Below, piece by piece: positions 1 through 59,023 of a stretch of 59,023 nt of DNA. Source of the stretch: an alpha proteobacterium HIMB59 (GTDB taxonomy: Bacteria; Pseudomonadota; Alphaproteobacteria; HIMB59); assembly GCA_004321805.1 (NCBI GenBank), contig SGZV01000006.1, forward strand, positions 1 to 59,023, given 5' to 3'. A program made the translations under genes and the position numbers. Positions within the stretch are counted from its first letter, which is position 1; each line of letters opens with the position of its first letter. The notes below the pieces were generated by a model. The model worked only from the letters and a program-made list of their open reading frames with translations. It was not told the DNA's origin and searched no databases.

Positions 1-1337
1 ATTATGTAATTCAATTTTGACTCTTGTCTATTCAAATTTGAGTCTAAAAACCTATATTCATTGTAAGATCCGTTTAATTTTAATTTATTGTAGCTATTAA
101 ATCCTTTGAAGTTTTGGTTTATTGATAAGATATTATTTAAGTTAAAAGAATGATTTTCTGATGGATTAATACTGCTAGACTCATCTCTTCTTAAAATTCT
201 ATAATCAAAATTAAAGTTTAAATCATTTTCATTCGATAATAGAAATTGACTACTATATTGTATAGAAGGAGAAAGAGGAACTTGATTAATATCAGTTGTA
301 TCAAAAGCACTTACTGATGAAATTTCACTTTTCAAATAGTCATTATTTTTGAGTAAGTTGAAATTTTCAGACTTAATATATATATCTTCAAAAGTAATAG
401 GCTGTGTATTGATGGATCTCGTTGCAGATACGCTATTAGTAAATAGGCCATTTGTTGAAATAACCATATTTTTATTAATAACTTGTTTGGAATTAAATTT
501 TACTGATGAAGCTATTATTTCACTACCTTCGTTTTTTAAATTATCTAGTGTAATCTCTGTATTTCCACCGCTGCTTTTAAGATTGAATTCAGTTGAAAGT
601 TTATATTTGTTAACAGACTCGAAATCGTTATTTAAATAAATTGTTGGAGTGAAAGTTAAGTCCATATTTGATTTTAATGGTAAATAATATGGTGCTTTTA
701 CAGCTGTATCCTCTCCTACCGTAAACTCAATACTTGGAGTTAGAAATCCTTTTTGCCTTGGTGCCTCTGAGCCATAATGAGAAAAATAAGGTAGATAAAA
801 TAATTTATAGTCAGCAATTTGTAAAAATGTGTCGTAATGCGTAAATTTATCTCTTTCAATGTCATATTCAGTTTTGTCTATTCTTAAGGACCATGTTGGA
901 CAATTAAAAAAACCCTCAATTTCACAAGGAGTTAAAAAATTATTATAAAAAATCAGATTATCATCTTTTTTTTCAACTAAATCAGAGTCAATTTTTAAAT
1001 CATCATTATAAATAAAACTAATTTCATCTGCTTTAAAGTTGTTAAAATTTGTATCTCCTTTTAAATTTTTTCCACTTAAAATATTTAAATCTTGGTATAA
1101 ATAAAAATTACCAAATACTTCAATTTCATTTGTGTTGTAATTAATAAGACCCTTATCTATTTGGACATTAGTATTTTCAATATTTATTTTTGTACTTTCT
1201 GAGAGTTCGACAATATTTTCTTCTTCATTGTAAGTTATGTTACTGGTGTTAATATAAGTCTCCTTTTTAGTGTTTGCTAAAATTAATCCTTTAATAAAAA
1301 AGATAAAAAAAATTCCAAAAATTATAGTTTTATTCAT
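1..1337 (-). CDS. lptD: LPS-assembly outer-membrane protein LptD, C-terminus cut by window edge
   Basis: LptD is the outer-membrane beta-barrel that inserts lipopolysaccharide into the outer leaflet. About 445 codons are open from an ATG at 1337 to the window edge, so the stop and the last part of the barrel are missing. The protein begins with a signal peptide (hydrophobic residues 5-20, cleavage likely after LILA) followed by an OstA-type N-terminal domain. The family-typical stretch with CPTWSLR, then YLPYFSH and GFLTPS, lies about 150 residues in. Its ATG overlaps the end of lptG by 8 bases, so lptF-lptG-lptD is one minus-strand unit. The small plus-strand ORF at 349-639 is its shadow. 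Confidence 0.88.
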   Translation of the reverse strand, partial: MNKTIIFGIFFIFFIKGLILANTKKETYINTSNITYNEEENIVELSESTKINIENTNVQIDKGLINYNTNEIEVFGNFYLYQDLNILSGKNLKGDTNFNNFKADEISFIYNDDLKIDSDLVEKKDDNLIFYNNFLTPCEIEGFFNCPTWSLRIDKTEYDIERDKFTHYDTFLQIADYKLFYLPYFSHYGSEAPRQKGFLTPSIEFTVGEDTAVKAPYYLPLKSNMDLTFTPTIYLNNDFESVNKYKLSTEFNLKSSGGNTEITLDNLKNEGSEIIASSVKFNSKQVINKNMVISTNGLFTNSVSATRSINTQPITFEDIYIKSENFNLLKNNDYLKSEISSVSAFDTTDINQVPLSPSIQYSSQFLLSNENDLNFNFDYRILRRDESSSINPSENHSFNLNNILSINQNFKGFNSYNKLKLNGSYNEYRFLDSNLNRQESKLNYI

Positions 1338-2280
1338 ATTTATAATATTTTATAAAAACTAAAATAAATACTGATAGTGTTAAAATACTAAATAAATGAT
1401 TATATTCAGCCATGCTGCTTGTACCTATTATTAATGAATAAACCAATAAGACTAAACTGACAACGAAAGGAATTAAGAGATTTTTCTTTTTATCTAAATA
1501 TTCTCTGTTTAGGAAAATAATAATTAAACACCAAAAAAAAATCATAAAGTATAAAAATCTAATAAAATCATTTAATTTAATTTCATTTTTACTTTCAAAG
1601 TTTTTATAAACAAATTTCTGATTATCATATTTATCAAAATCTTTAATTATTGTGATAGGATTGTTAAGCCTTGTAATTTCTTCATTAAAATATTTAATTA
1701 TATTATTGGCAACAAGCTTTCCCTCAAATAAAGACAGGTCATCACTAAATTCACCCACTGATATTCGATTATCTTTTAATGTATATCTTTGAATTTTATT
1801 AATTTTTGACTCTGCTAAATCAATTCCCTTAAGTACCAAAATTGATTTACCGTTAGAATTCTTATCAATGATGATTTTTACATCTAAGTTTTGATCAAAG
1901 CCCATTATTTCATTTTTAAAATTGGTGAATATTGATGAGAATTTTTCCTTATTAATTTCAATATATGACGACATGAGCACAATTGGAAAAAAAACCAATA
2001 TTAATTTTAAAGAATTGAAGTATTCTTTGATTATTAAAATCTCATTATTTCCTTTAAGTACTATCAAAAATAAAATTACAGATAAAAATATTAAAAATGA
2101 TGGTATTAGAGTCATTATTTCTAATACATTTAATAAACTTACAATTAATATTTTAGAAAAAATTATATTTTCACCCAAATTACCAAGTAAGGAAAAAACA
2201 TAAAATATAAAAAAAGATACAGATACACTTAATAAAAATGAAATGAAAAATTTAATATATATAAATTTAATCAATTTCAT
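1330..2280 (-). CDS. lptG: LPS export ABC transporter permease LptG
   Basis: Inner-membrane permease of the LptB2FG complex that extracts LPS from the inner membrane. The 316-residue protein has the LptF/LptG layout: three N-terminal membrane helices (about 8-30, 45-75, 88-108), a periplasmic domain of about 120 residues, and three C-terminal helices (about 237-258, 268-288, 293-313). It is shorter than the usual 350-370 residues. It is called LptG rather than LptF because it is second in the pair, directly before lptD. Start ATG overlaps the lptF stop by 4 bases. The assignment of F versus G rests on order and weak sequence resemblance. Confidence 0.8.
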   Translation of the reverse strand: MKLIKFIYIKFFISFLLSVSVSFFIFYVFSLLGNLGENIIFSKILIVSLLNVLEIMTLIPSFLIFLSVILFLIVLKGNNEILIIKEYFNSLKLILVFFPIVLMSSYIEINKEKFSSIFTNFKNEIMGFDQNLDVKIIIDKNSNGKSILVLKGIDLAESKINKIQRYTLKDNRISVGEFSDDLSLFEGKLVANNIIKYFNEEITRLNNPITIIKDFDKYDNQKFVYKNFESKNEIKLNDFIRFLYFMIFFWCLIIIFLNREYLDKKKNLLIPFVVSLVLLVYSLIIGTSSMAEYNHLFSILTLSVFILVFIKYYKYE

Positions 2281-3305
2281 CTTAATATCCTGAGGGCTAT
2301 CAATATAAAAATTAATAAGTTTAATAAGCTTAAAACAAAATAAGCTATTGTTTCAAAATAATTGTTATTAAATAAGTATATCAGGTATGAATTAAAAATT
2401 TGCAAAATTAAAAGAAAAGTAAATATAATAATAAAATTATTAATCAAAACCTTTTTAAATCTATACATAAAAATTATTTTCAAAGATAAAACTAAAATAC
2501 ATAAATTTACAAAATATTGAAAAATTCTATTATAACCATGTCCAATGAATTCTCTTTCATTGTGATTGAATAGCTCAAAGGTATTGTAATGTTCTTTATC
2601 AAAATATAATTTTTCGATTTCTTTATTTTGAATATTATAAATAAATTTTTTGAAATTTGTTTTTGTTATTTCCTCACTTTTTAGAGAGAGCCTTTCTCCA
2701 TTATAAAAAATTAAATTAAAATCTTTTTTAGAAATTTCTAATTCTGCATACTGTGATTTTATAAGTTGGCTTTCTCTAAGAAATAGAGCCTCAACATCAA
2801 AAAAAACCCCATTATTATTTGATCTAAAAAAAATATTTAATTCACCATCTATGTAGAACTCATTTTTGTTAGGATTTCCCAACTTTAAATTATTCCTCAG
2901 TTCTAGTTCTTTAATTTTATATTTATGATAAGCACTTACAGAAAAAAACTCTTTATTTAAAAAATTTAATACAAATATTATTGCTATAATTATTAAAAAT
3001 AAATATTTAAGGTCATTAAGCTTTAAATATTGTTTGAAGATTATAATTTCGTTACTTGAATTGAGTTTGTAATTTAAAAAAAAACTTGCTAGCAGAAGCA
3101 AAAAAGAACTTATTGGGCTAATAAAGCTAGGTAGTACTAAAATAGTAGTTTTTATAACATCCAATATTTGAAAAGAAATTGTATTTTGAAGATCAAGAAC
3201 TCTGAGTATTTGAGATACCCATATTAAACCAATAAATATAAAGATACTTATTAAAATATATTTAAAAAAATTGAAAATTATGTAGTATTTTGCTCCTCCA
3301 ACCAT
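2277..3305 (-). CDS. lptF: LPS export ABC transporter permease LptF
   Basis: Partner of LptG in the LPS extraction complex. At 342 residues it has the same 3+3 membrane-helix arrangement around a beta-rich periplasmic domain (about residues 110-245). It leads the minus-strand lptF-lptG-lptD unit. The annotated ATG at 3305 overlaps the ATG of the divergent pepA at 3304 by two bases, so there is no intergenic promoter space. A good Shine-Dalgarno-like GGAGGAG lies just inside the coding sequence (codons 3-5), which raises the possibility of a rare internal start, but no ATG, GTG or TTG follows it at proper spacing, so the ATG is kept. Confidence 0.8.
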   Translation of the reverse strand: MVGGAKYYIIFNFFKYILISIFIFIGLIWVSQILRVLDLQNTISFQILDVIKTTILVLPSFISPISSFLLLLASFFLNYKLNSSNEIIIFKQYLKLNDLKYLFLIIIAIIFVLNFLNKEFFSVSAYHKYKIKELELRNNLKLGNPNKNEFYIDGELNIFFRSNNNGVFFDVEALFLRESQLIKSQYAELEISKKDFNLIFYNGERLSLKSEEITKTNFKKFIYNIQNKEIEKLYFDKEHYNTFELFNHNEREFIGHGYNRIFQYFVNLCILVLSLKIIFMYRFKKVLINNFIIIFTFLLILQIFNSYLIYLFNNNYFETIAYFVLSLLNLLIFILIALRILR

Positions 3306-4683
3306 GAAAGCTAAATTTATCTCATTAAGTAAATCTAATCAAAGTATTAAATTATTTGTAGATATCCTAGATAAGTCTCAAAAAAAAAATAATTATCAAT
3401 CTTTTAAATATAATAACAAAGAGCTGTTTAAGTATTCTTTTAATATAATCAACTCTCAATTAAATTTTTCAATTTTACCATCCGCAATTAATCAAAAGAA
3501 ATTTTATCAAAAAACTATCGGTTCATTTATATTTGATCAATCAACTAAATACTCAGCTAATGAGGTAAATATTTATTGCACTAACAAACATTTATTAGAT
3601 GATGTCATTTTTGGATTTATCCAAAAGGATTACATTTATTCTGTATATAAATCTGAATCAAAAATTACCAAATATAAAACATCTTTTAAATTACCAAAAA
3701 ATTACAATCAACTTCTCAAATCTATTAATTATTTAAAACAATTAGTAAGTGAACCAAGTAATATTATTTTTCCAGAGTCCTTTGTAAGTCTTGCACAAAA
3801 AAACTTTAATAAAAAAAATATGAACACAAAAATTTTGAAAGAAGATAAAATTAAAAAGATTGGATTAAATTGCTTGTTAGCTGTTAGCCAGGGTAGTGCA
3901 AGAAAACCCAGAGTTATGGAGTTCTCTAATAAAAAATCTCCAAAAAATGTTGATGTTCTTTTTGTTGGTAAGGGTGTTTGTTTTGATACTGGTGGTATAT
4001 CATTAAAACCTAGCGCTGGAATGGAGGATATGAAATGGGATATGGGTGGAGCCGCAGTAACTGCAGCTATTATGAAATATCTCAGCGAGATTAATCCTAA
4101 ATTATCCTATGCAGGCATTGTGGGTCTTGTTGAAAATATGCCAAGTAGTACAGCATATAAACCGGGCGATATAATTAAATCATATAAGGGTATAAACGTA
4201 GAAGTTCTCAATACTGATGCTGAGGGAAGATTAGTTCTGGCTGATATAATTACATATGGATGTGAGGTTTATAATCCTAAAATAGTTATTGATTTTGCGA
4301 CGCTTACAGGTGCAATTGTAGTTGCTTTAGGGCAGCATTATGCAGGTTTGTATAGTAATGATGATATTATTGCTGACAAGTTATATGACTCTGGAATTGA
4401 TACTAATGAAAAAGTATGGCGAATGCCGCTTCACGATGATTTTGACAAAGAACTAAATTCACCATTTGTAGACTTAAAAAATATTGGAGCTGGAAGATAT
4501 GGGGGATCAATTACTGCTGCTCAGTTTCTTCAAAGATTTATACCTCCTAAAACAAAGTGGGCACATTTAGATATTGCTGGTACAACATGGAAAAATAATG
4601 GAGATTTAATGAATAGCAAAGGTGCTACCGGTTTTGGCTTGACATTAATAGCAGATTTTATAGATACATATTTCAAAAAATAG
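3304..4683 (+). CDS. pepA: Leucyl aminopeptidase, family M17
   Basis: Cytosolic metal-dependent aminopeptidase that removes N-terminal residues from peptides. The C-terminal catalytic domain holds the family signature NTDAEGRLVLAD and the metal-binding stretch GKGVCFDTGGISLKP. Length (459) is typical for compact M17 enzymes; the N-terminal macro-like domain is divergent. Next to lptFG it sits where alphaproteobacteria usually have pepA, often followed by holC, which is absent here. The start codon is shared space with the divergent lptF start, and no Shine-Dalgarno is seen upstream on this strand. Followed 12 bases later by ndk. Confidence 0.93.
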   Translation: MKAKFISLSKSNQSIKLFVDILDKSQKKNNYQSFKYNNKELFKYSFNIINSQLNFSILPSAINQKKFYQKTIGSFIFDQSTKYSANEVNIYCTNKHLLDDVIFGFIQKDYIYSVYKSESKITKYKTSFKLPKNYNQLLKSINYLKQLVSEPSNIIFPESFVSLAQKNFNKKNMNTKILKEDKIKKIGLNCLLAVSQGSARKPRVMEFSNKKSPKNVDVLFVGKGVCFDTGGISLKPSAGMEDMKWDMGGAAVTAAIMKYLSEINPKLSYAGIVGLVENMPSSTAYKPGDIIKSYKGINVEVLNTDAEGRLVLADIITYGCEVYNPKIVIDFATLTGAIVVALGQHYAGLYSNDDIIADKLYDSGIDTNEKVWRMPLHDDFDKELNSPFVDLKNIGAGRYGGSITAAQFLQRFIPPKTKWAHLDIAGTTWKNNGDLMNSKGATGFGLTLIADFIDTYFKK

Positions 4684-4695
4684 GGAGTAATAATC

Positions 4696-5109
4696 ATGGA
4701 ACAAACTTTTTCAATCATTAAGCCAGATGCAGTTAAAAGAAATCTTATAGGACATATTAATCAAATTATCGAGGCTGCTGGATTAAATGTTATTGCTTCT
4801 AAGAAAATGTACTTAACGAAACAACAAGCTGAAATATTTTACTCAGCTCATAAAGAAAGACCTTTTTTTGATAGCCTTGTGAGCTATATGACTTCTGGGC
4901 CTGTTCAAGTTCAGGTTTTAGAGGGAGGCGAGGCTGTTTCAACTTATAGAAAAATTATGGGTGCCACAAATCCAGAAGAAGCTGAAGAGGGCACTATTAG
5001 AAAATTATATGCAGAGTCAATTGAAGCGAATTCAGTCCATGGAAGTGACTCTAGCGAAAACGCAAAAATTGAAATAAATTTCTTTTTTGCTGGCTCAGAG
5101 CTAGTATAG
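4696..5109 (+). CDS. ndk: Nucleoside diphosphate kinase
   Basis: Balances nucleoside triphosphate pools by transferring the gamma phosphate of ATP to NDPs through a phosphohistidine. The catalytic histidine is H115 in the motif NSVHGSDS. N-terminal [10 protein letters not shown] and the 137-residue length are standard. A GGAG ribosome-binding site lies before the ATG. It is probably co-transcribed with pepA and ends convergently with purN, overlapping it by 9 bases. Confidence 0.97.
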
Positions 5110-5640
5110 ATAATCTATTAGTTTTTTATAAACGAACTGATGTTCAAGCTTTTTATGGGCTTTTAAAATCTCTTGTTCGTTAAAATTAGATATTTTTTTT
5201 CTTTTTTGGGAAATTATATCGCCACTATCTAAATCGTTTGATACTTTGTGAATAGTAAATCCATATTCTTTTTCATTATTTATTAAGATTCTCTTTTGAG
5301 TCATTAATCCCTTATATTTCGGTAATATCGAGGGATGAAGATTTATAATAGTATATTTATCAATTATTTTACCATTAATAATTTTCATAAAGCCCACTGA
5401 AAAAATTACATCGGTGCCTTTAAAATAATTTGATTTTAAATTAGGTACTTTTTCAAATAAATTAATTTTATATTCTTTTTTTTTTACAATTTTCTTAATT
5501 TCATCTGAGATTACATTATTACTAACAATTGAAATTATATAAAATTTTTCATTTTTTAAATTTTTAATTAAAATTTTATAAAGGTTAGATCCTTTTCCAG
5601 ATATTAAAAAAGAAACTTTTTTTTTATTCAATCTCACCAA
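5101..5640 (-). CDS. purN: Phosphoribosylglycinamide formyltransferase
   Basis: Third step of purine synthesis: moves a formyl group from 10-formyl-THF to GAR. The 179-residue protein shows the N-terminal SGKGSNL loop, the catalytic [13 protein letters not shown] (Asn-x-His) and the downstream DSGDII aspartate region, all as in PurN. The start must be non-ATG: the reading frame opens with TTG-GTG-AGA-TTG, and any of the three could be used. It overlaps the end of purM by 17 bases, so translation is likely coupled, and overlaps the end of ndk. Confidence 0.93.
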
Positions 5641-6574
5641 TTAATTTAAAGTATGTTTTTTTTATAAAATATTTATAATTTTTTTTATCAATAACTATAA
5701 CCATTCCTATTCCACAATTAAAAACTTCTTGTAATTCTTTTTTTGAAATTTCTATATTATTTTCAATAAATTTATACTCTTCAGGTAATTTTCCTATATC
5801 TAAACTAAAATTAATATTTTTTGGAATACTTCTTTTAAAATTAGCGATAAGGCCACCTCCAGTAATATGAGCCAATGCTTTAATTTTTTTTAAATCACTT
5901 ATACTAATCAGTTGATGATAAAGTCTTGTAGGACGCATTAGCATATCTGATAATTTTTTATTATTAAAATTAGCAGATTTAACTTTAATTTTATTATCAT
6001 TTATAATTTTTCTAATTAATGAATAGCCATTAGAGTGAAAACCATTTGATTTTATACCAATGATAAGGTCTCCTGATTTAATTTTTTCTAATTTTTGTTT
6101 GTTTTTAATTCCTACAAGAAAACCAGCCATATCAAAATGATTTCCTTGATATAAAGATGGCATTTCAGCTGTCTCTCCACCAATTAGCGCACAATTAATT
6201 TTTTTACATGCCTTAGTCAGACTTTTTAAAATTCCCGTATATTGTTTTGGATTAACTGAGCTACAGGCAAAATAATCCAAAAAAAATAAAGGAGAAGCTT
6301 TATTACAAAGTAAATCATTAGAACACATACCCAGTAAATCTTGGCCAATACCCCTATATTCGTTTAACTCTGCAGCAAGAATAGCCTTAGTTCCAACTCC
6401 ATCAGTGGCAGAACACAAAGTAACGTCTTTGTTAACTTTATATTCAGCGCTAAATCCAAGCTTGTTACCTAAAACATTTGGGTTGTGAGTGGTCTTAATA
6501 AATTTTAAAGCTTGAGAAATTAAATTATCAGTTTTTATTACATCAACACCAGATTTTTTGTATAGTTTGCTCAA
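5624..6574 (-). CDS. purM: Phosphoribosylformylglycinamidine cyclo-ligase (AIR synthetase)
   Basis: Closes the imidazole ring of the purine precursor using ATP. Recognised by YKKSGVD at the start, the ATDGVGTK motif, GGETAEMPS and the C-terminal half with HITGGG. At 316 residues it is shorter than the usual 340-350, mostly by small loop losses and a trimmed C-terminus. The only possible start is a TTG at 6574, since an in-frame stop lies just upstream. The TTG overlaps the ATG of the divergent secreted-protein gene by one base. Confidence 0.94.
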   Translation of the reverse strand: MSKLYKKSGVDVIKTDNLISQALKFIKTTHNPNVLGNKLGFSAEYKVNKDVTLCSATDGVGTKAILAAELNEYRGIGQDLLGMCSNDLLCNKASPLFFLDYFACSSVNPKQYTGILKSLTKACKKINCALIGGETAEMPSLYQGNHFDMAGFLVGIKNKQKLEKIKSGDLIIGIKSNGFHSNGYSLIRKIINDNKIKVKSANFNNKKLSDMLMRPTRLYHQLISISDLKKIKALAHITGGGLIANFKRSIPKNINFSLDIGKLPEEYKFIENNIEISKKELQEVFNCGIGMVIVIDKKNYKYFIKKTYFKLIGEIE

Positions 6575-7206
6575 TGAGGTTTATATTAATTATATTAAGT
6601 TTTTTGTTTTGTTTAAAAAATCTATCAGCTTATGAGCAAATTTCTATTCAAAAAACTGATTATTTAAGAAATTATTTAGACTTAATCGAGCATATTAATA
6701 ACACAGTCTCATTAGATGATGCATCAGTATTTATTGAAAAAAATATTTATAATATAAATTTTAGTAAAGATCAGATTTCTTTTGAATTAGACATCGAGCA
6801 ATTATCTCAAGAATTATATGATGAAAAATTAGTTTATAATCTCTTATTATTAAAATGTTCATTGAAAGAAAATTTTTATCAATTTAATCAAAGTTATCAA
6901 AATTGCCCTAATTTTAAAATAATTTCTTATAAAGAACAAAAATTTATTTATTTGAATTACCTAAATAACTATTATCGTATTAAAAAATATTCTAATGAAG
7001 ACAATCTTCAAAATATTTGGATGAGCATGATTAATATTGATCAAAATATTAATGAAATTTTTATCAAACCTAATAACTATAATAAGTTAGTCAGCTACAT
7101 AGGAACAGATCCTAAGATAGAATCATATGAAAATAACCTTGTAAAAGTCTCATTTAATAGCAATTATAGCAATGATAATATTCATTTTTTATTAAACTTT
7201 TTTTAG
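6574..7206 (+). CDS. Secreted protein of unknown function preceding hdaA
   Basis: I do not recognise a family with confidence. The 210-residue protein starts with a clear signal peptide (hydrophobic residues 2-18, likely cleavage after LSA), then an Asn/Tyr/Lys-rich soluble domain with no visible catalytic motif. In many alphaproteobacteria a DUF2066-type exported protein occupies this slot between purM and hdaA; this one may be a shortened relative, but that is inference from position only. It is directly coupled to hdaA (stop and GTG start share bases, TAGTG). Confidence 0.6.
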   Translation: MRFILIILSFLFCLKNLSAYEQISIQKTDYLRNYLDLIEHINNTVSLDDASVFIEKNIYNINFSKDQISFELDIEQLSQELYDEKLVYNLLLLKCSLKENFYQFNQSYQNCPNFKIISYKEQKFIYLNYLNNYYRIKKYSNEDNLQNIWMSMINIDQNINEIFIKPNNYNKLVSYIGTDPKIESYENNLVKVSFNSNYSNDNIHFLLNFF

Positions 7207-7826
7207 TGCAAAATTTTTTTGATTTATATACTGGTGATAATGAGATTATAAAATCTGTAGAAAATTCAATTCCAATTAATCTTTTAGAAAATGATTATAA
7301 ATTTTCTATGATAGTTGGTTCAAATAAATCTGGTAAGACTTCTTTAGCAAAATCTTATTCAATGTTAAATCAAGCAAATCTTATATTTGACATACCAAAA
7401 AGTCTTAAGAATTTAAAAAAAACCTATTTAGATTTGAATTCATTAAATCTTGCTGATGAGAATTTATTTCATTTTTTACAATATTTTATATCTCAGGATA
7501 TAGGATTAACTATATTCACATCCACTGACCCATTAAATGTTGATGAAAATCAAGCTATCATTGCTGATATTAAATCTAGATTGAGTTTATTTAACATTGC
7601 TAGAATAGAAAATCCTAATGACGAGTTACTTTTTAAATTAATACAAAAATTTTTAAAGAATATGTCGATTACAATCTCAGATAATCTAATTTATGAAATT
7701 ATGAAATTTATTGATAGGTCATACATTGATGCATTTAATGCCTCTAAAACCATTAATCATTTGCTTTATGAGAATAACCATAATATTAATTTGTCTCTAA
7801 TTAGACAATATTATGAACAAATATAG
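7206..7826 (+). CDS. hdaA: DnaA-related regulatory ATPase HdaA/Hda
   Basis: Short DnaA-like AAA+ protein that, with the DNA sliding clamp, promotes ATP hydrolysis by DnaA to stop re-initiation of replication. A P-loop GSNKSGKTSLA is at about residues 38-48, followed by a degenerate Walker B/sensor region and a C-terminal lid. At 206 residues it lacks the DnaA DNA-binding domain, as Hda proteins do. An N-terminal QNFFDLY stretch may be the clamp-binding segment. The start is GTG. The 3-prime end overlaps aspS by 14 bases. Confidence 0.75.
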   Translation: MQNFFDLYTGDNEIIKSVENSIPINLLENDYKFSMIVGSNKSGKTSLAKSYSMLNQANLIFDIPKSLKNLKKTYLDLNSLNLADENLFHFLQYFISQDIGLTIFTSTDPLNVDENQAIIADIKSRLSLFNIARIENPNDELLFKLIQKFLKNMSITISDNLIYEIMKFIDRSYIDAFNASKTINHLLYENNHNINLSLIRQYYEQI

Positions 7827-9582
7827 AGATTACTATTTAAAAGATATAAACATATCTTTAGTTGGAAAAAACATTACAGTCTCGGGCTGGGTCAACAGGT
7901 CAAGAGATCACGGAAATCTACTTTTTGTTGATTTAAGAGACTCAACTTCACTCTTACAGTGCGTGGTTGATAATTCATCAGACATATTTTCAAAATTATC
8001 TAAGGTAAAAAATGAAGATGTAATACAAGTCTCTGGTTTAATTACCAAAAGAAGTGAAGATACAATTAATCCTAATTTAGAGTCAGGCGAGGTAGAACTG
8101 CAAATTGAAAATTTTATAATTTTAAGTTCTTGCTCAAAAAACTTACCCCTAGAGGTAAATTCAGATAATGATTATGGAGAAGAAGTACGATTAAAATATA
8201 GATATTTAGATCTTCGTAGATCTAAGATGCAAAAAAATATTAAATTACGTTATGACGTAATTAACCATGTAAGAAAATTCATGAATAGTGAGGGTTTTAT
8301 GGAACTAGCAACTCCTATTTTAACAGCCCCTTCTCCAGAGGGTGCAAGAGATTATTTAGTTCCATCTAGAATTCATAAAGGTTCTTTTTATGCCCTTCCG
8401 CAAGCACCTCAGCAATTTAAACAATTATATATAGCTTCGGGTATTGATAAATATTTTCAAATAGCTCCATGTTTTAGAGATGAGGATAGCAGAGCTGATC
8501 GATCTCCTGGCGAGTTTTACCAAATCGATATGGAAATGAGCTTTGCTACACAAGAAGATGTTTTAGATATTATAAGTAGGTTATTGTTTAATATTTTTGA
8601 TAATTTTAAATCTCAAGGAAAATCAATTAACAGTCTGCCTTTTCCTTTAATATCATACAAAAAAAGTATTGAAGATTTTGGATGTGATAAACCTGATTTA
8701 CGAAATCCATTAAGATTAGTAAATGTTACAGATTTTTTCAAAGGATCAGGGCTTCAAATTTTTGAGAGTCTTATTGATAAAGGGGCAATTGTTAATTGTA
8801 TTCAAGCTATAAACTCTGATGGAAAAGCAAGATCTTTTTACGACAATTTAAATAAATGGGCTCAAGAACAAGGAAAAAAAGGTTTGGGATATATGAATTT
8901 TGAAAATTTAGAAGCTAAAGGCCCCTTATCAAAAAATTTTAATCCTGAAAAGTTAAGTGAAATGATGAAGGCCAATAATTTCAATAAAAAAGATGGCCTT
9001 TTATTTATTTGTGATATGCCACATGATGCATATGATTTTGGTTCAAAAGTTATAGCCAAAGTAGGAGATGAGCTAGAACTTATAGATAAAAGTAGATATG
9101 AATTTTGTTGGATTATTGATTATCCTATGTACGAAAAAGATCCGTCAACTGGTAAGATAGACTTTAGTCATAATCCTTTCTCAATGCCACAAGGAGGAAT
9201 GGATGTATTAATCAATAATAATCCAATAGATATTTTGGCTTATCAATATGATATCGTCTGCAACGGAATTGAACTATCCTCTGGCGCAATTAGAAACCAC
9301 CGTCCAGATATAATGAAAAAAGCATTTGAAATTGCTGGCTACAATGAAGAGACAATAAAGTCTAAATTTAGCGCCCTGTTTGAAGCTTTTCATTATGGCG
9401 TGCCTCCTCACGGAGGTTGTGCTCCTGGTTTAGATAGAATAATTATGCTTTTAACTGATAATGAAAATATAAGAGAGGTTATAGCATTCCCCTTTAATCA
9501 AAAAGCCCAAGATTTAATGATGAATGCTCCTGTTGATATTGAGGATCGGCAGCTAAAAGAGCTATCTATAAAAAAACTCTAA
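7813..9582 (+). CDS. aspS: Aspartyl-tRNA synthetase, probably non-discriminating
   Basis: Class II synthetase charging tRNA-Asp. It has an N-terminal OB-fold anticodon-binding domain (about 1-105), motif 2 around FRDEDSRADRSPGEFYQ (about 220), the bacterial GAD insertion, and motif 3 GGCAPGLDRI (about 533). The 589-residue length is normal. In the anticodon domain it has RSRDHG with His33; a histidine here, rather than the leucine of E. coli, is associated with enzymes that also charge tRNA-Asn. Together with gatCAB further along, this suggests the indirect Asp-tRNA-Asn to Asn-tRNA-Asn route. Confidence 0.95.
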   Translation: MNKYRDYYLKDINISLVGKNITVSGWVNRSRDHGNLLFVDLRDSTSLLQCVVDNSSDIFSKLSKVKNEDVIQVSGLITKRSEDTINPNLESGEVELQIENFIILSSCSKNLPLEVNSDNDYGEEVRLKYRYLDLRRSKMQKNIKLRYDVINHVRKFMNSEGFMELATPILTAPSPEGARDYLVPSRIHKGSFYALPQAPQQFKQLYIASGIDKYFQIAPCFRDEDSRADRSPGEFYQIDMEMSFATQEDVLDIISRLLFNIFDNFKSQGKSINSLPFPLISYKKSIEDFGCDKPDLRNPLRLVNVTDFFKGSGLQIFESLIDKGAIVNCIQAINSDGKARSFYDNLNKWAQEQGKKGLGYMNFENLEAKGPLSKNFNPEKLSEMMKANNFNKKDGLLFICDMPHDAYDFGSKVIAKVGDELELIDKSRYEFCWIIDYPMYEKDPSTGKIDFSHNPFSMPQGGMDVLINNNPIDILAYQYDIVCNGIELSSGAIRNHRPDIMKKAFEIAGYNEETIKSKFSALFEAFHYGVPPHGGCAPGLDRIIMLLTDNENIREVIAFPFNQKAQDLMMNAPVDIEDRQLKELSIKKL

Positions 9583-12092
9583 CGATTAGCTTTTAGGATC
9601 TTTTCAACATCTTCAATCGTTAAATTCTCACCGTCATAATCTGGTGGAATCTTATAATTCATAATACCAATTTTAAAATAGTATTTTCCCGTTTTCCCTT
9701 TATATAAATTTGCTTTCTGCCTTCTTCTTTTGAGTACACCTATTTCACGAACTTTATTTGTAGGTTTATTTTTTTTTATATCTATTAACTCTATAGCTTG
9801 ATCCAAACCAATTTCCAAAACATCAAACCTTTTCCCCAATGAAGCATAAATATCTAAATACTTAACATAGGGACCGTAAGCACCAATGTTAGTAATTACA
9901 GGCTCTTCTGTATTTGGATAATTCCCTAATGTTATTGGAAGTTTTATTAACTGACTTGCAATATTCATACCAATAGTGTTTTGGTCATAATGTTTAGGTA
10001 GTGTTACCCTTTTAGGCTTTTCCTCATCCATCTCCTTACCTAATTGCAAATAGTAACCATACGGACCCAGATGAACTGATATTTCTTTTTGAGAATCGGC
10101 ATCAATTCCTAAAGCTCTAGGAAATGTAATAATTTCATCACCTTCTCTATTTTTAGGATTAATCTCTTTCACAAAGGCACCAATAGATATAGTGAATTTG
10201 CAAGTAGGGTAGTTTGAGCAACCAATAAAGCCTCCCATTTTTCCTACTTTTACACCTAAATTTCCATCGCAATTTTCTGTATTTGCCCATGAAGAACATT
10301 TAATATCAATATCACCCCCTATTTTTTTAAAAATTACAGGAGACAATTCATCATTAATGACATCTATAACTTCACGGTTGGGTTTTCCCATAACTTCATT
10401 TATGAAGAACTCAAAATCTTTCCAAAAATTTAATACTATTTTTTTCCATTCTGCTTTATCTGCAGCAACATCATCAAGTTGATTCTCTAAATCTGCTGTA
10501 AACTTATACTCTAAAAATTTTTTAAAATAGTTACATAAAAATACATTCACAACTCTTCCGCGATCATTCAGAATAAAAGATTTTCCACTCTTTAAAACAT
10601 AGCCTCTATTAACTATTGTTTGAATTATAGATGCATAAGTTGACGGTCTTCCAATTTCTAGTTCCTCTAATTTTTTAACAAGGCTTGCATCAGTATATCT
10701 GGAGGGTGGAGATGTGAATGATTCTAATACCTCAACATCATCTACTTTGTATTTGTCATTTTCCTTTAAATTATCAAGAAGAGAAATTATTTGTTCTTCA
10801 TCCTCTTCTTGAAGATTATAAACTTTTTTATAACCATCAAATATCAATTTTCCTAAGGTAGCTTTAAGGGTAATGTTTTGTTCTTCACATTCAATCTGGA
10901 GAGAGTTTTGATTAGTTTGTGCATTAGACATCTGTGAAGCGATTGTTCTTTTCCATATTAAATCATAAAGTTTAAACTGTTCTTCACTTAAAAATTGTTT
11001 GATGTCATCTGGCTTAATTGAAATGTCAGTTGGTCTAATGGCCTCATGGGCCTCTTGTGCATTCTTCTTCTTGGATTTATATTCAACAGGATCTTTAGGT
11101 AAATATTTGTCACCGTAGTCTTTTTGAATATTTTCTCTAAGTATATCAATTGAGTCTTTTGATAGAGTTATGCTATCTGTTCTCATGTAAGTAATGAGAG
11201 CTATTGTTTCTTTATTAATATCAACACCCATATAGAGGCCTTGGGCTATTGTCATTGTTTGACTTGCACTAAAATTTAATTGGCTATTAGCGGTTTGTTG
11301 TAAAGTTGAAGTGTTAAAAGGTGCTCTTGGCTTACGAAAAATGGTCTTTTCTTCAATTTTTTTGATAAAAAAATTATTTGAATTAAGATATTTTTTTGCC
11401 TTATTTGCTAAATTTTCATCTTTAAAAAATAATTTATCTACTTTTTGTCCTTCTAAAGTAGTAATTGTGGTATCAAGTTTTGCTCCATTAATTTGACCAT
11501 GAACATTGAGTTTATAAAATTTTTCGGGTTCAAATTGCTCAATTTCAATTTCTTTTTCATATATTAAGCGAACTGCTACAGACTGAACCCTTCCTGCAGA
11601 TCGACTCCCTGGCATTTTTCTCCAAAGTACAGGAGAAAGACTGTAACCAGCTAAGTAATCAAGACTTCTTCTCGCTAAATAAGCTGATACCAAATTATCA
11701 TCAACTTTTCGAGCATCATCAAAGCTTTTTATAACCGCACTTTTAGTAATTTCATTAAAAGTAATTCTTTCAAATTTTTCTTTATCTATTTTTTTCTCAA
11801 GAGATTTAACTAAATGCCATGTGATAGCTTCACCTTCTCGATCAGGGTCCGTAGCTAAATATATTTTTTCATAACCGTTTGCTTTTTTTTCAATGTTTTC
11901 AAGCATCTTTAGTCCTGCTGTAGTAGTTTCCCAATTGAGCTCTACATCGCTATAGTCATCAGAAACTTTTACACCATCTTTTTTTGCTAAATCACGAAAA
12001 TGGCCTACAGTTGCTATTACTTCAAAATCATTGCCAAGATATTTATTTATTGTTTTTGCTTTCGCTGGTGACTCTACAACTAATAAGTTCAT
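9579..12092 (-). CDS. topA: DNA topoisomerase I
   Basis: Type IA topoisomerase that relaxes negative supercoils. The N-terminal TOPRIM domain starts with LVVESPAKAKTINKYLG; the catalytic tyrosine is Y302 in TYMRTDS. After the four-domain core there is a four-cysteine zinc ribbon (about residues 598-630, containing GGFIGCSNYPTCKF) and C-terminal repeat domains typical of alphaproteobacterial TopA. The 837-residue length is normal. It is the last gene of a minus-strand run ruvX-pyrB-plsY-topA and ends convergently with aspS, overlapping by 4 bases. Confidence 0.97.
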   Translation of the reverse strand: MNLLVVESPAKAKTINKYLGNDFEVIATVGHFRDLAKKDGVKVSDDYSDVELNWETTTAGLKMLENIEKKANGYEKIYLATDPDREGEAITWHLVKSLEKKIDKEKFERITFNEITKSAVIKSFDDARKVDDNLVSAYLARRSLDYLAGYSLSPVLWRKMPGSRSAGRVQSVAVRLIYEKEIEIEQFEPEKFYKLNVHGQINGAKLDTTITTLEGQKVDKLFFKDENLANKAKKYLNSNNFFIKKIEEKTIFRKPRAPFNTSTLQQTANSQLNFSASQTMTIAQGLYMGVDINKETIALITYMRTDSITLSKDSIDILRENIQKDYGDKYLPKDPVEYKSKKKNAQEAHEAIRPTDISIKPDDIKQFLSEEQFKLYDLIWKRTIASQMSNAQTNQNSLQIECEEQNITLKATLGKLIFDGYKKVYNLQEEDEEQIISLLDNLKENDKYKVDDVEVLESFTSPPSRYTDASLVKKLEELEIGRPSTYASIIQTIVNRGYVLKSGKSFILNDRGRVVNVFLCNYFKKFLEYKFTADLENQLDDVAADKAEWKKIVLNFWKDFEFFINEVMGKPNREVIDVINDELSPVIFKKIGGDIDIKCSSWANTENCDGNLGVKVGKMGGFIGCSNYPTCKFTISIGAFVKEINPKNREGDEIITFPRALGIDADSQKEISVHLGPYGYYLQLGKEMDEEKPKRVTLPKHYDQNTIGMNIASQLIKLPITLGNYPNTEEPVITNIGAYGPYVKYLDIYASLGKRFDVLEIGLDQAIELIDIKKNKPTNKVREIGVLKRRRQKANLYKGKTGKYYFKIGIMNYKIPPDYDGENLTIEDVEKILKANR

Positions 12093-12093
12093 T

Positions 12094-12678
12094 TTATAAA
12101 TCTATCTTATTTTCCTGCCCTTTTATTAATCTCTTAATATTAGAAGAGTGTTTTAAAAATATTAAAACAAATAATAGAAGGATAATTCCTTTATTTAAGG
12201 TGCCATAAATAAAAATTAATTCGTATGATGTCAAAACAAATATTGACAAAAGAGCTCCAAAAGATGAAAGTTTGCTAAATTTTACGACTAAAAGCCAAAT
12301 AATCATTGAAAATATTGTAGGTATTGGCATTAAAAGAAGATTGCCACCAAAAAAACAAGCCACACCTTTACCTCCTTTAAATTTCAGCCAAATAGGAAAA
12401 ATGTGACCAATTATTGAAACCAAGAAAAAAATAAATTTATACTCATTGAATAGATTTGGATTTAAATACTGAATCATAGTTAATGCTATTATGGGTTTAA
12501 TGGCATCTAGGATAAGTACTAAGATTCCTGCTTTTTTTGAGACACTTCTATAAACATTTGTAGCTCCAATATTTCCTGAACCAGTTTGAGTGATATCTTT
12601 ATTTATTAGAATTTTAGTAATTATTTTTCCAAAAGGAACTGAGCCTATCAAATAAGCGAAAAATAATGAGATTATCAT
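12094..12678 (-). CDS. plsY: Acyl-phosphate:glycerol-3-phosphate acyltransferase PlsY
   Basis: Inner-membrane enzyme that makes lysophosphatidate from acyl-phosphate and glycerol-3-phosphate; it uses the acyl-phosphate product of PlsX (encoded at 32427). Five hydrophobic segments and the three PlsY motifs are visible: GSVPFG, the TGSGNIGATNVYR loop near residue 32-44, and KGGKGVA near 102. The 194-residue length is standard. It overlaps the pyrB stop by one base and precedes topA by one base. Confidence 0.95.
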   Translation of the reverse strand: MIISLFFAYLIGSVPFGKIITKILINKDITQTGSGNIGATNVYRSVSKKAGILVLILDAIKPIIALTMIQYLNPNLFNEYKFIFFLVSIIGHIFPIWLKFKGGKGVACFFGGNLLLMPIPTIFSMIIWLLVVKFSKLSSFGALLSIFVLTSYELIFIYGTLNKGIILLLFVLIFLKHSSNIKRLIKGQENKIDL

Positions 12679-13571
12679 TATTTAAGTAAATATTTTAAAC
12701 AAGCCATCCTAAGATAAACACCCATTTCTACTTGATTAAGGATCAAAGACTTAGGATAATTATCTAAAACATTATCACTAATTTCAATATTTCTATTTAC
12801 TGGTCCAGGGTGCATAAGATAGGGTTTGCTTGAAAGATGCTCAGACAACAAACAATAATCTTTTTTAAAAGAGTTCATCATATTTTTTCCATTTTTTGGT
12901 ATTCTTTCTTTTTGAACTCTAAGCATCATTAATACATCTAAATCATTAATTTTTTTTAAATTTTTATGGTAAATAATATTTGGGTTAATTTTATTAACCT
13001 CATTTTTATCAATAAAATAACTTGGTGCAATGAGATGTAACTTGTACCCAAGTTTTGTGAAAAGCTTGATATTTGAATGTGCAACTCGACTGTGTTTAAT
13101 ATCACCACATAATCCAATAGAAATTTTTTTATTTTTATAAATTGATTTAATAACACAAAAATCAAGTAGAGCTTGGGTAGGGTGTTCATTGGTGCCATCT
13201 CCTGCATTAATAACAGGAATATTTAAATGTTTAGAAATATTTTGAGGTGAGAAATTAGTTTTATCTCTAATTATTAATGCATCAGGTTTCATGCTAATAA
13301 GAGTATTCATGGTATCTGTAAATGTCTCGCCTTTAGATAAAGAACTCTTCTCAAAGTTTATATTTATAGAATTATATCCAAGTTTTTTTGCAGCTAATTC
13401 AAAACTTACTGTAGTTCTCGTGGAAGGTTCCAAGAATAAGTTAAAAATATTTTTAGAATTTTTTGCAACCTGGATTTTTTTAGAATTTTTAAATTTGATT
13501 GCTTGGTTGGAAATTAGATTGATATCTTTAACTGAGAGATCATCTATAGACGTGATGTTTTTATTTACCAC
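12678..13571 (-). CDS. pyrB: Aspartate carbamoyltransferase catalytic subunit
   Basis: Joins carbamoyl phosphate and aspartate in pyrimidine synthesis. The carbamoyl-phosphate loop FLEPSTRTTVSFE lies near residues 46-58, HPTQALLD near 130, and a C-terminal LMHPGPVNR aspartate-binding segment is present. The 297 residues are slightly below the usual 305-310. The start is GTG. In alphaproteobacteria pyrB is often followed by pyrC; here plsY and topA follow directly, so pyrC must be elsewhere. It overlaps ruvX by 11 bases. Confidence 0.95.
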   Translation of the reverse strand: MVNKNITSIDDLSVKDINLISNQAIKFKNSKKIQVAKNSKNIFNLFLEPSTRTTVSFELAAKKLGYNSININFEKSSLSKGETFTDTMNTLISMKPDALIIRDKTNFSPQNISKHLNIPVINAGDGTNEHPTQALLDFCVIKSIYKNKKISIGLCGDIKHSRVAHSNIKLFTKLGYKLHLIAPSYFIDKNEVNKINPNIIYHKNLKKINDLDVLMMLRVQKERIPKNGKNMMNSFKKDYCLLSEHLSSKPYLMHPGPVNRNIEISDNVLDNYPKSLILNQVEMGVYLRMACLKYLLK

Positions 13572-14007
13572 TAAGGGAGTTTCTATACAAAGTTAAAAAA
13601 TCATCAAGTATTAAACATGCGCTTTTCTCATGAGTGCTAATTTTAGATGTATTTTTTGCTGATTTATATGGCTTACTAGACAGCCTCTCATCAATGAAAA
13701 GAATAGGCAATGAGGTTATCTTCTCTATTTTTTTTGAAAATGTTAAGACATTTTCATTCATTTGTGATTCTGTTCCGTCAAAGTGATATGGCTTACCTAT
13801 AACAAGCCCATAAATATTCTCATTAACTAAAATAACATTTAGTTTATTGAGAATTTCTTCTTCAGTAAATGTTCCATAGGGTTTCGCTATAATGTTGTTG
13901 GGATCACTGATAGCTATACCAATATATTTTAGACCAAAATCTATGCTAAGAAATTTTTTAGCATAATTATTGCTTACTAAAAAATCTGATATAGTATCGA
14001 CGACCAT
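13561..14007 (-). CDS. ruvX: RuvX/YqgF family RNase H-fold nuclease, 16S rRNA maturation
   Basis: YqgF/RuvX proteins are RNase H-fold nucleases involved in trimming pre-16S rRNA. The core LSIDFGLKYIGIAISD is the first catalytic aspartate strand; VIGKPYHFDGTES and FIDERLSS carry the other acidic positions. The 148-residue form includes an N-terminal extension of about 20 residues before the core, as is common in alphaproteobacteria. Its ATG at 14007 is separated from the divergent gatC ATG at 14009 by a single base. Confidence 0.88.
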   Translation of the reverse strand: MVVDTISDFLVSNNYAKKFLSIDFGLKYIGIAISDPNNIIAKPYGTFTEEEILNKLNVILVNENIYGLVIGKPYHFDGTESQMNENVLTFSKKIEKITSLPILFIDERLSSKPYKSAKNTSKISTHEKSACLILDDFLTLYRNSLSGK

Positions 14008-14008
14008 T

Positions 14009-14290
14009 ATGAGTGATATTGATATTAAAAGAATTTCTTATTTAGCAAAGCTAAAATTACCATTGGAAAAAGAAACATTTTATGCCAATTCTCTTAAAGA
14101 TATCATCAAATGGGTAGATAATTTGAAAGAAATAGATACATCAGATGTTAAGCCTCTTCACAATGTCACTGAGTCTACTGAGTCCATCAGAGCAGATGAA
14201 ATCAAAAAAGATAATTCAGTAGATGATGTTTTAAATAATGCTCCAGAAAGGGCCAATAATTTTTTTAAAGTTCCCAAAGTAGTTGAATAA
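14009..14290 (+). CDS. gatC: Aspartyl/glutamyl-tRNA amidotransferase subunit C
   Basis: Small subunit that stabilises GatA-GatB in the complex that amidates Asp-tRNA-Asn or Glu-tRNA-Gln. The protein starting MSDIDIKRISYLAKL matches the GatC N-terminus, and the C-terminal stretch with PERANNFFKVPKVVE is the family signature. I prefer the ATG at 14009; an upstream ATG at 13970 in the same frame would overlap ruvX and add 13 residues unlike GatC. The gene abuts gatA with no gap. Confidence 0.92.
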   Translation: MSDIDIKRISYLAKLKLPLEKETFYANSLKDIIKWVDNLKEIDTSDVKPLHNVTESTESIRADEIKKDNSVDDVLNNAPERANNFFKVPKVVE

Positions 14291-15733
14291 GTGAAGCAAT
14301 CAATTAGTCAAATTAAAAAATCCTTAATGGATAAAAAAATAGGAGTAGCTGAGCTTTACTCTGAATATGCTAACAAAGCAAAAGCTAATCTTAATAATAG
14401 CTATAATTATGTTATTGATGATGATGAAAATAAATTGTTCATTGAGCAATCTCAACAAAGATATGCCTCTGGTGATAATCTATCTTTGGATGGTATCCCT
14501 TTAGGAATTAAAGACCTTTTTTGTACTAAAGGAATTAAGACTTCTGCTTCTTCGAAAATATTAAGTAATTTTATCCCTCAATATGAGTCTTTTGTCACTA
14601 AACAATTATTAAATAGTGGATCAATTTTTATTGGTAAAAATAATTGTGATGAATTTGCTATGGGCTCATCCAATGAGACAAGTCATTTTGGCCCTGTAAT
14701 AAATCCTTGGAGGAGCAAAACTTCACCAGACGATGATCTGGTGCCAGGTGGTTCCTCTGGAGGTTCTGCAGCAGCAGTAGCAGAGGGTTCATGTGTTGCA
14801 TCAATGGGAACTGATACTGGTGGCTCAATTAGACAGCCAGCAAGTTTATGTGGAATAGTTGGGTTAAAGCCAACTTTTGGCTCTTGCTCCAGATGGGGGA
14901 TCGTAGCGTTTGCTTCAAGCCTTGATCAAGCAGGTCCTCTCACAAATTGTGTTGAAGATGCTGGACATATTTTGAATGCCATCAATAAACATGATTTTAA
15001 TGACACTACCTCCTCAAACCATAAAAGAGAAGATTATGTTTCGGAGATACATGAAAAAATGGAAGGCAAGATTAAAATTGGTATTCCTTCGGATTATTTA
15101 ATTGATGTTAATCAAGATATTTTAAACCAAATAGAAAATACTAAAAAAGTTTTATCTAAACATGAAATAGAATTTATTGATGTAAAATTTACAACTACAG
15201 ATTTCGCTTTATCTACATATTATATCATTGCACCTGCTGAAGCTTCATCCAATCTTGCAAGATATGATGGAATTCGTTTTGGGGTTCGTGAAGATGGGGA
15301 GTCTTTAGATGATATTTATCTTAACTCTCGAACTCAAGGTTTTGGAGACGAGGTTACTAGAAGAATTCTTATCGGTACGTATGTACTATCTGCTGGTTAT
15401 TATGATGCTTATTATAGACAGGCACAAAAAGTAAGAAGACTAATCAAAGATGACTTTCAAAGAGTTTTTAATGAAGTTGATTTTATTTTAACCCCAACTA
15501 CCCCAAATGAAGCGTTTAAAATCGGAGATAAGCTTGATCCAATTTCTATGTATAAAAATGATATTTATACTGTACCTACTAGCTTAGCAGGACTTCCTGG
15601 AATATCTATCCCCTCTGGTCTGAGTTCAAATGGATTACCGTTAGGCATTCAATTAATTGGGAACTATTTTAAGGAAAAACAATTGTTACAGCTTGCAGCT
15701 TTAGCCGAAAAGGAATTAGCGTTTAATGAATAA
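14291..15733 (+). CDS. gatA: Aspartyl/glutamyl-tRNA amidotransferase subunit A
   Basis: Amidase subunit that releases ammonia from glutamine for tRNA-dependent amidation. The amidase-signature Lys-Ser-Ser triad is present: the lysine in GIKDLF (about residue 74), the cis-serine in PGGSSGGSAAAVAEG, and the nucleophilic serine in GTDTGGSIRQPAS. The 480-residue length is normal. The start is GTG. It overlaps gatB by 8 bases, indicating coupled translation of gatC-A-B. Confidence 0.97.
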   Translation: MKQSISQIKKSLMDKKIGVAELYSEYANKAKANLNNSYNYVIDDDENKLFIEQSQQRYASGDNLSLDGIPLGIKDLFCTKGIKTSASSKILSNFIPQYESFVTKQLLNSGSIFIGKNNCDEFAMGSSNETSHFGPVINPWRSKTSPDDDLVPGGSSGGSAAAVAEGSCVASMGTDTGGSIRQPASLCGIVGLKPTFGSCSRWGIVAFASSLDQAGPLTNCVEDAGHILNAINKHDFNDTTSSNHKREDYVSEIHEKMEGKIKIGIPSDYLIDVNQDILNQIENTKKVLSKHEIEFIDVKFTTTDFALSTYYIIAPAEASSNLARYDGIRFGVREDGESLDDIYLNSRTQGFGDEVTRRILIGTYVLSAGYYDAYYRQAQKVRRLIKDDFQRVFNEVDFILTPTTPNEAFKIGDKLDPISMYKNDIYTVPTSLAGLPGISIPSGLSSNGLPLGIQLIGNYFKEKQLLQLAALAEKELAFNE

Positions 15734-17162
15734 TAAATGGGAAATGGTCATAGGACTAGAGGTGCATGCTCAATTAAAAACTTCTTCAAAATTATTTTCA
15801 TCATCTCCAAATCAATTTGGTTCGGAACCTAATGAAAATGTCAATTTTATAGACTCTGGAATGCCCGGTATGTTGCCAGTATTAAATTATGGTTGTATTG
15901 AAAAAGCTATTAAAACTGGATTTGCTCTAGATTTTACAATTAATAAATATTCGGTTTTTGAACGAAAAAATTATTTTTATCCTGATTTACCTCAAGGCTA
16001 TCAAATAAGTCAATTTGAATTTCCAATTCTTACTGAAGGATTCATTAATATAGATGCAGATGAAAGACAAAAAAAAATTAGAATTGAAAGAGCTCATTTA
16101 GAACAAGATGCTGGCAAAAGTATCCACGATATAGACCCAAAATATAGCTTTATTGATCTAAATAGGGTAGGAACTCCCTTACTAGAAATTGTTTCATATC
16201 CTGATTTATCCTCGGCTGATGAGGTTGTGAATTACATGTCATCATTAAGACAAATTCTGATGTACATAGATGTGTGCGATGGCAACATGCAAGAGGGATC
16301 TCTTAGAGCAGATGTAAATTTATCTGTCAGGAAACCAGGAGAAGATCTTGGAACAAGATGTGAAATTAAAAATTTAAATTCATTTAAATTTATAAGACAG
16401 GCTATCGAATATGAGTTTCAAAGACAGATTGAAATATTAGAAAATGGTGGCACCATTGAACAAAATACAATGTTATTTGATACTTCCTCTGGTGAAACAA
16501 GAGCTATGAGAAGTAAGGAGTTTTCTCATGACTATCGTTATTTTCCTGATCCTGACCTTTTGCCGGTAAATATCACTCAAGAACAAATTGATAAAATTAA
16601 ACCTACTTTGGAAGAGCTCCCTCATGAAAAACTAGAGCGATATATAAATGAATTTAAAATAGAAAAGAATATCTCAAAAATAATAATTTCAGAAAAAGAC
16701 AATACAAAAGTTTTTGAAAAAATGATTTCTGAAACTGATGTATCTCCTAAGGTAATAGCAAGTTGGTTAGTTGGAGATATATTTGCTTACGTTAAAGAAA
16801 ATAATTTTGAAGTTCTTGATCTTTTAGATAGAACTAAATTAATTATGGATCTTTTAAAATTAGTTAGCGAGGATGTAATTTCTAACAAAGCGGGGAAAGA
16901 AATTCTTCCTAAGGTATTGTCTGGTGAGGGAAACCCAAATGAACTAGTCAAAGAAATGGGACTTGAGCAAGTCTCTGATACTTCTGAATTAGAAAAAATA
17001 ATTGATGAAGCACTAGTTGGAGAGGATGAAAATATAGCTAAATTTCAAGGTGGTTCAGATAGAGTTCTAGGATACTTTGTTGGAAAATGTTTAAAGGCCT
17101 CAAAGGGTAAGGGTAATCCAAAATTAATTAATAAAATACTCATAGAAAAGCTCCAAAAATAA
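15726..17162 (+). CDS. gatB: Aspartyl/glutamyl-tRNA amidotransferase subunit B
   Basis: Kinase and tRNA-binding subunit that phosphorylates the mischarged Asp or Glu before amidation. GLEVHAQLKTSSKLFSS at the start, LNRVGTPLLEIVS and MQEGSLRADVN are GatB hallmarks; the C-terminal helical YqeY-like tail (about 330-478) is complete. It is the last gene of gatCAB. The following 100 bases up to tRNA-Ser contain nested inverted repeats (see separate entry). Confidence 0.97.
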   Translation: MNNKWEMVIGLEVHAQLKTSSKLFSSSPNQFGSEPNENVNFIDSGMPGMLPVLNYGCIEKAIKTGFALDFTINKYSVFERKNYFYPDLPQGYQISQFEFPILTEGFINIDADERQKKIRIERAHLEQDAGKSIHDIDPKYSFIDLNRVGTPLLEIVSYPDLSSADEVVNYMSSLRQILMYIDVCDGNMQEGSLRADVNLSVRKPGEDLGTRCEIKNLNSFKFIRQAIEYEFQRQIEILENGGTIEQNTMLFDTSSGETRAMRSKEFSHDYRYFPDPDLLPVNITQEQIDKIKPTLEELPHEKLERYINEFKIEKNISKIIISEKDNTKVFEKMISETDVSPKVIASWLVGDIFAYVKENNFEVLDLLDRTKLIMDLLKLVSEDVISNKAGKEILPKVLSGEGNPNELVKEMGLEQVSDTSELEKIIDEALVGEDENIAKFQGGSDRVLGYFVGKCLKASKGKGNPKLINKILIEKLQK

Positions 17163-17188
17163 ATTTGATTTCTCAAAAATCTCAATAT

Positions 17189-17217
17189 TTGTGATATTAT
17201 GAATGACAATTTAGATA
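17189..17217 (+). promoter_or_regulatory. Possible sigma-70 promoter for tRNA-Ser
   Basis: TTGTGA (17189-17194) and TAGATA (17212-17217) are spaced by 17 bases; a GATAAT two bases further is an alternative -10. A start near 17225 would leave about 40 bases before the mature tRNA. It overlaps the inverted repeats. Only partial matches to consensus, in very AT-rich sequence. Confidence 0.3.
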
Positions 17218-17248
17218 ATTTGTCTATATTTCGGGCACAATAATATCA
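17192..17248. repeat. Nested inverted repeats between gatB and tRNA-Ser
   Basis: A perfect 9-base inverted repeat, TGATATTAT (17192-17200) and ATAATATCA (17240-17248), encloses a shorter one, GACAA (17205-17209) and TTGTC (17220-17224). If transcribed it could fold into a two-part hairpin ahead of the tRNA. There is no U-run after it, so it is not a classical terminator. In AT-rich DNA some of this is expected by chance. Confidence 0.4.
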
Positions 17249-17263
17249 TGAAGCATAACTCAC

Positions 17264-17355
17264 GGAGAGGTGGGTGAGTGGCTGAAACCAGCGGTTTGCT
17301 AAACCGCCGTATGACGCAAGTTGTACCGAGGGTTCGAATCCCTCTCTCTCCGCCA
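17264..17355 (+). tRNA. tRNA-Ser (anticodon GCU)
   Basis: A 92-base class II tRNA with long variable arm and encoded CCA. The acceptor GGAGAGG (17264-17270) pairs with TCTCTCC (17345-17351), with one G-U pair. The anticodon stem GCGGT/ACCGC encloses the loop TTGCTAA with anticodon GCT at 17298-17300. The T arm GAGGGTTCGAATCCCTC is canonical. It reads AGC/AGU serine codons. Confidence 0.97.
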
Positions 17356-17399
17356 AATAAATATATGCATTTGGAAAAAAAAAAGACAGAATAAACAAA

Positions 17400-18272
17400 A
17401 TGTTAAAAGGATCTATACCTGCAATTATTACACCCTTTTCAAAAGGGGAAGTGGATTATGACAGCTTTGAGAAGCTTTTAAAATGGCAAATCAAAGAGGG
17501 AATATCAGGGGTTACTGTCTGCGGTACAACAGGTGAGTCTCCAACTCTTTCTCATGATGAACATATGACGTTAGTTGAGTTTGCTATTAAAGTAGCGTCA
17601 AAAAAAATACCTGTAATTGCTGGTACAGGTTCAAATTCTACGAAAGAAGCTATTGAGTTTACGAAGCATGCCTATAAGTCAGGTGCAAATTATGGTCTTG
17701 TGGTTACACCCTATTACAATAAACCTAATCAATTAGGCTTAATAAATCATTTTAAAAAAATTGCCAAAGTCACTCCCTTAAAACAATTAATTTATAATAT
17801 TCCCGGAAGAAGCATTGTAGATTTATCTTATGAAAGTTTTAAAGAACTAAATAAAGTTTCTAATATCGTTGGAATAAAAGATGCTTCTAATGATTTATCT
17901 CGCCCCTTAGTTATGCGTACATTTATGAAAAAGGACTTTAATTATATTTCTGGAGAAGATGGAACTATTGCTGGCTACTTAGCTCAAGGTGGTCATGGCT
18001 GTATATCTGTGACAGCTAACGTTGCTCCTAAATTAACTTCAAAGCTTCATCATTATTGGCAAATTAAAAATTATAAAGAGTTTGATAAGGTTAACTTAAA
18101 ATTAGCCCCACTCTCTAAAATTTTATTCACTGAACCAAGTCCAACACCTGCAAAATATGCATTATCATTAATGGGAAAATGTTCTTCAGAGGTCAGATCA
18201 CCTTTAATTGGACTCTCGAATGATACTAAGAGACAAATAAAAAAAATAATTAAAGATTTAAATTTTATTTAA
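17400..18272 (+). CDS. dapA: 4-hydroxy-tetrahydrodipicolinate synthase
   Basis: First committed step of lysine and diaminopimelate synthesis, condensing pyruvate with aspartate semialdehyde. The Schiff-base lysine is K160 in VGIKDAS; the YNIPGR tyrosine loop and the CGTTGESPTL phosphate-like loop near residue 42 are intact. The 290-residue length is standard for the TIM-barrel family. The gene starts the long plus-strand run and abuts smpB directly. Confidence 0.96.
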   Translation: MLKGSIPAIITPFSKGEVDYDSFEKLLKWQIKEGISGVTVCGTTGESPTLSHDEHMTLVEFAIKVASKKIPVIAGTGSNSTKEAIEFTKHAYKSGANYGLVVTPYYNKPNQLGLINHFKKIAKVTPLKQLIYNIPGRSIVDLSYESFKELNKVSNIVGIKDASNDLSRPLVMRTFMKKDFNYISGEDGTIAGYLAQGGHGCISVTANVAPKLTSKLHHYWQIKNYKEFDKVNLKLAPLSKILFTEPSPTPAKYALSLMGKCSSEVRSPLIGLSNDTKRQIKKIIKDLNFI

Positions 18273-18710
18273 TTGGCTATTCAAAACCGTAGAGCTAAAT
18301 TCGATTACGACATTAAAGAAATTTATGTTGCTGGTTTAGTTTTAGAAAGCAATGAAGTTAAACCCCTCAGGCATGGGAAAGCATCAATTCAATCTAGTTT
18401 CATAAATGAGCAAAAAGGAGAGATATTTATCAATAATTTTGAAATTATTCCTGATAAAAAAAACTTCGATTCCAAAAAAAAAATAAGAACAGTAAAAAAA
18501 CTTCTTTTGAATAAAAGAGAGATTAGAAAAATTTTAGGTCTTTTAACCACAAAAGGGTATACAGCCATTCCTATGGAGATATTTTTCAATGAAAAAGGCC
18601 TAGCTAAAGTAAAATTTGGAGTAGGGGTGGGTAAAAAAAAATACGATAAAAGAGAGACTATCAAGCAAAGAGAATGGAGCAGGAAAAAACAAAGAATTAT
18701 GAATTATTAA
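18273..18710 (+). CDS. smpB: SsrA-binding protein SmpB
   Basis: Binds tmRNA and brings it to stalled ribosomes for trans-translation. The 145-residue protein has the OB-fold core with ESNEVKPLRHGKASI near residues 26-40, and the basic C-terminal tail KKKYDKRETIKQREW that enters the ribosomal channel. The start is a TTG immediately after the dapA stop. tmRNA itself is not in this window. Confidence 0.96.
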   Translation: MAIQNRRAKFDYDIKEIYVAGLVLESNEVKPLRHGKASIQSSFINEQKGEIFINNFEIIPDKKNFDSKKKIRTVKKLLLNKREIRKILGLLTTKGYTAIPMEIFFNEKGLAKVKFGVGVGKKKYDKRETIKQREWSRKKQRIMNY

Positions 18711-18753
18711 TTATTCTCTTGAATTTTTTGTCAGTATTTCATATAAACCTTTC

Positions 18754-19020
18754 ATGGCAAGAGTAACAGTAGAAGATTGTATTAAAAACGTAGATAGCTT
18801 ATTTGATCTAGTCTTATTAGCTTCTCACAGAGCTAAAGTGCTTAATGCAGGCAATGAAGCTCAAGTTCCATTAGATAATGATAAAAGCACAGTTATTGCA
18901 CTTAGAGAAATCGCAGATGAGAAGATTAGTGTTGATGACGTAAAAGAGGATATCATTAAAAGCTATCAATTAGTTCAGGAAAAAGAAGAAGAAAACGAAG
19001 ATCATCTTCTTGAAGATTAA
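18754..19020 (+). CDS. rpoZ: RNA polymerase omega subunit
   Basis: Small subunit assisting assembly of RNA polymerase beta-prime. The 88-residue protein starts MARVTVEDCIKNVDSLFDLV and has the conserved SHRAKVLNAG and TVIALREIADEKI segments. The next gene is the ppGpp synthetase/hydrolase, the same pairing as rpoZ-spoT in many proteobacteria; omega contributes to the ppGpp site on RNA polymerase. Confidence 0.96.
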   Translation: MARVTVEDCIKNVDSLFDLVLLASHRAKVLNAGNEAQVPLDNDKSTVIALREIADEKISVDDVKEDIIKSYQLVQEKEEENEDHLLED

Positions 19021-19049
19021 AAACTCATAATAGTTTATTATTTTAGCTG

Positions 19050-21191
19050 ATGTTTCATTCCAGCTATTTTAAAGATAGTTATAAAGACTTTAAGTCTGCG
19101 CTTGAGTCCTATGATAAAAATTTTAATGAAAATTTATTCATAAAAGCTATTGAGGTAGCTGAAACTTCTCACAAAGATCAATTTAGAGCTTCAGGAGATC
19201 CTTATATTATTCATCCTTTTGAAGTATGTAAGTCCCTTATTGATCTCAAACTTGATACTGAAACAGTAATAACAGGTCTACTTCATGATGTTATTGAGGA
19301 TACTACATATTCTTCTGATCAATTAACAAAAGAATTTGGTTCTTCAATTTCAAATTTAGTTGATGGTTTAACTAAAATTGATTTTTTAGAAGAAAAAAAA
19401 ATAACTAAATCAGAAAAAGAAGCAGAAAATTTTAGAAAACTTCTTATTTCAACCGCTAAAGATATTAGAGTTTTAATTATTAAACTCGCTGATAGATTAC
19501 ATAATATTAAAACCATCCATTTTTTTAAAGATGTTGAAAAAAGAAAAAGGGTTAGCAATGAAACTTTACTAATATATGCCCCATTAGCTGAGAGATTAGG
19601 TTTCGAAAATTGGAAATCTACTCTAGAAAATATCTCTTTTAAAAATTTGCATGCAGATATTTATAATAGAATTAATGATAAAATTAATAATACCTTTAAA
19701 GACTTAGAGGACTCTTTTAAAGAGCTAGAGTCAATTATTGATGATCACCTCTCAAAAGAAGAAATTAAAACCAATATTCTTTATAGAAAAAAAAATCCTT
19801 ATTCTATTTGGAAAAAAATAAATAAAAAAAATACTGATTTAAATTCAATATCTGACATTGCTGCGGTAAGAATCGTAACCAAATCAACAAGAGATTGTTA
19901 TAAAGTCTTAGGTATAATTCATAGGAATTTTTCAGCTAAAGTTGGAAGGACTAAAGATTATATTTCTAATCCAAAGCCAAACGGATATAGATCTATCCAT
20001 ACAGATGTTATTTTTAATAATAAAATTTTTGAAATTCAAATTCGTTCTCGTGCAATGAATATGATTGCAGAAAATGGAATTGCAGCTCATTGGAGATACA
20101 AATACTTGAATAAAGATGAAGAAAATCAAAACATGTACGCTTGGCTAAGGGATGCGGTAAATTATGTTGAGGAAAAAAATGAAAAACATCTAATTGTTAA
20201 TAGAACCTCACAACAATTTTTTGATGAGCAAATATATGTTTTTTCTCCTAAAGGTGACTTATATACGTTACCTACAGACTCTACACCTGTAGATTTTGCA
20301 TATACTATTCATACGGATATTGGCGATAGGTGCTCTGGAGCAAAAGTTAATGGTAATGATGTGCCTTTAAGAACAAAGCTAATTAGCGGGGATCAGGTAG
20401 AAATTATTCTTGATGAAAAAACTTCAATTTCTCCCCTTTGGATTAGGTTTGTAAAAAAAGAAAAAGTAAAAGAAAAGATAAGACATTTTTTTCGATCAAA
20501 AAGAAGGAGAGAGTTTGAAAAATTAGGTAAAGAAATTTTGAAATATATAGCCAAAACAAAAAATATCGAAATAACAGAAACAATGTATTCTCAGATACTT
20601 ATTCAAACAGATTTAAAATTTAAAAATAAACTTTTTGAAAGTATTGGAAGAGGGTTTTTGTCCAAAAAGGATCTAGATGCATTATTTAAAGAAATAGAAA
20701 GCAGTTTTGTTAAAAATATATTTAGTTCTAAAGACCATAATCAAAAAATTAATGTTACAAAATATGAAAATGGAATTGCTATAAATTTTGCTGCTTGCTG
20801 CTCTCCCATTAAAGGTGATGATATAATTTCTGTCATGTCATATGGTCGAGGTCTTGTAGTTCACAGCACAATGTGTGATAGTTTATCATATTATCATAAA
20901 AATAATTTCTATCGTTCGTATTGGGGGAAAAGTAGCTCACAGGATTATTTCAATTCACGAATAGAGATAGTAATTAAAAATCAACCTGGTGCACTTTTTA
21001 GTATAACTTCTATATTTGATAAACATAAAATTAATATAGAAAATATTAGAATAGCAGAGAGGAATAAAAAAAATTATACATTCATGATTGACATAAATAT
21101 TGATAGCTCTGATAAATTAAAATTTTTACTCGCTGAAATGAAGACATTAAGTCAAGTTGGCAAAGTAAAAAGACAGTCTTTAATTAACTAA
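19050..21191 (+). CDS. Bifunctional (p)ppGpp synthetase/hydrolase (RSH)
   Basis: RelA/SpoT homologue controlling the stringent response. Order of domains in 713 residues: HD hydrolase (about 25-190, with LLHDVIEDT at 77-85), synthetase (about 240-370), TGS (about 390-455), a helical region with a CC motif near 590, and C-terminal ACT (about 635-713). The synthetase has R300-T-K-D303, the RxKD form found in bifunctional enzymes, not the ExDD of synthetase-only RelA. Both activities therefore look intact. It overlaps pdxJ by one base (TAATG). Confidence 0.95.
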   Translation: MFHSSYFKDSYKDFKSALESYDKNFNENLFIKAIEVAETSHKDQFRASGDPYIIHPFEVCKSLIDLKLDTETVITGLLHDVIEDTTYSSDQLTKEFGSSISNLVDGLTKIDFLEEKKITKSEKEAENFRKLLISTAKDIRVLIIKLADRLHNIKTIHFFKDVEKRKRVSNETLLIYAPLAERLGFENWKSTLENISFKNLHADIYNRINDKINNTFKDLEDSFKELESIIDDHLSKEEIKTNILYRKKNPYSIWKKINKKNTDLNSISDIAAVRIVTKSTRDCYKVLGIIHRNFSAKVGRTKDYISNPKPNGYRSIHTDVIFNNKIFEIQIRSRAMNMIAENGIAAHWRYKYLNKDEENQNMYAWLRDAVNYVEEKNEKHLIVNRTSQQFFDEQIYVFSPKGDLYTLPTDSTPVDFAYTIHTDIGDRCSGAKVNGNDVPLRTKLISGDQVEIILDEKTSISPLWIRFVKKEKVKEKIRHFFRSKRRREFEKLGKEILKYIAKTKNIEITETMYSQILIQTDLKFKNKLFESIGRGFLSKKDLDALFKEIESSFVKNIFSSKDHNQKINVTKYENGIAINFAACCSPIKGDDIISVMSYGRGLVVHSTMCDSLSYYHKNNFYRSYWGKSSSQDYFNSRIEIVIKNQPGALFSITSIFDKHKINIENIRIAERNKKNYTFMIDINIDSSDKLKFLLAEMKTLSQVGKVKRQSLIN

Positions 21192-21895
21192 TGAAACTTG
21201 GAATTAACATAGACCATATAGCTACTTTACGAAATGCAAGAGGTTTAAATAATCCCAGCATTTTAAGGGCTTTGGAGGTTTGCCAAAAATCTAAAGTCGA
21301 TACCTTAACAGTTCATTTAAGAGAGGATAGAAGACATATAAATGACAAAGATGTAAGTCTTTTAAAAAAAAATTCTTTAATTCCAATTAACTTGGAGATG
21401 GCATTAACTGATGAAATGATATCTATAGCAAATAAAATTAAGCCTAAATTTATTTGTCTTGTTCCTGAAAAAAGAAATGAACTTACAACTGAAGGTGGTT
21501 TAAATTTAGAAAAAATTTCTCAAAAGAAATTAAATTTACTTTTATCTATATGTTCAAAGCATAACATACAATTAAGTGCTTTTATAAATCCAAAAATCAA
21601 GACAGTTGACCTAGCCAAAAAACTTGGTTTTTCTACAGTTGAGTTACATACAGGGTTTCTTGATAAGACAAAAATTAATCAAAAAGATGTTTTAAATATT
21701 AATAAAATAATTAAATATGCATATAATTTAAATTTAATTGTAAACATTGGCCATGGTTTAAATTTTAATAATATTAAACTTATCAAAAATAGAGATTTTG
21801 TTGATACGGTTCATGTGGGCCATTTCATAATTTCTGAGGCTATATTTACCTCTTTAAAAAGCACAATTTTGAAATTCAAAGGTTTAATTGATTAA
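21191..21895 (+). CDS. pdxJ: Pyridoxine 5-phosphate synthase PdxJ
   Basis: Makes pyridoxine 5-phosphate from 1-deoxyxylulose 5-phosphate and 3-amino-2-oxopropyl phosphate in the DXP-dependent vitamin B6 route. The N-terminal NIDHIATLRNARG and the VELHTG and NIGHGLN segments are PdxJ hallmarks; 234 residues is normal. It sits in the conserved order RSH-pdxJ-acpS-lepB and overlaps acpS by one base. Confidence 0.96.
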   Translation: MKLGINIDHIATLRNARGLNNPSILRALEVCQKSKVDTLTVHLREDRRHINDKDVSLLKKNSLIPINLEMALTDEMISIANKIKPKFICLVPEKRNELTTEGGLNLEKISQKKLNLLLSICSKHNIQLSAFINPKIKTVDLAKKLGFSTVELHTGFLDKTKINQKDVLNINKIIKYAYNLNLIVNIGHGLNFNNIKLIKNRDFVDTVHVGHFIISEAIFTSLKSTILKFKGLID

Positions 21896-22263
21896 TGATT
21901 ATTGGTAATGGTATAGATTTTATTGAAATTGATAGAGTAAGATCAATTCATAACAAATTTAAAAAAAACTTTATTAATAAATATTTTCAAAATGATGAAA
22001 TTAAAAATTTTGAGTCGAGGGTTTTAGCTAACAACTTTGCTATTAAAGAAGCCTTCTCAAAATCATTAGGTCTTGGTTTTAGGAACCCTTGTTACCCTAA
22101 TAATATCTCAGTTAGTAGGGATAATTTAGGAAAGCCTCTCATCACCCCCAGTTTAGAATTAAAAAATTATATGATAGAAAAATATGGAAACTTTGCTATT
22201 CATGTAAGTTTAAGTGATACAAAAAAATACTCAATTGCATCGGTGATACTTGAAAAAATTTAA
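21895..22263 (+). CDS. acpS: Holo-[acyl-carrier-protein] synthase
   Basis: Transfers the phosphopantetheine arm from CoA to ACP. IGNGIDFIEIDRV at the start carries the metal-binding aspartate, and FAIKEAFSKSLG carries the catalytic glutamate/lysine signature. The 122 residues fit the family. The 3-prime end overlaps lepB by 14 bases. Confidence 0.95.
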   Translation: MIIGNGIDFIEIDRVRSIHNKFKKNFINKYFQNDEIKNFESRVLANNFAIKEAFSKSLGLGFRNPCYPNNISVSRDNLGKPLITPSLELKNYMIEKYGNFAIHVSLSDTKKYSIASVILEKI

Positions 22264-22981
22264 AAATTCTTTTGTAAATAATATTAAGGCTCTTTTATGG
22301 GCTTTATTGATTGCAGGTGTTATCAGAACTTTTATTATCGAACCTTTTAAAATTCCCTCTGGATCTATGAAGCCAAATCTATTAGTTGGAGATTTTTTGT
22401 TTGTTTCAAAATGGGATTATGGCTACTCAAGATATTCTTTTCCTTTTGGTTTGGCTCCAATAAAAGACAAGTTATTTGAAAAATCTCCTAAAAGAGGGGA
22501 TATCATTGTTTTTAAACTTCCTGGTCAAGAAAATATCAATTATGTAAAAAGATTAATTGGCCTTCCTGGGGAGACTATAAAAGTAGAGAATGGTAAAGTC
22601 CTAATTAAATATAAGAATTCAAATAGCTTTAAACAAATAAATCAAAAAAATGACGGTATTTTTATTGATACCCAGTATCAAAAACAAATCCAACAACTTA
22701 TTGAAGATAATTATAAAATTTTAAATATTACCGATAATGGTCCATTAGATTTCACACCTGAGTATTTAATTCCTGATGATAAATATTTTTTTCTTGGAGA
22801 TAATAGAGATAACTCATCAGATAGTAGGGTAATGAGTGGTGTTGGATTCGTTCCGAAAGTAAATATTATTGGTAAAGTTTGGTTTATTTGGTTATCAATT
22901 GATACAGGATTTTCTTTGTCTAAATTTTGGACATTACCTTTACATATAAGATATGATAGGCTTTTCAGAGTAGTAAAATAA
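22250..22981 (+). CDS. lepB: Signal peptidase I
   Basis: Cleaves signal peptides at the outer face of the inner membrane. One N-terminal membrane helix (about 9-27) precedes the catalytic serine in IPSGSMKP; the general-base lysine is in YVKRLIGLPGE, and GDNRDNSSDSR is the conserved C-terminal box. At 243 residues it is complete. The start is a TTG inside acpS. Its order with rnc matches other proteobacteria. Confidence 0.95.
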   Translation: MKKFKNSFVNNIKALLWALLIAGVIRTFIIEPFKIPSGSMKPNLLVGDFLFVSKWDYGYSRYSFPFGLAPIKDKLFEKSPKRGDIIVFKLPGQENINYVKRLIGLPGETIKVENGKVLIKYKNSNSFKQINQKNDGIFIDTQYQKQIQQLIEDNYKILNITDNGPLDFTPEYLIPDDKYFFLGDNRDNSSDSRVMSGVGFVPKVNIIGKVWFIWLSIDTGFSLSKFWTLPLHIRYDRLFRVVK

Positions 22982-22984
22982 GCT

Positions 22985-23632
22985 TTGAACAAAAAAGATA
23001 TCCTTTCACAGATCACTAATATTAAAGGTTATGAAAAAAGCCTAAAACATGACAGCCTAGAAAAATCAAAAAAGAATAATAATAAACCGTTTCAAAAGTA
23101 CGAATTCCTTGGAGATAGAGTTTTAGGGTTAATAATCGCTGAATTTTTAGTAAATAAATTTCAAAAAAATAAACTTGATGAAATCTCACGTAGATTTATT
23201 CATCTTGTGAACACAAATACGTTATCAAAAATATTTAAAAGGTTCAAAATACATGAAATTTTTAAACATCAATTAGATCCAAAATCTAATAAAAATTCAG
23301 TTTATGCTGATGCTTTAGAGTCTTTAATTGGTTTTATATATGAAAATAAAGGGTTGGATTTCACTCGAGACATCGTTCTAAGCCTTTGGAAGGAAGAGTT
23401 AAATACCTTGCCCCAAAAAGATCCCAAAACATTTATTCAAGAATACAGTCAAAGAAAGAATAAAATAATACCTACTTACAAACTTATAAATGAGTCTGGA
23501 ACAAAACATAAACCAAAATTTGTTGTGTCATTAAAAATAGATAATTTTTATGTTGAGGGAGATGGCGTTTCCAAACAAAAAGCTGAAATTTCAGCTGCAA
23601 AAAAAATGATAAAAATAATATTTGAAAAATAA
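22985..23632 (+). CDS. rnc: Ribonuclease III
   Basis: Double-strand-specific endoribonuclease for rRNA and mRNA processing. The catalytic signature YEFLGDRVLG is near residue 38 and the second acidic helix YADALESLIGFIYENKG near 100; a dsRNA-binding domain occupies about 145-215. Start is TTG. In relatives era normally follows; here recO follows after two bases, so era is missing from its usual place. Confidence 0.95.
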   Translation: MNKKDILSQITNIKGYEKSLKHDSLEKSKKNNNKPFQKYEFLGDRVLGLIIAEFLVNKFQKNKLDEISRRFIHLVNTNTLSKIFKRFKIHEIFKHQLDPKSNKNSVYADALESLIGFIYENKGLDFTRDIVLSLWKEELNTLPQKDPKTFIQEYSQRKNKIIPTYKLINESGTKHKPKFVVSLKIDNFYVEGDGVSKQKAEISAAKKMIKIIFEK

Positions 23633-23634
23633 TT

Positions 23635-24267
23635 TTGAAAAATATTCCTGCTATAATTACAGACGTACAAAATTTCAAAGATAATCATTTACTAATTTCA
23701 ATTTTTTCAATTCAATATGGTAAAAAAAAGTTAGTTGTTTTTGGAGGCAAATCAAAAAAAAAAAATTCAAATTACGTAAAAGGTATGCTTAATGAAATTG
23801 AATTTAATGATGGCAATAATTGTCTCAATTCAAATAGCATACAAACCTTTAATTGGTTTCTTTATGACAAATATCGATTAAAGACTATTGACTATTCATG
23901 CTATCTTATAAGTAAGCTTTTATTTCTTCAAGATGATAGCTCTAGAGTAATAGAATATTATTCATCTTTAATTTCTAGAATGAACAAAAATCAAAACTAT
24001 TTATCAGAGTTAATGTTGTTGGAACTAGAAATTTTAAAAACATCAGGCTATCAACCAGACTTTAACGAAAGCGTTATATCCAAAATTTTTCGAAATCATA
24101 AAATTATGAACTTTAAAAATAATGAGCAGATAATTAAAAATCTAGACAATAATTTAGAGTTACAATTTCTTTTTTTCGATTTTTTAGGGAGAATTATATC
24201 AAGAGTATTGATTAATTTGCATATTCATTTACCTTTTTCTAGAAATGATACAGTTAAAAGGAATTGA
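23635..24267 (+). CDS. recO: DNA repair protein RecO, divergent
   Basis: RecO mediates RecA loading in the RecFOR pathway. The N-terminal OB-fold stretch (about 1-75, with a GGKSKKK basic patch) and the helical C-terminal part with LLELEILKTSGYQPD near 123-137 fit the family, and the position after rnc supports it. At 210 residues it is shorter than usual (about 240), and the zinc-binding cysteines typical of many RecO proteins are not visible. Start is TTG. Confidence 0.75.
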   Translation: MKNIPAIITDVQNFKDNHLLISIFSIQYGKKKLVVFGGKSKKKNSNYVKGMLNEIEFNDGNNCLNSNSIQTFNWFLYDKYRLKTIDYSCYLISKLLFLQDDSSRVIEYYSSLISRMNKNQNYLSELMLLELEILKTSGYQPDFNESVISKIFRNHKIMNFKNNEQIIKNLDNNLELQFLFFDFLGRIISRVLINLHIHLPFSRNDTVKRN

Positions 24268-24685
24268 AAAGATTTATATAGCTTCAGATCATGCTGGGTA
24301 TCCTTTAAAAGAGAGCATTATAAAAGACTATCTTATTAAAAAAAAAATTAACTTTTTCGATCTTGGAACTCAATCAGAAGATTCTGTTGATTATCCTAAA
24401 TTTGCAAAGAAATTATGTAAAAAAATCAATTCTTCTTCCATGGGAATATTGATCTGTGGGTCTGGAATAGGAGTAAATATTAGTGCTAATAGACATAAGC
24501 ATATCAGGGCTTCACTGTGTCACGATGTTGCTACAGCAAAAATCACTAGAAAACATAATGATTCCAATGTGATTTGTTTAAAAGGAAGACCTTTTGTAAA
24601 AAAAAATATCTTTGCTATGCTCGATGCCTATTTTAGTACAGAATTTGAAGAAGGACGACATAAAAGGAGAGTTAAACAATTATGA
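24245..24685 (+). CDS. rpiB: Ribose-5-phosphate isomerase B
   Basis: Interconverts ribose-5-phosphate and ribulose-5-phosphate in the non-oxidative pentose phosphate pathway. [12 protein letters not shown] at the N-terminus and [17 protein letters not shown] with the catalytic cysteine are diagnostic; 146 residues is standard. The ATG overlaps recO by 23 bases and the stop overlaps the glyA start by 4, so the two are coupled, as in many alphaproteobacteria. Confidence 0.96.
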
Positions 24686-25956
24686 CACTTAATGCACAAT
24701 TTTTTTCGAGCAACTTAGAGCAGGCTGATAAAGATTTATTTGATAGTATTTCAAAAGAGCTTTCCAGACAACAAAATCAAATTGAACTTATAGCATCTGA
24801 AAATATTGTATCAAAAGCAGTATTAGAAGCTCAGGGATCAATAATGACTAATAAATATGCTGAGGGCTATAGTGCAAAAAGATACTATGGTGGATGTGAG
24901 TTTGTCGACATAGCTGAAAACTTAGCAATAGATAGATTAAAAAAACTATATGGATGCCAATATGCGAATGTACAGCCTCACTCAGGGGCTCAAGCTAATC
25001 AAGCAGTATTTCTAGCTTTAATCAAGCCAGGTGATACCATTCTTGGAATGTCTTTAGATGCTGGTGGTCACCTAACACATGGCTCGCGACCTAATCAATC
25101 AGGAAAATATTTTAATGCTATTCAATATGGAATAAATCCAGATACATCACTTATTGATTATGATGAAGTTGAAAAATTAGCTATTGAACATAAGCCTAGC
25201 ATGATCATTGCTGGTGGATCTGCTTACCCAAGAAATATTGATTTTAAAAAATTTAGAGACATAGCTGATAAAGTTGAAGCATACTTACTCGTAGATATGG
25301 CTCATTACTCAGGATTGGTAGCAGCTAAGGAATATCCAGACCCACTTCCGCATGCCCATGTTGTAACATCTACAACTCATAAAACTATAAGAGGTCCAAG
25401 GGGAGGTATGATTTTATCGAATGACATTGACCTTGGTAAAAAATTCAATAGTTCAGTTTTTCCTGGACTTCAGGGTGGCCCACTTATGCATGTTATTGCT
25501 GCAAAGGCAGTAGCATTTGGTGAGGCTCTGCAGCCAGAATTTAAACAGTATATACAGCAAGTAAAAAAGAATGCTTCAGTTTTAGGAGAGGTATTAATGT
25601 CAAACGGTATTGATATCGTCACAGGTGGCACAGACTCTCATATGGTTCTTGTAGACTTAAGATCAAAAAAAGTAACCGGCAAAGATGCTGAAGAAAGTCT
25701 CGAGAGAGCAGGTATGACTTGTAATAAAAATGGAGTAGCAAATGATCCGAACCCTCCAACTATTACATCAGGTATAAGACTAGGTTCTCCTGCTGCAACT
25801 ACTAGAGGATTTAAAGAAAAAGAATTCAAGTTCATCGGTGAAAAAATTTCAACATTAATTAATGCGCTGTCTTCCTCAAATTCAGATATTTCAATGACAG
25901 AAAGTTCTATTTTTAAAGAAGTAACTGATCTTTGTGCTAAATATCCTATTTATTAA
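24682..25956 (+). CDS. glyA: Serine hydroxymethyltransferase
   Basis: PLP enzyme that converts serine and THF to glycine and methylene-THF, the main entry to C1 metabolism. The PLP lysine is K234 in [23 protein letters not shown] and [15 protein letters not shown] are family signatures; 424 residues is normal. Upstream overlap with rpiB, downstream 3 bases to nrdR. Its folate link is relevant to the C1 cassette at 48.6-52.5 kb. Confidence 0.98.
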
Positions 25957-25959
25957 TCT

Positions 25960-26418
25960 ATGAAATGTCCCTTTTGTGCTGATAAAAACAAAGAGACATC
26001 TGTTTTAGACTCAAGACCCTCTGAAAATGGAACGGTAATTAGAAGAAGAAGAATTTGTATTGAATGTAAGGGTAGGTTTACAACTCATGAAAGAATTCAG
26101 TTTAGGGAATTAGTTGTTGTAAAAAAAGATGGCGACAAAGTAAACTTTGATCGCGATAAAATAGCTAAGTCTGTTGAATTAGCCTTACGTAAAAGACCAG
26201 TCGATACGGACACTAAAGAAAAATTGATATCCAGGATAGTAAATGATATAGAGGGCATGGGTGAGAATGAAATTAGCTCTAACGTTGTAGGCGAGGCTGT
26301 GATGAGAGCTTTATTTACGATTGATAAAGTTGCATACGTTAGATTTGCATCAGTTTATCGTGATTTTAGAGAGACTAAAGATTTCGAACAATTTTTAGAT
26401 ACAATAGACAAAAAATAA
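25960..26418 (+). CDS. nrdR: Transcriptional repressor NrdR
   Basis: Represses ribonucleotide reductase genes in response to ATP/dATP. Zinc ribbon cysteines are at CPFC (residues 3-6) and CIEC, followed by an ATP-cone (about 49-139). The 152 residues fit the family. Its place between glyA and ribD is typical in alphaproteobacteria. Confidence 0.96.
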   Translation: MKCPFCADKNKETSVLDSRPSENGTVIRRRRICIECKGRFTTHERIQFRELVVVKKDGDKVNFDRDKIAKSVELALRKRPVDTDTKEKLISRIVNDIEGMGENEISSNVVGEAVMRALFTIDKVAYVRFASVYRDFRETKDFEQFLDTIDKK

Positions 26419-26420
26419 TT

Positions 26421-27425
26421 TTGTCAGCAAGCAACATTCATTCCAAATATATAAATTCTGTAAATAACCTCTCACTAAGAAATTTGGGGCTAACAGGAAA
26501 AAATCCTTCTGTAGCTTGTTTAGTTGTTGATTATTCAAAATCAATTAATGGTGAAGTATTAAGCTATGGATTGACCTCAATAAATGGATCGCCTCATGCT
26601 GAAATTAATGCTTTAAAAAAAGTTAATAAAAAACAAATTACTAATCAAACTTTTATGTATGTTAGCCTAGAACCTTGCTTCAAGTTAGAAAATTGCTGTG
26701 CTAAGAAAATAGCAAATAGTGGAATTAAAAAAGTTATTATATCCTCAAGAGACCCCAATCCATTAATTTATAATAAAGGTATAAATTTTTTAAAAAAAAA
26801 TAATATTAAAGTCTCTATTGCAAAATACGGTTTGAATCAATTTAGTAATATCAATAAATATTTTTTTAATTTTTATAAAAGAAAACAGCCATTTGTTACT
26901 TTAAAATTAGCTATTTCAAAAAATAATTTTTCAAAAGATCTCAAAAATAAAAATATTACATCTTTTGATACCCAATATTTTATGCATAAGTATAGACTTT
27001 ACCACGATGCTATAGCAATTGGTTATAATACTTATAAGGATGATAGTCCTCAGCTAACATGTAGATTAAATGGTGTAAATAAAAAGTTAACTAAATATAT
27101 ATTTTTTTCAAAATCAAAAAAAACTTTGAAAGGAAAATTTCAAGATTTCTATTCTTTAGAAAATATAAACAGATATTTTGATGAATTAGTTAAGGATAAT
27201 GTTAAAAGTGTTTTAATTGAAGGGGGCATTAAAACATTCTCTTTTTTTTTAAAAAGTAATTGTTTTGACCAAATATTGTTGTGCAAATCAAATAAAATAG
27301 TTAGAGGTTCTAAAAAAAGATATCAGATTAATAAAAATTTGATAAAAAGACGATGCAATCTTATATCATCTATGACTTATGGCGATGACGTATTAGAAAT
27401 TTATAATAATAAAAGATATGTTTAG
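26421..27425 (+). CDS. ribD: Bifunctional riboflavin deaminase/reductase RibD
   Basis: Second and third steps of riboflavin synthesis: pyrimidine deamination then ribosyl reduction. The deaminase domain (about 1-145) has zinc ligands in HAEINAL and PCFKLENCCAKKI; the spacing between the cysteine motifs is shorter than in E. coli. The reductase domain (about 150-334) contains YHDAIAIGYNTYKDDSPQL and LIEGGIKT. Start is TTG, two bases after the nrdR stop. It overlaps ribE by 8 bases. Confidence 0.92.
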   Translation: MSASNIHSKYINSVNNLSLRNLGLTGKNPSVACLVVDYSKSINGEVLSYGLTSINGSPHAEINALKKVNKKQITNQTFMYVSLEPCFKLENCCAKKIANSGIKKVIISSRDPNPLIYNKGINFLKKNNIKVSIAKYGLNQFSNINKYFFNFYKRKQPFVTLKLAISKNNFSKDLKNKNITSFDTQYFMHKYRLYHDAIAIGYNTYKDDSPQLTCRLNGVNKKLTKYIFFSKSKKTLKGKFQDFYSLENINRYFDELVKDNVKSVLIEGGIKTFSFFLKSNCFDQILLCKSNKIVRGSKKRYQINKNLIKRRCNLISSMTYGDDVLEIYNNKRYV

Positions 27426-28002
27426 CGGAATAATTCAGTCTCAGGGAAAAATTACATCAATTTCAAAATCTGATAAATTTCAATCTATCGAAATTCAATC
27501 AAATTTAAAAAAGTTTAAAATTGGCTCTTCTATATGTTGTTCTGGTATTTGTTTGACAGTTACAACAATTAATAAAAATAAATTTACAGCTGATGTATCT
27601 TTAGAAACCTTGAATAAAACAAATTCAAAAAATTGGAAAAAAGGCACAATATTAAATTTAGAAAAATCTTTAAGCATTGGAGACGAAGTATCAGGACATT
27701 TTGTTTTTGGTCATGTTGATAGCATAGGTATCTTAAAAGAATTAAAAATGGTAGGTAAAAGTTGGTTTATGAAAATAGAATTTCCAAAATATTTAAAAAA
27801 ATATATCTCACCGAAAGGTTCTATTTCTTTGAACGGAATATCTTTAACTATAAATGAGGTAAATTCAAAAAGTTTTAACTGTATGATCATTCCTCATACT
27901 TATAAAAATACCGATATTAAAACTTATAAAATCAATCAAATATTAAATCTTGAAGTTGATATGCTTGCAAGATACGCTCATTTTTCAAACAAAACTAAAT
28001 AA
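27418..28002 (+). CDS. ribE: Riboflavin synthase alpha subunit
   Basis: Dismutates two lumazines to riboflavin. Two tandem lumazine-binding domains are visible, each with a GxSxxxxGxCLTV-like strand: SICCSGICLTV in the first half and SISLNGISLTI in the second. MFSGIIQSQGKI is the usual N-terminus; 194 residues is normal. Part of ribD-ribE-ribBX-ribH. Confidence 0.96.
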   Translation: MFSGIIQSQGKITSISKSDKFQSIEIQSNLKKFKIGSSICCSGICLTVTTINKNKFTADVSLETLNKTNSKNWKKGTILNLEKSLSIGDEVSGHFVFGHVDSIGILKELKMVGKSWFMKIEFPKYLKKYISPKGSISLNGISLTINEVNSKSFNCMIIPHTYKNTDIKTYKINQILNLEVDMLARYAHFSNKTK

Positions 28003-28006
28003 TCAA

Positions 28007-29080
28007 ATGTCAGATTTTGCTAATATAGAACAAATCATAGAAGATGCCCGTCAAGGCAAAATGTATATTCTTGTTGATAGCGAAGATCGTGAAAATGAGG
28101 GAGATTTAATTATCCCTGGTTCTTTATGTAAAGCCGAGCATATAAATTTTATGGCTTCTCATGGTAGAGGGTTAATCTGTTTGTCAATCTCTGAGTTAAG
28201 AGCCACTGAGTTAAAATTACCTTTAATGAACCCTGACAACTGGAAAAAGAAAACTACTGCTTTTACAGTGTCTATTGAGGCAAGTGAAGGAATTACAACT
28301 GGAATATCAGCCGAAGATCGAGCAAGGACAGTTCAGGCAGCTGTAAATCCAAATTTTGAAGTGGGAGATATTATTAGCCCAGGTCATGTGTTTCCCCTTA
28401 TAGCTTGGGACGGAGGCGTTCTAACAAGAGCAGGTCATACAGAAGCCGCAGTAGATATTTCAAGATTAGCTGGATTAAATGACTCTGCAGTAATATGTGA
28501 AATAATGAATGATGACGGTTCTATGGCAAGAGTTCCAGATTTAATACCATACGCAAAAAAACACTCTTTAAATATTGGAACGATACAAGATCTAATTTCT
28601 TACAGAATTAAAAACGATATTCTTATCAAAAAAATATCTGATAAAAATTATAAAATTAAAAATTTATACTCAGATGTTTTTGAAATGAATATTTTTGAAA
28701 ATACTATTGATGGTTTACAGCATGCAACTTTGCATTTAGGTGATATCAACAACCAAAAATCAGTTTTGACAAGAGTTCATCCAGTACAGGGTTTTGATGA
28801 TGTGATAATGAATTTTAACAATTTAAAAACAAAAGATCTCCATACCTCAATTGAAAAAATTAAATCTAATGGATCTGGTATTATAATTCTTATTAATAAT
28901 CCTATCCTGAGTGAGTTGGGACATTTGTCTAATGATGAAAAAGTAAAATATTATGGCTTAGGCGCTCAAATTTTAAAAAATTTTTTTATAGATGATATTA
29001 CTGTTTTATCAAACTCATTTAATAATGATTTTGATTTAAGTATTTATGGATTAAACGTAAGTGGCACAGTTAAATTATGA
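28007..29080 (+). CDS. ribB: 3,4-dihydroxy-2-butanone-4-phosphate synthase with degenerate GTP cyclohydrolase II domain (RibBX type)
   Basis: The first 200 residues are a complete RibB with DREDEGD-like VDSEDRENEGD, ASHGRGLICL and HTEAAVDISRLAG, making the four-carbon unit for riboflavin. The C-terminal domain (about 215-357) aligns by position with GTP cyclohydrolase II, but the zinc-site cysteines and the usual RVHSxCxTGD motif are absent (here RVHPVQGFDD), so it should lack that activity. This matches the RibBX class described in alphaproteobacteria. A separate RibA is needed elsewhere. I use the ATG at 28007; an in-frame ATG at 27950 lies inside ribE. Confidence 0.9.
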   Translation: MSDFANIEQIIEDARQGKMYILVDSEDRENEGDLIIPGSLCKAEHINFMASHGRGLICLSISELRATELKLPLMNPDNWKKKTTAFTVSIEASEGITTGISAEDRARTVQAAVNPNFEVGDIISPGHVFPLIAWDGGVLTRAGHTEAAVDISRLAGLNDSAVICEIMNDDGSMARVPDLIPYAKKHSLNIGTIQDLISYRIKNDILIKKISDKNYKIKNLYSDVFEMNIFENTIDGLQHATLHLGDINNQKSVLTRVHPVQGFDDVIMNFNNLKTKDLHTSIEKIKSNGSGIIILINNPILSELGHLSNDEKVKYYGLGAQILKNFFIDDITVLSNSFNNDFDLSIYGLNVSGTVKL

Positions 29081-29508
29081 AAAAGAAAATTTCTTTAAAG
29101 GTTCAAATAATTGTAGCTGATTATTATAAAGACATTACTGACTCTTTAACTAAGTCTGCAACATCAATTCTTAAAAAGAATAAAATTGATTTTGATATTA
29201 TCTATGTTCCAGGTGTTTATGAAATACCTCAGTTAATCAAATGGAATATTAAGAAAAATAATATTAATCTTTTCATAGCTTTGGGCTGTGTGATAAGAGG
29301 TCAAACATATCATTTTGAGGTTATATCTGACTCAGTGGGTAAAGCCCTATTAGATTTAGTAAATAACAACCCTAACACTTTAATTAGCAATGGAATCATT
29401 AATGCGTACAAAAAAAAACAGGCTTTGGATAGATCTAAATCAAATAATAAAAATAAGGGTGAAGAAGCTGCAAACGCAATGATAAGAATGATCCAATGCT
29501 TAATCTAA
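29077..29508 (+). CDS. ribH: 6,7-dimethyl-8-ribityllumazine synthase
   Basis: Condenses the RibB product with the pyrimidine from RibD to make lumazine. YVPGVYEIPQ, ALGCVIRGQTYHFEVISD (with the catalytic histidine) and NGIINAYKKKQA are the expected segments; the last normally reads as GVLTxxxxxQA. 143 residues is normal. Overlaps the ribB stop and the nusB start. Confidence 0.95.
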   Translation: MKKKISLKVQIIVADYYKDITDSLTKSATSILKKNKIDFDIIYVPGVYEIPQLIKWNIKKNNINLFIALGCVIRGQTYHFEVISDSVGKALLDLVNNNPNTLISNGIINAYKKKQALDRSKSNNKNKGEEAANAMIRMIQCLI

Positions 29509-29882
29509 ACAAGAACACAAGACTTTTTTTCTTTCAGTATATATTTCAAAGAGATTATACAACTGATTTCGAATTAGATGATTTTGTCAAAAAAAACTTA
29601 AAAAAAAGACCCTGCAACAAAAAAAAGCTAAAATCTATGTATCAAAGCTTCCTTGTTAATGAAAACTCTATAAAAGATTTAATTAATCAAGATATTTTAA
29701 AAAAAACTAATAAAATCAGTATTTTTTTAATTTATGCTTTTTATTCTGAATACCTTTTAGATAAAAGTAAAAAAAAGATGCTAATGAGTGAATATATAAA
29801 GCTATCCAAGGACTTTTTGACTATAGATGAGGTTAAATTTTTTAACTTTTTGTTGGATGATATCGCAAAAAAAGCACCTTGA
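29496..29882 (+). CDS. nusB: Transcription antitermination protein NusB, divergent
   Basis: RNA-binding partner of NusE in rRNA antitermination. The protein is an all-helical 128-residue chain starting with TRLFFFQYIFQRDY, in the place of the ARxxALQxLYQ helix, and ending with the helix KFFNFLLDDIAKK. It is shorter and more lysine-rich than usual; the call rests heavily on its position after ribH, the standard nusB location. Confidence 0.75.
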   Translation: MLNLNKNTRLFFFQYIFQRDYTTDFELDDFVKKNLKKRPCNKKKLKSMYQSFLVNENSIKDLINQDILKKTNKISIFLIYAFYSEYLLDKSKKKMLMSEYIKLSKDFLTIDEVKFFNFLLDDIAKKAP

Positions 29883-29913
29883 AAAAAAAATTAAAATAGA
29901 ATAACAACTTACC

Positions 29914-32037
29914 ATGTCTCAAATACAGTACCTACAAATAGTATTATTTGCTGCGGCTGCAGCAATTGCTTTCGGTTTATTTACCACTAATAAAATTCTA
30001 AGTTTACCTAAAGGCTCCAAGAAAATGATTGAAATATCTGGTGCAATTCAAGAAGGAGCCAAGGCTTATTTAAACAGACAATATAAGACAATAGCTATTG
30101 TTGGAATTGTAATTTTTTTAGCTTTCTTTCTTATTCCATTTAAACATGTCTATGACGTTCCAGTTGGTTTTTTAATTGGCGCTGTCTTATCAGGTCTGGC
30201 TGGTTATATAGGTATGAATGTTTCTGTTCGAGCTAATGTGATTACTGCACAAGCAGCTAGCTCCTCTTTAAAACAAGGTCTTTATGTTGCCTTTAATGGT
30301 GGTGCTGTAACAGGGTTGCTTGTTGTTGGATTAGCTCTTGCTGGAATAGCAGGTTATTTTTTCGCGTTGTATCATGGCTTTGGAAGAACAGGCCGAGAGT
30401 TAATTGAACCTTTAGTTGCTTTAGGGTTTGGTTCTTCATTAATTTCAATTTTTGCAAGACTTGGTGGTGGAATTTTTACTAAAGGTGCAGATGTAGGTGC
30501 AGACTTAGTTGGTAAAGTTGAAAAAAATATACCTGAAGATGATCCAAGAAACCCAGCTGTTATAGCTGACAATGTTGGAGACAACGTTGGTGATTGTGCA
30601 GGTATGGCGGCAGATTTATTTGAAACATATGTTGTATCGATTGTTGCTACAATGGTTCTAGCTATAATTTTTCAAGGTGCTGTTACTGATTTAACTATTT
30701 ATCCACTTTTAATTGCAGGCTCAAGTATATTTGCTTCTATTGTAGGTTCAAAGTTTGTTTCTATTGCAACTCCAAAATCTTCAATCATGGGAGCTCTCTA
30801 TAAAGGGTTCTTTATGACATTATTTATTTCTGTCATTCTTTTTGCTTTCATTACTCATTATTCAATTGGTTTTCATGATTTTTTTCAAATTGGGGCTAAA
30901 TGGTATAAAGGTTTAGATTTATTTTTATGCGCTGTTTACGGTCTTTTAATAACCCTAGCTCTCGTTTTTATAACTGAGTATTACACAAGTACTGAATATA
31001 GACCTGTTAAGAGTGTTGCAGAGGCATCACAGACTGGTCATGCAACCAATATTATTCAAGGTTTAGCCATGGGTATGGAGTCAACAGCAATTCCTGTTTT
31101 AGTTATTGTAGTTGGTATTGGACTTACATATGCAACAGCTGGTTTATTTGGAATAGCAATTGCAGTTACATCAATGTTAGCTCTTGCTGGAATGGTTGTA
31201 GCTTTGGATGCTTATGGCCCTATTACAGATAATGCTGGTGGAATTGCTGAGATGTCTGGTCTTAAAAAAAGTGTTAGAGAAAGAACAGATGCATTAGACG
31301 CAGTTGGTAATACGACTAAAGCTGTAACTAAAGGATATGCCATTGGCTCAGCTGGACTAGGGGCACTCGTTTTATTTGCTGCTTATACAGAAGATTTGAA
31401 GTTCTTTAGTCAAGAAACAGGCAATAGGGCATTTGACGTATCTTTTGATTTATCAGAGCCATACGTAATAATTGGTCTGCTTATCGGTGGATTACTTCCT
31501 TATCTATTTAGTGCTTTAAGCATGACAGCAGTTGGAAGGGCAGCAGGTTCTGTTGTTTTAGAAGTTAGACAACAATTTAAAGAAAAGAAAGGTATCATGA
31601 CAGGAAAAGAAAAACCTGATTATGGTAAATGTGTCGATATTTTAACAAAGGCAGCAATAAAAGAGATGATTATCCCGTCATTGCTTCCTGTATTATCTCC
31701 AGTGGTAGTTTTCTTTGGAGTCTATTTGTTAACAGGAAGTGTTAACACTGGTTTTCAAGCCTTAGGAGCACTCTTAATAGGTGTCATCATAACTGGTTTC
31801 TTTGTAGCAATATCAATGACCGCAGGTGGCGGAGCATGGGATAATGCTAAAAAATATATTGAAGATGGTAATTTAGGCGGTAAAGGAAGTGAAACCCACA
31901 AAGCGTCAGTTACCGGAGACACTGTTGGTGATCCTTATAAAGATACAGCTGGTCCTGCAGTTAATCCAATGATTAAGATTACAAATATTGTTTCAATTTT
32001 ATTATTATCAATAGTTGTGCACTTAAATATTCTTTAA
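29914..32037 (+). CDS. hppA: Membrane-bound proton-translocating pyrophosphatase
   Basis: Pumps protons using pyrophosphate hydrolysis, recycling the PPi made by biosynthesis. The 707-residue protein has about 16 membrane helices and the substrate motif [11 protein letters not shown] at about 193-203 followed by [19 protein letters not shown]469 in [10 protein letters not shown] occupies the position where lysine marks the K+-independent class. A late [17 protein letters not shown] motif completes the site. It follows nusB, where thiL often sits in relatives, and ends convergently with bamE. Confidence 0.97.
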
Positions 32038-32366
32038 TTAAGATTTATTTCTTCAACAGACCTTAAAATATTATCTTCAAAATATAGTTTTAAGGTTTTG
32101 TTGTAGATGGTTTTTTTCAAAGTGGCATTACCTTGCTCTTTCTCAATTCTATAAATCCATAAACTTTCAGAATTTTCAGTAACAAGAGGGGTGCCTAAAA
32201 TTTCAATAACATCACTTTTGGTGAGGTCTTGAGAAAGATAATTATCATTTAATAAATTAAGACTTTTTTCGGAAATACCTGAGAAATGAAGGTCTTTAGA
32301 GCATGATATAAGTAAAAAAGTAGCTAAAATTAAATAGAAAGATCTTACTATTTTTAAAATATTCAC
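32034..32366 (-). CDS. bamE: Outer-membrane assembly lipoprotein BamE (SmpA/OmlA family)
   Basis: Accessory lipoprotein of the BAM complex that folds outer-membrane proteins. A lipoprotein signal with lipobox LISC puts the lipidated cysteine at C22. The SmpA/OmlA domain follows, with [13 protein letters not shown] and SLWIYRIEK as typical strands. 110 residues is short but adequate. Start is GTG. It is transcribed divergently from plsX, as in other alphaproteobacteria, although the genes that usually separate them (DUF177, rpmF) are not here. Confidence 0.85.
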
Positions 32367-32390
32367 AATAAAAACAAATAAGGTATAAGG

Positions 32391-32420
32391 TTGACTAAAG
32401 CAATATTAAAAATTTAAAAT
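32391..32420 (+). promoter_or_regulatory. Predicted sigma-70 promoter for plsX
   Basis: TTGACT (32391-32396) and TAAAAT (32415-32420) are separated by 18 bases, each differing from consensus in one position. Transcription would begin at or next to the plsX ATG at 32427, which suggests a leaderless mRNA. The alternative -10 TTTAAA (32413-32418) gives the same conclusion. Confidence 0.5.
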
Positions 32421-32426
32421 TCTAAA

Positions 32427-33431
32427 ATGAGAGAAAATATTATTAATCTTGATCTGCATGGTGGTGATTTTGCTCCAAATTCAGTTCTTGAAGGTGCAAG
32501 AATTGCTAAGCTAAAATATCCTCATATCAAATTCCAACTTCATTCGACTTCAGAATGCTATGATAAATTTAAAAAACAATATTCAGATTTATTTACTTCA
32601 TCAAAATGGATTGAGGCAGAAACCTATGTTTCATCTGAAATGAAACCAAGTGATGCGTTAAAAAAAGATTTTAGAAAAAGCTCAATGTCTAATGCAATCA
32701 ATCAATTAAAAGATGATAAGACTCAAATTACAATATCTGCAGGAAATACGGGAGCTATGATGGCTTATTCAACTATATATCTTCGAACCGTTGAAAATAT
32801 TACAAGACCAGCGATAACTTCATTGTTTCCATCTAAAAAACATCCTGTCTGTTTTTTGGACTTAGGTGCTAATTCTGAATGCACATCTGAAAACTTAGTT
32901 GATTTTGCAGTTATGGGAAGTACTTACTATCAAGTTTTATATCCAGAGATAGATTGTAAAGTTTCTCTACTTAATATTGGCTCAGAAGAACTTAAAGGGA
33001 ATAGCCTCATTCAAGAAACTCACGAATTATTGAAAAAGGATAACAGATTTAAATACGAGGGTTTTATTGAAGCTAATAACATAATTGATACAGAAAATCA
33101 TGTAATAGTGACAGATGGTTTTTCAGGTAATATTGCCCTTAAAACAGCTGAGGGAGTTTCTAAATTTATTACTGACTCTCTTAAAAAAAGTCTCACATCA
33201 TCTTTTTACTCAAAAATATTATCATTGATGCTTAAAAATAAATTTATTGAGTTTAGAAATTCTATTGACCCTAGAAACTATAATGGTGGAATATTTCTAG
33301 GTGTTAATGGTATTGTAATTAAAAGTCACGGCAATGCAGACTCTCATGCTTTTGCTAATGCTATAGATTTTGGAGTTAAAGCGATCGAGTCAGATCTATT
33401 AAGTAAAATTAAAAGTAATGTCTCAAGATAA
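32427..33431 (+). CDS. plsX: Phosphate acyltransferase PlsX
   Basis: Converts acyl-ACP to acyl-phosphate for PlsY (encoded at 12094) in phospholipid synthesis. INLDLHGGDFAPN at the start, SAGNTGAMM near 108, PVCFLDLGANSEC and VTDGFSGNIALKT are PlsX features; 334 residues is normal. fabH usually follows plsX in this gene group; here ihfA follows with a 14-base overlap. Confidence 0.95.
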   Translation: MRENIINLDLHGGDFAPNSVLEGARIAKLKYPHIKFQLHSTSECYDKFKKQYSDLFTSSKWIEAETYVSSEMKPSDALKKDFRKSSMSNAINQLKDDKTQITISAGNTGAMMAYSTIYLRTVENITRPAITSLFPSKKHPVCFLDLGANSECTSENLVDFAVMGSTYYQVLYPEIDCKVSLLNIGSEELKGNSLIQETHELLKKDNRFKYEGFIEANNIIDTENHVIVTDGFSGNIALKTAEGVSKFITDSLKKSLTSSFYSKILSLMLKNKFIEFRNSIDPRNYNGGIFLGVNGIVIKSHGNADSHAFANAIDFGVKAIESDLLSKIKSNVSR

Positions 33432-33693
33432 AGTTACAAGAGAAATTATAGCCAATCAATTATCAAAAGAATTTGGAATAGCATATTCAATTGCATATAA
33501 AAAAATTGACAATATTCTTAATCATTGGAGTCATAAATTACTATCTACTGATTTATCTATTAATTCATTAGGGTCATTTAAGATTAAGAATAAAAATAGC
33601 AGGGTAGGAAGAAACCCAAAGACAAAAGAAGAGTTTGAGATTAAATCTAGAAAAGTAATTAGCTATAAAAAATCTAATAAATTAAAGATATGA
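33418..33693 (+). CDS. ihfA: Integration host factor-type DNA-bending protein, probably alpha subunit
   Basis: HU/IHF-family protein of 91 residues. The helical N-terminus is followed by the beta-arm core; VGRNPKTKEEFEI is the RNPKT arm-tip motif that intercalates in bent DNA. It is called IHF alpha by location between plsX and a MerR regulator, a conserved alphaproteobacterial arrangement. Sequence alone does not separate IHF alpha from HU. Confidence 0.85.
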   Translation: MSQDKVTREIIANQLSKEFGIAYSIAYKKIDNILNHWSHKLLSTDLSINSLGSFKIKNKNSRVGRNPKTKEEFEIKSRKVISYKKSNKLKI

Positions 33694-33998
33694 AAAAAAA
33701 CTTTTATAATATTGATGAAATCTCTCAAATAGTTGGAGAGCAAAAACACACTATACGATTTTGGGAAAATAGAATTGAAAAATTAAATGTCATTCGAACA
33801 CATTCTGGTCATCGACTTTATAATTATGAGAATTTATTACTTATTAAAAAGATTAAAGATTTACTCGATGAAAAAAAACTTACCTTAGACGGTGTTAATG
33901 AGTACTTTACCAAATCAAAGGTTAAAATGAGACCATTAAATGATAATATTAAGTCTGATTTAAAAGATATTCTTGATCTTTTGAAAAAATCAAAATAA
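33690..33998 (+). CDS. MerR-family transcriptional regulator
   Basis: A 102-residue MerR-type protein: winged helix with FYNIDEISQIVG and the recognition segment HTIRFWENR, wing GHRLYNYENLLLIKKIKDLL, then a short coiled helix. No effector-binding cysteines are visible. The same uncharacterised MerR gene follows ihfA and precedes tRNA-Pro in many alphaproteobacteria. It overlaps ihfA by 4 bases. Confidence 0.88.
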   Translation: MKKNFYNIDEISQIVGEQKHTIRFWENRIEKLNVIRTHSGHRLYNYENLLLIKKIKDLLDEKKLTLDGVNEYFTKSKVKMRPLNDNIKSDLKDILDLLKKSK

Positions 33999-33999
33999 G

Positions 34000-34076
34000 C
34001 GGGGGTTAGCTCAGTCTGGTAGAGTGCGCGTCTGGGGGGCGTGAGGTCGCTGGTTCAAGTCCAGTACCCCCGACCA
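34000..34076 (+). tRNA. tRNA-Pro (anticodon GGG)
   Basis: A 77-base tRNA with encoded CCA. Acceptor CGGGGGT (34000-34006) pairs with ACCCCCG (34066-34072). The anticodon loop CTGGGGG carries GGG at 34034-34036; the anticodon stem has G-U pairs. T arm CTGGTTCAAGTCCAG is canonical. It follows the MerR gene after one base and may be part of that transcript. Confidence 0.96.
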
Positions 34077-34086
34077 AAAGCTAAGA

Positions 34087-34119
34087 ACTAATCAAAAAAC
34101 CCTTTATATTAGTGTTTTT
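34087..34119 (+). terminator. Possible weak terminator after tRNA-Pro
   Basis: ACTAAT (34087-34092) and ATTAGT (34108-34113) form a 6-base inverted repeat with a 15-base loop, followed by G and five T residues. The stem is short and has few GC pairs, so termination strength is doubtful. Confidence 0.25.
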
Positions 34120-34149
34120 AATGTTTAAAAGATTTTAGATTTTTTTTAG

Positions 34150-34185
34150 TATAATCCTTGATTTTTTAACCATTTTACTTATATT
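34150..34185 (+). promoter_or_regulatory. Promoter region of rplM-rpsI
   Basis: Two candidate -10 elements are seen. TATAAT at 34150-34155 is a perfect match without a good -35. TATATT at 34180-34185 is paired with TTGATT at 34158-34163 by a 16-base spacer and would start transcription only a few bases before the rplM GTG at 34195, giving a near-leaderless mRNA. Strong expression is expected for ribosomal proteins. Confidence 0.5.
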
Positions 34186-34194
34186 CCCCCTATC

Positions 34195-34662
34195 GTGAAA
34201 ACTACAACATTAAAAAAAACTGAATTTAAAAAAGAATGGCATATAGTTGATGCTACTGATATTTCTGTCGGAAGACTCGCTTCACGTGTAAGTTTAATCC
34301 TTAAGGGTAAGAATAAACCGCAATTCTCTCCTAATTTACCTGTTGGTGATGGGGTAATAATTGTAAACACTGATAAAATTAGGTTCTCTGGAAAAAAAAA
34401 CACTGAAAAAAAATACTATAAACATACTGGCCATCCTGGGGGTATCAAAGAAATCACTCCTGAGAAATTGAAAGAGAAAAATAAGTCAGAAGACATTATT
34501 AAAAAAGCAATCAAAGGTATGCTTCCGAATTCACCTTTATTCAGAGACCTGATGAAAAACAGTCTTAAACTTTATAAAGATGCAAACCATCCCCATGAGT
34601 CTCAAAATCCTAATTCCATCGACTTTAAGTCACTAAATAGAAAGAATGAAGTTAATGTCTAA
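34195..34662 (+). CDS. rplM: 50S ribosomal protein L13
   Basis: Large-subunit ribosomal protein. [19 protein letters not shown] and the [10 protein letters not shown] segment are diagnostic; 155 residues is normal for the family. The start is GTG. It overlaps rpsI, the universal partner gene for L13-S9. Confidence 0.97.
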
Positions 34663-35044
34663 TCAAGTTTATAGTACAGGAAGAAGAAAAGAATCAATTG
34701 CTAAGGTTTGGGTTTCTAACGGTTCTGGAAATATCATTATTAATAAAAAGAAAATAGAAGATTACTTTCCAGATAAGGCCTTGAGAATGATTATTAATCA
34801 ACCTTTAGAAGTAGCAAAAAAATCCGACTCAGTTGATCTTAAAATTACTGTCTTAGGCGGAGGTTTATCAGGTCAAGCGGGTGCTATTAAACACGGTTTA
34901 AGCAGAGCTTTAACGCTAATTGATCCTAACACAAAAGATACTCTTAAGAAAAACGGCTTTTTAACCAGAGACTCTAGAACAGTGGAACGAAAAAAATATG
35001 GTAGACAAAAAGCTAGAAGAAGTTTCCAATTTTCTAAAAGATAA
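34655..35044 (+). CDS. rpsI: 30S ribosomal protein S9
   Basis: Small-subunit ribosomal protein whose basic C-terminal tail (ending RSFQFSKR) reaches the P-site t[18 protein letters not shown] and [19 protein letters not shown] are hallmarks. I choose the ATG at 34655 ([12 protein letters not shown]), matching relatives; an ATG three codons earlier at 34646 is possible. It overlaps the rplM stop. Confidence 0.97.
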
Positions 35045-35219
35045 AATCTCCTTTACTTTTTTTTTAGTTTTTTTTTCATTATTTTTGATATCTTGTGAAA
35101 GATCTTTTGAAAACTTTGATAAAAATCTTCTCGAAAAGAAAAAAGAATTAGAGGAATTTAATGAAAAGAGTAATATTCGTAAAGAGGAAATCTTAAAGTC
35201 ACAAAATGAAAACAATTAG
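34998..35219 (+). CDS. Small predicted lipoprotein between rpsI and hom
   Basis: Unrecognised 73-residue protein. A hydrophobic stretch at about 19-31 ends in a lipobox LISC with the cysteine at C33, so a lipoprotein is likely; the 16-residue charged N-terminus is long for a signal peptide. The mature part is a short charged helix rich in Glu and Lys. The ATG overlaps rpsI by 47 bases and no better start lies downstream. The stop overlaps the hom start by 14 bases, so it is tightly packed, which supports a real gene. Confidence 0.55.
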
Positions 35220-36495
35220 AATTGCTATTTTTGGTCTGGGGGTCGTTGGCTCCCATGTTATAAAGTTATTAGAAAAAAATTCTTATAAGCTCAATGACGC
35301 TAATTTTAAAATTGTAGCTATTGGTGCAAAAAATAAAAACAAAAAAAGAAATTTTAATATTAAAAGATATAACTGGATAAAGAACTATCAAGAGCTGTCT
35401 AAAAATGAAAAACCTGATTTAATTATTGAAACTATTGGAGGTACTGGTTCTTATATTAATAATCTCTACAAGTATTGTATCGATAATGAAATTTCATTGA
35501 TCACAGCCAATAAGGCTCAACTTGCTGAAAAAGGACATTCTTTCTTTGGAAATTTTGACAAAAAAAATCTTTTCTTGGGCTATGAGGCTGCTGTTTTAGG
35601 TGCTGTTCCTGTGGTTAGGGGAATTGAACAAAGCATCCTTCCTTCTAAAGTAAATGCTATTTATGGAATATTTAATGGAACAACAAATTATATTATTTCC
35701 CAAATGTATGAGAACAAGATTAGCTTCCAAGATTCATTAAACCAAGCTATTAAAAATGGCTTTGCTGAGCAAGACTCTAGTGCTGATTTATCTGGTAGAG
35801 ATGCTAGTCATAAACTAGTCCTTTTATCTAGTTTATCTTTTGGTCATAAATTTAAATTTGCTGATATGGGATTTAATGGTATCGAGAATGTTAAATTAAT
35901 TGATTTAGAGCAGGGACTAAAACTTGGATATAAACTAAAATTAGTTTCCATAAGTGAACGACAAAAAAATAAATTTTACTCATCAGTAGCCCCATGTTTT
36001 GTTCCTGAAAATAGCCTTGTGGCCAATACTAATTTTGAAGAAAATGTTATTTCTTTAGAGGGGGATGATTTTCTTAAAACAAGCTTAGTTGGCAAAGGTG
36101 CTGGTGGATATCCAACAGCTACTTCTATTATTTCAGACCTTAAGAAATTTTCTGTTCGTAATCCAGATCATGGTGTATTTCAAATAAAATACTCGAATAT
36201 GTCAAAGGCAACTTTTTATGATCAATCCCTGAGAAAAAGACCATATTATATTAGAATGTCTGTTTTGAATAAAGTTGGAGTACTAAAATCTATTGCAAAT
36301 TTATTTGCTCAAAAATCCATTTCTATAAAATCTTTGATACAATTAAATACTTCCAATGATAAAGTTGTACCTATAGTAATTATCTCTGATGCAACAGATA
36401 TAGATAAAATTAATCACGTTATTAAAAACTTAAAAAAATCATCTTTTCTTAAAAAAGAAATCTCGGTCATTCGAATAGAGGAACATATTGGATAG
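35206..36495 (+). CDS. hom: Homoserine dehydrogenase
   Basis: Reduces aspartate semialdehyde to homoserine for threonine and methionine. Rossmann motif GLGVVGSHV at the start, NGTTNYI and the DLSGRDASHKLVLL catalytic region are present; a C-terminal ACT domain (about 345-429) suggests threonine feedback. 429 residues is typical of the monofunctional enzyme. The hom-glpX-recJ order is characteristic of alphaproteobacteria. Confidence 0.96.
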   Translation: MKTIRIAIFGLGVVGSHVIKLLEKNSYKLNDANFKIVAIGAKNKNKKRNFNIKRYNWIKNYQELSKNEKPDLIIETIGGTGSYINNLYKYCIDNEISLITANKAQLAEKGHSFFGNFDKKNLFLGYEAAVLGAVPVVRGIEQSILPSKVNAIYGIFNGTTNYIISQMYENKISFQDSLNQAIKNGFAEQDSSADLSGRDASHKLVLLSSLSFGHKFKFADMGFNGIENVKLIDLEQGLKLGYKLKLVSISERQKNKFYSSVAPCFVPENSLVANTNFEENVISLEGDDFLKTSLVGKGAGGYPTATSIISDLKKFSVRNPDHGVFQIKYSNMSKATFYDQSLRKRPYYIRMSVLNKVGVLKSIANLFAQKSISIKSLIQLNTSNDKVVPIVIISDATDIDKINHVIKNLKKSSFLKKEISVIRIEEHIG

Positions 36496-37441
36496 AAATC
36501 TTGCTATTGAATTAGTGAGAGTATCTGAATTTGCAGCCCTAGCAGCATCAAAACATATAGGAAGAGGTAACGAAAAGGCAGCAGATCAAGCAGCTGTTGA
36601 TGCGATGAGAAAATGTCTTAATTCTCTTACTATCACTGGGACAGTTGTAATTGGTGAAGGTGAAAGAGATGAGGCTCCAATGCTATATATTGGTGAAGAA
36701 GTTGGGGCTGGTGGCCCTGAACTTGATATTGCCTTAGATCCATTAGAGGGAACCTCTATCACTGCAAATGGTGGCGAAAATGCTATGGCGGTTATTGCTT
36801 TAGCACAAAAAGGTGGTTTTTTAAACGCACCTGACGTGTACATGAAAAAAATATCAGCTAATACAAATAATCAAAAAGTAATATCACTTCAGCAAGATCT
36901 TAAATCAAATATCAAGGATTTAGCTCAGTTTAAAAAAATAAATATAGAAGATTTAGTTATATGTATTTTAAATCGTGAAAGACACAAGGACGATATAGAA
37001 ACAATAAGATCTTCTGGAGCAAGAATAAAAATGATTGATGATGGTGATGTTAGTGCTGTTATTTCTTCTGTTATCGACTCAAGTAACATCAATATGTATT
37101 ATGGCATAGGTGGGGCTCCAGAGGGAGTGCTAGCTGCAGCTGCTTTACAGTGTTTAGGTGGAAGCATAGAAGGCCAATTAATTTTTTATAATGATCAAGA
37201 AATTTCACGTGCAAAAAAAACGGGAATAACAGATTTAGATAGGTTTTATTCACTTGATGATCTTGCTCAGGGAGACATTGTGTTTTCAGCAACAGGAGTG
37301 ACTGATGGAACTATGCTAAAAGGTGTTAAGATTACAAAAAATTATGCTGAAACACATTCCATTGTGATGAGGTCAAAAACAGGTACGATAAGACATATTA
37401 ATGGTGAACATAATTTTTTAATTAAGCAACTTGATTACTAA
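36488..37441 (+). CDS. glpX: Class II fructose-1,6-bisphosphatase GlpX
   Basis: Gluconeogenic phosphatase. GEGERDEAPMLYIGEEVG and the metal-binding DPLEGTS motif at about residues 92-98 identify it; 317 residues is standard. Start is a TTG 8 bases before the hom stop. It overlaps recJ by 11 bases. Confidence 0.96.
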   Translation: MDRNLAIELVRVSEFAALAASKHIGRGNEKAADQAAVDAMRKCLNSLTITGTVVIGEGERDEAPMLYIGEEVGAGGPELDIALDPLEGTSITANGGENAMAVIALAQKGGFLNAPDVYMKKISANTNNQKVISLQQDLKSNIKDLAQFKKINIEDLVICILNRERHKDDIETIRSSGARIKMIDDGDVSAVISSVIDSSNINMYYGIGGAPEGVLAAAALQCLGGSIEGQLIFYNDQEISRAKKTGITDLDRFYSLDDLAQGDIVFSATGVTDGTMLKGVKITKNYAETHSIVMRSKTGTIRHINGEHNFLIKQLDY

Positions 37442-39122
37442 AAAAAGTTTTAATGGAGTCTTTTGGCACTCTTTGAATAACAATAATGAATTAGAGAGTG
37501 ATGCATTTAGCGTTGCCCAAAAAAATAATATTTCTATGAGCCTTGCAAAGCTTCTAATCAATAGAAATGTAAAAAAAATTCCCAATTTTTTAAATTCTAA
37601 ATTAAAAGAAAACATTTCTATTACTGAAATTATGAAATTACATAATATTGAAAAGTCGATTAATTTTTTTGAAAAAGTAAAACTTGATAAGAAAATAGCA
37701 ATTTTTTCAGATTATGATGTAGATGGGGCCTGTTCAGCTGCAATTTGTAAAAAACTATTTTTACAATTAGGTATAGAAACATCGGTGTATATACCTAATA
37801 GATTTAATGAAGGCTATGGTCTTAATATTAAGGCAATTGATAAAATGTTGGAATTCAGTTCAAATATATTGGTACTAGATTGTGGAAGTAATAATTTTGA
37901 AGAACAACGTTATGTCCATGATAAAAAGGGACAAATTATGGTCGTTGATCATCATGAGTGCGATGATTTCTTTGAACGAGCAATAGTTATAAATCCTAAA
38001 ACCCCTAATGATAAATCTTCTCTTAATGATCTTTGTGCTACAGGATTAATCTTTTTAATATTTGTTTACTTAAAACATAAAAACCTATTTTCTAAATCCG
38101 ATATTTTACAATATTTAGACTTAGTAGCTTTGGCTACAATATGTGATTTAGTTCCCCTAAACTCTATTAATAGATCATTAGTAAAACAAGGTTTAAAAAT
38201 TATTAATTCAGAAAATTTAAATAAAGGAATTCAAACTCTTATTAAGCAAGCAAAAATTAAGCAAATAATTTCTGAATATCATTTAGGCTATATACTTGGT
38301 CCGAGAATTAATGCTGGCGGACGAATGGGAGAGTCTCTTCTAGGTTTTCAACTATTATCATCTGAAAATATTCATCAAGCTCTTCAATATGCTCAAATAA
38401 TTGAAGGTCATAATCAAAATCGTCAAAAGATCCAATCTCAGATAGTTAGTGATATTGATTTAGAAGAGTCAAATAACCAAAACATTAATTTTTTTTATAG
38501 CGAAAAATGGCATATAGGAATAGTTGGCATTATAGCGGGACGTCTTATGAGGATAAATAATAAACCATCATTTATAATGACAACTTCTAATGACTTCGTT
38601 GTTGGATCAGGAAGGTCTTTAGGTGAAAAGAATATAGGACAATTGATGATGATAGCTGTAGATAAGGGAATTTTAATTAAAGGTGGCGGTCATGCAAAAG
38701 CATGCGGCTTTACTTTGTTAAAAGAAAAAGTAAATGAATTAAAATTATTTTTGAATGAAGAGACGAAAGATATCGAAATAAACAATAACAAATACTATGA
38801 ATCATTAATTGATTTAAATGTTGTAAATGAAAAATTAATTAGAGATTTAGATTTATTAAGTCCTTTTGGGCAACAAAATTCTGAGCCAATATTTAAATGT
38901 TCTGATTTAAAGATTTCGATTTTAAAAGTCTTTAAAGAGAAACACGCCAAATTAGTTTTCTCAGATAATTTAGGGTCTAGCTGTGAAGGTATGTTATTTG
39001 ATACTAATATAACTAAATTAAATAATTATTTATCAAACAAAAGCCATTTTGATTGTTATTTTAAGGTTAAAAAAGACAGTTATTCAAATAACACAGTAAT
39101 TCATTTGGAAGATATTCATTGA
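37431..39122 (+). CDS. recJ: Single-stranded-DNA-specific exonuclease RecJ
   Basis: 5-prime to 3-prime ssDNA exonuclease in recombination and mismatch repair. DHH-family motifs: FSDYDVDGACSAA near residue 88, LDCGSNN, and VVDHHECDD; the DHHA1 region with GSGRSLGEKNIG and GGGHAKACGFT near 420, then an OB domain. The 563 residues are close to typical. Start is TTG; no earlier ATG fits. Last of the hom-glpX-recJ group. Confidence 0.94.
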   Translation: MITKKSFNGVFWHSLNNNNELESDAFSVAQKNNISMSLAKLLINRNVKKIPNFLNSKLKENISITEIMKLHNIEKSINFFEKVKLDKKIAIFSDYDVDGACSAAICKKLFLQLGIETSVYIPNRFNEGYGLNIKAIDKMLEFSSNILVLDCGSNNFEEQRYVHDKKGQIMVVDHHECDDFFERAIVINPKTPNDKSSLNDLCATGLIFLIFVYLKHKNLFSKSDILQYLDLVALATICDLVPLNSINRSLVKQGLKIINSENLNKGIQTLIKQAKIKQIISEYHLGYILGPRINAGGRMGESLLGFQLLSSENIHQALQYAQIIEGHNQNRQKIQSQIVSDIDLEESNNQNINFFYSEKWHIGIVGIIAGRLMRINNKPSFIMTTSNDFVVGSGRSLGEKNIGQLMMIAVDKGILIKGGGHAKACGFTLLKEKVNELKLFLNEETKDIEINNNKYYESLIDLNVVNEKLIRDLDLLSPFGQQNSEPIFKCSDLKISILKVFKEKHAKLVFSDNLGSSCEGMLFDTNITKLNNYLSNKSHFDCYFKVKKDSYSNNTVIHLEDIH

Positions 39123-39150
39123 TTGATTTTTTAGTAAATCTAGCTATTTT
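39123..39150 (+). promoter_or_regulatory. Possible promoter of tRNA-Glu
   Basis: TTGATT (39123-39128) and TATTTT (39145-39150) with a 16-base spacer lie directly after the recJ stop; a start near 39157 would precede the tRNA by 15 bases. The -35 matches the one seen before rplM. Moderate match only. Confidence 0.35.
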
Positions 39151-39171
39151 GTTTGTCTTAAATAGGCCAAT

Positions 39172-39246
39172 GTCTCCTTCGTCTAGCGGTTAGGACATCA
39201 CCCTTTCACGGTGAAGACACGGGTTCGATTCCCGTAGGAGATGCCA
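39172..39246 (+). tRNA. tRNA-Glu (anticodon UUC)
   Basis: A 75-base tRNA with encoded CCA. Acceptor GTCTCCT (39172-39178) pairs with AGGAGAT, with a G-U pair at position 1-72. Anticodon stem TCACC/GGTGA encloses CTTTCAC with anticodon TTC. T arm CGGGTTCGATTCCCG is canonical. Confidence 0.96.
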
Positions 39247-39254
39247 AAATGACA

Positions 39255-39275
39255 TTATTTCACATTATGAAATAA
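39255..39275. repeat. 8-base inverted repeat downstream of tRNA-Glu
   Basis: TTATTTCA (39255-39262) and TGAAATAA (39268-39275) are perfect inverted repeats around a 5-base loop. No T-run follows, so it is either a weak processing/termination hairpin for the tRNA or an operator-like palindrome before the aminotransferase gene. Confidence 0.4.
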
Positions 39276-39286
39276 ATAATAATAAT

Positions 39287-39296
39287 TTGTGTACAA
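39287..39296. promoter_or_regulatory. Possible GntR/FCD operator before aminotransferase gene
   Basis: TTGTGTACAA differs by one base from the perfect palindrome TTGTATACAA at 44545-44554 in the tctC/oxidoreductase region. It lies 46 bases before the aminotransferase ATG. A 10-base near-match can arise by chance, so this is only a candidate link to the regulon. Confidence 0.25.
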
Positions 39297-39341
39297 ATAA
39301 AATAACTTTAACCAAGCTTTATAGAAAGGATACTTAATATC

Positions 39342-40502
39342 ATGCCAGGTAAAATTTCACTCTTTGTTCCAGGACCAACAAATATGCCCGATCGTGTGAG
39401 GCAAGCAATGGATATATCTAATGAAGATCATCGTGCTCCAGGAATGGATAAATTTTGGCATCCTTTAATTGATGATCTAAAAAAAGTTTTCGAAACAAAT
39501 TCTGCTCAGCCTTTTATATTTCCAGGAACTGGTAGTAGTGGTTGGGAAGCCGCACTCACAAATCTTTTAAACAAAGGAGATAAAGTATTATCTGCCCGCT
39601 TTGGTCAGTTTTCACATCTATGGATTGAAATGTGTAAAAAGCTACATATTGATGTTGAGGTTGTTGATACAGAATGGGGTAGTGGAACTCCACATGAAGA
39701 ATTTGAAAAAATATTAAGTGAAGATAAAAACCATGAAATTAAAGCAGTATTAGTTACGCATAATGAAACATCCACTGGTGTCACAAACGATGTTAAAGCT
39801 ACTAGAGATTTATTAAATAAAATTAATCACCCTGCTTTGTTATTTGTTGATGGCGTTAGTTCAATTGGTTCCATTAAATTTGAGATGGATAAATGGGGTG
39901 TAGATGTAGCTGTCTCAGGTTCTCAAAAAGGATTTATGCTACCTGCTGGTTTAGCCATTAGCTGTGTTAGTCAAAAAGGTTTGGAGATTGCCAAGACGTC
40001 AAATCTTCCAAGAGCTTATTTTGATTATCATGATATGTTAAATGTAAATAATACTGGTTATTGGCCATATACAAATCCAATGCCTTTGCTCAGAGGTTTA
40101 AGAGAAGCGTTAAATATGATGCTAGAAGAGGGACTGGATAATATTTATGCTCGACATTTATTTTTAGCCCAAGCTGTTCAAAAGGCAACCCAAGCATGGG
40201 GATTAAACTTATGTGCTAAAGATCCTTCTTTATATTCAAATACCGTCACTGCAATTATGGTTCCAGAAGGAATAGACTCTACTGACATAGTAAAAACAGC
40301 GTATAACAAATATCACACCTCTTTTGGTGGTGGATTAAACAAAGTTGCTGGTAAGTTGTTTAGGATCGGACACTTAGGTGATCTTAATAGTACTATGATA
40401 TTAGGTGCAATTTCTACAGCTGAACTTGCCATGTATGATGTGGGGATTAAATTTGAATTAGGTAGTGGTGTTGCTGCTGCCATTAAGCATTTAAAGGACT
40501 AA
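39342..40502 (+). CDS. Serine-glyoxylate / alanine-glyoxylate-type aminotransferase
   Basis: Class V PLP aminotransferase of 386 residues. FVPGPTNMP at the start, the FPGTGSSGWEAAL cofactor loop and the PLP lysine K196 in GSQKGFMLPAG are typical of serine-glyoxylate aminotransferases, which make glycine plus hydroxypyruvate. The relative BhcA (aspartate-glyoxylate) is close in sequence, but none of the other beta-hydroxyaspartate cycle genes is present. Its partner gene 2 bases downstream is a ketopantoate-reductase-like enzyme that could handle the 2-oxo product. Preceded by an AGAAAGGA ribosome-binding site. Confidence 0.85.
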   Translation: MPGKISLFVPGPTNMPDRVRQAMDISNEDHRAPGMDKFWHPLIDDLKKVFETNSAQPFIFPGTGSSGWEAALTNLLNKGDKVLSARFGQFSHLWIEMCKKLHIDVEVVDTEWGSGTPHEEFEKILSEDKNHEIKAVLVTHNETSTGVTNDVKATRDLLNKINHPALLFVDGVSSIGSIKFEMDKWGVDVAVSGSQKGFMLPAGLAISCVSQKGLEIAKTSNLPRAYFDYHDMLNVNNTGYWPYTNPMPLLRGLREALNMMLEEGLDNIYARHLFLAQAVQKATQAWGLNLCAKDPSLYSNTVTAIMVPEGIDSTDIVKTAYNKYHTSFGGGLNKVAGKLFRIGHLGDLNSTMILGAISTAELAMYDVGIKFELGSGVAAAIKHLKD

Positions 40503-40504
40503 TT

Positions 40505-41485
40505 ATGAAAATTTGTATTTATGGTGCTGGAGCCATCGGAGGATATTTAGGGGCCAAACTTACTGAAATAGGTGCAGATGTAACATTAATTGCAAGAGGA
40601 CCTCACTATGAAGCTATTCGTCAGGATGGTTTAAGACTTCGAAAAGATGGCAAAGAACTTGTTGTTTATCCAAAGTGTGTTGATACTGCTGAAAAAGCAG
40701 GAAAACAAGACTACATTTTTGTTACTTTAAAAGCGCACTCAGTGCCAGGGTGCTTAGACGCATTTGAAGTGTTAATGAAAGACGATACCTCTTTTGTTTG
40801 GGGTGTTAATGGAATTCCTTGGTGGTATTTCCACAACCATGAAAACCCTGACTATAGAAATAAAAAAGTTGCATCAGTTGATCCTGATGGCAGTCAATGG
40901 GATAGACTTGGACCAGAAAAAATTATTGGATGTATAGTTAATCCTGCTTCAGAAGTTATAAAACCTGGAGTCATTCAGCACTTAGAGGGAGATAAATTTC
41001 AGTTAGGCGAGATCAATGGTGAAGAGACAGATAGAATTAAAAAATTATCCGCTACTCTTGAAGAGGCTGGTTTTCAAGCACCCATTCGTCCAAATATAAA
41101 AGGTGATATCTGGTTAAAGCTTTTTGGAAATTTGTCTTTGAATCCAATTAGCTCACTTACCACTTCAACTTTAGTTAAAATTTGTAGCGACCAAGAAGTT
41201 AGAAATGTTGTAAAAAATATGATGAATGAGGCTCATGATATTTCTAAAAAATTAGGAATAGAAAAACCTTTTGATGTTGAAAGAAGAATTGAAGCAGCAA
41301 AAGCTGTGGGTGAACATAAGACTTCGATGCTTCAAGATCTTGAAAGAGATCGCCCTATGGAAATTGACGCTTTAGTTTCTTCGGTGCAGGAACTTGGAAG
41401 GATTACCAATGTCCCTACACCTACAATTGATACTGTTTTGGCTCTAGTTAAATTAAGAGCCAAAGAAGCAAAGCTGTATAAGTAA
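40505..41485 (+). CDS. 2-dehydropantoate reductase-family oxidoreductase (ApbA/PanE)
   Basis: NAD(P)H-dependent reductase of 2-oxo acids. Nucleotide-binding GAGAIGGYLGAKL at residues 7-19, FVTLKAH near 75, and the C-terminal helical domain with the catalytic lysine region GDIWLKLFGNLSLNPI near 200 and DALVSSVQELG. The 326 residues are a little longer than PanE (about 300). Immediate coupling to the aminotransferase suggests reduction of hydroxypyruvate or another 2-oxo acid from that reaction, not necessarily pantoate synthesis; this is inference. Confidence 0.8.
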   Translation: MKICIYGAGAIGGYLGAKLTEIGADVTLIARGPHYEAIRQDGLRLRKDGKELVVYPKCVDTAEKAGKQDYIFVTLKAHSVPGCLDAFEVLMKDDTSFVWGVNGIPWWYFHNHENPDYRNKKVASVDPDGSQWDRLGPEKIIGCIVNPASEVIKPGVIQHLEGDKFQLGEINGEETDRIKKLSATLEEAGFQAPIRPNIKGDIWLKLFGNLSLNPISSLTTSTLVKICSDQEVRNVVKNMMNEAHDISKKLGIEKPFDVERRIEAAKAVGEHKTSMLQDLERDRPMEIDALVSSVQELGRITNVPTPTIDTVLALVKLRAKEAKLYK

Positions 41486-42358
41486 TTAACCTAAAGCCTT
41501 TTGTATTGTCTCGCCCAATTTGGCAGGTGATTTTGAAATGTGAACACCTGCATCTTCTAATGCATTAAATTTAGACTCAGCAGTTCCTTTTCCACCTGAG
41601 ATAATAGCTCCAGCATGACCCATTCTTTTACCAGCAGGTGCACTAGCGCCCGCAATAAAAGATGCTACAGGTTTTTTAATCGATGAATTTTTAATAAAAT
41701 CTGCTGCTTCTTCTTCTGCAGTTCCACCAATTTCACCAATCATAATAATCCCCTCGGTTTCTGGATCTTTGAGGAATAGGTCGAGGCAATCAATAAAGTT
41801 GGTTCCGTTAATAGGATCTCCACCAATACCTATACAAGTAGATTGTCCTAATCCTACTGCAGAGGTTTGCGCTACTGCTTCGTAAGTTAATGTCCCTGAA
41901 CGGCTCACCACTCCAATTTTACCTTTTTGATGAATATGTCCAGGCATAATGCCAATTTTACATTCATCTGGAGTAATGATACCCGGGCAATTTGGTCCAA
42001 TAAGTCTAGAATTAGAATTTTCTAATTTTCTTTTTACCTGCATCATATCTAAAACTGGAACACCTTCTGTTATACAAACAATGAGCTCCATATTAGCGTC
42101 AATTGATTCAATGATAGCTCCAGCGGCAAAAGGAGGGGGGACATAAATAACAGTAGCTGTTGCTTGTGTGTTTTCTTTTGCTTCTTTGACTGTGTTAAAC
42201 ACAGGAAGACCTAAATGTTCTTGACCACCTTTTTTTGGGGTGACTCCACCAACCATTTGAGTTCCATATTTGATAGCTTGTTCAGAGTGAAAAGTACCTT
42301 GAGCACCTGTAAAACCCTGACAAATTACTTTGGTTTGTTTATTTATTAAAATTGACAT
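41486..42358 (-). CDS. sucD: Succinyl-CoA synthetase alpha subunit
   Basis: Forms the phosphohistidine intermediate in succinate-CoA ligation (TCA cycle). The catalytic histidine is H248 in [27 protein letters not shown] binds CoA and [10 protein letters not shown] is the linker signature. 290 residues is normal. It follows sucC by 10 bases with an AAAGGAG ribosome-binding site and ends flush against the convergent PanE-like gene. Malate-CoA ligase (MtkB) is a relative, but this sequence reads as SucD. Confidence 0.96.
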
Positions 42359-42368
42359 GATTGCTCCT

Positions 42369-43556
42369 TTACCCTAAGGCCTTTACAGCTTTTTGCGCTG
42401 CATCTTCTAAATTATCTGCAGAAATTATAGCTAGTCCGGATTTGTTGAGAATTTCTTTTCCTAATTCAACGTTTGTGCCTTCTAATCGAACAATTAGTGG
42501 AACTTTTATTTCTAATTCTTTAGCAGCAGCTACCACACCCTCAGCGATGATATCACACTTCATAATACCACCAAAAATATTGACCAAGATAGCTTTAACA
42601 CTAGAGTCCTGCAGAATTATTGAAAAAGCTTTTGCTACTCTTTCTTTTGTTGCTCCGCCACCAACATCTAAAAAATTAGCTGGGCTACCACCATGTAATT
42701 GAATTATATCCATTGTGCCCATAGCTAATCCAGCTCCATTGACCATACAACCAATACTTCCATCTAGTTTCACATAATTAAGTTCATGTTTTGATGCTTC
42801 AATTTCAGCTGGATCTTCTTCAGTCTCATCAAGCATCTCAGCAATATCTTTGTGTTTATATAAAGCATTATCATCTATCGATACTTTAGCATCTAGTGCA
42901 AGAAAATTTCCTTCTCCAGTTAAGACAAATGGATTTACCTCTACTAAAGACGCATCAGTTGATAAAAAACTTGTGTAAATTTTTTGAATTTGATCACAGA
43001 AATCATTTGACTGATTGTCATTTATTCCAAGTCCTTGAATAAGTTTATTCAAACTTTGTTGATCAATTTCAGGATCACCAGGAATATTAACAGTAATTAT
43101 TTTTTCAGGCTCTTTTTCAGCTACTTCTTCAATTTCCATCCCACCTTCTGTAGAGGCAATAATAGAGATTGAGGAGCTCGAACGATCAACAAGCATACTC
43201 AAATAAAATTCTTTTTTTATGTCACATCCTTCTTCTATGTAAAGTCGATTTACTACTTTTCCTTCAGGTCCTGTTTGTTTAGTAACAAGTGTTTTTCCTA
43301 GCATTTTTTGAGCATTTTCTTTAGCTTCTTCTTTAGAAAAGCAAACTCTTACTCCTCCTTTATCATCTCCACTATCAAGAAATTTACCTGCTCCTCTGCC
43401 TCCTGCATGGATTTGCGATTTAACTACCATTACTGGTGTTTGAATAGAGTCCACAGCATTATCAATATCAGCATCTTGTAAAACCGGGACGCCGGCTAAT
43501 ACTCGAACATTATTATCTTTCAATAATGTCTTAGCTTGGTATTCATGTAAATTCAT
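42369..43556 (-). CDS. sucC: Succinyl-CoA synthetase beta subunit
   Basis: ATP-grasp subunit of succinyl-CoA synthetase. [12 protein letters not shown] start, [11 protein letters not shown] nucleotide loop, and [15 protein letters not shown] and [13 protein letters not shown] core are SucC signatures; 395 residues is normal. Only 2 bases separate it from the upstream oxidoreductase, with AAGGAG overlapping that gene's last codons, so the oxidoreductase-sucC-sucD set is one transcript starting in the operator region at 44.5 kb. The usual partners mdh and sucAB are absent here. Confidence 0.97.
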
Positions 43557-43558
43557 TA

Positions 43559-44527
43559 TTACTCTCCTTTCATGTCGATTAATATTTTTCCAATATGGCT
43601 TGAAGACTCCATAACCTCATGGGCCAAATTTACATCTTTCATTTTGAAAGATTGAAAAATAGTTGGTTTATATTTGTTGTTATTGATAAGGGGCCATATA
43701 TTTTCAATAACTTGATTTACAATAAGTCCCTTACCCTCAGGTGATCTTGATCTAAGAGTAGACCCAGAAATTTTTAATTGTTTAGTCATGACATGTAAAA
43801 GATTGATTTCAGATTTAATACTTTCAAGTGCAGCAATATAAGTAAGACGTCCATGTAAATTTAAAATTTTTAAATTTTTTTTTAAATATGAACCTCCAAC
43901 CATATCTAAGATTATATCGACTTTTATTTTTTTTTCTTCAAAGTACTCTAAAAAATCCTTTTCTTTATAGTTGATAGAGTCAGTAGCGCCTAAGTTGATA
44001 CACGCTTGACATTTTTCATCAGATCCTGCGGTGACATAAATTTTATCTGTATAATTTTTCAAGATCGATATAGCAGTTGTTCCAATTCCACTACTCCCTC
44101 CATGAATTAAAATTGTTTCTCCTTTTTTAAATTTAGAAACATTAAAAATATTTTCATAGACAGTCAGGATTGTCTCAGATAATGCTCCACCCTCTAATAA
44201 TGATATATTAGATGGTAGAGGCATAACTTGTCTTTCATCAACATTAACAAACTCTGCGTATCCGCCCCCACCTAAGATTGCACAAACTTTGTCACCGATT
44301 TTAAATCGCTTTGAAGAATTTCCTATTTTTGAAATAATACCAGAACACTCTAATCCAAGAATTTCGCTTTCACCTTTGGGGGGAGGGTAGTGTCCTCTCT
44401 TTTGTAGTAAATCAGCCCTGTTAACACCTGAAGAATATATTTCTATTTGTACCTGATTTTCGGCAGGATCTAGTATTGATGATTCATCAATAAACAGCTT
44501 ACCCTCTTCATAATTTATAAATTTCAA
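43559..44527 (-). CDS. Zinc-free quinone oxidoreductase-like (PIG3/QOR family) protein
   Basis: Medium-chain dehydrogenase/reductase. GroES-like N-terminal half with [17 protein letters not shown], then a Rossmann half with [15 protein letters not shown]; the catalytic zinc ligands of alcohol dehydrogenases are absent, as in NADPH:quinone reductases. I place the start at TTG 44527, which has an AGAGGA ribosome-binding site and yields MKFINYEEG; an ATG at 44578 would begin inside the operator palindromes and add 17 residues without a good site. It heads the oxidoreductase-sucC-sucD operon. Substrate unknown. Confidence 0.85.
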
Positions 44528-44544
44528 AATATTTAATCCTCTAT

Positions 44545-44561
44545 TTGTATACAATATACCA
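44545..44561. promoter_or_regulatory. Operator palindrome 1 for GntR/FCD regulator (predicted)
   Basis: TTGTATACAATATACCA is a 7-3-7 inverted repeat with one mismatch to the perfect copy 24 bases away; its left part TTGTATACAA is itself a perfect 10-base palindrome, a form known for GntR-family operators. It lies 18 bases before the oxidoreductase TTG start. Confidence 0.65.
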
Positions 44562-44568
44562 AATAAAC

Positions 44569-44585
44569 TGGTATACAATATACCA
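44569..44585. promoter_or_regulatory. Operator palindrome 2 for GntR/FCD regulator (predicted)
   Basis: TGGTATA-CAA-TATACCA is a perfect 7-3-7 inverted repeat. The same arms and spacing recur at 48633-48649 before the ThDP-enzyme gene, with the GntR gene between the two. This repetition is the main evidence for operator function. Confidence 0.75.
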
Positions 44586-44599
44586 AATTGTTATAAATC

Positions 44600-44620
44600 T
44601 GGTATACAATTGGTATACAA
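44600..44620. promoter_or_regulatory. Tandem operator-like elements on the tctC side (predicted)
   Basis: TGGTATACAA occurs at 44600-44609 and again at 44611-44620, direct repeats 11 bases apart, close to one helical turn. Each resembles half of the 17-base palindrome and is itself a near-palindrome around GTATAC. Four elements in 76 bases suggest cooperative binding controlling the divergent tctC and oxidoreductase-sucCD promoters. Confidence 0.65.
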
Positions 44621-44742
44621 AAGATCATATTTATCAATACTTTTTTATGTTTTAAAAAATTTTTTTTTAAATTTATCTTTTTTAATTTTAACAAATAGTC
44701 TATGGTGGTTAAGAATATTCATTCTATAGGAGGAATAGCAAT

Positions 44743-45720
44743 ATGACTTTAATAAAAAAAATCAGTCTAGTAATTGTTTCTCTATCACTTGTTGCTGTAA
44801 GTTCAGTTTCTTCTGCTAAACCATTTAGCCCAAAGAAACCTATTGAACTAATTATTCCAGCTGGTCAAGGTGGTGGAGCTGACGAAATTGCCAGACTTGT
44901 GCAAGGTGTTATTGAGAAAAATGACTATGCATCTAAGCCTGTGATTCCAATCAATAAAAAAGGTGGATCAGGTGGTGAAGCGATGACTTATGTTAAGAAA
45001 AAAGCTGGTGATGAGCACACACTTATCATTACTCTTAATAACGTTTTAACTACACCTGTTAACCAGCCTGAGTTAGGAATTGATTTCTTCAATGACTTTA
45101 CTCCATTAGCAAGACTTATCACAGATACATTCTTAGTATGGATTGCAACTGAAGGTAAAAATACCCAAGGCGTAGAAACATTTGATGACTTCATTGCACT
45201 TGCAAAACAAGGTAACCTTGTTGCTGGTGGTACAGGAAGTATGTCAGAAGACGAGTTACTTCTTGGTATGATGAGAGGCCAGTTCGGATTTGATGCAAAG
45301 TACGTACCATATGACGGTGGTGGTGCTGTTGCAAAAGGACTAGTTGGCGGTGAGTCAGACTTCACGCTAAACAATCCTTCTGAGCAGATGGGATTTTATC
45401 AGTCTGGAGACTCTAAGGCTTTGGTTATGATGACTCCTGAAAGAAATCCTGCATTCCCAGAGGTCCCTTCTTCATATGAATTAGGTTATCCCGATCTTGA
45501 ATACTACATGATGAGAGCTTTTATGGCTCCTGCTGGTATTGATGCAGAAGTGGAAAAGTACTACACAGGGCTTCTTCACACTGTTTATCATGATGACGAG
45601 TTCCAAACTTTCAACATTGACGACGGTAAGTTAATGAGTTGGTTGGAAGGATATGGTCTTAAAGACTTCTTAGCGATTGAGTACGAGAAGCACGGTGAGA
45701 TCATTAAGAACTTTAACTAA
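44743..45720 (+). CDS. tctC: Tripartite tricarboxylate transporter substrate-binding protein TctC
   Basis: Periplasmic binding protein for a carboxylate. Signal peptide at 1-25 (cleavage near VSSA-KPF), then the family pattern KPIELIIPAGQGGGADEIARL, in which the usual PxxPGGxxD loop is modified to PAGQGGGAD. 325 residues is normal. A strong AGGAGG (44728-44733) precedes the ATG, and codon use is visibly less AT-extreme than neighbouring genes, as expected for an abundant binding protein. Ligand cannot be read from sequence; the neighbouring enzymes suggest a 2-hydroxy or dicarboxylic acid. Confidence 0.93.
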   Translation: MTLIKKISLVIVSLSLVAVSSVSSAKPFSPKKPIELIIPAGQGGGADEIARLVQGVIEKNDYASKPVIPINKKGGSGGEAMTYVKKKAGDEHTLIITLNNVLTTPVNQPELGIDFFNDFTPLARLITDTFLVWIATEGKNTQGVETFDDFIALAKQGNLVAGGTGSMSEDELLLGMMRGQFGFDAKYVPYDGGGAVAKGLVGGESDFTLNNPSEQMGFYQSGDSKALVMMTPERNPAFPEVPSSYELGYPDLEYYMMRAFMAPAGIDAEVEKYYTGLLHTVYHDDEFQTFNIDDGKLMSWLEGYGLKDFLAIEYEKHGEIIKNFN

Positions 45721-45742
45721 TAAAATAAATTAAGAGCGAATA

Positions 45743-46357
45743 TTGAGCGCAGTTACTAAATTTTCAGTTAGAAGGGCAGAAATAACTGTCGCTGTAGTTT
45801 TAGCACTGTGCTCACTCGCTCTTATGTATAAAAGCGCGCAAAACAGAATTACATGGAGTGCAGAAGAAAATATGGGAGCCGGGTTTCTTCCCTTCTACCT
45901 CTCATTAGGAATGTTGATTTGTACTGTAATTACCATCATCAAATTTATTTTAAAAAAATCTCCACAATCCACAAACAACGAGCCTTTTATTGATCCTGAG
46001 GCTTTTAAGTTTGTATCGGTAACTATAATTTCACTTGTAGTTTTAGTTTTTGCTATCGGATATTTAGGAATTTATTTTTCTTTAATTTGTTTCTTAGCAT
46101 TCTATTTAAGATATTTTAGCGAAAAGAGTAATTCATTCATTTTTAATTTTTCTATAACAACCCCTATTTTGACTTTCTTATTTTTTGAGTGGTTGTTAAA
46201 AATTCCTTTGCCTCAAGGAATATCTGAACCTTTATTTTATCCAGTTTACGATGTTATGTATGGTTCAAGTTCATTGTTTATGATTTGGATATATATAATT
46301 ATCACTGTACTTTCACCAACTGTCTTAATGCTTCTTGCTAACAGATTTGTAAAATAA
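45743..46357 (+). CDS. tctB: Tripartite tricarboxylate transporter small membrane subunit TctB
   Basis: Small integral membrane subunit of TTT systems. The 204-residue protein has four or five hydrophobic segments (about 13-28, 45-66, 91-125, 130-150, 175-198) and the conserved MGAGFLPFYLSLGM segment, corresponding to the MGPGFFP of the family. Start is TTG. It lies between tctC and tctA, the usual order. Confidence 0.88.
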   Translation: MSAVTKFSVRRAEITVAVVLALCSLALMYKSAQNRITWSAEENMGAGFLPFYLSLGMLICTVITIIKFILKKSPQSTNNEPFIDPEAFKFVSVTIISLVVLVFAIGYLGIYFSLICFLAFYLRYFSEKSNSFIFNFSITTPILTFLFFEWLLKIPLPQGISEPLFYPVYDVMYGSSSLFMIWIYIIITVLSPTVLMLLANRFVK

Positions 46358-46383
46358 TTTATGAGGAAGGATAAATAAATCAT

Positions 46384-47898
46384 ATGGAAACTTTTGCATT
46401 ACTTCTTCAAGGTATGGCTACATCGTTTGAATTGTTAAATTTAGGCCTTTTAATATTTGGATGCCTTATAGGCTTATTTGTTGGAGCTATGCCAGGCCTA
46501 GGTTCGGTCAATGGTGTTGCTATACTAATTCCAATTACTTTTATTGTGCCTCCTACAGCTGCAATTATTTTTTTAGCAGCAGTTTATTACGGAGCAATGT
46601 ACGGAGGTGCGATCAGTTCTGTGATGCTAGGCATACCAGGAGCATCAACTGCCGTAGCCACAGTTTTTGATGGAAGACCTTTGGCTGTAAAGGGTGAGGC
46701 GATGACTGCCCTCACAGCAGCTGCCGTAGGCTCTTTTGTAGGTGGAACCGTGTCTGTAATCTTATTCACTTTATTCGCACCACCACTTGCTGAAGTAGCC
46801 TTGAGATTTAATGCTCCCGAAACTTTTGCTTTAATGGTTATGGCTTTTGCAACTTTTGTTGGTCTAGGTGGCGATGATATCCCTAAAACAATTTTTTCGA
46901 TTTTAATTGGATTAGTTTTATCAACAATAGGACTAGACTTAATTACTGGTAAACCCCGCTTAATATTTTTTGGTATTCCAGGTTTTCTCCATGGAATAAA
47001 TTTCTTAGTTCTGGCCATAGGCATTTATGGAATTGGTGAGATGTTGTGGACACTAGAAGAAACCAAGGGAAAAGTTCAAATGTCTAAACTCTCAGTTAAT
47101 ATGAAGGAGGTTGGAAGAGCCTTCTCTGCATTAAAAAAGACCATTATGGCAATGAATATAGGTTCATTTTTAGGATTTTTTGTAGGCATTTTGCCAGCAG
47201 CAGGTGCAACACCGGCATCGTTAATGTCTTATGGTATAACAAAACAACTCTCGAGGAACTCAAAAGAATTTGGCAACGGGGTTCCTGCAGGTGTAGTTGC
47301 TCCAGAGTGTGCGAATAATTCTGCAAGCACTGGAAGTATGCTCCCAATGTTAACTCTTGGTATTCCGGGATCTCCTACTACCGCAATCCTTTTGGGAGGA
47401 ATGATACTTTGGGGCTTAACTCCAGGGCCTTTATTGTTTACACAACAACCAGAATTTGTCTGGGGATTAATTGGAAGTCTTTATATTGCAAATTTTTTCA
47501 CTCTTGTGTTAAACATTGCTTTAATACCAGCTTTCTTAATGGTTCTAAGAATTCCTTTTGCAATATTAGCTCCGGTGATATTTGTTCTTTGTGTCACTGG
47601 TGGTTACGCACCGACGCAAAGCCTTCATGATGTCTGGTTGATGTTATTGTTTGGATTTGGGGGATATATGCTCAGAAAATTAGATTATCCTGTAGCCCCA
47701 GCTGTCTTATCGATCGTTTTGGGTCCTTTGGCTGAGAAGGCTATGAGACAATCGTTAATTTTATCAGACGGTAGTATGGGCATCTTTTTTGACTTTGCAT
47801 CAAAACCGATTGCTGCAGTAATTATGTACATAGCAATTGTTTTATTGATCATGCCAGCTTTTGGGCCGCTATACAGAAGATTTTTCAAAAAGACTTAA
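46384..47898 (+). CDS. tctA: Tripartite tricarboxylate transporter large membrane subunit TctA
   Basis: Main permease of the TTT family, driven by an ion gradient. The 504 residues contain about 11-12 membrane helices and the duplicated family motifs GAMPGLGSVNGVAILIP (near 34) and GILPAAGATPASLMSYG (near 262), plus YYGAMYGGAISSVMLGIPG and PTTAILLGGM. An antisense ORF within it (46587-47024) is a shadow. It is the last transporter gene; the GntR gene follows after 45 bases. Confidence 0.95.
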   Translation: METFALLLQGMATSFELLNLGLLIFGCLIGLFVGAMPGLGSVNGVAILIPITFIVPPTAAIIFLAAVYYGAMYGGAISSVMLGIPGASTAVATVFDGRPLAVKGEAMTALTAAAVGSFVGGTVSVILFTLFAPPLAEVALRFNAPETFALMVMAFATFVGLGGDDIPKTIFSILIGLVLSTIGLDLITGKPRLIFFGIPGFLHGINFLVLAIGIYGIGEMLWTLEETKGKVQMSKLSVNMKEVGRAFSALKKTIMAMNIGSFLGFFVGILPAAGATPASLMSYGITKQLSRNSKEFGNGVPAGVVAPECANNSASTGSMLPMLTLGIPGSPTTAILLGGMILWGLTPGPLLFTQQPEFVWGLIGSLYIANFFTLVLNIALIPAFLMVLRIPFAILAPVIFVLCVTGGYAPTQSLHDVWLMLLFGFGGYMLRKLDYPVAPAVLSIVLGPLAEKAMRQSLILSDGSMGIFFDFASKPIAAVIMYIAIVLLIMPAFGPLYRRFFKKT

Positions 47899-47943
47899 CT
47901 TATCCTTTATAGAAAATGTTTTAAAAAAGCGTAAAGTATCTTT

Positions 47944-48603
47944 ATGATACAAAAGATAGGAGCAATAAATTTAAAAAGCAAAGTATATGAGTCTCTTAAA
48001 AAATATATTCTCTCTTTGAATATTTACTTAAAAGAAAGCGACTTTCATTTAGATGAAAGACAATTATCAGAAAAATTAGGTGTTAGTAGAACCCCCATTA
48101 GAGAGGCAATAGCTAAATTAGAGTCTGAGGGGATAGTTATAACAGTTCCTAGAAGGGGGGTATTTGTCCATAGAAAATCAAAAAAAGAACTTATTGATAT
48201 TGTAACTGTATGGGCAGGTTTAGAAGGATATGCAGCTCACTTGATAATCAAAAATTCTAAAAAAGAGGAAATTGAGTCTTTAAATAAATATTGCCAGTAC
48301 ACCAAACAAAATGTTTTGTCTGATTTAGATAATTACTCAAATGATAATATTAAATTTCATGAACAAATTATGAAACTTACTAAAGTAAGACTCATGAGTG
48401 AGATACTAGAATCACAATTAATTCATCTGCAGTATTTGAGAAAAAAGTTCATTATTCAATCTGATAGATCTCTCAAATCGATTGAAGAACATAACGAAAT
48501 TGTTAAATTTCTTGTCGCAGGCCAAGCCACAAAAGCTGAAAAATTATTGAAAAATCATGCTTTAACTTTAGTTGAAAAGATCGAAGAAAGTATTCAAACT
48601 TAA
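47944..48603 (+). CDS. GntR-family regulator with FCD domain
   Basis: FadR-type regulator of 219 residues. The winged helix (about 15-80) has RQLSEKLGVSRTPIREAIAKL as recognition region; the C-terminal FCD helical domain (about 85-215) with FHEQIMKL and later histidines binds a small carboxylate through a metal in related proteins. It lies between the transporter and the enzyme genes, flanked by matching palindromes at 44569 and 48633, so it is the probable regulator of both sets, responding to the imported acid or a product. A weak GTATC-N5-GATAC repeat (47936-47950) overlaps its start and could give autoregulation. Confidence 0.9.
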   Translation: MIQKIGAINLKSKVYESLKKYILSLNIYLKESDFHLDERQLSEKLGVSRTPIREAIAKLESEGIVITVPRRGVFVHRKSKKELIDIVTVWAGLEGYAAHLIIKNSKKEEIESLNKYCQYTKQNVLSDLDNYSNDNIKFHEQIMKLTKVRLMSEILESQLIHLQYLRKKFIIQSDRSLKSIEEHNEIVKFLVAGQATKAEKLLKNHALTLVEKIEESIQT

Positions 48604-48632
48604 GTCAAAAATCTTTGAATCTTCTCTAAATC

Positions 48633-48649
48633 TGGTATACATTATACCA
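48633..48649. promoter_or_regulatory. Operator palindrome 3 before ThDP-enzyme gene (predicted)
   Basis: TGGTATA-CAT-TATACCA is a perfect 7-3-7 inverted repeat with arms identical to 44569-44585; only the central triplet differs by one base. It ends 16 bases before the ThDP-enzyme ATG and just ahead of its GAGAGAGG ribosome-binding site, a location suited to repression. Confidence 0.75.
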
Positions 48650-48665
48650 CCAGAGAGAGGTTAAA

Positions 48666-50342
48666 ATGTCTACAGGAACAAACGAACAAATGATAACAGG
48701 CGGCGAGCTTGTCGCTAAGGCTCTTAAAGCAGAGGGCATTGAAGTAATTTACACATTATGTGGTGGCCATATTATTGATATCTACAATGGCTGTTTAAAT
48801 GAAGGAATTAAAATTATTGATGTAAGGCATGAAGAAGTTGCCTCACATGCAGCTGATGGATATGCACGTATGACTGGAAAACCTGGTTGCGCAGTCGTAA
48901 CTGCTGGCCCTGGAACTACTCATGCATTAACCGGTGTAGCGAATGCTTTCAGAGCAGAAATACCAATGCTTCTTATTGGGGGACAAAGTTCTTTGACTCA
49001 ACATAAAATGGGATCATTACAAGATCTGCCCCACGTAGACATGATGCAACCAATTACTAAATTCGCTGCTACAGTAATGTCAACTGAAAGATGTGCTGAT
49101 ATGGTTTCTATGGCCTTTAGAGAAACACGTAATGGATCTTTCGGCCCTTCTTTTTTAGAAATCCCTCGTGATATTCTCGACTCTTCAATTCCAATGAGTA
49201 AGGCTGTTGTGCCTGAAACAGGAAAATATTCTGCCTCTTCCAAAACCTTAGCCGATCCTGTAGATGTTCAAAAAGCAGCAGATATAATTTCCAAAGCTGA
49301 AAGACCTTGTGTTCTTCTAGGTCAACAAGTTTGGACATGTCAATCTACTGATGAAGCAGTTGACTTTGTTCGAAACATGAATATTCCAGCTTATCTAAAT
49401 GGTGCTGCTAGAGGATCATTACCTCCTGGAGACCCTCATCATTTTCATAGAACAAGAAGAAACGCATTTACTAAGTCTGATTGCATAATAATAGTAGGAA
49501 CCCCCTTTGATTTTAGAATGGGCTACGGAAAAAGATTAAATCCTAATGCAACTGTGATTCAAATAGATATGGATTATAGAACTGTTGGTAAAAATAGAGA
49601 TATTTCTTTAGGCTTGGTTGGCCACATAGGTACAACGTTGAAAGCTATATCTGAGGCAGGTACAAAACAAGATAGGTCTGATTGGTTCAATGAACTAAGA
49701 GCCGGTGAAGAAGCGGCCCTTGAAAAATTAATGCCTACTTTTACTACTGAAAAATCTCCTATTAGTCCCTATAGAGTAGCTTGGGAGCTAAACCAATTCT
49801 TAAATGATGACACTATTTATATCGGTGATGGTGGTGATGTTGTAACAATCAGTGCCCAAGCAGTACAGCCAAGACAGCCTGGTGCATGGATGGATCCAGG
49901 CCCTCTAGGAACATTGGGAGTTGGAGTACCATATGCTCTTGCCGCCAAAATAGCAGCGCCTGAAAGAGAAGTCCTCTTATATTGTGGAGATGGTGCATTT
50001 TCTATGACAGGAATGGATTTTGAGGCTTTCGTTCGCCACAAAGCACCAGTTTTAACTGTCATTGGTAATAACTCAGCACAAAATCAAATTCGTTTTGGAC
50101 AAATTATGAAGTATGGAGAAGAGAAGGGTAATGTTGGAAATATCTTAGGTGACGTTAACTTCGATGAGTTTGCAAAAATAATGGGCGGTCACGGAGAAGC
50201 AGTCCGTGAGGCTAAAGATATACAACCTGCTCTTCAAAGAGCTAGGGAGGCCGTCAAGTCAGGTATACCAGCAATTGTTAATATTTGGGTTGACAAAGAG
50301 GAATTTGCGCCTGGCACTAAAAACCAGACTATGTATAAATAA
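48666..50342 (+). CDS. ThDP-dependent enzyme, 2-hydroxyacyl-CoA lyase / oxalyl-CoA decarboxylase-like
   Basis: Member of the acetolactate synthase-like ThDP superfamily, 558 residues. The cofactor-activating glutamate is E56 in DVRHEEVASHAADGYAR; the ThDP/Mg motif runs from GDG at about 440 to NN at about 467. Residues 116-125, GSLQDLPHVD, resemble the GAFQEFPQVE segment of 2-hydroxyacyl-CoA lyases more than the GDYEEMDQM of oxalyl-CoA decarboxylase, whose active-site Tyr-Glu pair is missing. With an Frc-like enzyme next door, the likely reaction is cleavage of an acyl-CoA to formyl-CoA plus an aldehyde, ketone or CO2. Acetolactate synthase is unlikely in this context. Confidence 0.8.
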   Translation: MSTGTNEQMITGGELVAKALKAEGIEVIYTLCGGHIIDIYNGCLNEGIKIIDVRHEEVASHAADGYARMTGKPGCAVVTAGPGTTHALTGVANAFRAEIPMLLIGGQSSLTQHKMGSLQDLPHVDMMQPITKFAATVMSTERCADMVSMAFRETRNGSFGPSFLEIPRDILDSSIPMSKAVVPETGKYSASSKTLADPVDVQKAADIISKAERPCVLLGQQVWTCQSTDEAVDFVRNMNIPAYLNGAARGSLPPGDPHHFHRTRRNAFTKSDCIIIVGTPFDFRMGYGKRLNPNATVIQIDMDYRTVGKNRDISLGLVGHIGTTLKAISEAGTKQDRSDWFNELRAGEEAALEKLMPTFTTEKSPISPYRVAWELNQFLNDDTIYIGDGGDVVTISAQAVQPRQPGAWMDPGPLGTLGVGVPYALAAKIAAPEREVLLYCGDGAFSMTGMDFEAFVRHKAPVLTVIGNNSAQNQIRFGQIMKYGEEKGNVGNILGDVNFDEFAKIMGGHGEAVREAKDIQPALQRAREAVKSGIPAIVNIWVDKEEFAPGTKNQTMYK

Positions 50343-50358
50343 GAGAGGTTATTAAAAT

Positions 50359-51606
50359 ATGGAAGCTCTTAAAGGTGTAAAAGTTTTGGATATGACACAT
50401 GTCCAATCAGGTCCTACATGTACTCAACTTTTAGCATGGTTTGGAGCAGACGTCGTCAAAGTTGAGAGACCTGGCGTTGGAGATGCGACTAGAGGCCAAT
50501 TAAGAGATGTACCTGAAGCAGACAGCCTCTACTTTACTATGCTTAACTCAAATAAAAGAAGTATTACTCTCAATCCAAAAAAACCAGAAGGTGCAAAAAT
50601 ATTTACTCAATTGATCAAAGAATGTGATGTGATGGTTGAAAACTTTGCACCTGGAGCATTGGATCGAATGGGTTTTTCATGGGAGAAAATTCAAGAGATT
50701 AACCCAAGAATGATATATGCATCTGTGAAAGGCTTTGGACCTGGTAAATATGAAGAATGTAAGGTTTATGAAAATGTAGCTCAGTGTGCCGGTGGGTCTG
50801 CATCGACTACTGGAATGCTAGGAGAGGTACCCATGGTTACAGGTGCCCAAATAGGAGATAGCGGAACAGGCTTACACTTAGCATTAGGAATTGTTACAGC
50901 ATTATTTCATAGAGAAAAATCTGGAAAAGGTCAGAGGGTCTCAGCTGCAATGCAAGACGGTGTTCTTAATCTTTGTAGAGTAAAACTTCGTGATCAACAG
51001 AGATTAGAAAAAGGTCCATTAAAAGAATACTCACAATTTGGAGAAAATGTTCCCTTTGGCGATGCAACACCTAGAGCAGGTAATGACTCAGGAGGTGGTC
51101 AGCCTGGAAGAATTCTTAAGTGCAAAGGATGGGAGGAAGACCCTAATGCTTATACCTATTTCATTACTCAAGCTGCTGTTTGGGAAAAGGTATGTGATGT
51201 TATTGGTAAGCCAGAGTGGAAGGATGATGAAAATTACTCAACTCCTGCAGCTCGTCTGCCCAGATTAAACGAAATTTTTGATACCATTGAGGAGTGGACT
51301 AAGACTAAGACTAAGTTTGAAGTAATGGATATCTGTAATCCATTGGATATTCCTGTAGGTCCAATTCTTTCTCTAAAAGAAATATCTGAGGATCAGGGTT
51401 TAAGAGATACTGGCACTGTTGTAGAAGTAGACCATCCTATTAGAGGAAAATATTTAACTGTCGGAAATCCAATTAAACTTTCAGACTCACCAGCAGTTGT
51501 AAAACGTTCTCCTTTATTAGGTGAACACACCGAAGAAATTCTTAAAGAGTTTTGTAACATGACTGATGAAGAAATTAGTGCTGTCAAAGAGGCTGGTGCT
51601 GTATAA
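50359..51606 (+). CDS. frc: Formyl-CoA transferase-like CaiB/BaiF (class III) CoA-transferase
   Basis: Very close in wording to formyl-CoA:oxalate CoA-transferase: [54 protein letters not shown] and [11 protein letters not shown] all match that family as I recall it. The catalytic aspartate is D167 in [11 protein letters not shown] (Asp169 in the Oxalobacter enzyme). A notable change is Gln47 in TRGQLRD, where characterised oxalate enzymes have Trp48, a residue lining the active site. The 415 residues match the family. It probably moves CoA from formyl-CoA or succinyl-CoA onto the imported acid. It starts 16 bases after the ThDP gene. Confidence 0.85.
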
Positions 51607-51626
51607 ATTATATTTAGGAGGAAATA

Positions 51627-52544
51627 ATGAAAATAATATTAATGGGACAACAAGCATTTGGAAAAAGTGCTCTCGAAAAGTTTCACAATGAATCTGATCA
51701 TGAAGTAGTTGCTGTTTATTGTGCGCCTGATAAAGAGGGGAAACCTTTAGATCCAGTTAAGGAATATGCTAAGAGTGTAAACCTACCTGTTTTTCAACCT
51801 TCTAATTTCAAAGATCAGGAGGTCTTGGACCAAATAAAATCTCATGACGCTGACTTATGTGTCATGGCTTATGTTATTATCTTCGTTCCAGAAGCTGCAA
51901 GAGATATTCCAAAACATGGATCTGTATGTTTCCATCCTTCTTTGTTACCTTTACACAGAGGCCCAAGTTCAATAAACTGGCCAATCATTGGTGGCGCCAC
52001 AAAAACAGGATTAACTATTTTTTACCCTAATGACGGCTTAGACGAAGGAGAAATTCTCCTTCAAAAAGAAGTTGAAATTGGTCCTGATGATACCTTAGGA
52101 GACGTTTATTTTTCTAAGATTTTTCCATTAGGTATTGACGCATGTATAGAAGCTGCTGACTTAATTGCTGCAGGAAATGCACCTCGTATTGCTCAAGATG
52201 AATCAAAGGCTACCTATGAGTCATGGTGCAAAAAGGCAGACGCTAGAATAGATTGGAAAAAACCTGGAAGGGAAGTTTACAATTTAATCAGAGGTTGTAA
52301 TCCACAACCAGGAGCATGGGCAGAGTTTATGGGTGATGAATTTACTTTTGTTGATACTAAATTCATAGACCAACAAAGTGCTGAACATTTTCCTGGTCAA
52401 ATAATTTCAATTAATGCAGAAAATATTGAAATTGCGGTTAAAGGTGGTTTTATTGAAGTCTCTAGATTTAAATCTGATCAGGGTAAGCTATACGTCAAAG
52501 ATATGAATACTGCGGTATTTACAGAGGGCGATTTATTCTCATAA
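51627..52544 (+). CDS. Stand-alone 10-formyl-THF hydrolase/formyltransferase-like protein (FDH N-terminal domain type)
   Basis: 305 residues with the two-domain layout of methionyl-tRNA formyltransferase and the N-terminal half of 10-formyl-THF dehydrogenase. It reads like the latter: ILMGQQAFGKSALE, VYCAPDKEGKPLDP, then HPSLLPLHRGPSSINW and DGLDEGEILLQ. The catalytic His103 and the aspartate near 139 are present, but the residue two before the His is Cys101, not the Asn of Fmt and PurN. A C-terminal OB-like part follows; the carrier and aldehyde-dehydrogenase domains are absent. Linked to formyl-CoA enzymes, it may transfer formyl between CoA-derived formyl and THF, or release formate. Strong AGGAGG site. 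Confidence 0.75.
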   Translation: MKIILMGQQAFGKSALEKFHNESDHEVVAVYCAPDKEGKPLDPVKEYAKSVNLPVFQPSNFKDQEVLDQIKSHDADLCVMAYVIIFVPEAARDIPKHGSVCFHPSLLPLHRGPSSINWPIIGGATKTGLTIFYPNDGLDEGEILLQKEVEIGPDDTLGDVYFSKIFPLGIDACIEAADLIAAGNAPRIAQDESKATYESWCKKADARIDWKKPGREVYNLIRGCNPQPGAWAEFMGDEFTFVDTKFIDQQSAEHFPGQIISINAENIEIAVKGGFIEVSRFKSDQGKLYVKDMNTAVFTEGDLFS

Positions 52545-52553
52545 TACTCATTA

Positions 52554-53048
52554 GTGCCTAAAAACAACCCTGATTCACCTAAGACGATCTCTATTATTGT
52601 CTATTTCATTTTGCTTTTTGCATTATGGTTTGTGCTTTCTGGTTATCTAAAAACACTTTTATTATTTTTTGGTCTTATAAGTGTCATTTTTGTTTTGTGG
52701 ATGTCAGTAAGATCTAAATCACTAAACTACGATGCCTTTCCTCTAAAGCTTTTAATTAAACTACCCATTTATTGGATTTGGCTAATAAAAGAAATAATAA
52801 AATCGGGATTAACCACTACAAAAATTATATGGAAAGGTAACTATACCCCACAGCTTTTAAAAGTTAAGGCTTCTCAAAAAAATGATACTGGTAAAGCAAA
52901 CTATGCTAACGCAATTACTTTAACTCCAGGCACAGTAACCATAGAAATTAATAAAGATACTTTTTTGGTCCATGCATTAAGTAAAGAACTAGCTGAGGAT
53001 CTACAATCAGGTGAGATGGACAAACTTATTAAAGGTTTACATAAATGA
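52554..53048 (+). CDS. mnhE: Mrp/Mnh antiporter subunit E
   Basis: First gene of an Mrp-type multi-subunit cation/proton antiporter. 164 residues with two or three N-terminal hydrophobic segments (about 14-55) and the MnhE domain: YWIWLIKEIIKSGLTTTKIIW and ANAITLTPGTVTIEI, the family signature for the C-terminal part. Start is GTG. It lies only 9 bases after the formyltransferase-like gene, so read-through from the C1 operon is possible. It overlaps mnhF by 4 bases. Confidence 0.9.
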   Translation: MPKNNPDSPKTISIIVYFILLFALWFVLSGYLKTLLLFFGLISVIFVLWMSVRSKSLNYDAFPLKLLIKLPIYWIWLIKEIIKSGLTTTKIIWKGNYTPQLLKVKASQKNDTGKANYANAITLTPGTVTIEINKDTFLVHALSKELAEDLQSGEMDKLIKGLHK

Positions 53049-53308
53049 TTTTTTTTCTTGCTCTTACCATATTGGGTTTATCGATACTTTTTTGCATTTA
53101 TAGAGCAGTGAAGGGTCCAACACCTTTTGACAGAATTTTATCTATTTCAAGTATTGGAACCATTATGGCTTTAGGTATAGCAATTCATGGGTTTGCATTT
53201 AATAGACCGGACTTTGTTGATATTGCCTTAATGTACATACTTTTAAATTTTCTCGGAACGATAGCTATTTTAAAATTTTATAAAATGAAAGGTAAAAAGA
53301 AAGTTTAA
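53045..53308 (+). CDS. mnhF: Mrp/Mnh antiporter subunit F
   Basis: Small membrane subunit of 87 residues with three hydrophobic helices. IYRAVKGPTPFDRILSIS and DIALMYILLNFLGTIAILKFY are MnhF signatures. The stop and the mnhG ATG share a base. Confidence 0.92.
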   Translation: MIFFLALTILGLSILFCIYRAVKGPTPFDRILSISSIGTIMALGIAIHGFAFNRPDFVDIALMYILLNFLGTIAILKFYKMKGKKKV

Positions 53309-53619
53309 TGGGGTATCTGATTCATTACTCTACAATTTTTTTTCTATTTCTAGGTTGTTTTTTTATTTTATCAGGTAGTGTCGGCCTAATAAAATTACCT
53401 GATGTCTTTAGTAGAATACATGCTGCAGGTTTAATTGATACTTTAGGAACTGGTTTTATAATTTTATCTTTGATTATTCACTCAGGATTTTCCCTACTGA
53501 GTTTGAAACTTTTACTGATACCTTTATTTATATTATTTACTAGCCCCATATCTGGTCATGCTATTTCATTGTTTGCACATGAGTCTGGATATAAACCAAA
53601 AGCAAAACTTAAAAGATAA
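53308..53619 (+). CDS. mnhG: Mrp/Mnh antiporter subunit G
   Basis: 103 residues with three membrane helices. GSVGLIKLPDVFSRIHAAGLIDTLG is abbreviated here as the LPDVFSRIHAAG motif, diagnostic of MnhG/PhaG, and the TSPISGHAIS segment is also typical. Overlaps the next gene by one base. Confidence 0.93.
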   Translation: MGYLIHYSTIFFLFLGCFFILSGSVGLIKLPDVFSRIHAAGLIDTLGTGFIILSLIIHSGFSLLSLKLLLIPLFILFTSPISGHAISLFAHESGYKPKAKLKR

Positions 53620-54182
53620 TGAATTTTTTAATAATAAATTTTTTTCTAATTTCAATTTTACTTCTTACTACTTTTTATATCTTTAAGACGACTTCTTTAA
53701 TATCCGTAGTGGCTTTGACAGGGATTTTTACATTAGTTTGTGCTGCGATTTATGTAAATCTTGATGCGGTGGATGTTGCTTTTACTGAAGCAGCAGTAGG
53801 ATCAGGTATTTCTACTATTTTAATGGTGATGGCAGTCGCTAAATTACCTGAAGGAAAGAAAAATGAATTATTAAACTTATTTCCAAGTATTCTTTTATCA
53901 GTCTCTATCGTTATAGTGCTTTTGCTAATTATTACAAATTTACCACTTTTGGGAGACCCAAATGCTCCAATTCACCTTCATGTAACTCCTGAATATATTA
54001 AAGAAAGTAAATCCATATTCCACATTCCTAACGTTGTTACAAACATTTTAGCTAGTTACAGAGGTTTTGATACTTTAGGCGAAACAATAGTGATATTTAC
54101 TGCTGGGCTGGGGGTTATTGTATTGCTTACAAGCAATACATTAAATAGAAAAACTAAATTTAAAAAGAAAGTAAAAAAATAA
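53619..54182 (+). CDS. Mrp antiporter MnhA C-terminal/DUF4040-type subunit
   Basis: 187 residues corresponding to the C-terminal part of MrpA (DUF4040 plus linker), encoded as a separate gene. LDAVDVAFTEAAVGSGIST is the DUF4040 signature; six hydrophobic segments are visible. In classical Mrp operons this is fused to the large NuoL-like subunit A; here it is split, as in the group 2 and hydrogenase-related complexes. A GFDTLGETIVIFTAGLGV segment near 150-167 corresponds to the MrpA/B junction motif. Confidence 0.85.
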   Translation: MNFLIINFFLISILLLTTFYIFKTTSLISVVALTGIFTLVCAAIYVNLDAVDVAFTEAAVGSGISTILMVMAVAKLPEGKKNELLNLFPSILLSVSIVIVLLLIITNLPLLGDPNAPIHLHVTPEYIKESKSIFHIPNVVTNILASYRGFDTLGETIVIFTAGLGVIVLLTSNTLNRKTKFKKKVKK

Positions 54183-54619
54183 TGAAAGACAATATTTCAT
54201 CGAGTCCAATTTTAAATATTGTCAGTAGAATACTTTTTGCTCCAATTATTATTTTTGGATTGTATGTACAATTTCATGGTGACTATGGTCCAGGCGGAGG
54301 ATTTCAAGCGGGAGTTATTATTGCTGCAGCTTTTATTCTTTACTCTATGGTTTTCGGTATTAAAAAAGGAGAAACCTTAGTTCCTATAAAAATTAATCAA
54401 TATCTAATGTGTATTGGAGTTTTGCTATATGCAGGTGTAGGGGTCGTATCCATTTTTTTAAATGGCAACTATTTAGATTATAATGTTTTGGCATCTGACA
54501 GTTCTTCTGGTCAGCATTTAGGTATCATTCTTGTAGAACTTGGAGTTGGTATAACAGTGGCCACAGTAATGATTGCTTTATATCATTCTTTCGCATCTTT
54601 TAGGATTAAAGATGACTAA
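54182..54619 (+). CDS. mnhB: Mrp/Mnh antiporter subunit B
   Basis: 145 residues with four membrane helices. The family signature FHGDYGPGGGFQAGVI is at about 39-54 and GVGITVATVMIALY at the C-terminus. Starts at the base after the previous stop overlap and itself overlaps mnhC by 8 bases. Confidence 0.93.
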   Translation: MKDNISSSPILNIVSRILFAPIIIFGLYVQFHGDYGPGGGFQAGVIIAAAFILYSMVFGIKKGETLVPIKINQYLMCIGVLLYAGVGVVSIFLNGNYLDYNVLASDSSSGQHLGIILVELGVGITVATVMIALYHSFASFRIKDD

Positions 54620-54974
54620 TCTTTTATTTTTTTGGAACCACTTTGCTTTTATAATTTTAATGGTAAGCGGGCTTTTTATTATAATAACAAGTCAAAATTA
54701 TATTAAAAAAATTGTTGGATTGGCTATTTTTCAAACTTCTGTATTTGTTTTTTTTGTTTCCTTAGCAAAAATTATTGATGGCACTGCCCCAATATTAAAT
54801 TCAACAAATGACGTTTATTCTAATCCCCTACCTCATGTTTTAATTCTAACAGCGATCGTTGTTGGAGTGGCCACATCTGCATTAGGTTTAGCAATAGTTC
54901 TTCAAATTTATAAAAATTATGGATCCATTGAAGAAAATGAAATCAAAAAAGTAGAGTTAAAGGAAAATAACTAA
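54612..54974 (+). CDS. mnhC: Mrp/Mnh antiporter subunit C (NuoK-like)
   Basis: 120-residue NuoK homologue with three membrane helices; IVGLAIFQTSVFVFFVSL and PLPHVLILTAIVVGVATSALGLA are MnhC features including the conserved acid-poor second helix. I use the ATG at 54612 (MTNLLFFW), overlapping the mnhB stop; an ATG at 54573 in the same frame would extend into mnhB without family support. Confidence 0.92.
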   Translation: MTNLLFFWNHFAFIILMVSGLFIIITSQNYIKKIVGLAIFQTSVFVFFVSLAKIIDGTAPILNSTNDVYSNPLPHVLILTAIVVGVATSALGLAIVLQIYKNYGSIEENEIKKVELKENN

Positions 54975-54975
54975 A

Positions 54976-56469
54976 ATGAATATCTTTTTAGATGACGCAC
55001 CTGCTCTTGTTGTAGTTTTACCTCTATTAGTAGCAGCAATCGTAGCATTTATTCCTTCTCCAAGATTGGCTTGGTTTATAACAATTGTAACTTTAGTGAT
55101 TCATGTATTGTTGTCTATTGAACTTTTAACGAGTTTTTCTTCTTTTGGTGCAATTATATATGAATTTGGTAATTGGCCTCCGCCTTGGGGTATCTCTTTT
55201 AAATTGGATGGAGTAAATATTGGACTACAAATACTATTTTCTGCTTTTGTTTTAATAGCAACTATTTATGCAAGAAAGATTTTTTTATCTGAAATAGAGC
55301 CTGAGGACTCAGGTAAGGCATATTCTTTATGGTTGTTAGCAATCGGAAGCTTAAATGGAATAATTTTAACCAATGATATTTTTAATTTATTTGTCTTTCT
55401 AGAAATATCAGCGCTATCATCTATTTCATTAATTTCTTTAGGTGCTGGGACAAATAGAAAAGCATTATTAGCTGCTTTCAATTATTTAATAATTGGTGCT
55501 ATTGGAGCTACTTTCTATGTCATAGGTGTAGGATTTGCTTATGCCATGACAGGTACACTTAATATGAATGATTTAATTATTCAACTTACTCAATATTCGG
55601 AGGGTCAGCTGGCAATTTTTGCCGGTATGTCTTTTATGTTAATTGGTTTAATGGTTAAGTCAGCAGTATTCCCTTTGCACCTGTGGCTACCTCCTGCATA
55701 TAGCTATGCACCATCAGCTGTTTCAACTCTTTTTGCGGCATTGGCTACTAAGGCTATTTTGATTTTCTTTGTGAGGATTTTGTATGAGGTATTCTCAATC
55801 TATAATGATTATCTAATACTCTTTTTAGATTACATTTTACTTCCACTATCTTTGATAGCTATTTTTGTTGGAACAATAATTGCTATTTATCAAGATGATA
55901 TAAAAAAATTATTAGCTTACTCCTCAATTGCTCAAATTGGATATATAACTCTTGCATTTAGTATAAAAGATAATAGTGGAGTTCTTGCGGGTTTTGTTCA
56001 TATTTTCAATCATGCTTTAATTAAAGGAGGCCTCTTTATGGCTGTGGGGTATCTAGCAATTTCATTAAAAGATCGAGTTACCTTACAAAGCATCGAAGGA
56101 TATGGGCAAAAATTCCCAATTACTTCTTACGCACTATTAATATGTGGACTTTCGCTTATAGGTTTGCCTCTTACAAATGGTTTTATTTCTAAACTATATA
56201 TTTTTCAGGCACTTTATATTAATGAAATGTTTTTAACTATTGCTCTTGTGGCTTTGAGTTCTGCATTGGCAGTTATTTATTTTTGGAAAATTGTTGAAAA
56301 ATTATTTTTTAGCTCAAAAGGATATAAGGCAACTTCAGAAGATCCCGCAATCTATATACCCATTTGGATAATAGCAATATCAATAATTTATTTTGGTATC
56401 TTTTCATCATCCATAGTTGATTTCTCATCGATTGCATCAGAGTCTTTGATCAAAGGAGGCATTAATTGA
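54976..56469 (+). CDS. mnhD: Mrp/Mnh antiporter subunit D (NuoN/NuoM-like), first copy
   Basis: 497-residue proton-channel subunit with about 14 membrane helices. The key glutamate lies in IFNLFVFLEISALSS (about residue 144) and the key lysine in GLMVKSAVFPLHLWLPPAYSYAPS (about 230-255); both match functional residues of the NuoL/M/N family. A third conserved region DDIKKLLAYSSIAQIGYI follows. This is the closest of the three large subunits to standard MnhD. Confidence 0.92.
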   Translation: MNIFLDDAPALVVVLPLLVAAIVAFIPSPRLAWFITIVTLVIHVLLSIELLTSFSSFGAIIYEFGNWPPPWGISFKLDGVNIGLQILFSAFVLIATIYARKIFLSEIEPEDSGKAYSLWLLAIGSLNGIILTNDIFNLFVFLEISALSSISLISLGAGTNRKALLAAFNYLIIGAIGATFYVIGVGFAYAMTGTLNMNDLIIQLTQYSEGQLAIFAGMSFMLIGLMVKSAVFPLHLWLPPAYSYAPSAVSTLFAALATKAILIFFVRILYEVFSIYNDYLILFLDYILLPLSLIAIFVGTIIAIYQDDIKKLLAYSSIAQIGYITLAFSIKDNSGVLAGFVHIFNHALIKGGLFMAVGYLAISLKDRVTLQSIEGYGQKFPITSYALLICGLSLIGLPLTNGFISKLYIFQALYINEMFLTIALVALSSALAVIYFWKIVEKLFFSSKGYKATSEDPAIYIPIWIIAISIIYFGIFSSSIVDFSSIASESLIKGGIN

Positions 56470-57914
56470 GTTACGAAGGACTAATGATTTTAGGTATATT
56501 GACCCCTCTATTTGCAGCTTTTGGATCCTATTGTTTTAAAAATAACGTAAATGTACGAGACTCATTTGGTGTTTTAGGTGGTATTGTTACTTTTTTAATA
56601 AGTCTTAAAATATTTAACGGACTTCAAGCTGATGAACAGTATGTCTTAAATTTATTTACTTTATTTGATGGTGTTGATTTTCTTTTTAATATCACCCCGT
56701 TAGGTTCAATCTTTAGTTTAGTAGCATCATCATTATGGATACTGGCCTCAATTTATACTGTGGGGTATATGAGAGGAGCAGCAGAAGAAAACCAGACAAG
56801 GTTTGTTATCTTTTATTCAATAGCTATTCACGCAGCCCTAGCTATTGCATGGTCTGGAAACTTGTTAATGTTGTTTATTTTTTATGAAATTCTTACTTTT
56901 TCAACTTTTCCTTTAGTTGGGCATAAGCAAAATTCTGAGTCTCAAGCAGCTGGGAGAGTATATTTATCTATCTTAGTTGGAACTTCTTTAGTTTTATTCC
57001 TACCTGCTATTTTTTGGATATGGTTTGAGACGGGAAGTTTAAATTTTACATCAGGGGGAATTTTAGATGGAAAGTTTCCAACAGAACACCTTATGTTTTT
57101 AATAGCAATGTTGGTTTTTGGAATTGGAAAAGCAGCTATTATGCCCATTCATAGATGGTTACCAGCAGCGATGGTTGCGCCTACACCTGTCTCTGCGCTC
57201 CTTCATGCTGTTGCTGTAGTCAAAGCAGGTGTGTTCAGTTTCTTAATGGTAGTTGTTTATATTATTGGTCCAGATTATTTACTTCAGAGTAAAGCATCAA
57301 ACTGGCTAGTTTGGCTATCATCCTTTACTATTTTGACAGCAAGTATCATTGCTATTTCTAAGGATGACTTAAAAGCAAGGTTAGCATACTCAACGATTAG
57401 TCAATTATCGTACATAATTTTAGGAGCAGCTTTAGCAACTACTTTTGCTCTAAAAGGAGCATCCTTTCATATTATTACTCACGCGATAGGAAAAATAACT
57501 TTGTTTTTTTGTGCGGGAGCGATTTATGTTACTGCTCATGTTAAAAAGATCAGTGAATTAGGAGGATTAGGATTTAAAACTCCAATGATATTTTTTGCGT
57601 ATACATTGGGTGCATTATCAATAATTGGTGTCCCTCCCTTTATAGGATCATGGAGTAAATTATTTTTAGTGATTGGCTCACTTGAAGCTGACTTTTTATT
57701 TGTGGCAATTTTATTAGGTATATCTTCTTTATTAAATATTTATTATTTACTGCAACCAGTATTTATTGCCTTTAATAAAAAAAATATAAAAAATATAAAA
57801 ATTACCAATGCACCGTTGACTATATGGCCTCCAATGATTACAGGAGTAGGTTGTTTACTCTTATTCTTTTTTTCAAATTACTTTTTAAACATTATTAATG
57901 GGGTAGTTGCTTAA
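56466..57914 (+). CDS. Mrp antiporter proton-channel subunit (NuoL/M/N family), second copy
   Basis: 482 residues, about 14 helices. Conserved acid in MLFIFYEILTFSTFPLVGH (about 142) and lysine-rich channel segment FGIGKAAIMPIHRWLPAAM followed by APTPVSALLHAVAVVKAG. The spacing and HAVAVVKAG motif resemble NuoL/NuoM and MrpA-type subunits more than MnhD. Start is TTG overlapping the previous stop. It probably supplies one of the extra antiporter channels that replaces the large fused MrpA. Confidence 0.88.
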   Translation: MSYEGLMILGILTPLFAAFGSYCFKNNVNVRDSFGVLGGIVTFLISLKIFNGLQADEQYVLNLFTLFDGVDFLFNITPLGSIFSLVASSLWILASIYTVGYMRGAAEENQTRFVIFYSIAIHAALAIAWSGNLLMLFIFYEILTFSTFPLVGHKQNSESQAAGRVYLSILVGTSLVLFLPAIFWIWFETGSLNFTSGGILDGKFPTEHLMFLIAMLVFGIGKAAIMPIHRWLPAAMVAPTPVSALLHAVAVVKAGVFSFLMVVVYIIGPDYLLQSKASNWLVWLSSFTILTASIIAISKDDLKARLAYSTISQLSYIILGAALATTFALKGASFHIITHAIGKITLFFCAGAIYVTAHVKKISELGGLGFKTPMIFFAYTLGALSIIGVPPFIGSWSKLFLVIGSLEADFLFVAILLGISSLLNIYYLLQPVFIAFNKKNIKNIKITNAPLTIWPPMITGVGCLLLFFFSNYFLNIINGVVA

Positions 57915-58147
57915 TGAAAAATAATAATCTTAAAACTTATGCAAAATACTTTTCTCAATTTATAATTGCTGTTGCTGGACTTCTTATAATTATTGATTTT
58001 ACTATTCATCGCCATGCCTATTTTCATTTAGAAGAGATAATTGGTTTTCCTGCAATATTTGGTTTCATTTGTTTTGTTTTCATTGTCATTGTTGGAAAAC
58101 AGCTAAGAAAAATTCTTATGAGAAAGGAGGACTACTATGACAAGTAG
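57914..58147 (+). CDS. Small membrane protein of the Mrp operon
   Basis: 77 residues with two hydrophobic helices (about 14-28 and 43-60), separated by the short HRHAYFHLEEIIGFP loop. Small two-helix proteins of this kind accompany group 2-like Mrp operons. No catalytic motif is visible. It overlaps neighbours at both ends: one base with the preceding gene and 11 with the next. Confidence 0.7.
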   Translation: MKNNNLKTYAKYFSQFIIAVAGLLIIIDFTIHRHAYFHLEEIIGFPAIFGFICFVFIVIVGKQLRKILMRKEDYYDK

Positions 58148-59023
58148 TATGATTCCTGGTTTATGGATGATTATCGCATCTATTTTATTGCCAATAATTC
58201 CTCATTATTTCAGACAACCTACGATGATTTTATCGGTAGTTTTATCATCCCTATCACTTTTAAACGGTTTTGGAACATTCCTTACTTGGGATATATTGGG
58301 TTTCAATTTAACCCTATATCATTCTGATAATCTAACTTTACCATTTGCAATAATCTTCCATATAGCTTCTTTGCTGGTAATTATTTATGGATGGCATAAT
58401 AAAAATTTGATTGAAAATATGGCAACCCTTGCATATGCGGGTTCTGCGATAGGCGCTCTTCATGCAGGAGATTTTTTTAGTTTGTTTATTTGGTGGGAAG
58501 CCACTGCCTTAACTTCTGTTTTTATCGTTCTTGCTGGAAATACAATCTCTGCAAGGAATTCAGCTATGAGATATTTAATTATTCAAGTTTGCTCTGGCGT
58601 CTTGTTGTTAATTGGTGCAAGTATGATGGTTTATCAAACAGGCAACCATGAATTAACTAAATTAGATCTATCAAGTAATTTTGGAGTATTTATCTTTTTA
58701 GCTTTTGGTATAAAAGCTGCTTTTCCATTTTTAAATGGATGGCTTCAAGACTCTTATCCTGAATCTTCTCCAACTGGAACCGTAGCTCTATCCGCTTTCA
58801 CTACAAAACTCGCTATATATGCTTTGGCTAGGACATTTCCTGGAACTGAAGCCTTAATTTGGATTGGAGCAATCATGACAGCATTTCCTGTATTTTTTGC
58901 GGTTATTGAGAATGATTTAAGAAGAGTTTTATCTTTCAGTCTTAATAATCAATTAGGCTTCATGGTTGTGGGAATAGGAATAGGTACTGAATTGTCTTTA
59001 AATGGAACTGTTGCACACGCATT
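58137..59023 (+). CDS. Mrp antiporter proton-channel subunit (NuoL/M/N family), third copy, cut by window edge
   Basis: Open from an ATG at 58137, preceded by AAAGGAGG, to the end of the window: 295 codons, C-terminus missing. The conserved acid is in DFFSLFIWWEATALTS (about 120) and the channel lysine in FGIKAAFPFLNGWLQDSY (about 200), then SPTGTVALSAFTTK and NDLRRVLSFSLNNQLGFM. At least eight membrane helices are visible. It is the third large antiporter-like subunit of the same operon. Confidence 0.88.
   Translation, partial: MTSSMIPGLWMIIASILLPIIPHYFRQPTMILSVVLSSLSLLNGFGTFLTWDILGFNLTLYHSDNLTLPFAIIFHIASLLVIIYGWHNKNLIENMATLAYAGSAIGALHAGDFFSLFIWWEATALTSVFIVLAGNTISARNSAMRYLIIQVCSGVLLLIGASMMVYQTGNHELTKLDLSSNFGVFIFLAFGIKAAFPFLNGWLQDSYPESSPTGTVALSAFTTKLAIYALARTFPGTEALIWIGAIMTAFPVFFAVIENDLRRVLSFSLNNQLGFMVVGIGIGTELSLNGTVAHA

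Follow-up and report, generated by a model that had tools for sequence, protein, structure and literature searches.

Genes at the locus

The gene studied here, which we call FDHN, lies at positions 51627..52544 (+) of the window, meaning the whole 59,023 nt stretch of HIMB59 DNA that was analysed, and reads from an ATG start through 305 aa with no internal stop. A ribosome-binding site, AGGAGG (51616..51621, +), can be read directly five bases ahead of the ATG, and the start codon lies 20 nt beyond the stop codon of the preceding gene, which ends at 51606. That gene (50359..51606, +), named a formyl-CoA transferase in the original prediction, is indeed a true formyl-CoA:oxalate CoA-transferase (FRC; TIGR03253, 696 bits against a cut-off of 504.2). 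A Pfam domain search of the 305 aa of FDHN returned Formyl_trans_N (100.6 bits) and Formyl_trans_C (67.4 bits), and no carrier (4'-phosphopantetheine), aldehyde dehydrogenase or enoyl-CoA hydratase-like domain.

Upstream of FRC, on the same strand, follow a ThDP enzyme (48666..50342, +) at the place that OXC holds in sister operons, a GntR/FCD regulator (47944..48603, +) that is conserved in these operons, and a tripartite tricarboxylate-type transporter. The latter consists of a TctA-like membrane subunit (46384..47898, +), recognised by homology to the annotated TctA of locus L136, the TctB subunit (45743..46357, +) and the solute-binding protein TctC (44743..45720, +), the substrate of which may be oxalate or another small acid. 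The ThDP enzyme scored below all curated cut-offs, with PRK05858 (488 against 587) and HACL (356 against 600) as the nearest models and OXC (TIGR03254) at 246 against 739.4. It belongs to a clade with no assigned function. Its assignment as a classical OXC is unsupported, given this score and the replacement of the active-site Tyr-Glu pair of OXC by Thr-Gln. Nor is a lyase of the AcHACL type supported, since around the position where AcHACL has its catalytic Glu the sequence reads GQIMKYG, with no Glu. Enzymes of the window type share the motifs QHKMG[SG]LQDLPH, NQIR[FYC]GQ and a C-terminal GT[KRQ][NA]QTMYK, and among the genomes searched none with this type beside FRC had an OXC over the cut-off. 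The enzyme probably also makes formyl-CoA.

Further upstream lie a divergent quinone oxidoreductase-like gene (43559..44578, -), the genes for a sucC-type CoA ligase beta subunit (42369..43556, -) and a sucD-type alpha subunit (41486..42358, -), a ketopantoate-reductase-like gene (40505..41485, +) and a serine-glyoxylate aminotransferase-like gene (39342..40502, +), the last four at a distance of 8-12 kb from FDHN. The window's sucC product is 55-56% identical to copies beside oxc-frc in other Alphaproteobacteria (loci L094, L096, L136 and L145), and this recurrence of sucCD, in places together with the oxidoreductase, suggests that 39342-44578 is a serine-cycle/glyoxylate island. The ketopantoate-reductase-like gene possibly encodes a CoA-acylating glyoxylate dehydrogenase; the candidate enzyme for this activity in Methylobacterium and Cupriavidus is one that we take to be a ketopantoate-reductase homologue. 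Both genera have such a candidate CoA-acylating glyoxylate dehydrogenase (PMC7486775). On the other side of FDHN, a Mrp/Mnh-type cation/proton antiporter operon (52554-59021) begins with a GTG 10 nt past the gene, but the junction is found in close relatives only, so that the antiporter is probably not functionally linked to FDHN.

FDHN resembles the hydrolase domain of 10-formyl-THF dehydrogenase

Among solved chains, the nearest to FDHN were the hydrolase domains of 10-formyl-THF dehydrogenase (FDH, ALDH1L1; 217 bits), followed by Fmt (134), ArnA (88) and HypX (34). The protein remained under the cut-off of the fmt equivalog TIGR00460 (169.5 against 201.5 bits) and far under that of the PurU profile TIGR00655 (21.7 against 285.95 bits). 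A maximum likelihood (ML) tree separated FDHN and FDH from Fmt and ArnA with support of 100/99, and the comparison of FDH placed inside with FDH placed beside the FDHN family gave a p-AU of 0.29. In a quick tree HypX fell on the side of FDHN and FDH with a support of 99, although the branch leading to it is very long. The AF2 model, built from 16 sequences, reached a mean pLDDT of 85.5, with values of 56-77 around residues 101-130, so that the active site is modelled too weakly for docking; a Foldseek search with this model listed FDH hydrolase domains first (E 2.6e-30), then Fmt (1.7e-26) and HypX (2e-16). By these sequence comparisons FDHN is an FDH-hydrolase-like protein and not an Fmt, in agreement with the original prediction, which had described it as the FDH hydrolase domain without its carrier and dehydrogenase domains. 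The animal ALDH1L1 N-domain was placed inside or beside the bacterial family in the ML tree, and this family may hence be its source.

The genome of the window contains three Formyl_trans_N genes: FDHN, a gene for a 310 aa Fmt on contig C26, and purN. The 310 aa protein aligns with Fmts and has the NIH motif and the RG loop, so that a second, true fmt is present, and each of the ten genus members with a genome completeness of 90% or more carries FDHN, a separate Fmt-like gene and the formate-THF ligase Fhs. The outcome that the original prediction had named as its refutation, tight clustering with true Fmt in a genome with no other fmt, is thus contradicted on both counts. The purN candidate (5101-5640) is the sole one in the genome; it encodes 179 aa from a TTG start, adjoins purM and scored 85 bits against the PurN cut-off of 150.

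The active site was compared in an alignment of 45 FDHN relatives, 12 Fmts, ArnA, HypX and two FDH domains. In the window, the motif SVCFHPSLLP (residues 99-108; 51921..51950, +) contains Cys101 at the position of the Fmt Asn, the catalytic His103, the FDH/HypX-type Pro104 and Ser105, and the folate-loop motif NDGLDEG (residues 135-141; 52029..52049, +) contains the catalytic Asp139. His103 and Asp139 are invariant throughout the alignment (FDHN, Fmt, ArnA, HypX and FDH) and Ser105 is invariant except in HypX, which has Gly for this triad residue; all three catalytic residues are kept in 45/45 FDHN relatives. The Asn of the N-x-H motif is kept in 12/12 Fmts and ArnA, as well as in the window's PurN (NLH) and E. 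coli PurU (NIHHS), whereas it occurs in 0/45 FDHN relatives and is replaced by Ile in FDH and by Val in HypX. The predicted replacement of this Asn by Cys101 was thus confirmed, but the weight put on the cysteine was not: the equivalent residue is Gln in 37 of the 45 relatives and Cys in the other 8, the constant feature is the loss of Asn, and a special catalytic role of Cys101 is ruled out.

Within the alignment, Pro104 and Ser114 are confined to FDHN, FDH and HypX, which have the signature H-P...R-G-x-S in common and all lack the Asn. FDH is the closest known system by sequence, structure and tree, with the same H-S-D triad, the more extended pattern HPSLLP...RG[PA]S[AS]INW and a nearly identical folate loop (WPDDGLDTG in many FDHN members, WADDGLDTG in FDH). 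FDHN differs from it in being bacterial, free-standing, devoid of the carrier and aldehyde dehydrogenase domains, linked to FRC and OXC, and in having Gln or Cys where FDH has Ile. The N-domain of HypX, which serves CO synthesis for NiFe-hydrogenase, resembles FDHN in its fold, the H-P pair and the signature RG.S..[DN]W, but is only about 15% identical and fused to an enoyl-CoA hydratase-like domain, and no hydrogenase genes are found among the conserved neighbours of FDHN. The only position comparable with a CoA contact of HypX, Lys13 in FDHN for Gln15 in HypX, is a weak match. With Fmt, FDHN has the two-domain Formyl_trans_N/C architecture in common. A loop of Fmt with basic residues (the RGKKL region) binds tRNA; it measures 22-23 residues in Fmt, 16-18 in FDHN and 16 in FDH, and the Fmt insertion is missing in 45/45 FDHN sequences. 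A comparison of the FDHN members with each other yielded no convincing residues that separate FRC-linked from unlinked proteins.

FDHN is associated with formyl-CoA enzymes

Formyl-CoA is the product of OXC and HACL and the substrate of FRC. Close relatives and a Kiloniellales MAG conserve the whole series TctC-TctB-TctA-GntR-ThDP enzyme-FRC-FDHN, and Hyphomicrobium conserves its final portion. In a set of 43 varied loci, 26 have FDHN directly 3' of FRC and 13 have it next to Fhs; the accompanying ThDP enzyme is a true OXC in 16 loci and of the window type in 8. A marine Paracoccaceae plasmid (CP031587.1) carries the series GntR-oxc-frc-"fmt_2"-fhs-usp followed by TctB and TctA, in which the FDHN relative bears the automatic label fmt_2, and this operon adjoins the serine-cycle genes ppc, sucCD, glyA, an aminotransferase gene and hprA. 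Relatives with 44-49% identity exist outside the Alphaproteobacteria, again together with FRC and OXC. In small complete genomes from another class of the phylum (L131-L133 and L135), a single operon comprises a CRP-like regulator, OXC, an FRC-like gene, in most of them a PAS protein, a second FRC and FDHN. An apparent fusion in genome G044 (an open frame of 730 aa) is an artefact of reading the open frame too far upstream, this genome encoding FRC, FDHN and Fhs separately.

The association extends to the genome level. In 385 alphaproteobacterial genomes, FDHN was called at E <= 1e-40, a threshold from which Fmt is clearly set apart, and FRC over its cut-off; 34 genomes have FDHN and 35 have FRC, with 28 containing both, 6 FDHN only, 7 FRC only and 344 neither (Fisher p = 2.7e-30 by genome and 1.1e-20 by genus, both uncorrected for phylogeny). 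In 10 of the genomes with FDHN, FRC is encoded elsewhere and not adjacent, and on the FDHN tree adjacency to FRC has to change state 8 times. The tie of FDHN to formyl-CoA enzymes, which had been proposed from the window alone, is far beyond chance. Fhs likewise accompanies FDHN (30/34 FDHN genomes against 33/80 others, p 2e-6). With Fhs in these 30 genomes and in 10/10 good genomes of the genus, FDHN as a stand-in for a missing Fhs is ruled out, and the lack of Fhs in the genome of the window is probably due to this genome being 80% complete. Similarly ruled out is a genus without other means of formate disposal, a formate dehydrogenase over the cut-off being present in 10 of 11 genomes.

A proposed formyl-CoA:THF formyltransferase and its alternatives

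CoA bears the same phosphopantetheine arm as the carrier domain of ALDH1L1. The ALDH1L1 N-domain passes the formyl group of 10-formyl-THF to the 4'-phosphopantetheine thiol of this carrier domain, while on its own it can hydrolyse 10-formyl-THF in vitro, for which it requires a high, non-physiological thiol concentration (PMC8748788). HypX binds both CoA and THF, and conversion of 10-formyl-THF to formyl-CoA has been proposed for it without direct proof (PMC6802093). A formyl transfer between CoA and THF, put forward as new in the original prediction, is therefore not a wholly new idea, but in a free-standing enzyme this link would be new. The idea is strengthened by the analogy with the related FDH and HypX, in which the thiol of phosphopantetheine or, as proposed, of CoA takes the formyl group, and the free-standing FDH-type domain in the company of formyl-CoA enzymes makes FDHN best read as a formyl-CoA:THF formyltransferase. 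Family, residues, operon and co-occurrence are observed; from them we infer the reaction and the use of CoA, the data favouring neither direction, and we give this assignment about an even chance.

FDHN would thus be a free-standing member of a thiol-linked branch of the 10-formyl-THF formyltransferases, catalysing formyl-CoA + THF <-> 10-formyl-THF + CoA, with Asp139, held by His103 and Ser105, as the likely base or acid and with CoA substituting for the phosphopantetheine arm on the ALDH1L1 carrier domain. Formyl-CoA would come from the ThDP enzyme (OXC or its stand-in) and be used by FRC, and FDHN would join it to the C1 pool of folate. On general thermodynamic grounds formyl-CoA should donate its formyl group to THF in a downhill reaction, while Fhs, ATP and the decarboxylase can draw the exchange the other way. 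In the forward direction, one-carbon units of oxalate or glyoxylate might enter folate without ATP. The FRC/OXC cycle alone recycles every formyl-CoA, so that a surplus would need a further supply of oxalyl-CoA, either from glyoxylate or through some other donor of CoA. Oxalyl-CoA that is, conversely, drained to glyoxylate makes refilling necessary, and in the backward direction Fhs and FDHN together could provide an ATP-driven supply of formyl-CoA that lets FRC activate oxalate. The broader picture, a dedicated formyl-CoA:THF formyltransferase that is widespread in Proteobacteria and forms a reversible module with Fhs and FRC, with the ALDH1L1 N-domain as its descendant or sister, falls slightly short of an even chance in our estimate. 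Against a formyl-CoA:THF transferase count the lack of surplus formyl-CoA from the FRC cycle alone, the oxc-frc clusters without FDHN, as in Paracoccus alcaliphilus, the six FDHN genomes without FRC over the cut-off, the weak match at the single comparable CoA contact, and the distribution of PurU.

PurU is encoded in 0/34 genomes with FDHN against 89/351 others (about 25%; p 8e-5), and among genomes with FRC it is found in 0/28 with FDHN and 4/7 without (p 7e-4). This mutual exclusion, together with the in vitro activity of the isolated FDH domain, speaks for a rival in which FDHN takes over from PurU as a free-standing hydrolase (deformylase) of 10-formyl-THF, is perhaps helped by a cellular thiol and releases formate and THF, perhaps keeping the 10-formyl-THF pool in check when the supply of formyl-CoA or formate is high. 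The exclusion is in part, but only in part, explained by the presence of Fhs (given Fhs, the probability of PurU in 0/30 is ~0.004, uncorrected for phylogeny). A hydrolase would moreover run a futile, ATP-burning cycle with the Fhs that adjoins it in many operons and leave the tie to FRC unexplained, FDH hydrolysis depends on high thiol, and PurU, a real hydrolase, retains in its N-x-H-H-S motif the Asn that FDHN has lost. We regard this reading, whose release of formate the original prediction had raised as well, as unlikely but still viable.

Formyl-CoA hydrolase (EC 3.1.2.10) has been without a gene since 1963 (PMC10192776). FDHN, directly after the enzymes that make and use the same metabolite, could be this missing enzyme, cleaving formyl-CoA to formate and CoA with folate at most as an effector; there is no sequence of the known activity for comparison. 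The retention of all catalytic residues of the folate enzyme and of a folate loop that is nearly that of FDH argues against it, as does FRC, which already frees formate from formyl-CoA without wasting the thioester, and we consider this identity distinctly improbable. A little less credible still is the formylation of an amine, be it in a small metabolite or in a protein, as carried out by ArnA and sugar N-formyltransferases, for which the common fold speaks but not the loss in 45/45 relatives of the Asn that amine formyltransferases (Fmt, ArnA and the window's PurN) keep, nor the lack of recurrent sugar or amine genes beside FDHN. The identity of FDHN as the methionyl-tRNA formyltransferase or as a duplicate of that enzyme can practically be dismissed in spite of the fmt_2 label and the sub-cut-off match to TIGR00460, FDHN having failed all four tests of cut-off, N-x-H Asn, tRNA loop and clade in a genome with its own fmt.

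In the open-access literature we found no published link of an Fmt-like gene to oxalate operons, and the AEGEAN-169 genome paper does not mention oxalate. The exits that we found described for formyl-CoA are FRC, hydrolysis and the decarbonylation proposed for HypX. If our preferred reading, the formyl-CoA:THF formyltransferase, is true, an enzyme that joins formyl-CoA to folate would open a further way into C1 assimilation and could be useful for synthetic formate and formyl-CoA pathways. The finding also corrects a recurrent wrong label (fmt), bears on the long-missing formyl-CoA hydrolase gene and gives the ALDH1L1 N-domain a bacterial relative with a readable gene context. FDHN is present in marine bacteria of the AEGEAN-169/HIMB59 type and in many other proteobacteria, and its context points to oxalate or glyoxylate use in this abundant ocean lineage.

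A subgroup of FDHN genes without adjacent FRC (loci L081, L083, L087 and L102) is located beside a pterin-4a-carbinolamine dehydratase gene, and in three of these four loci a 2OG-Fe(II) oxygenase-like gene follows.
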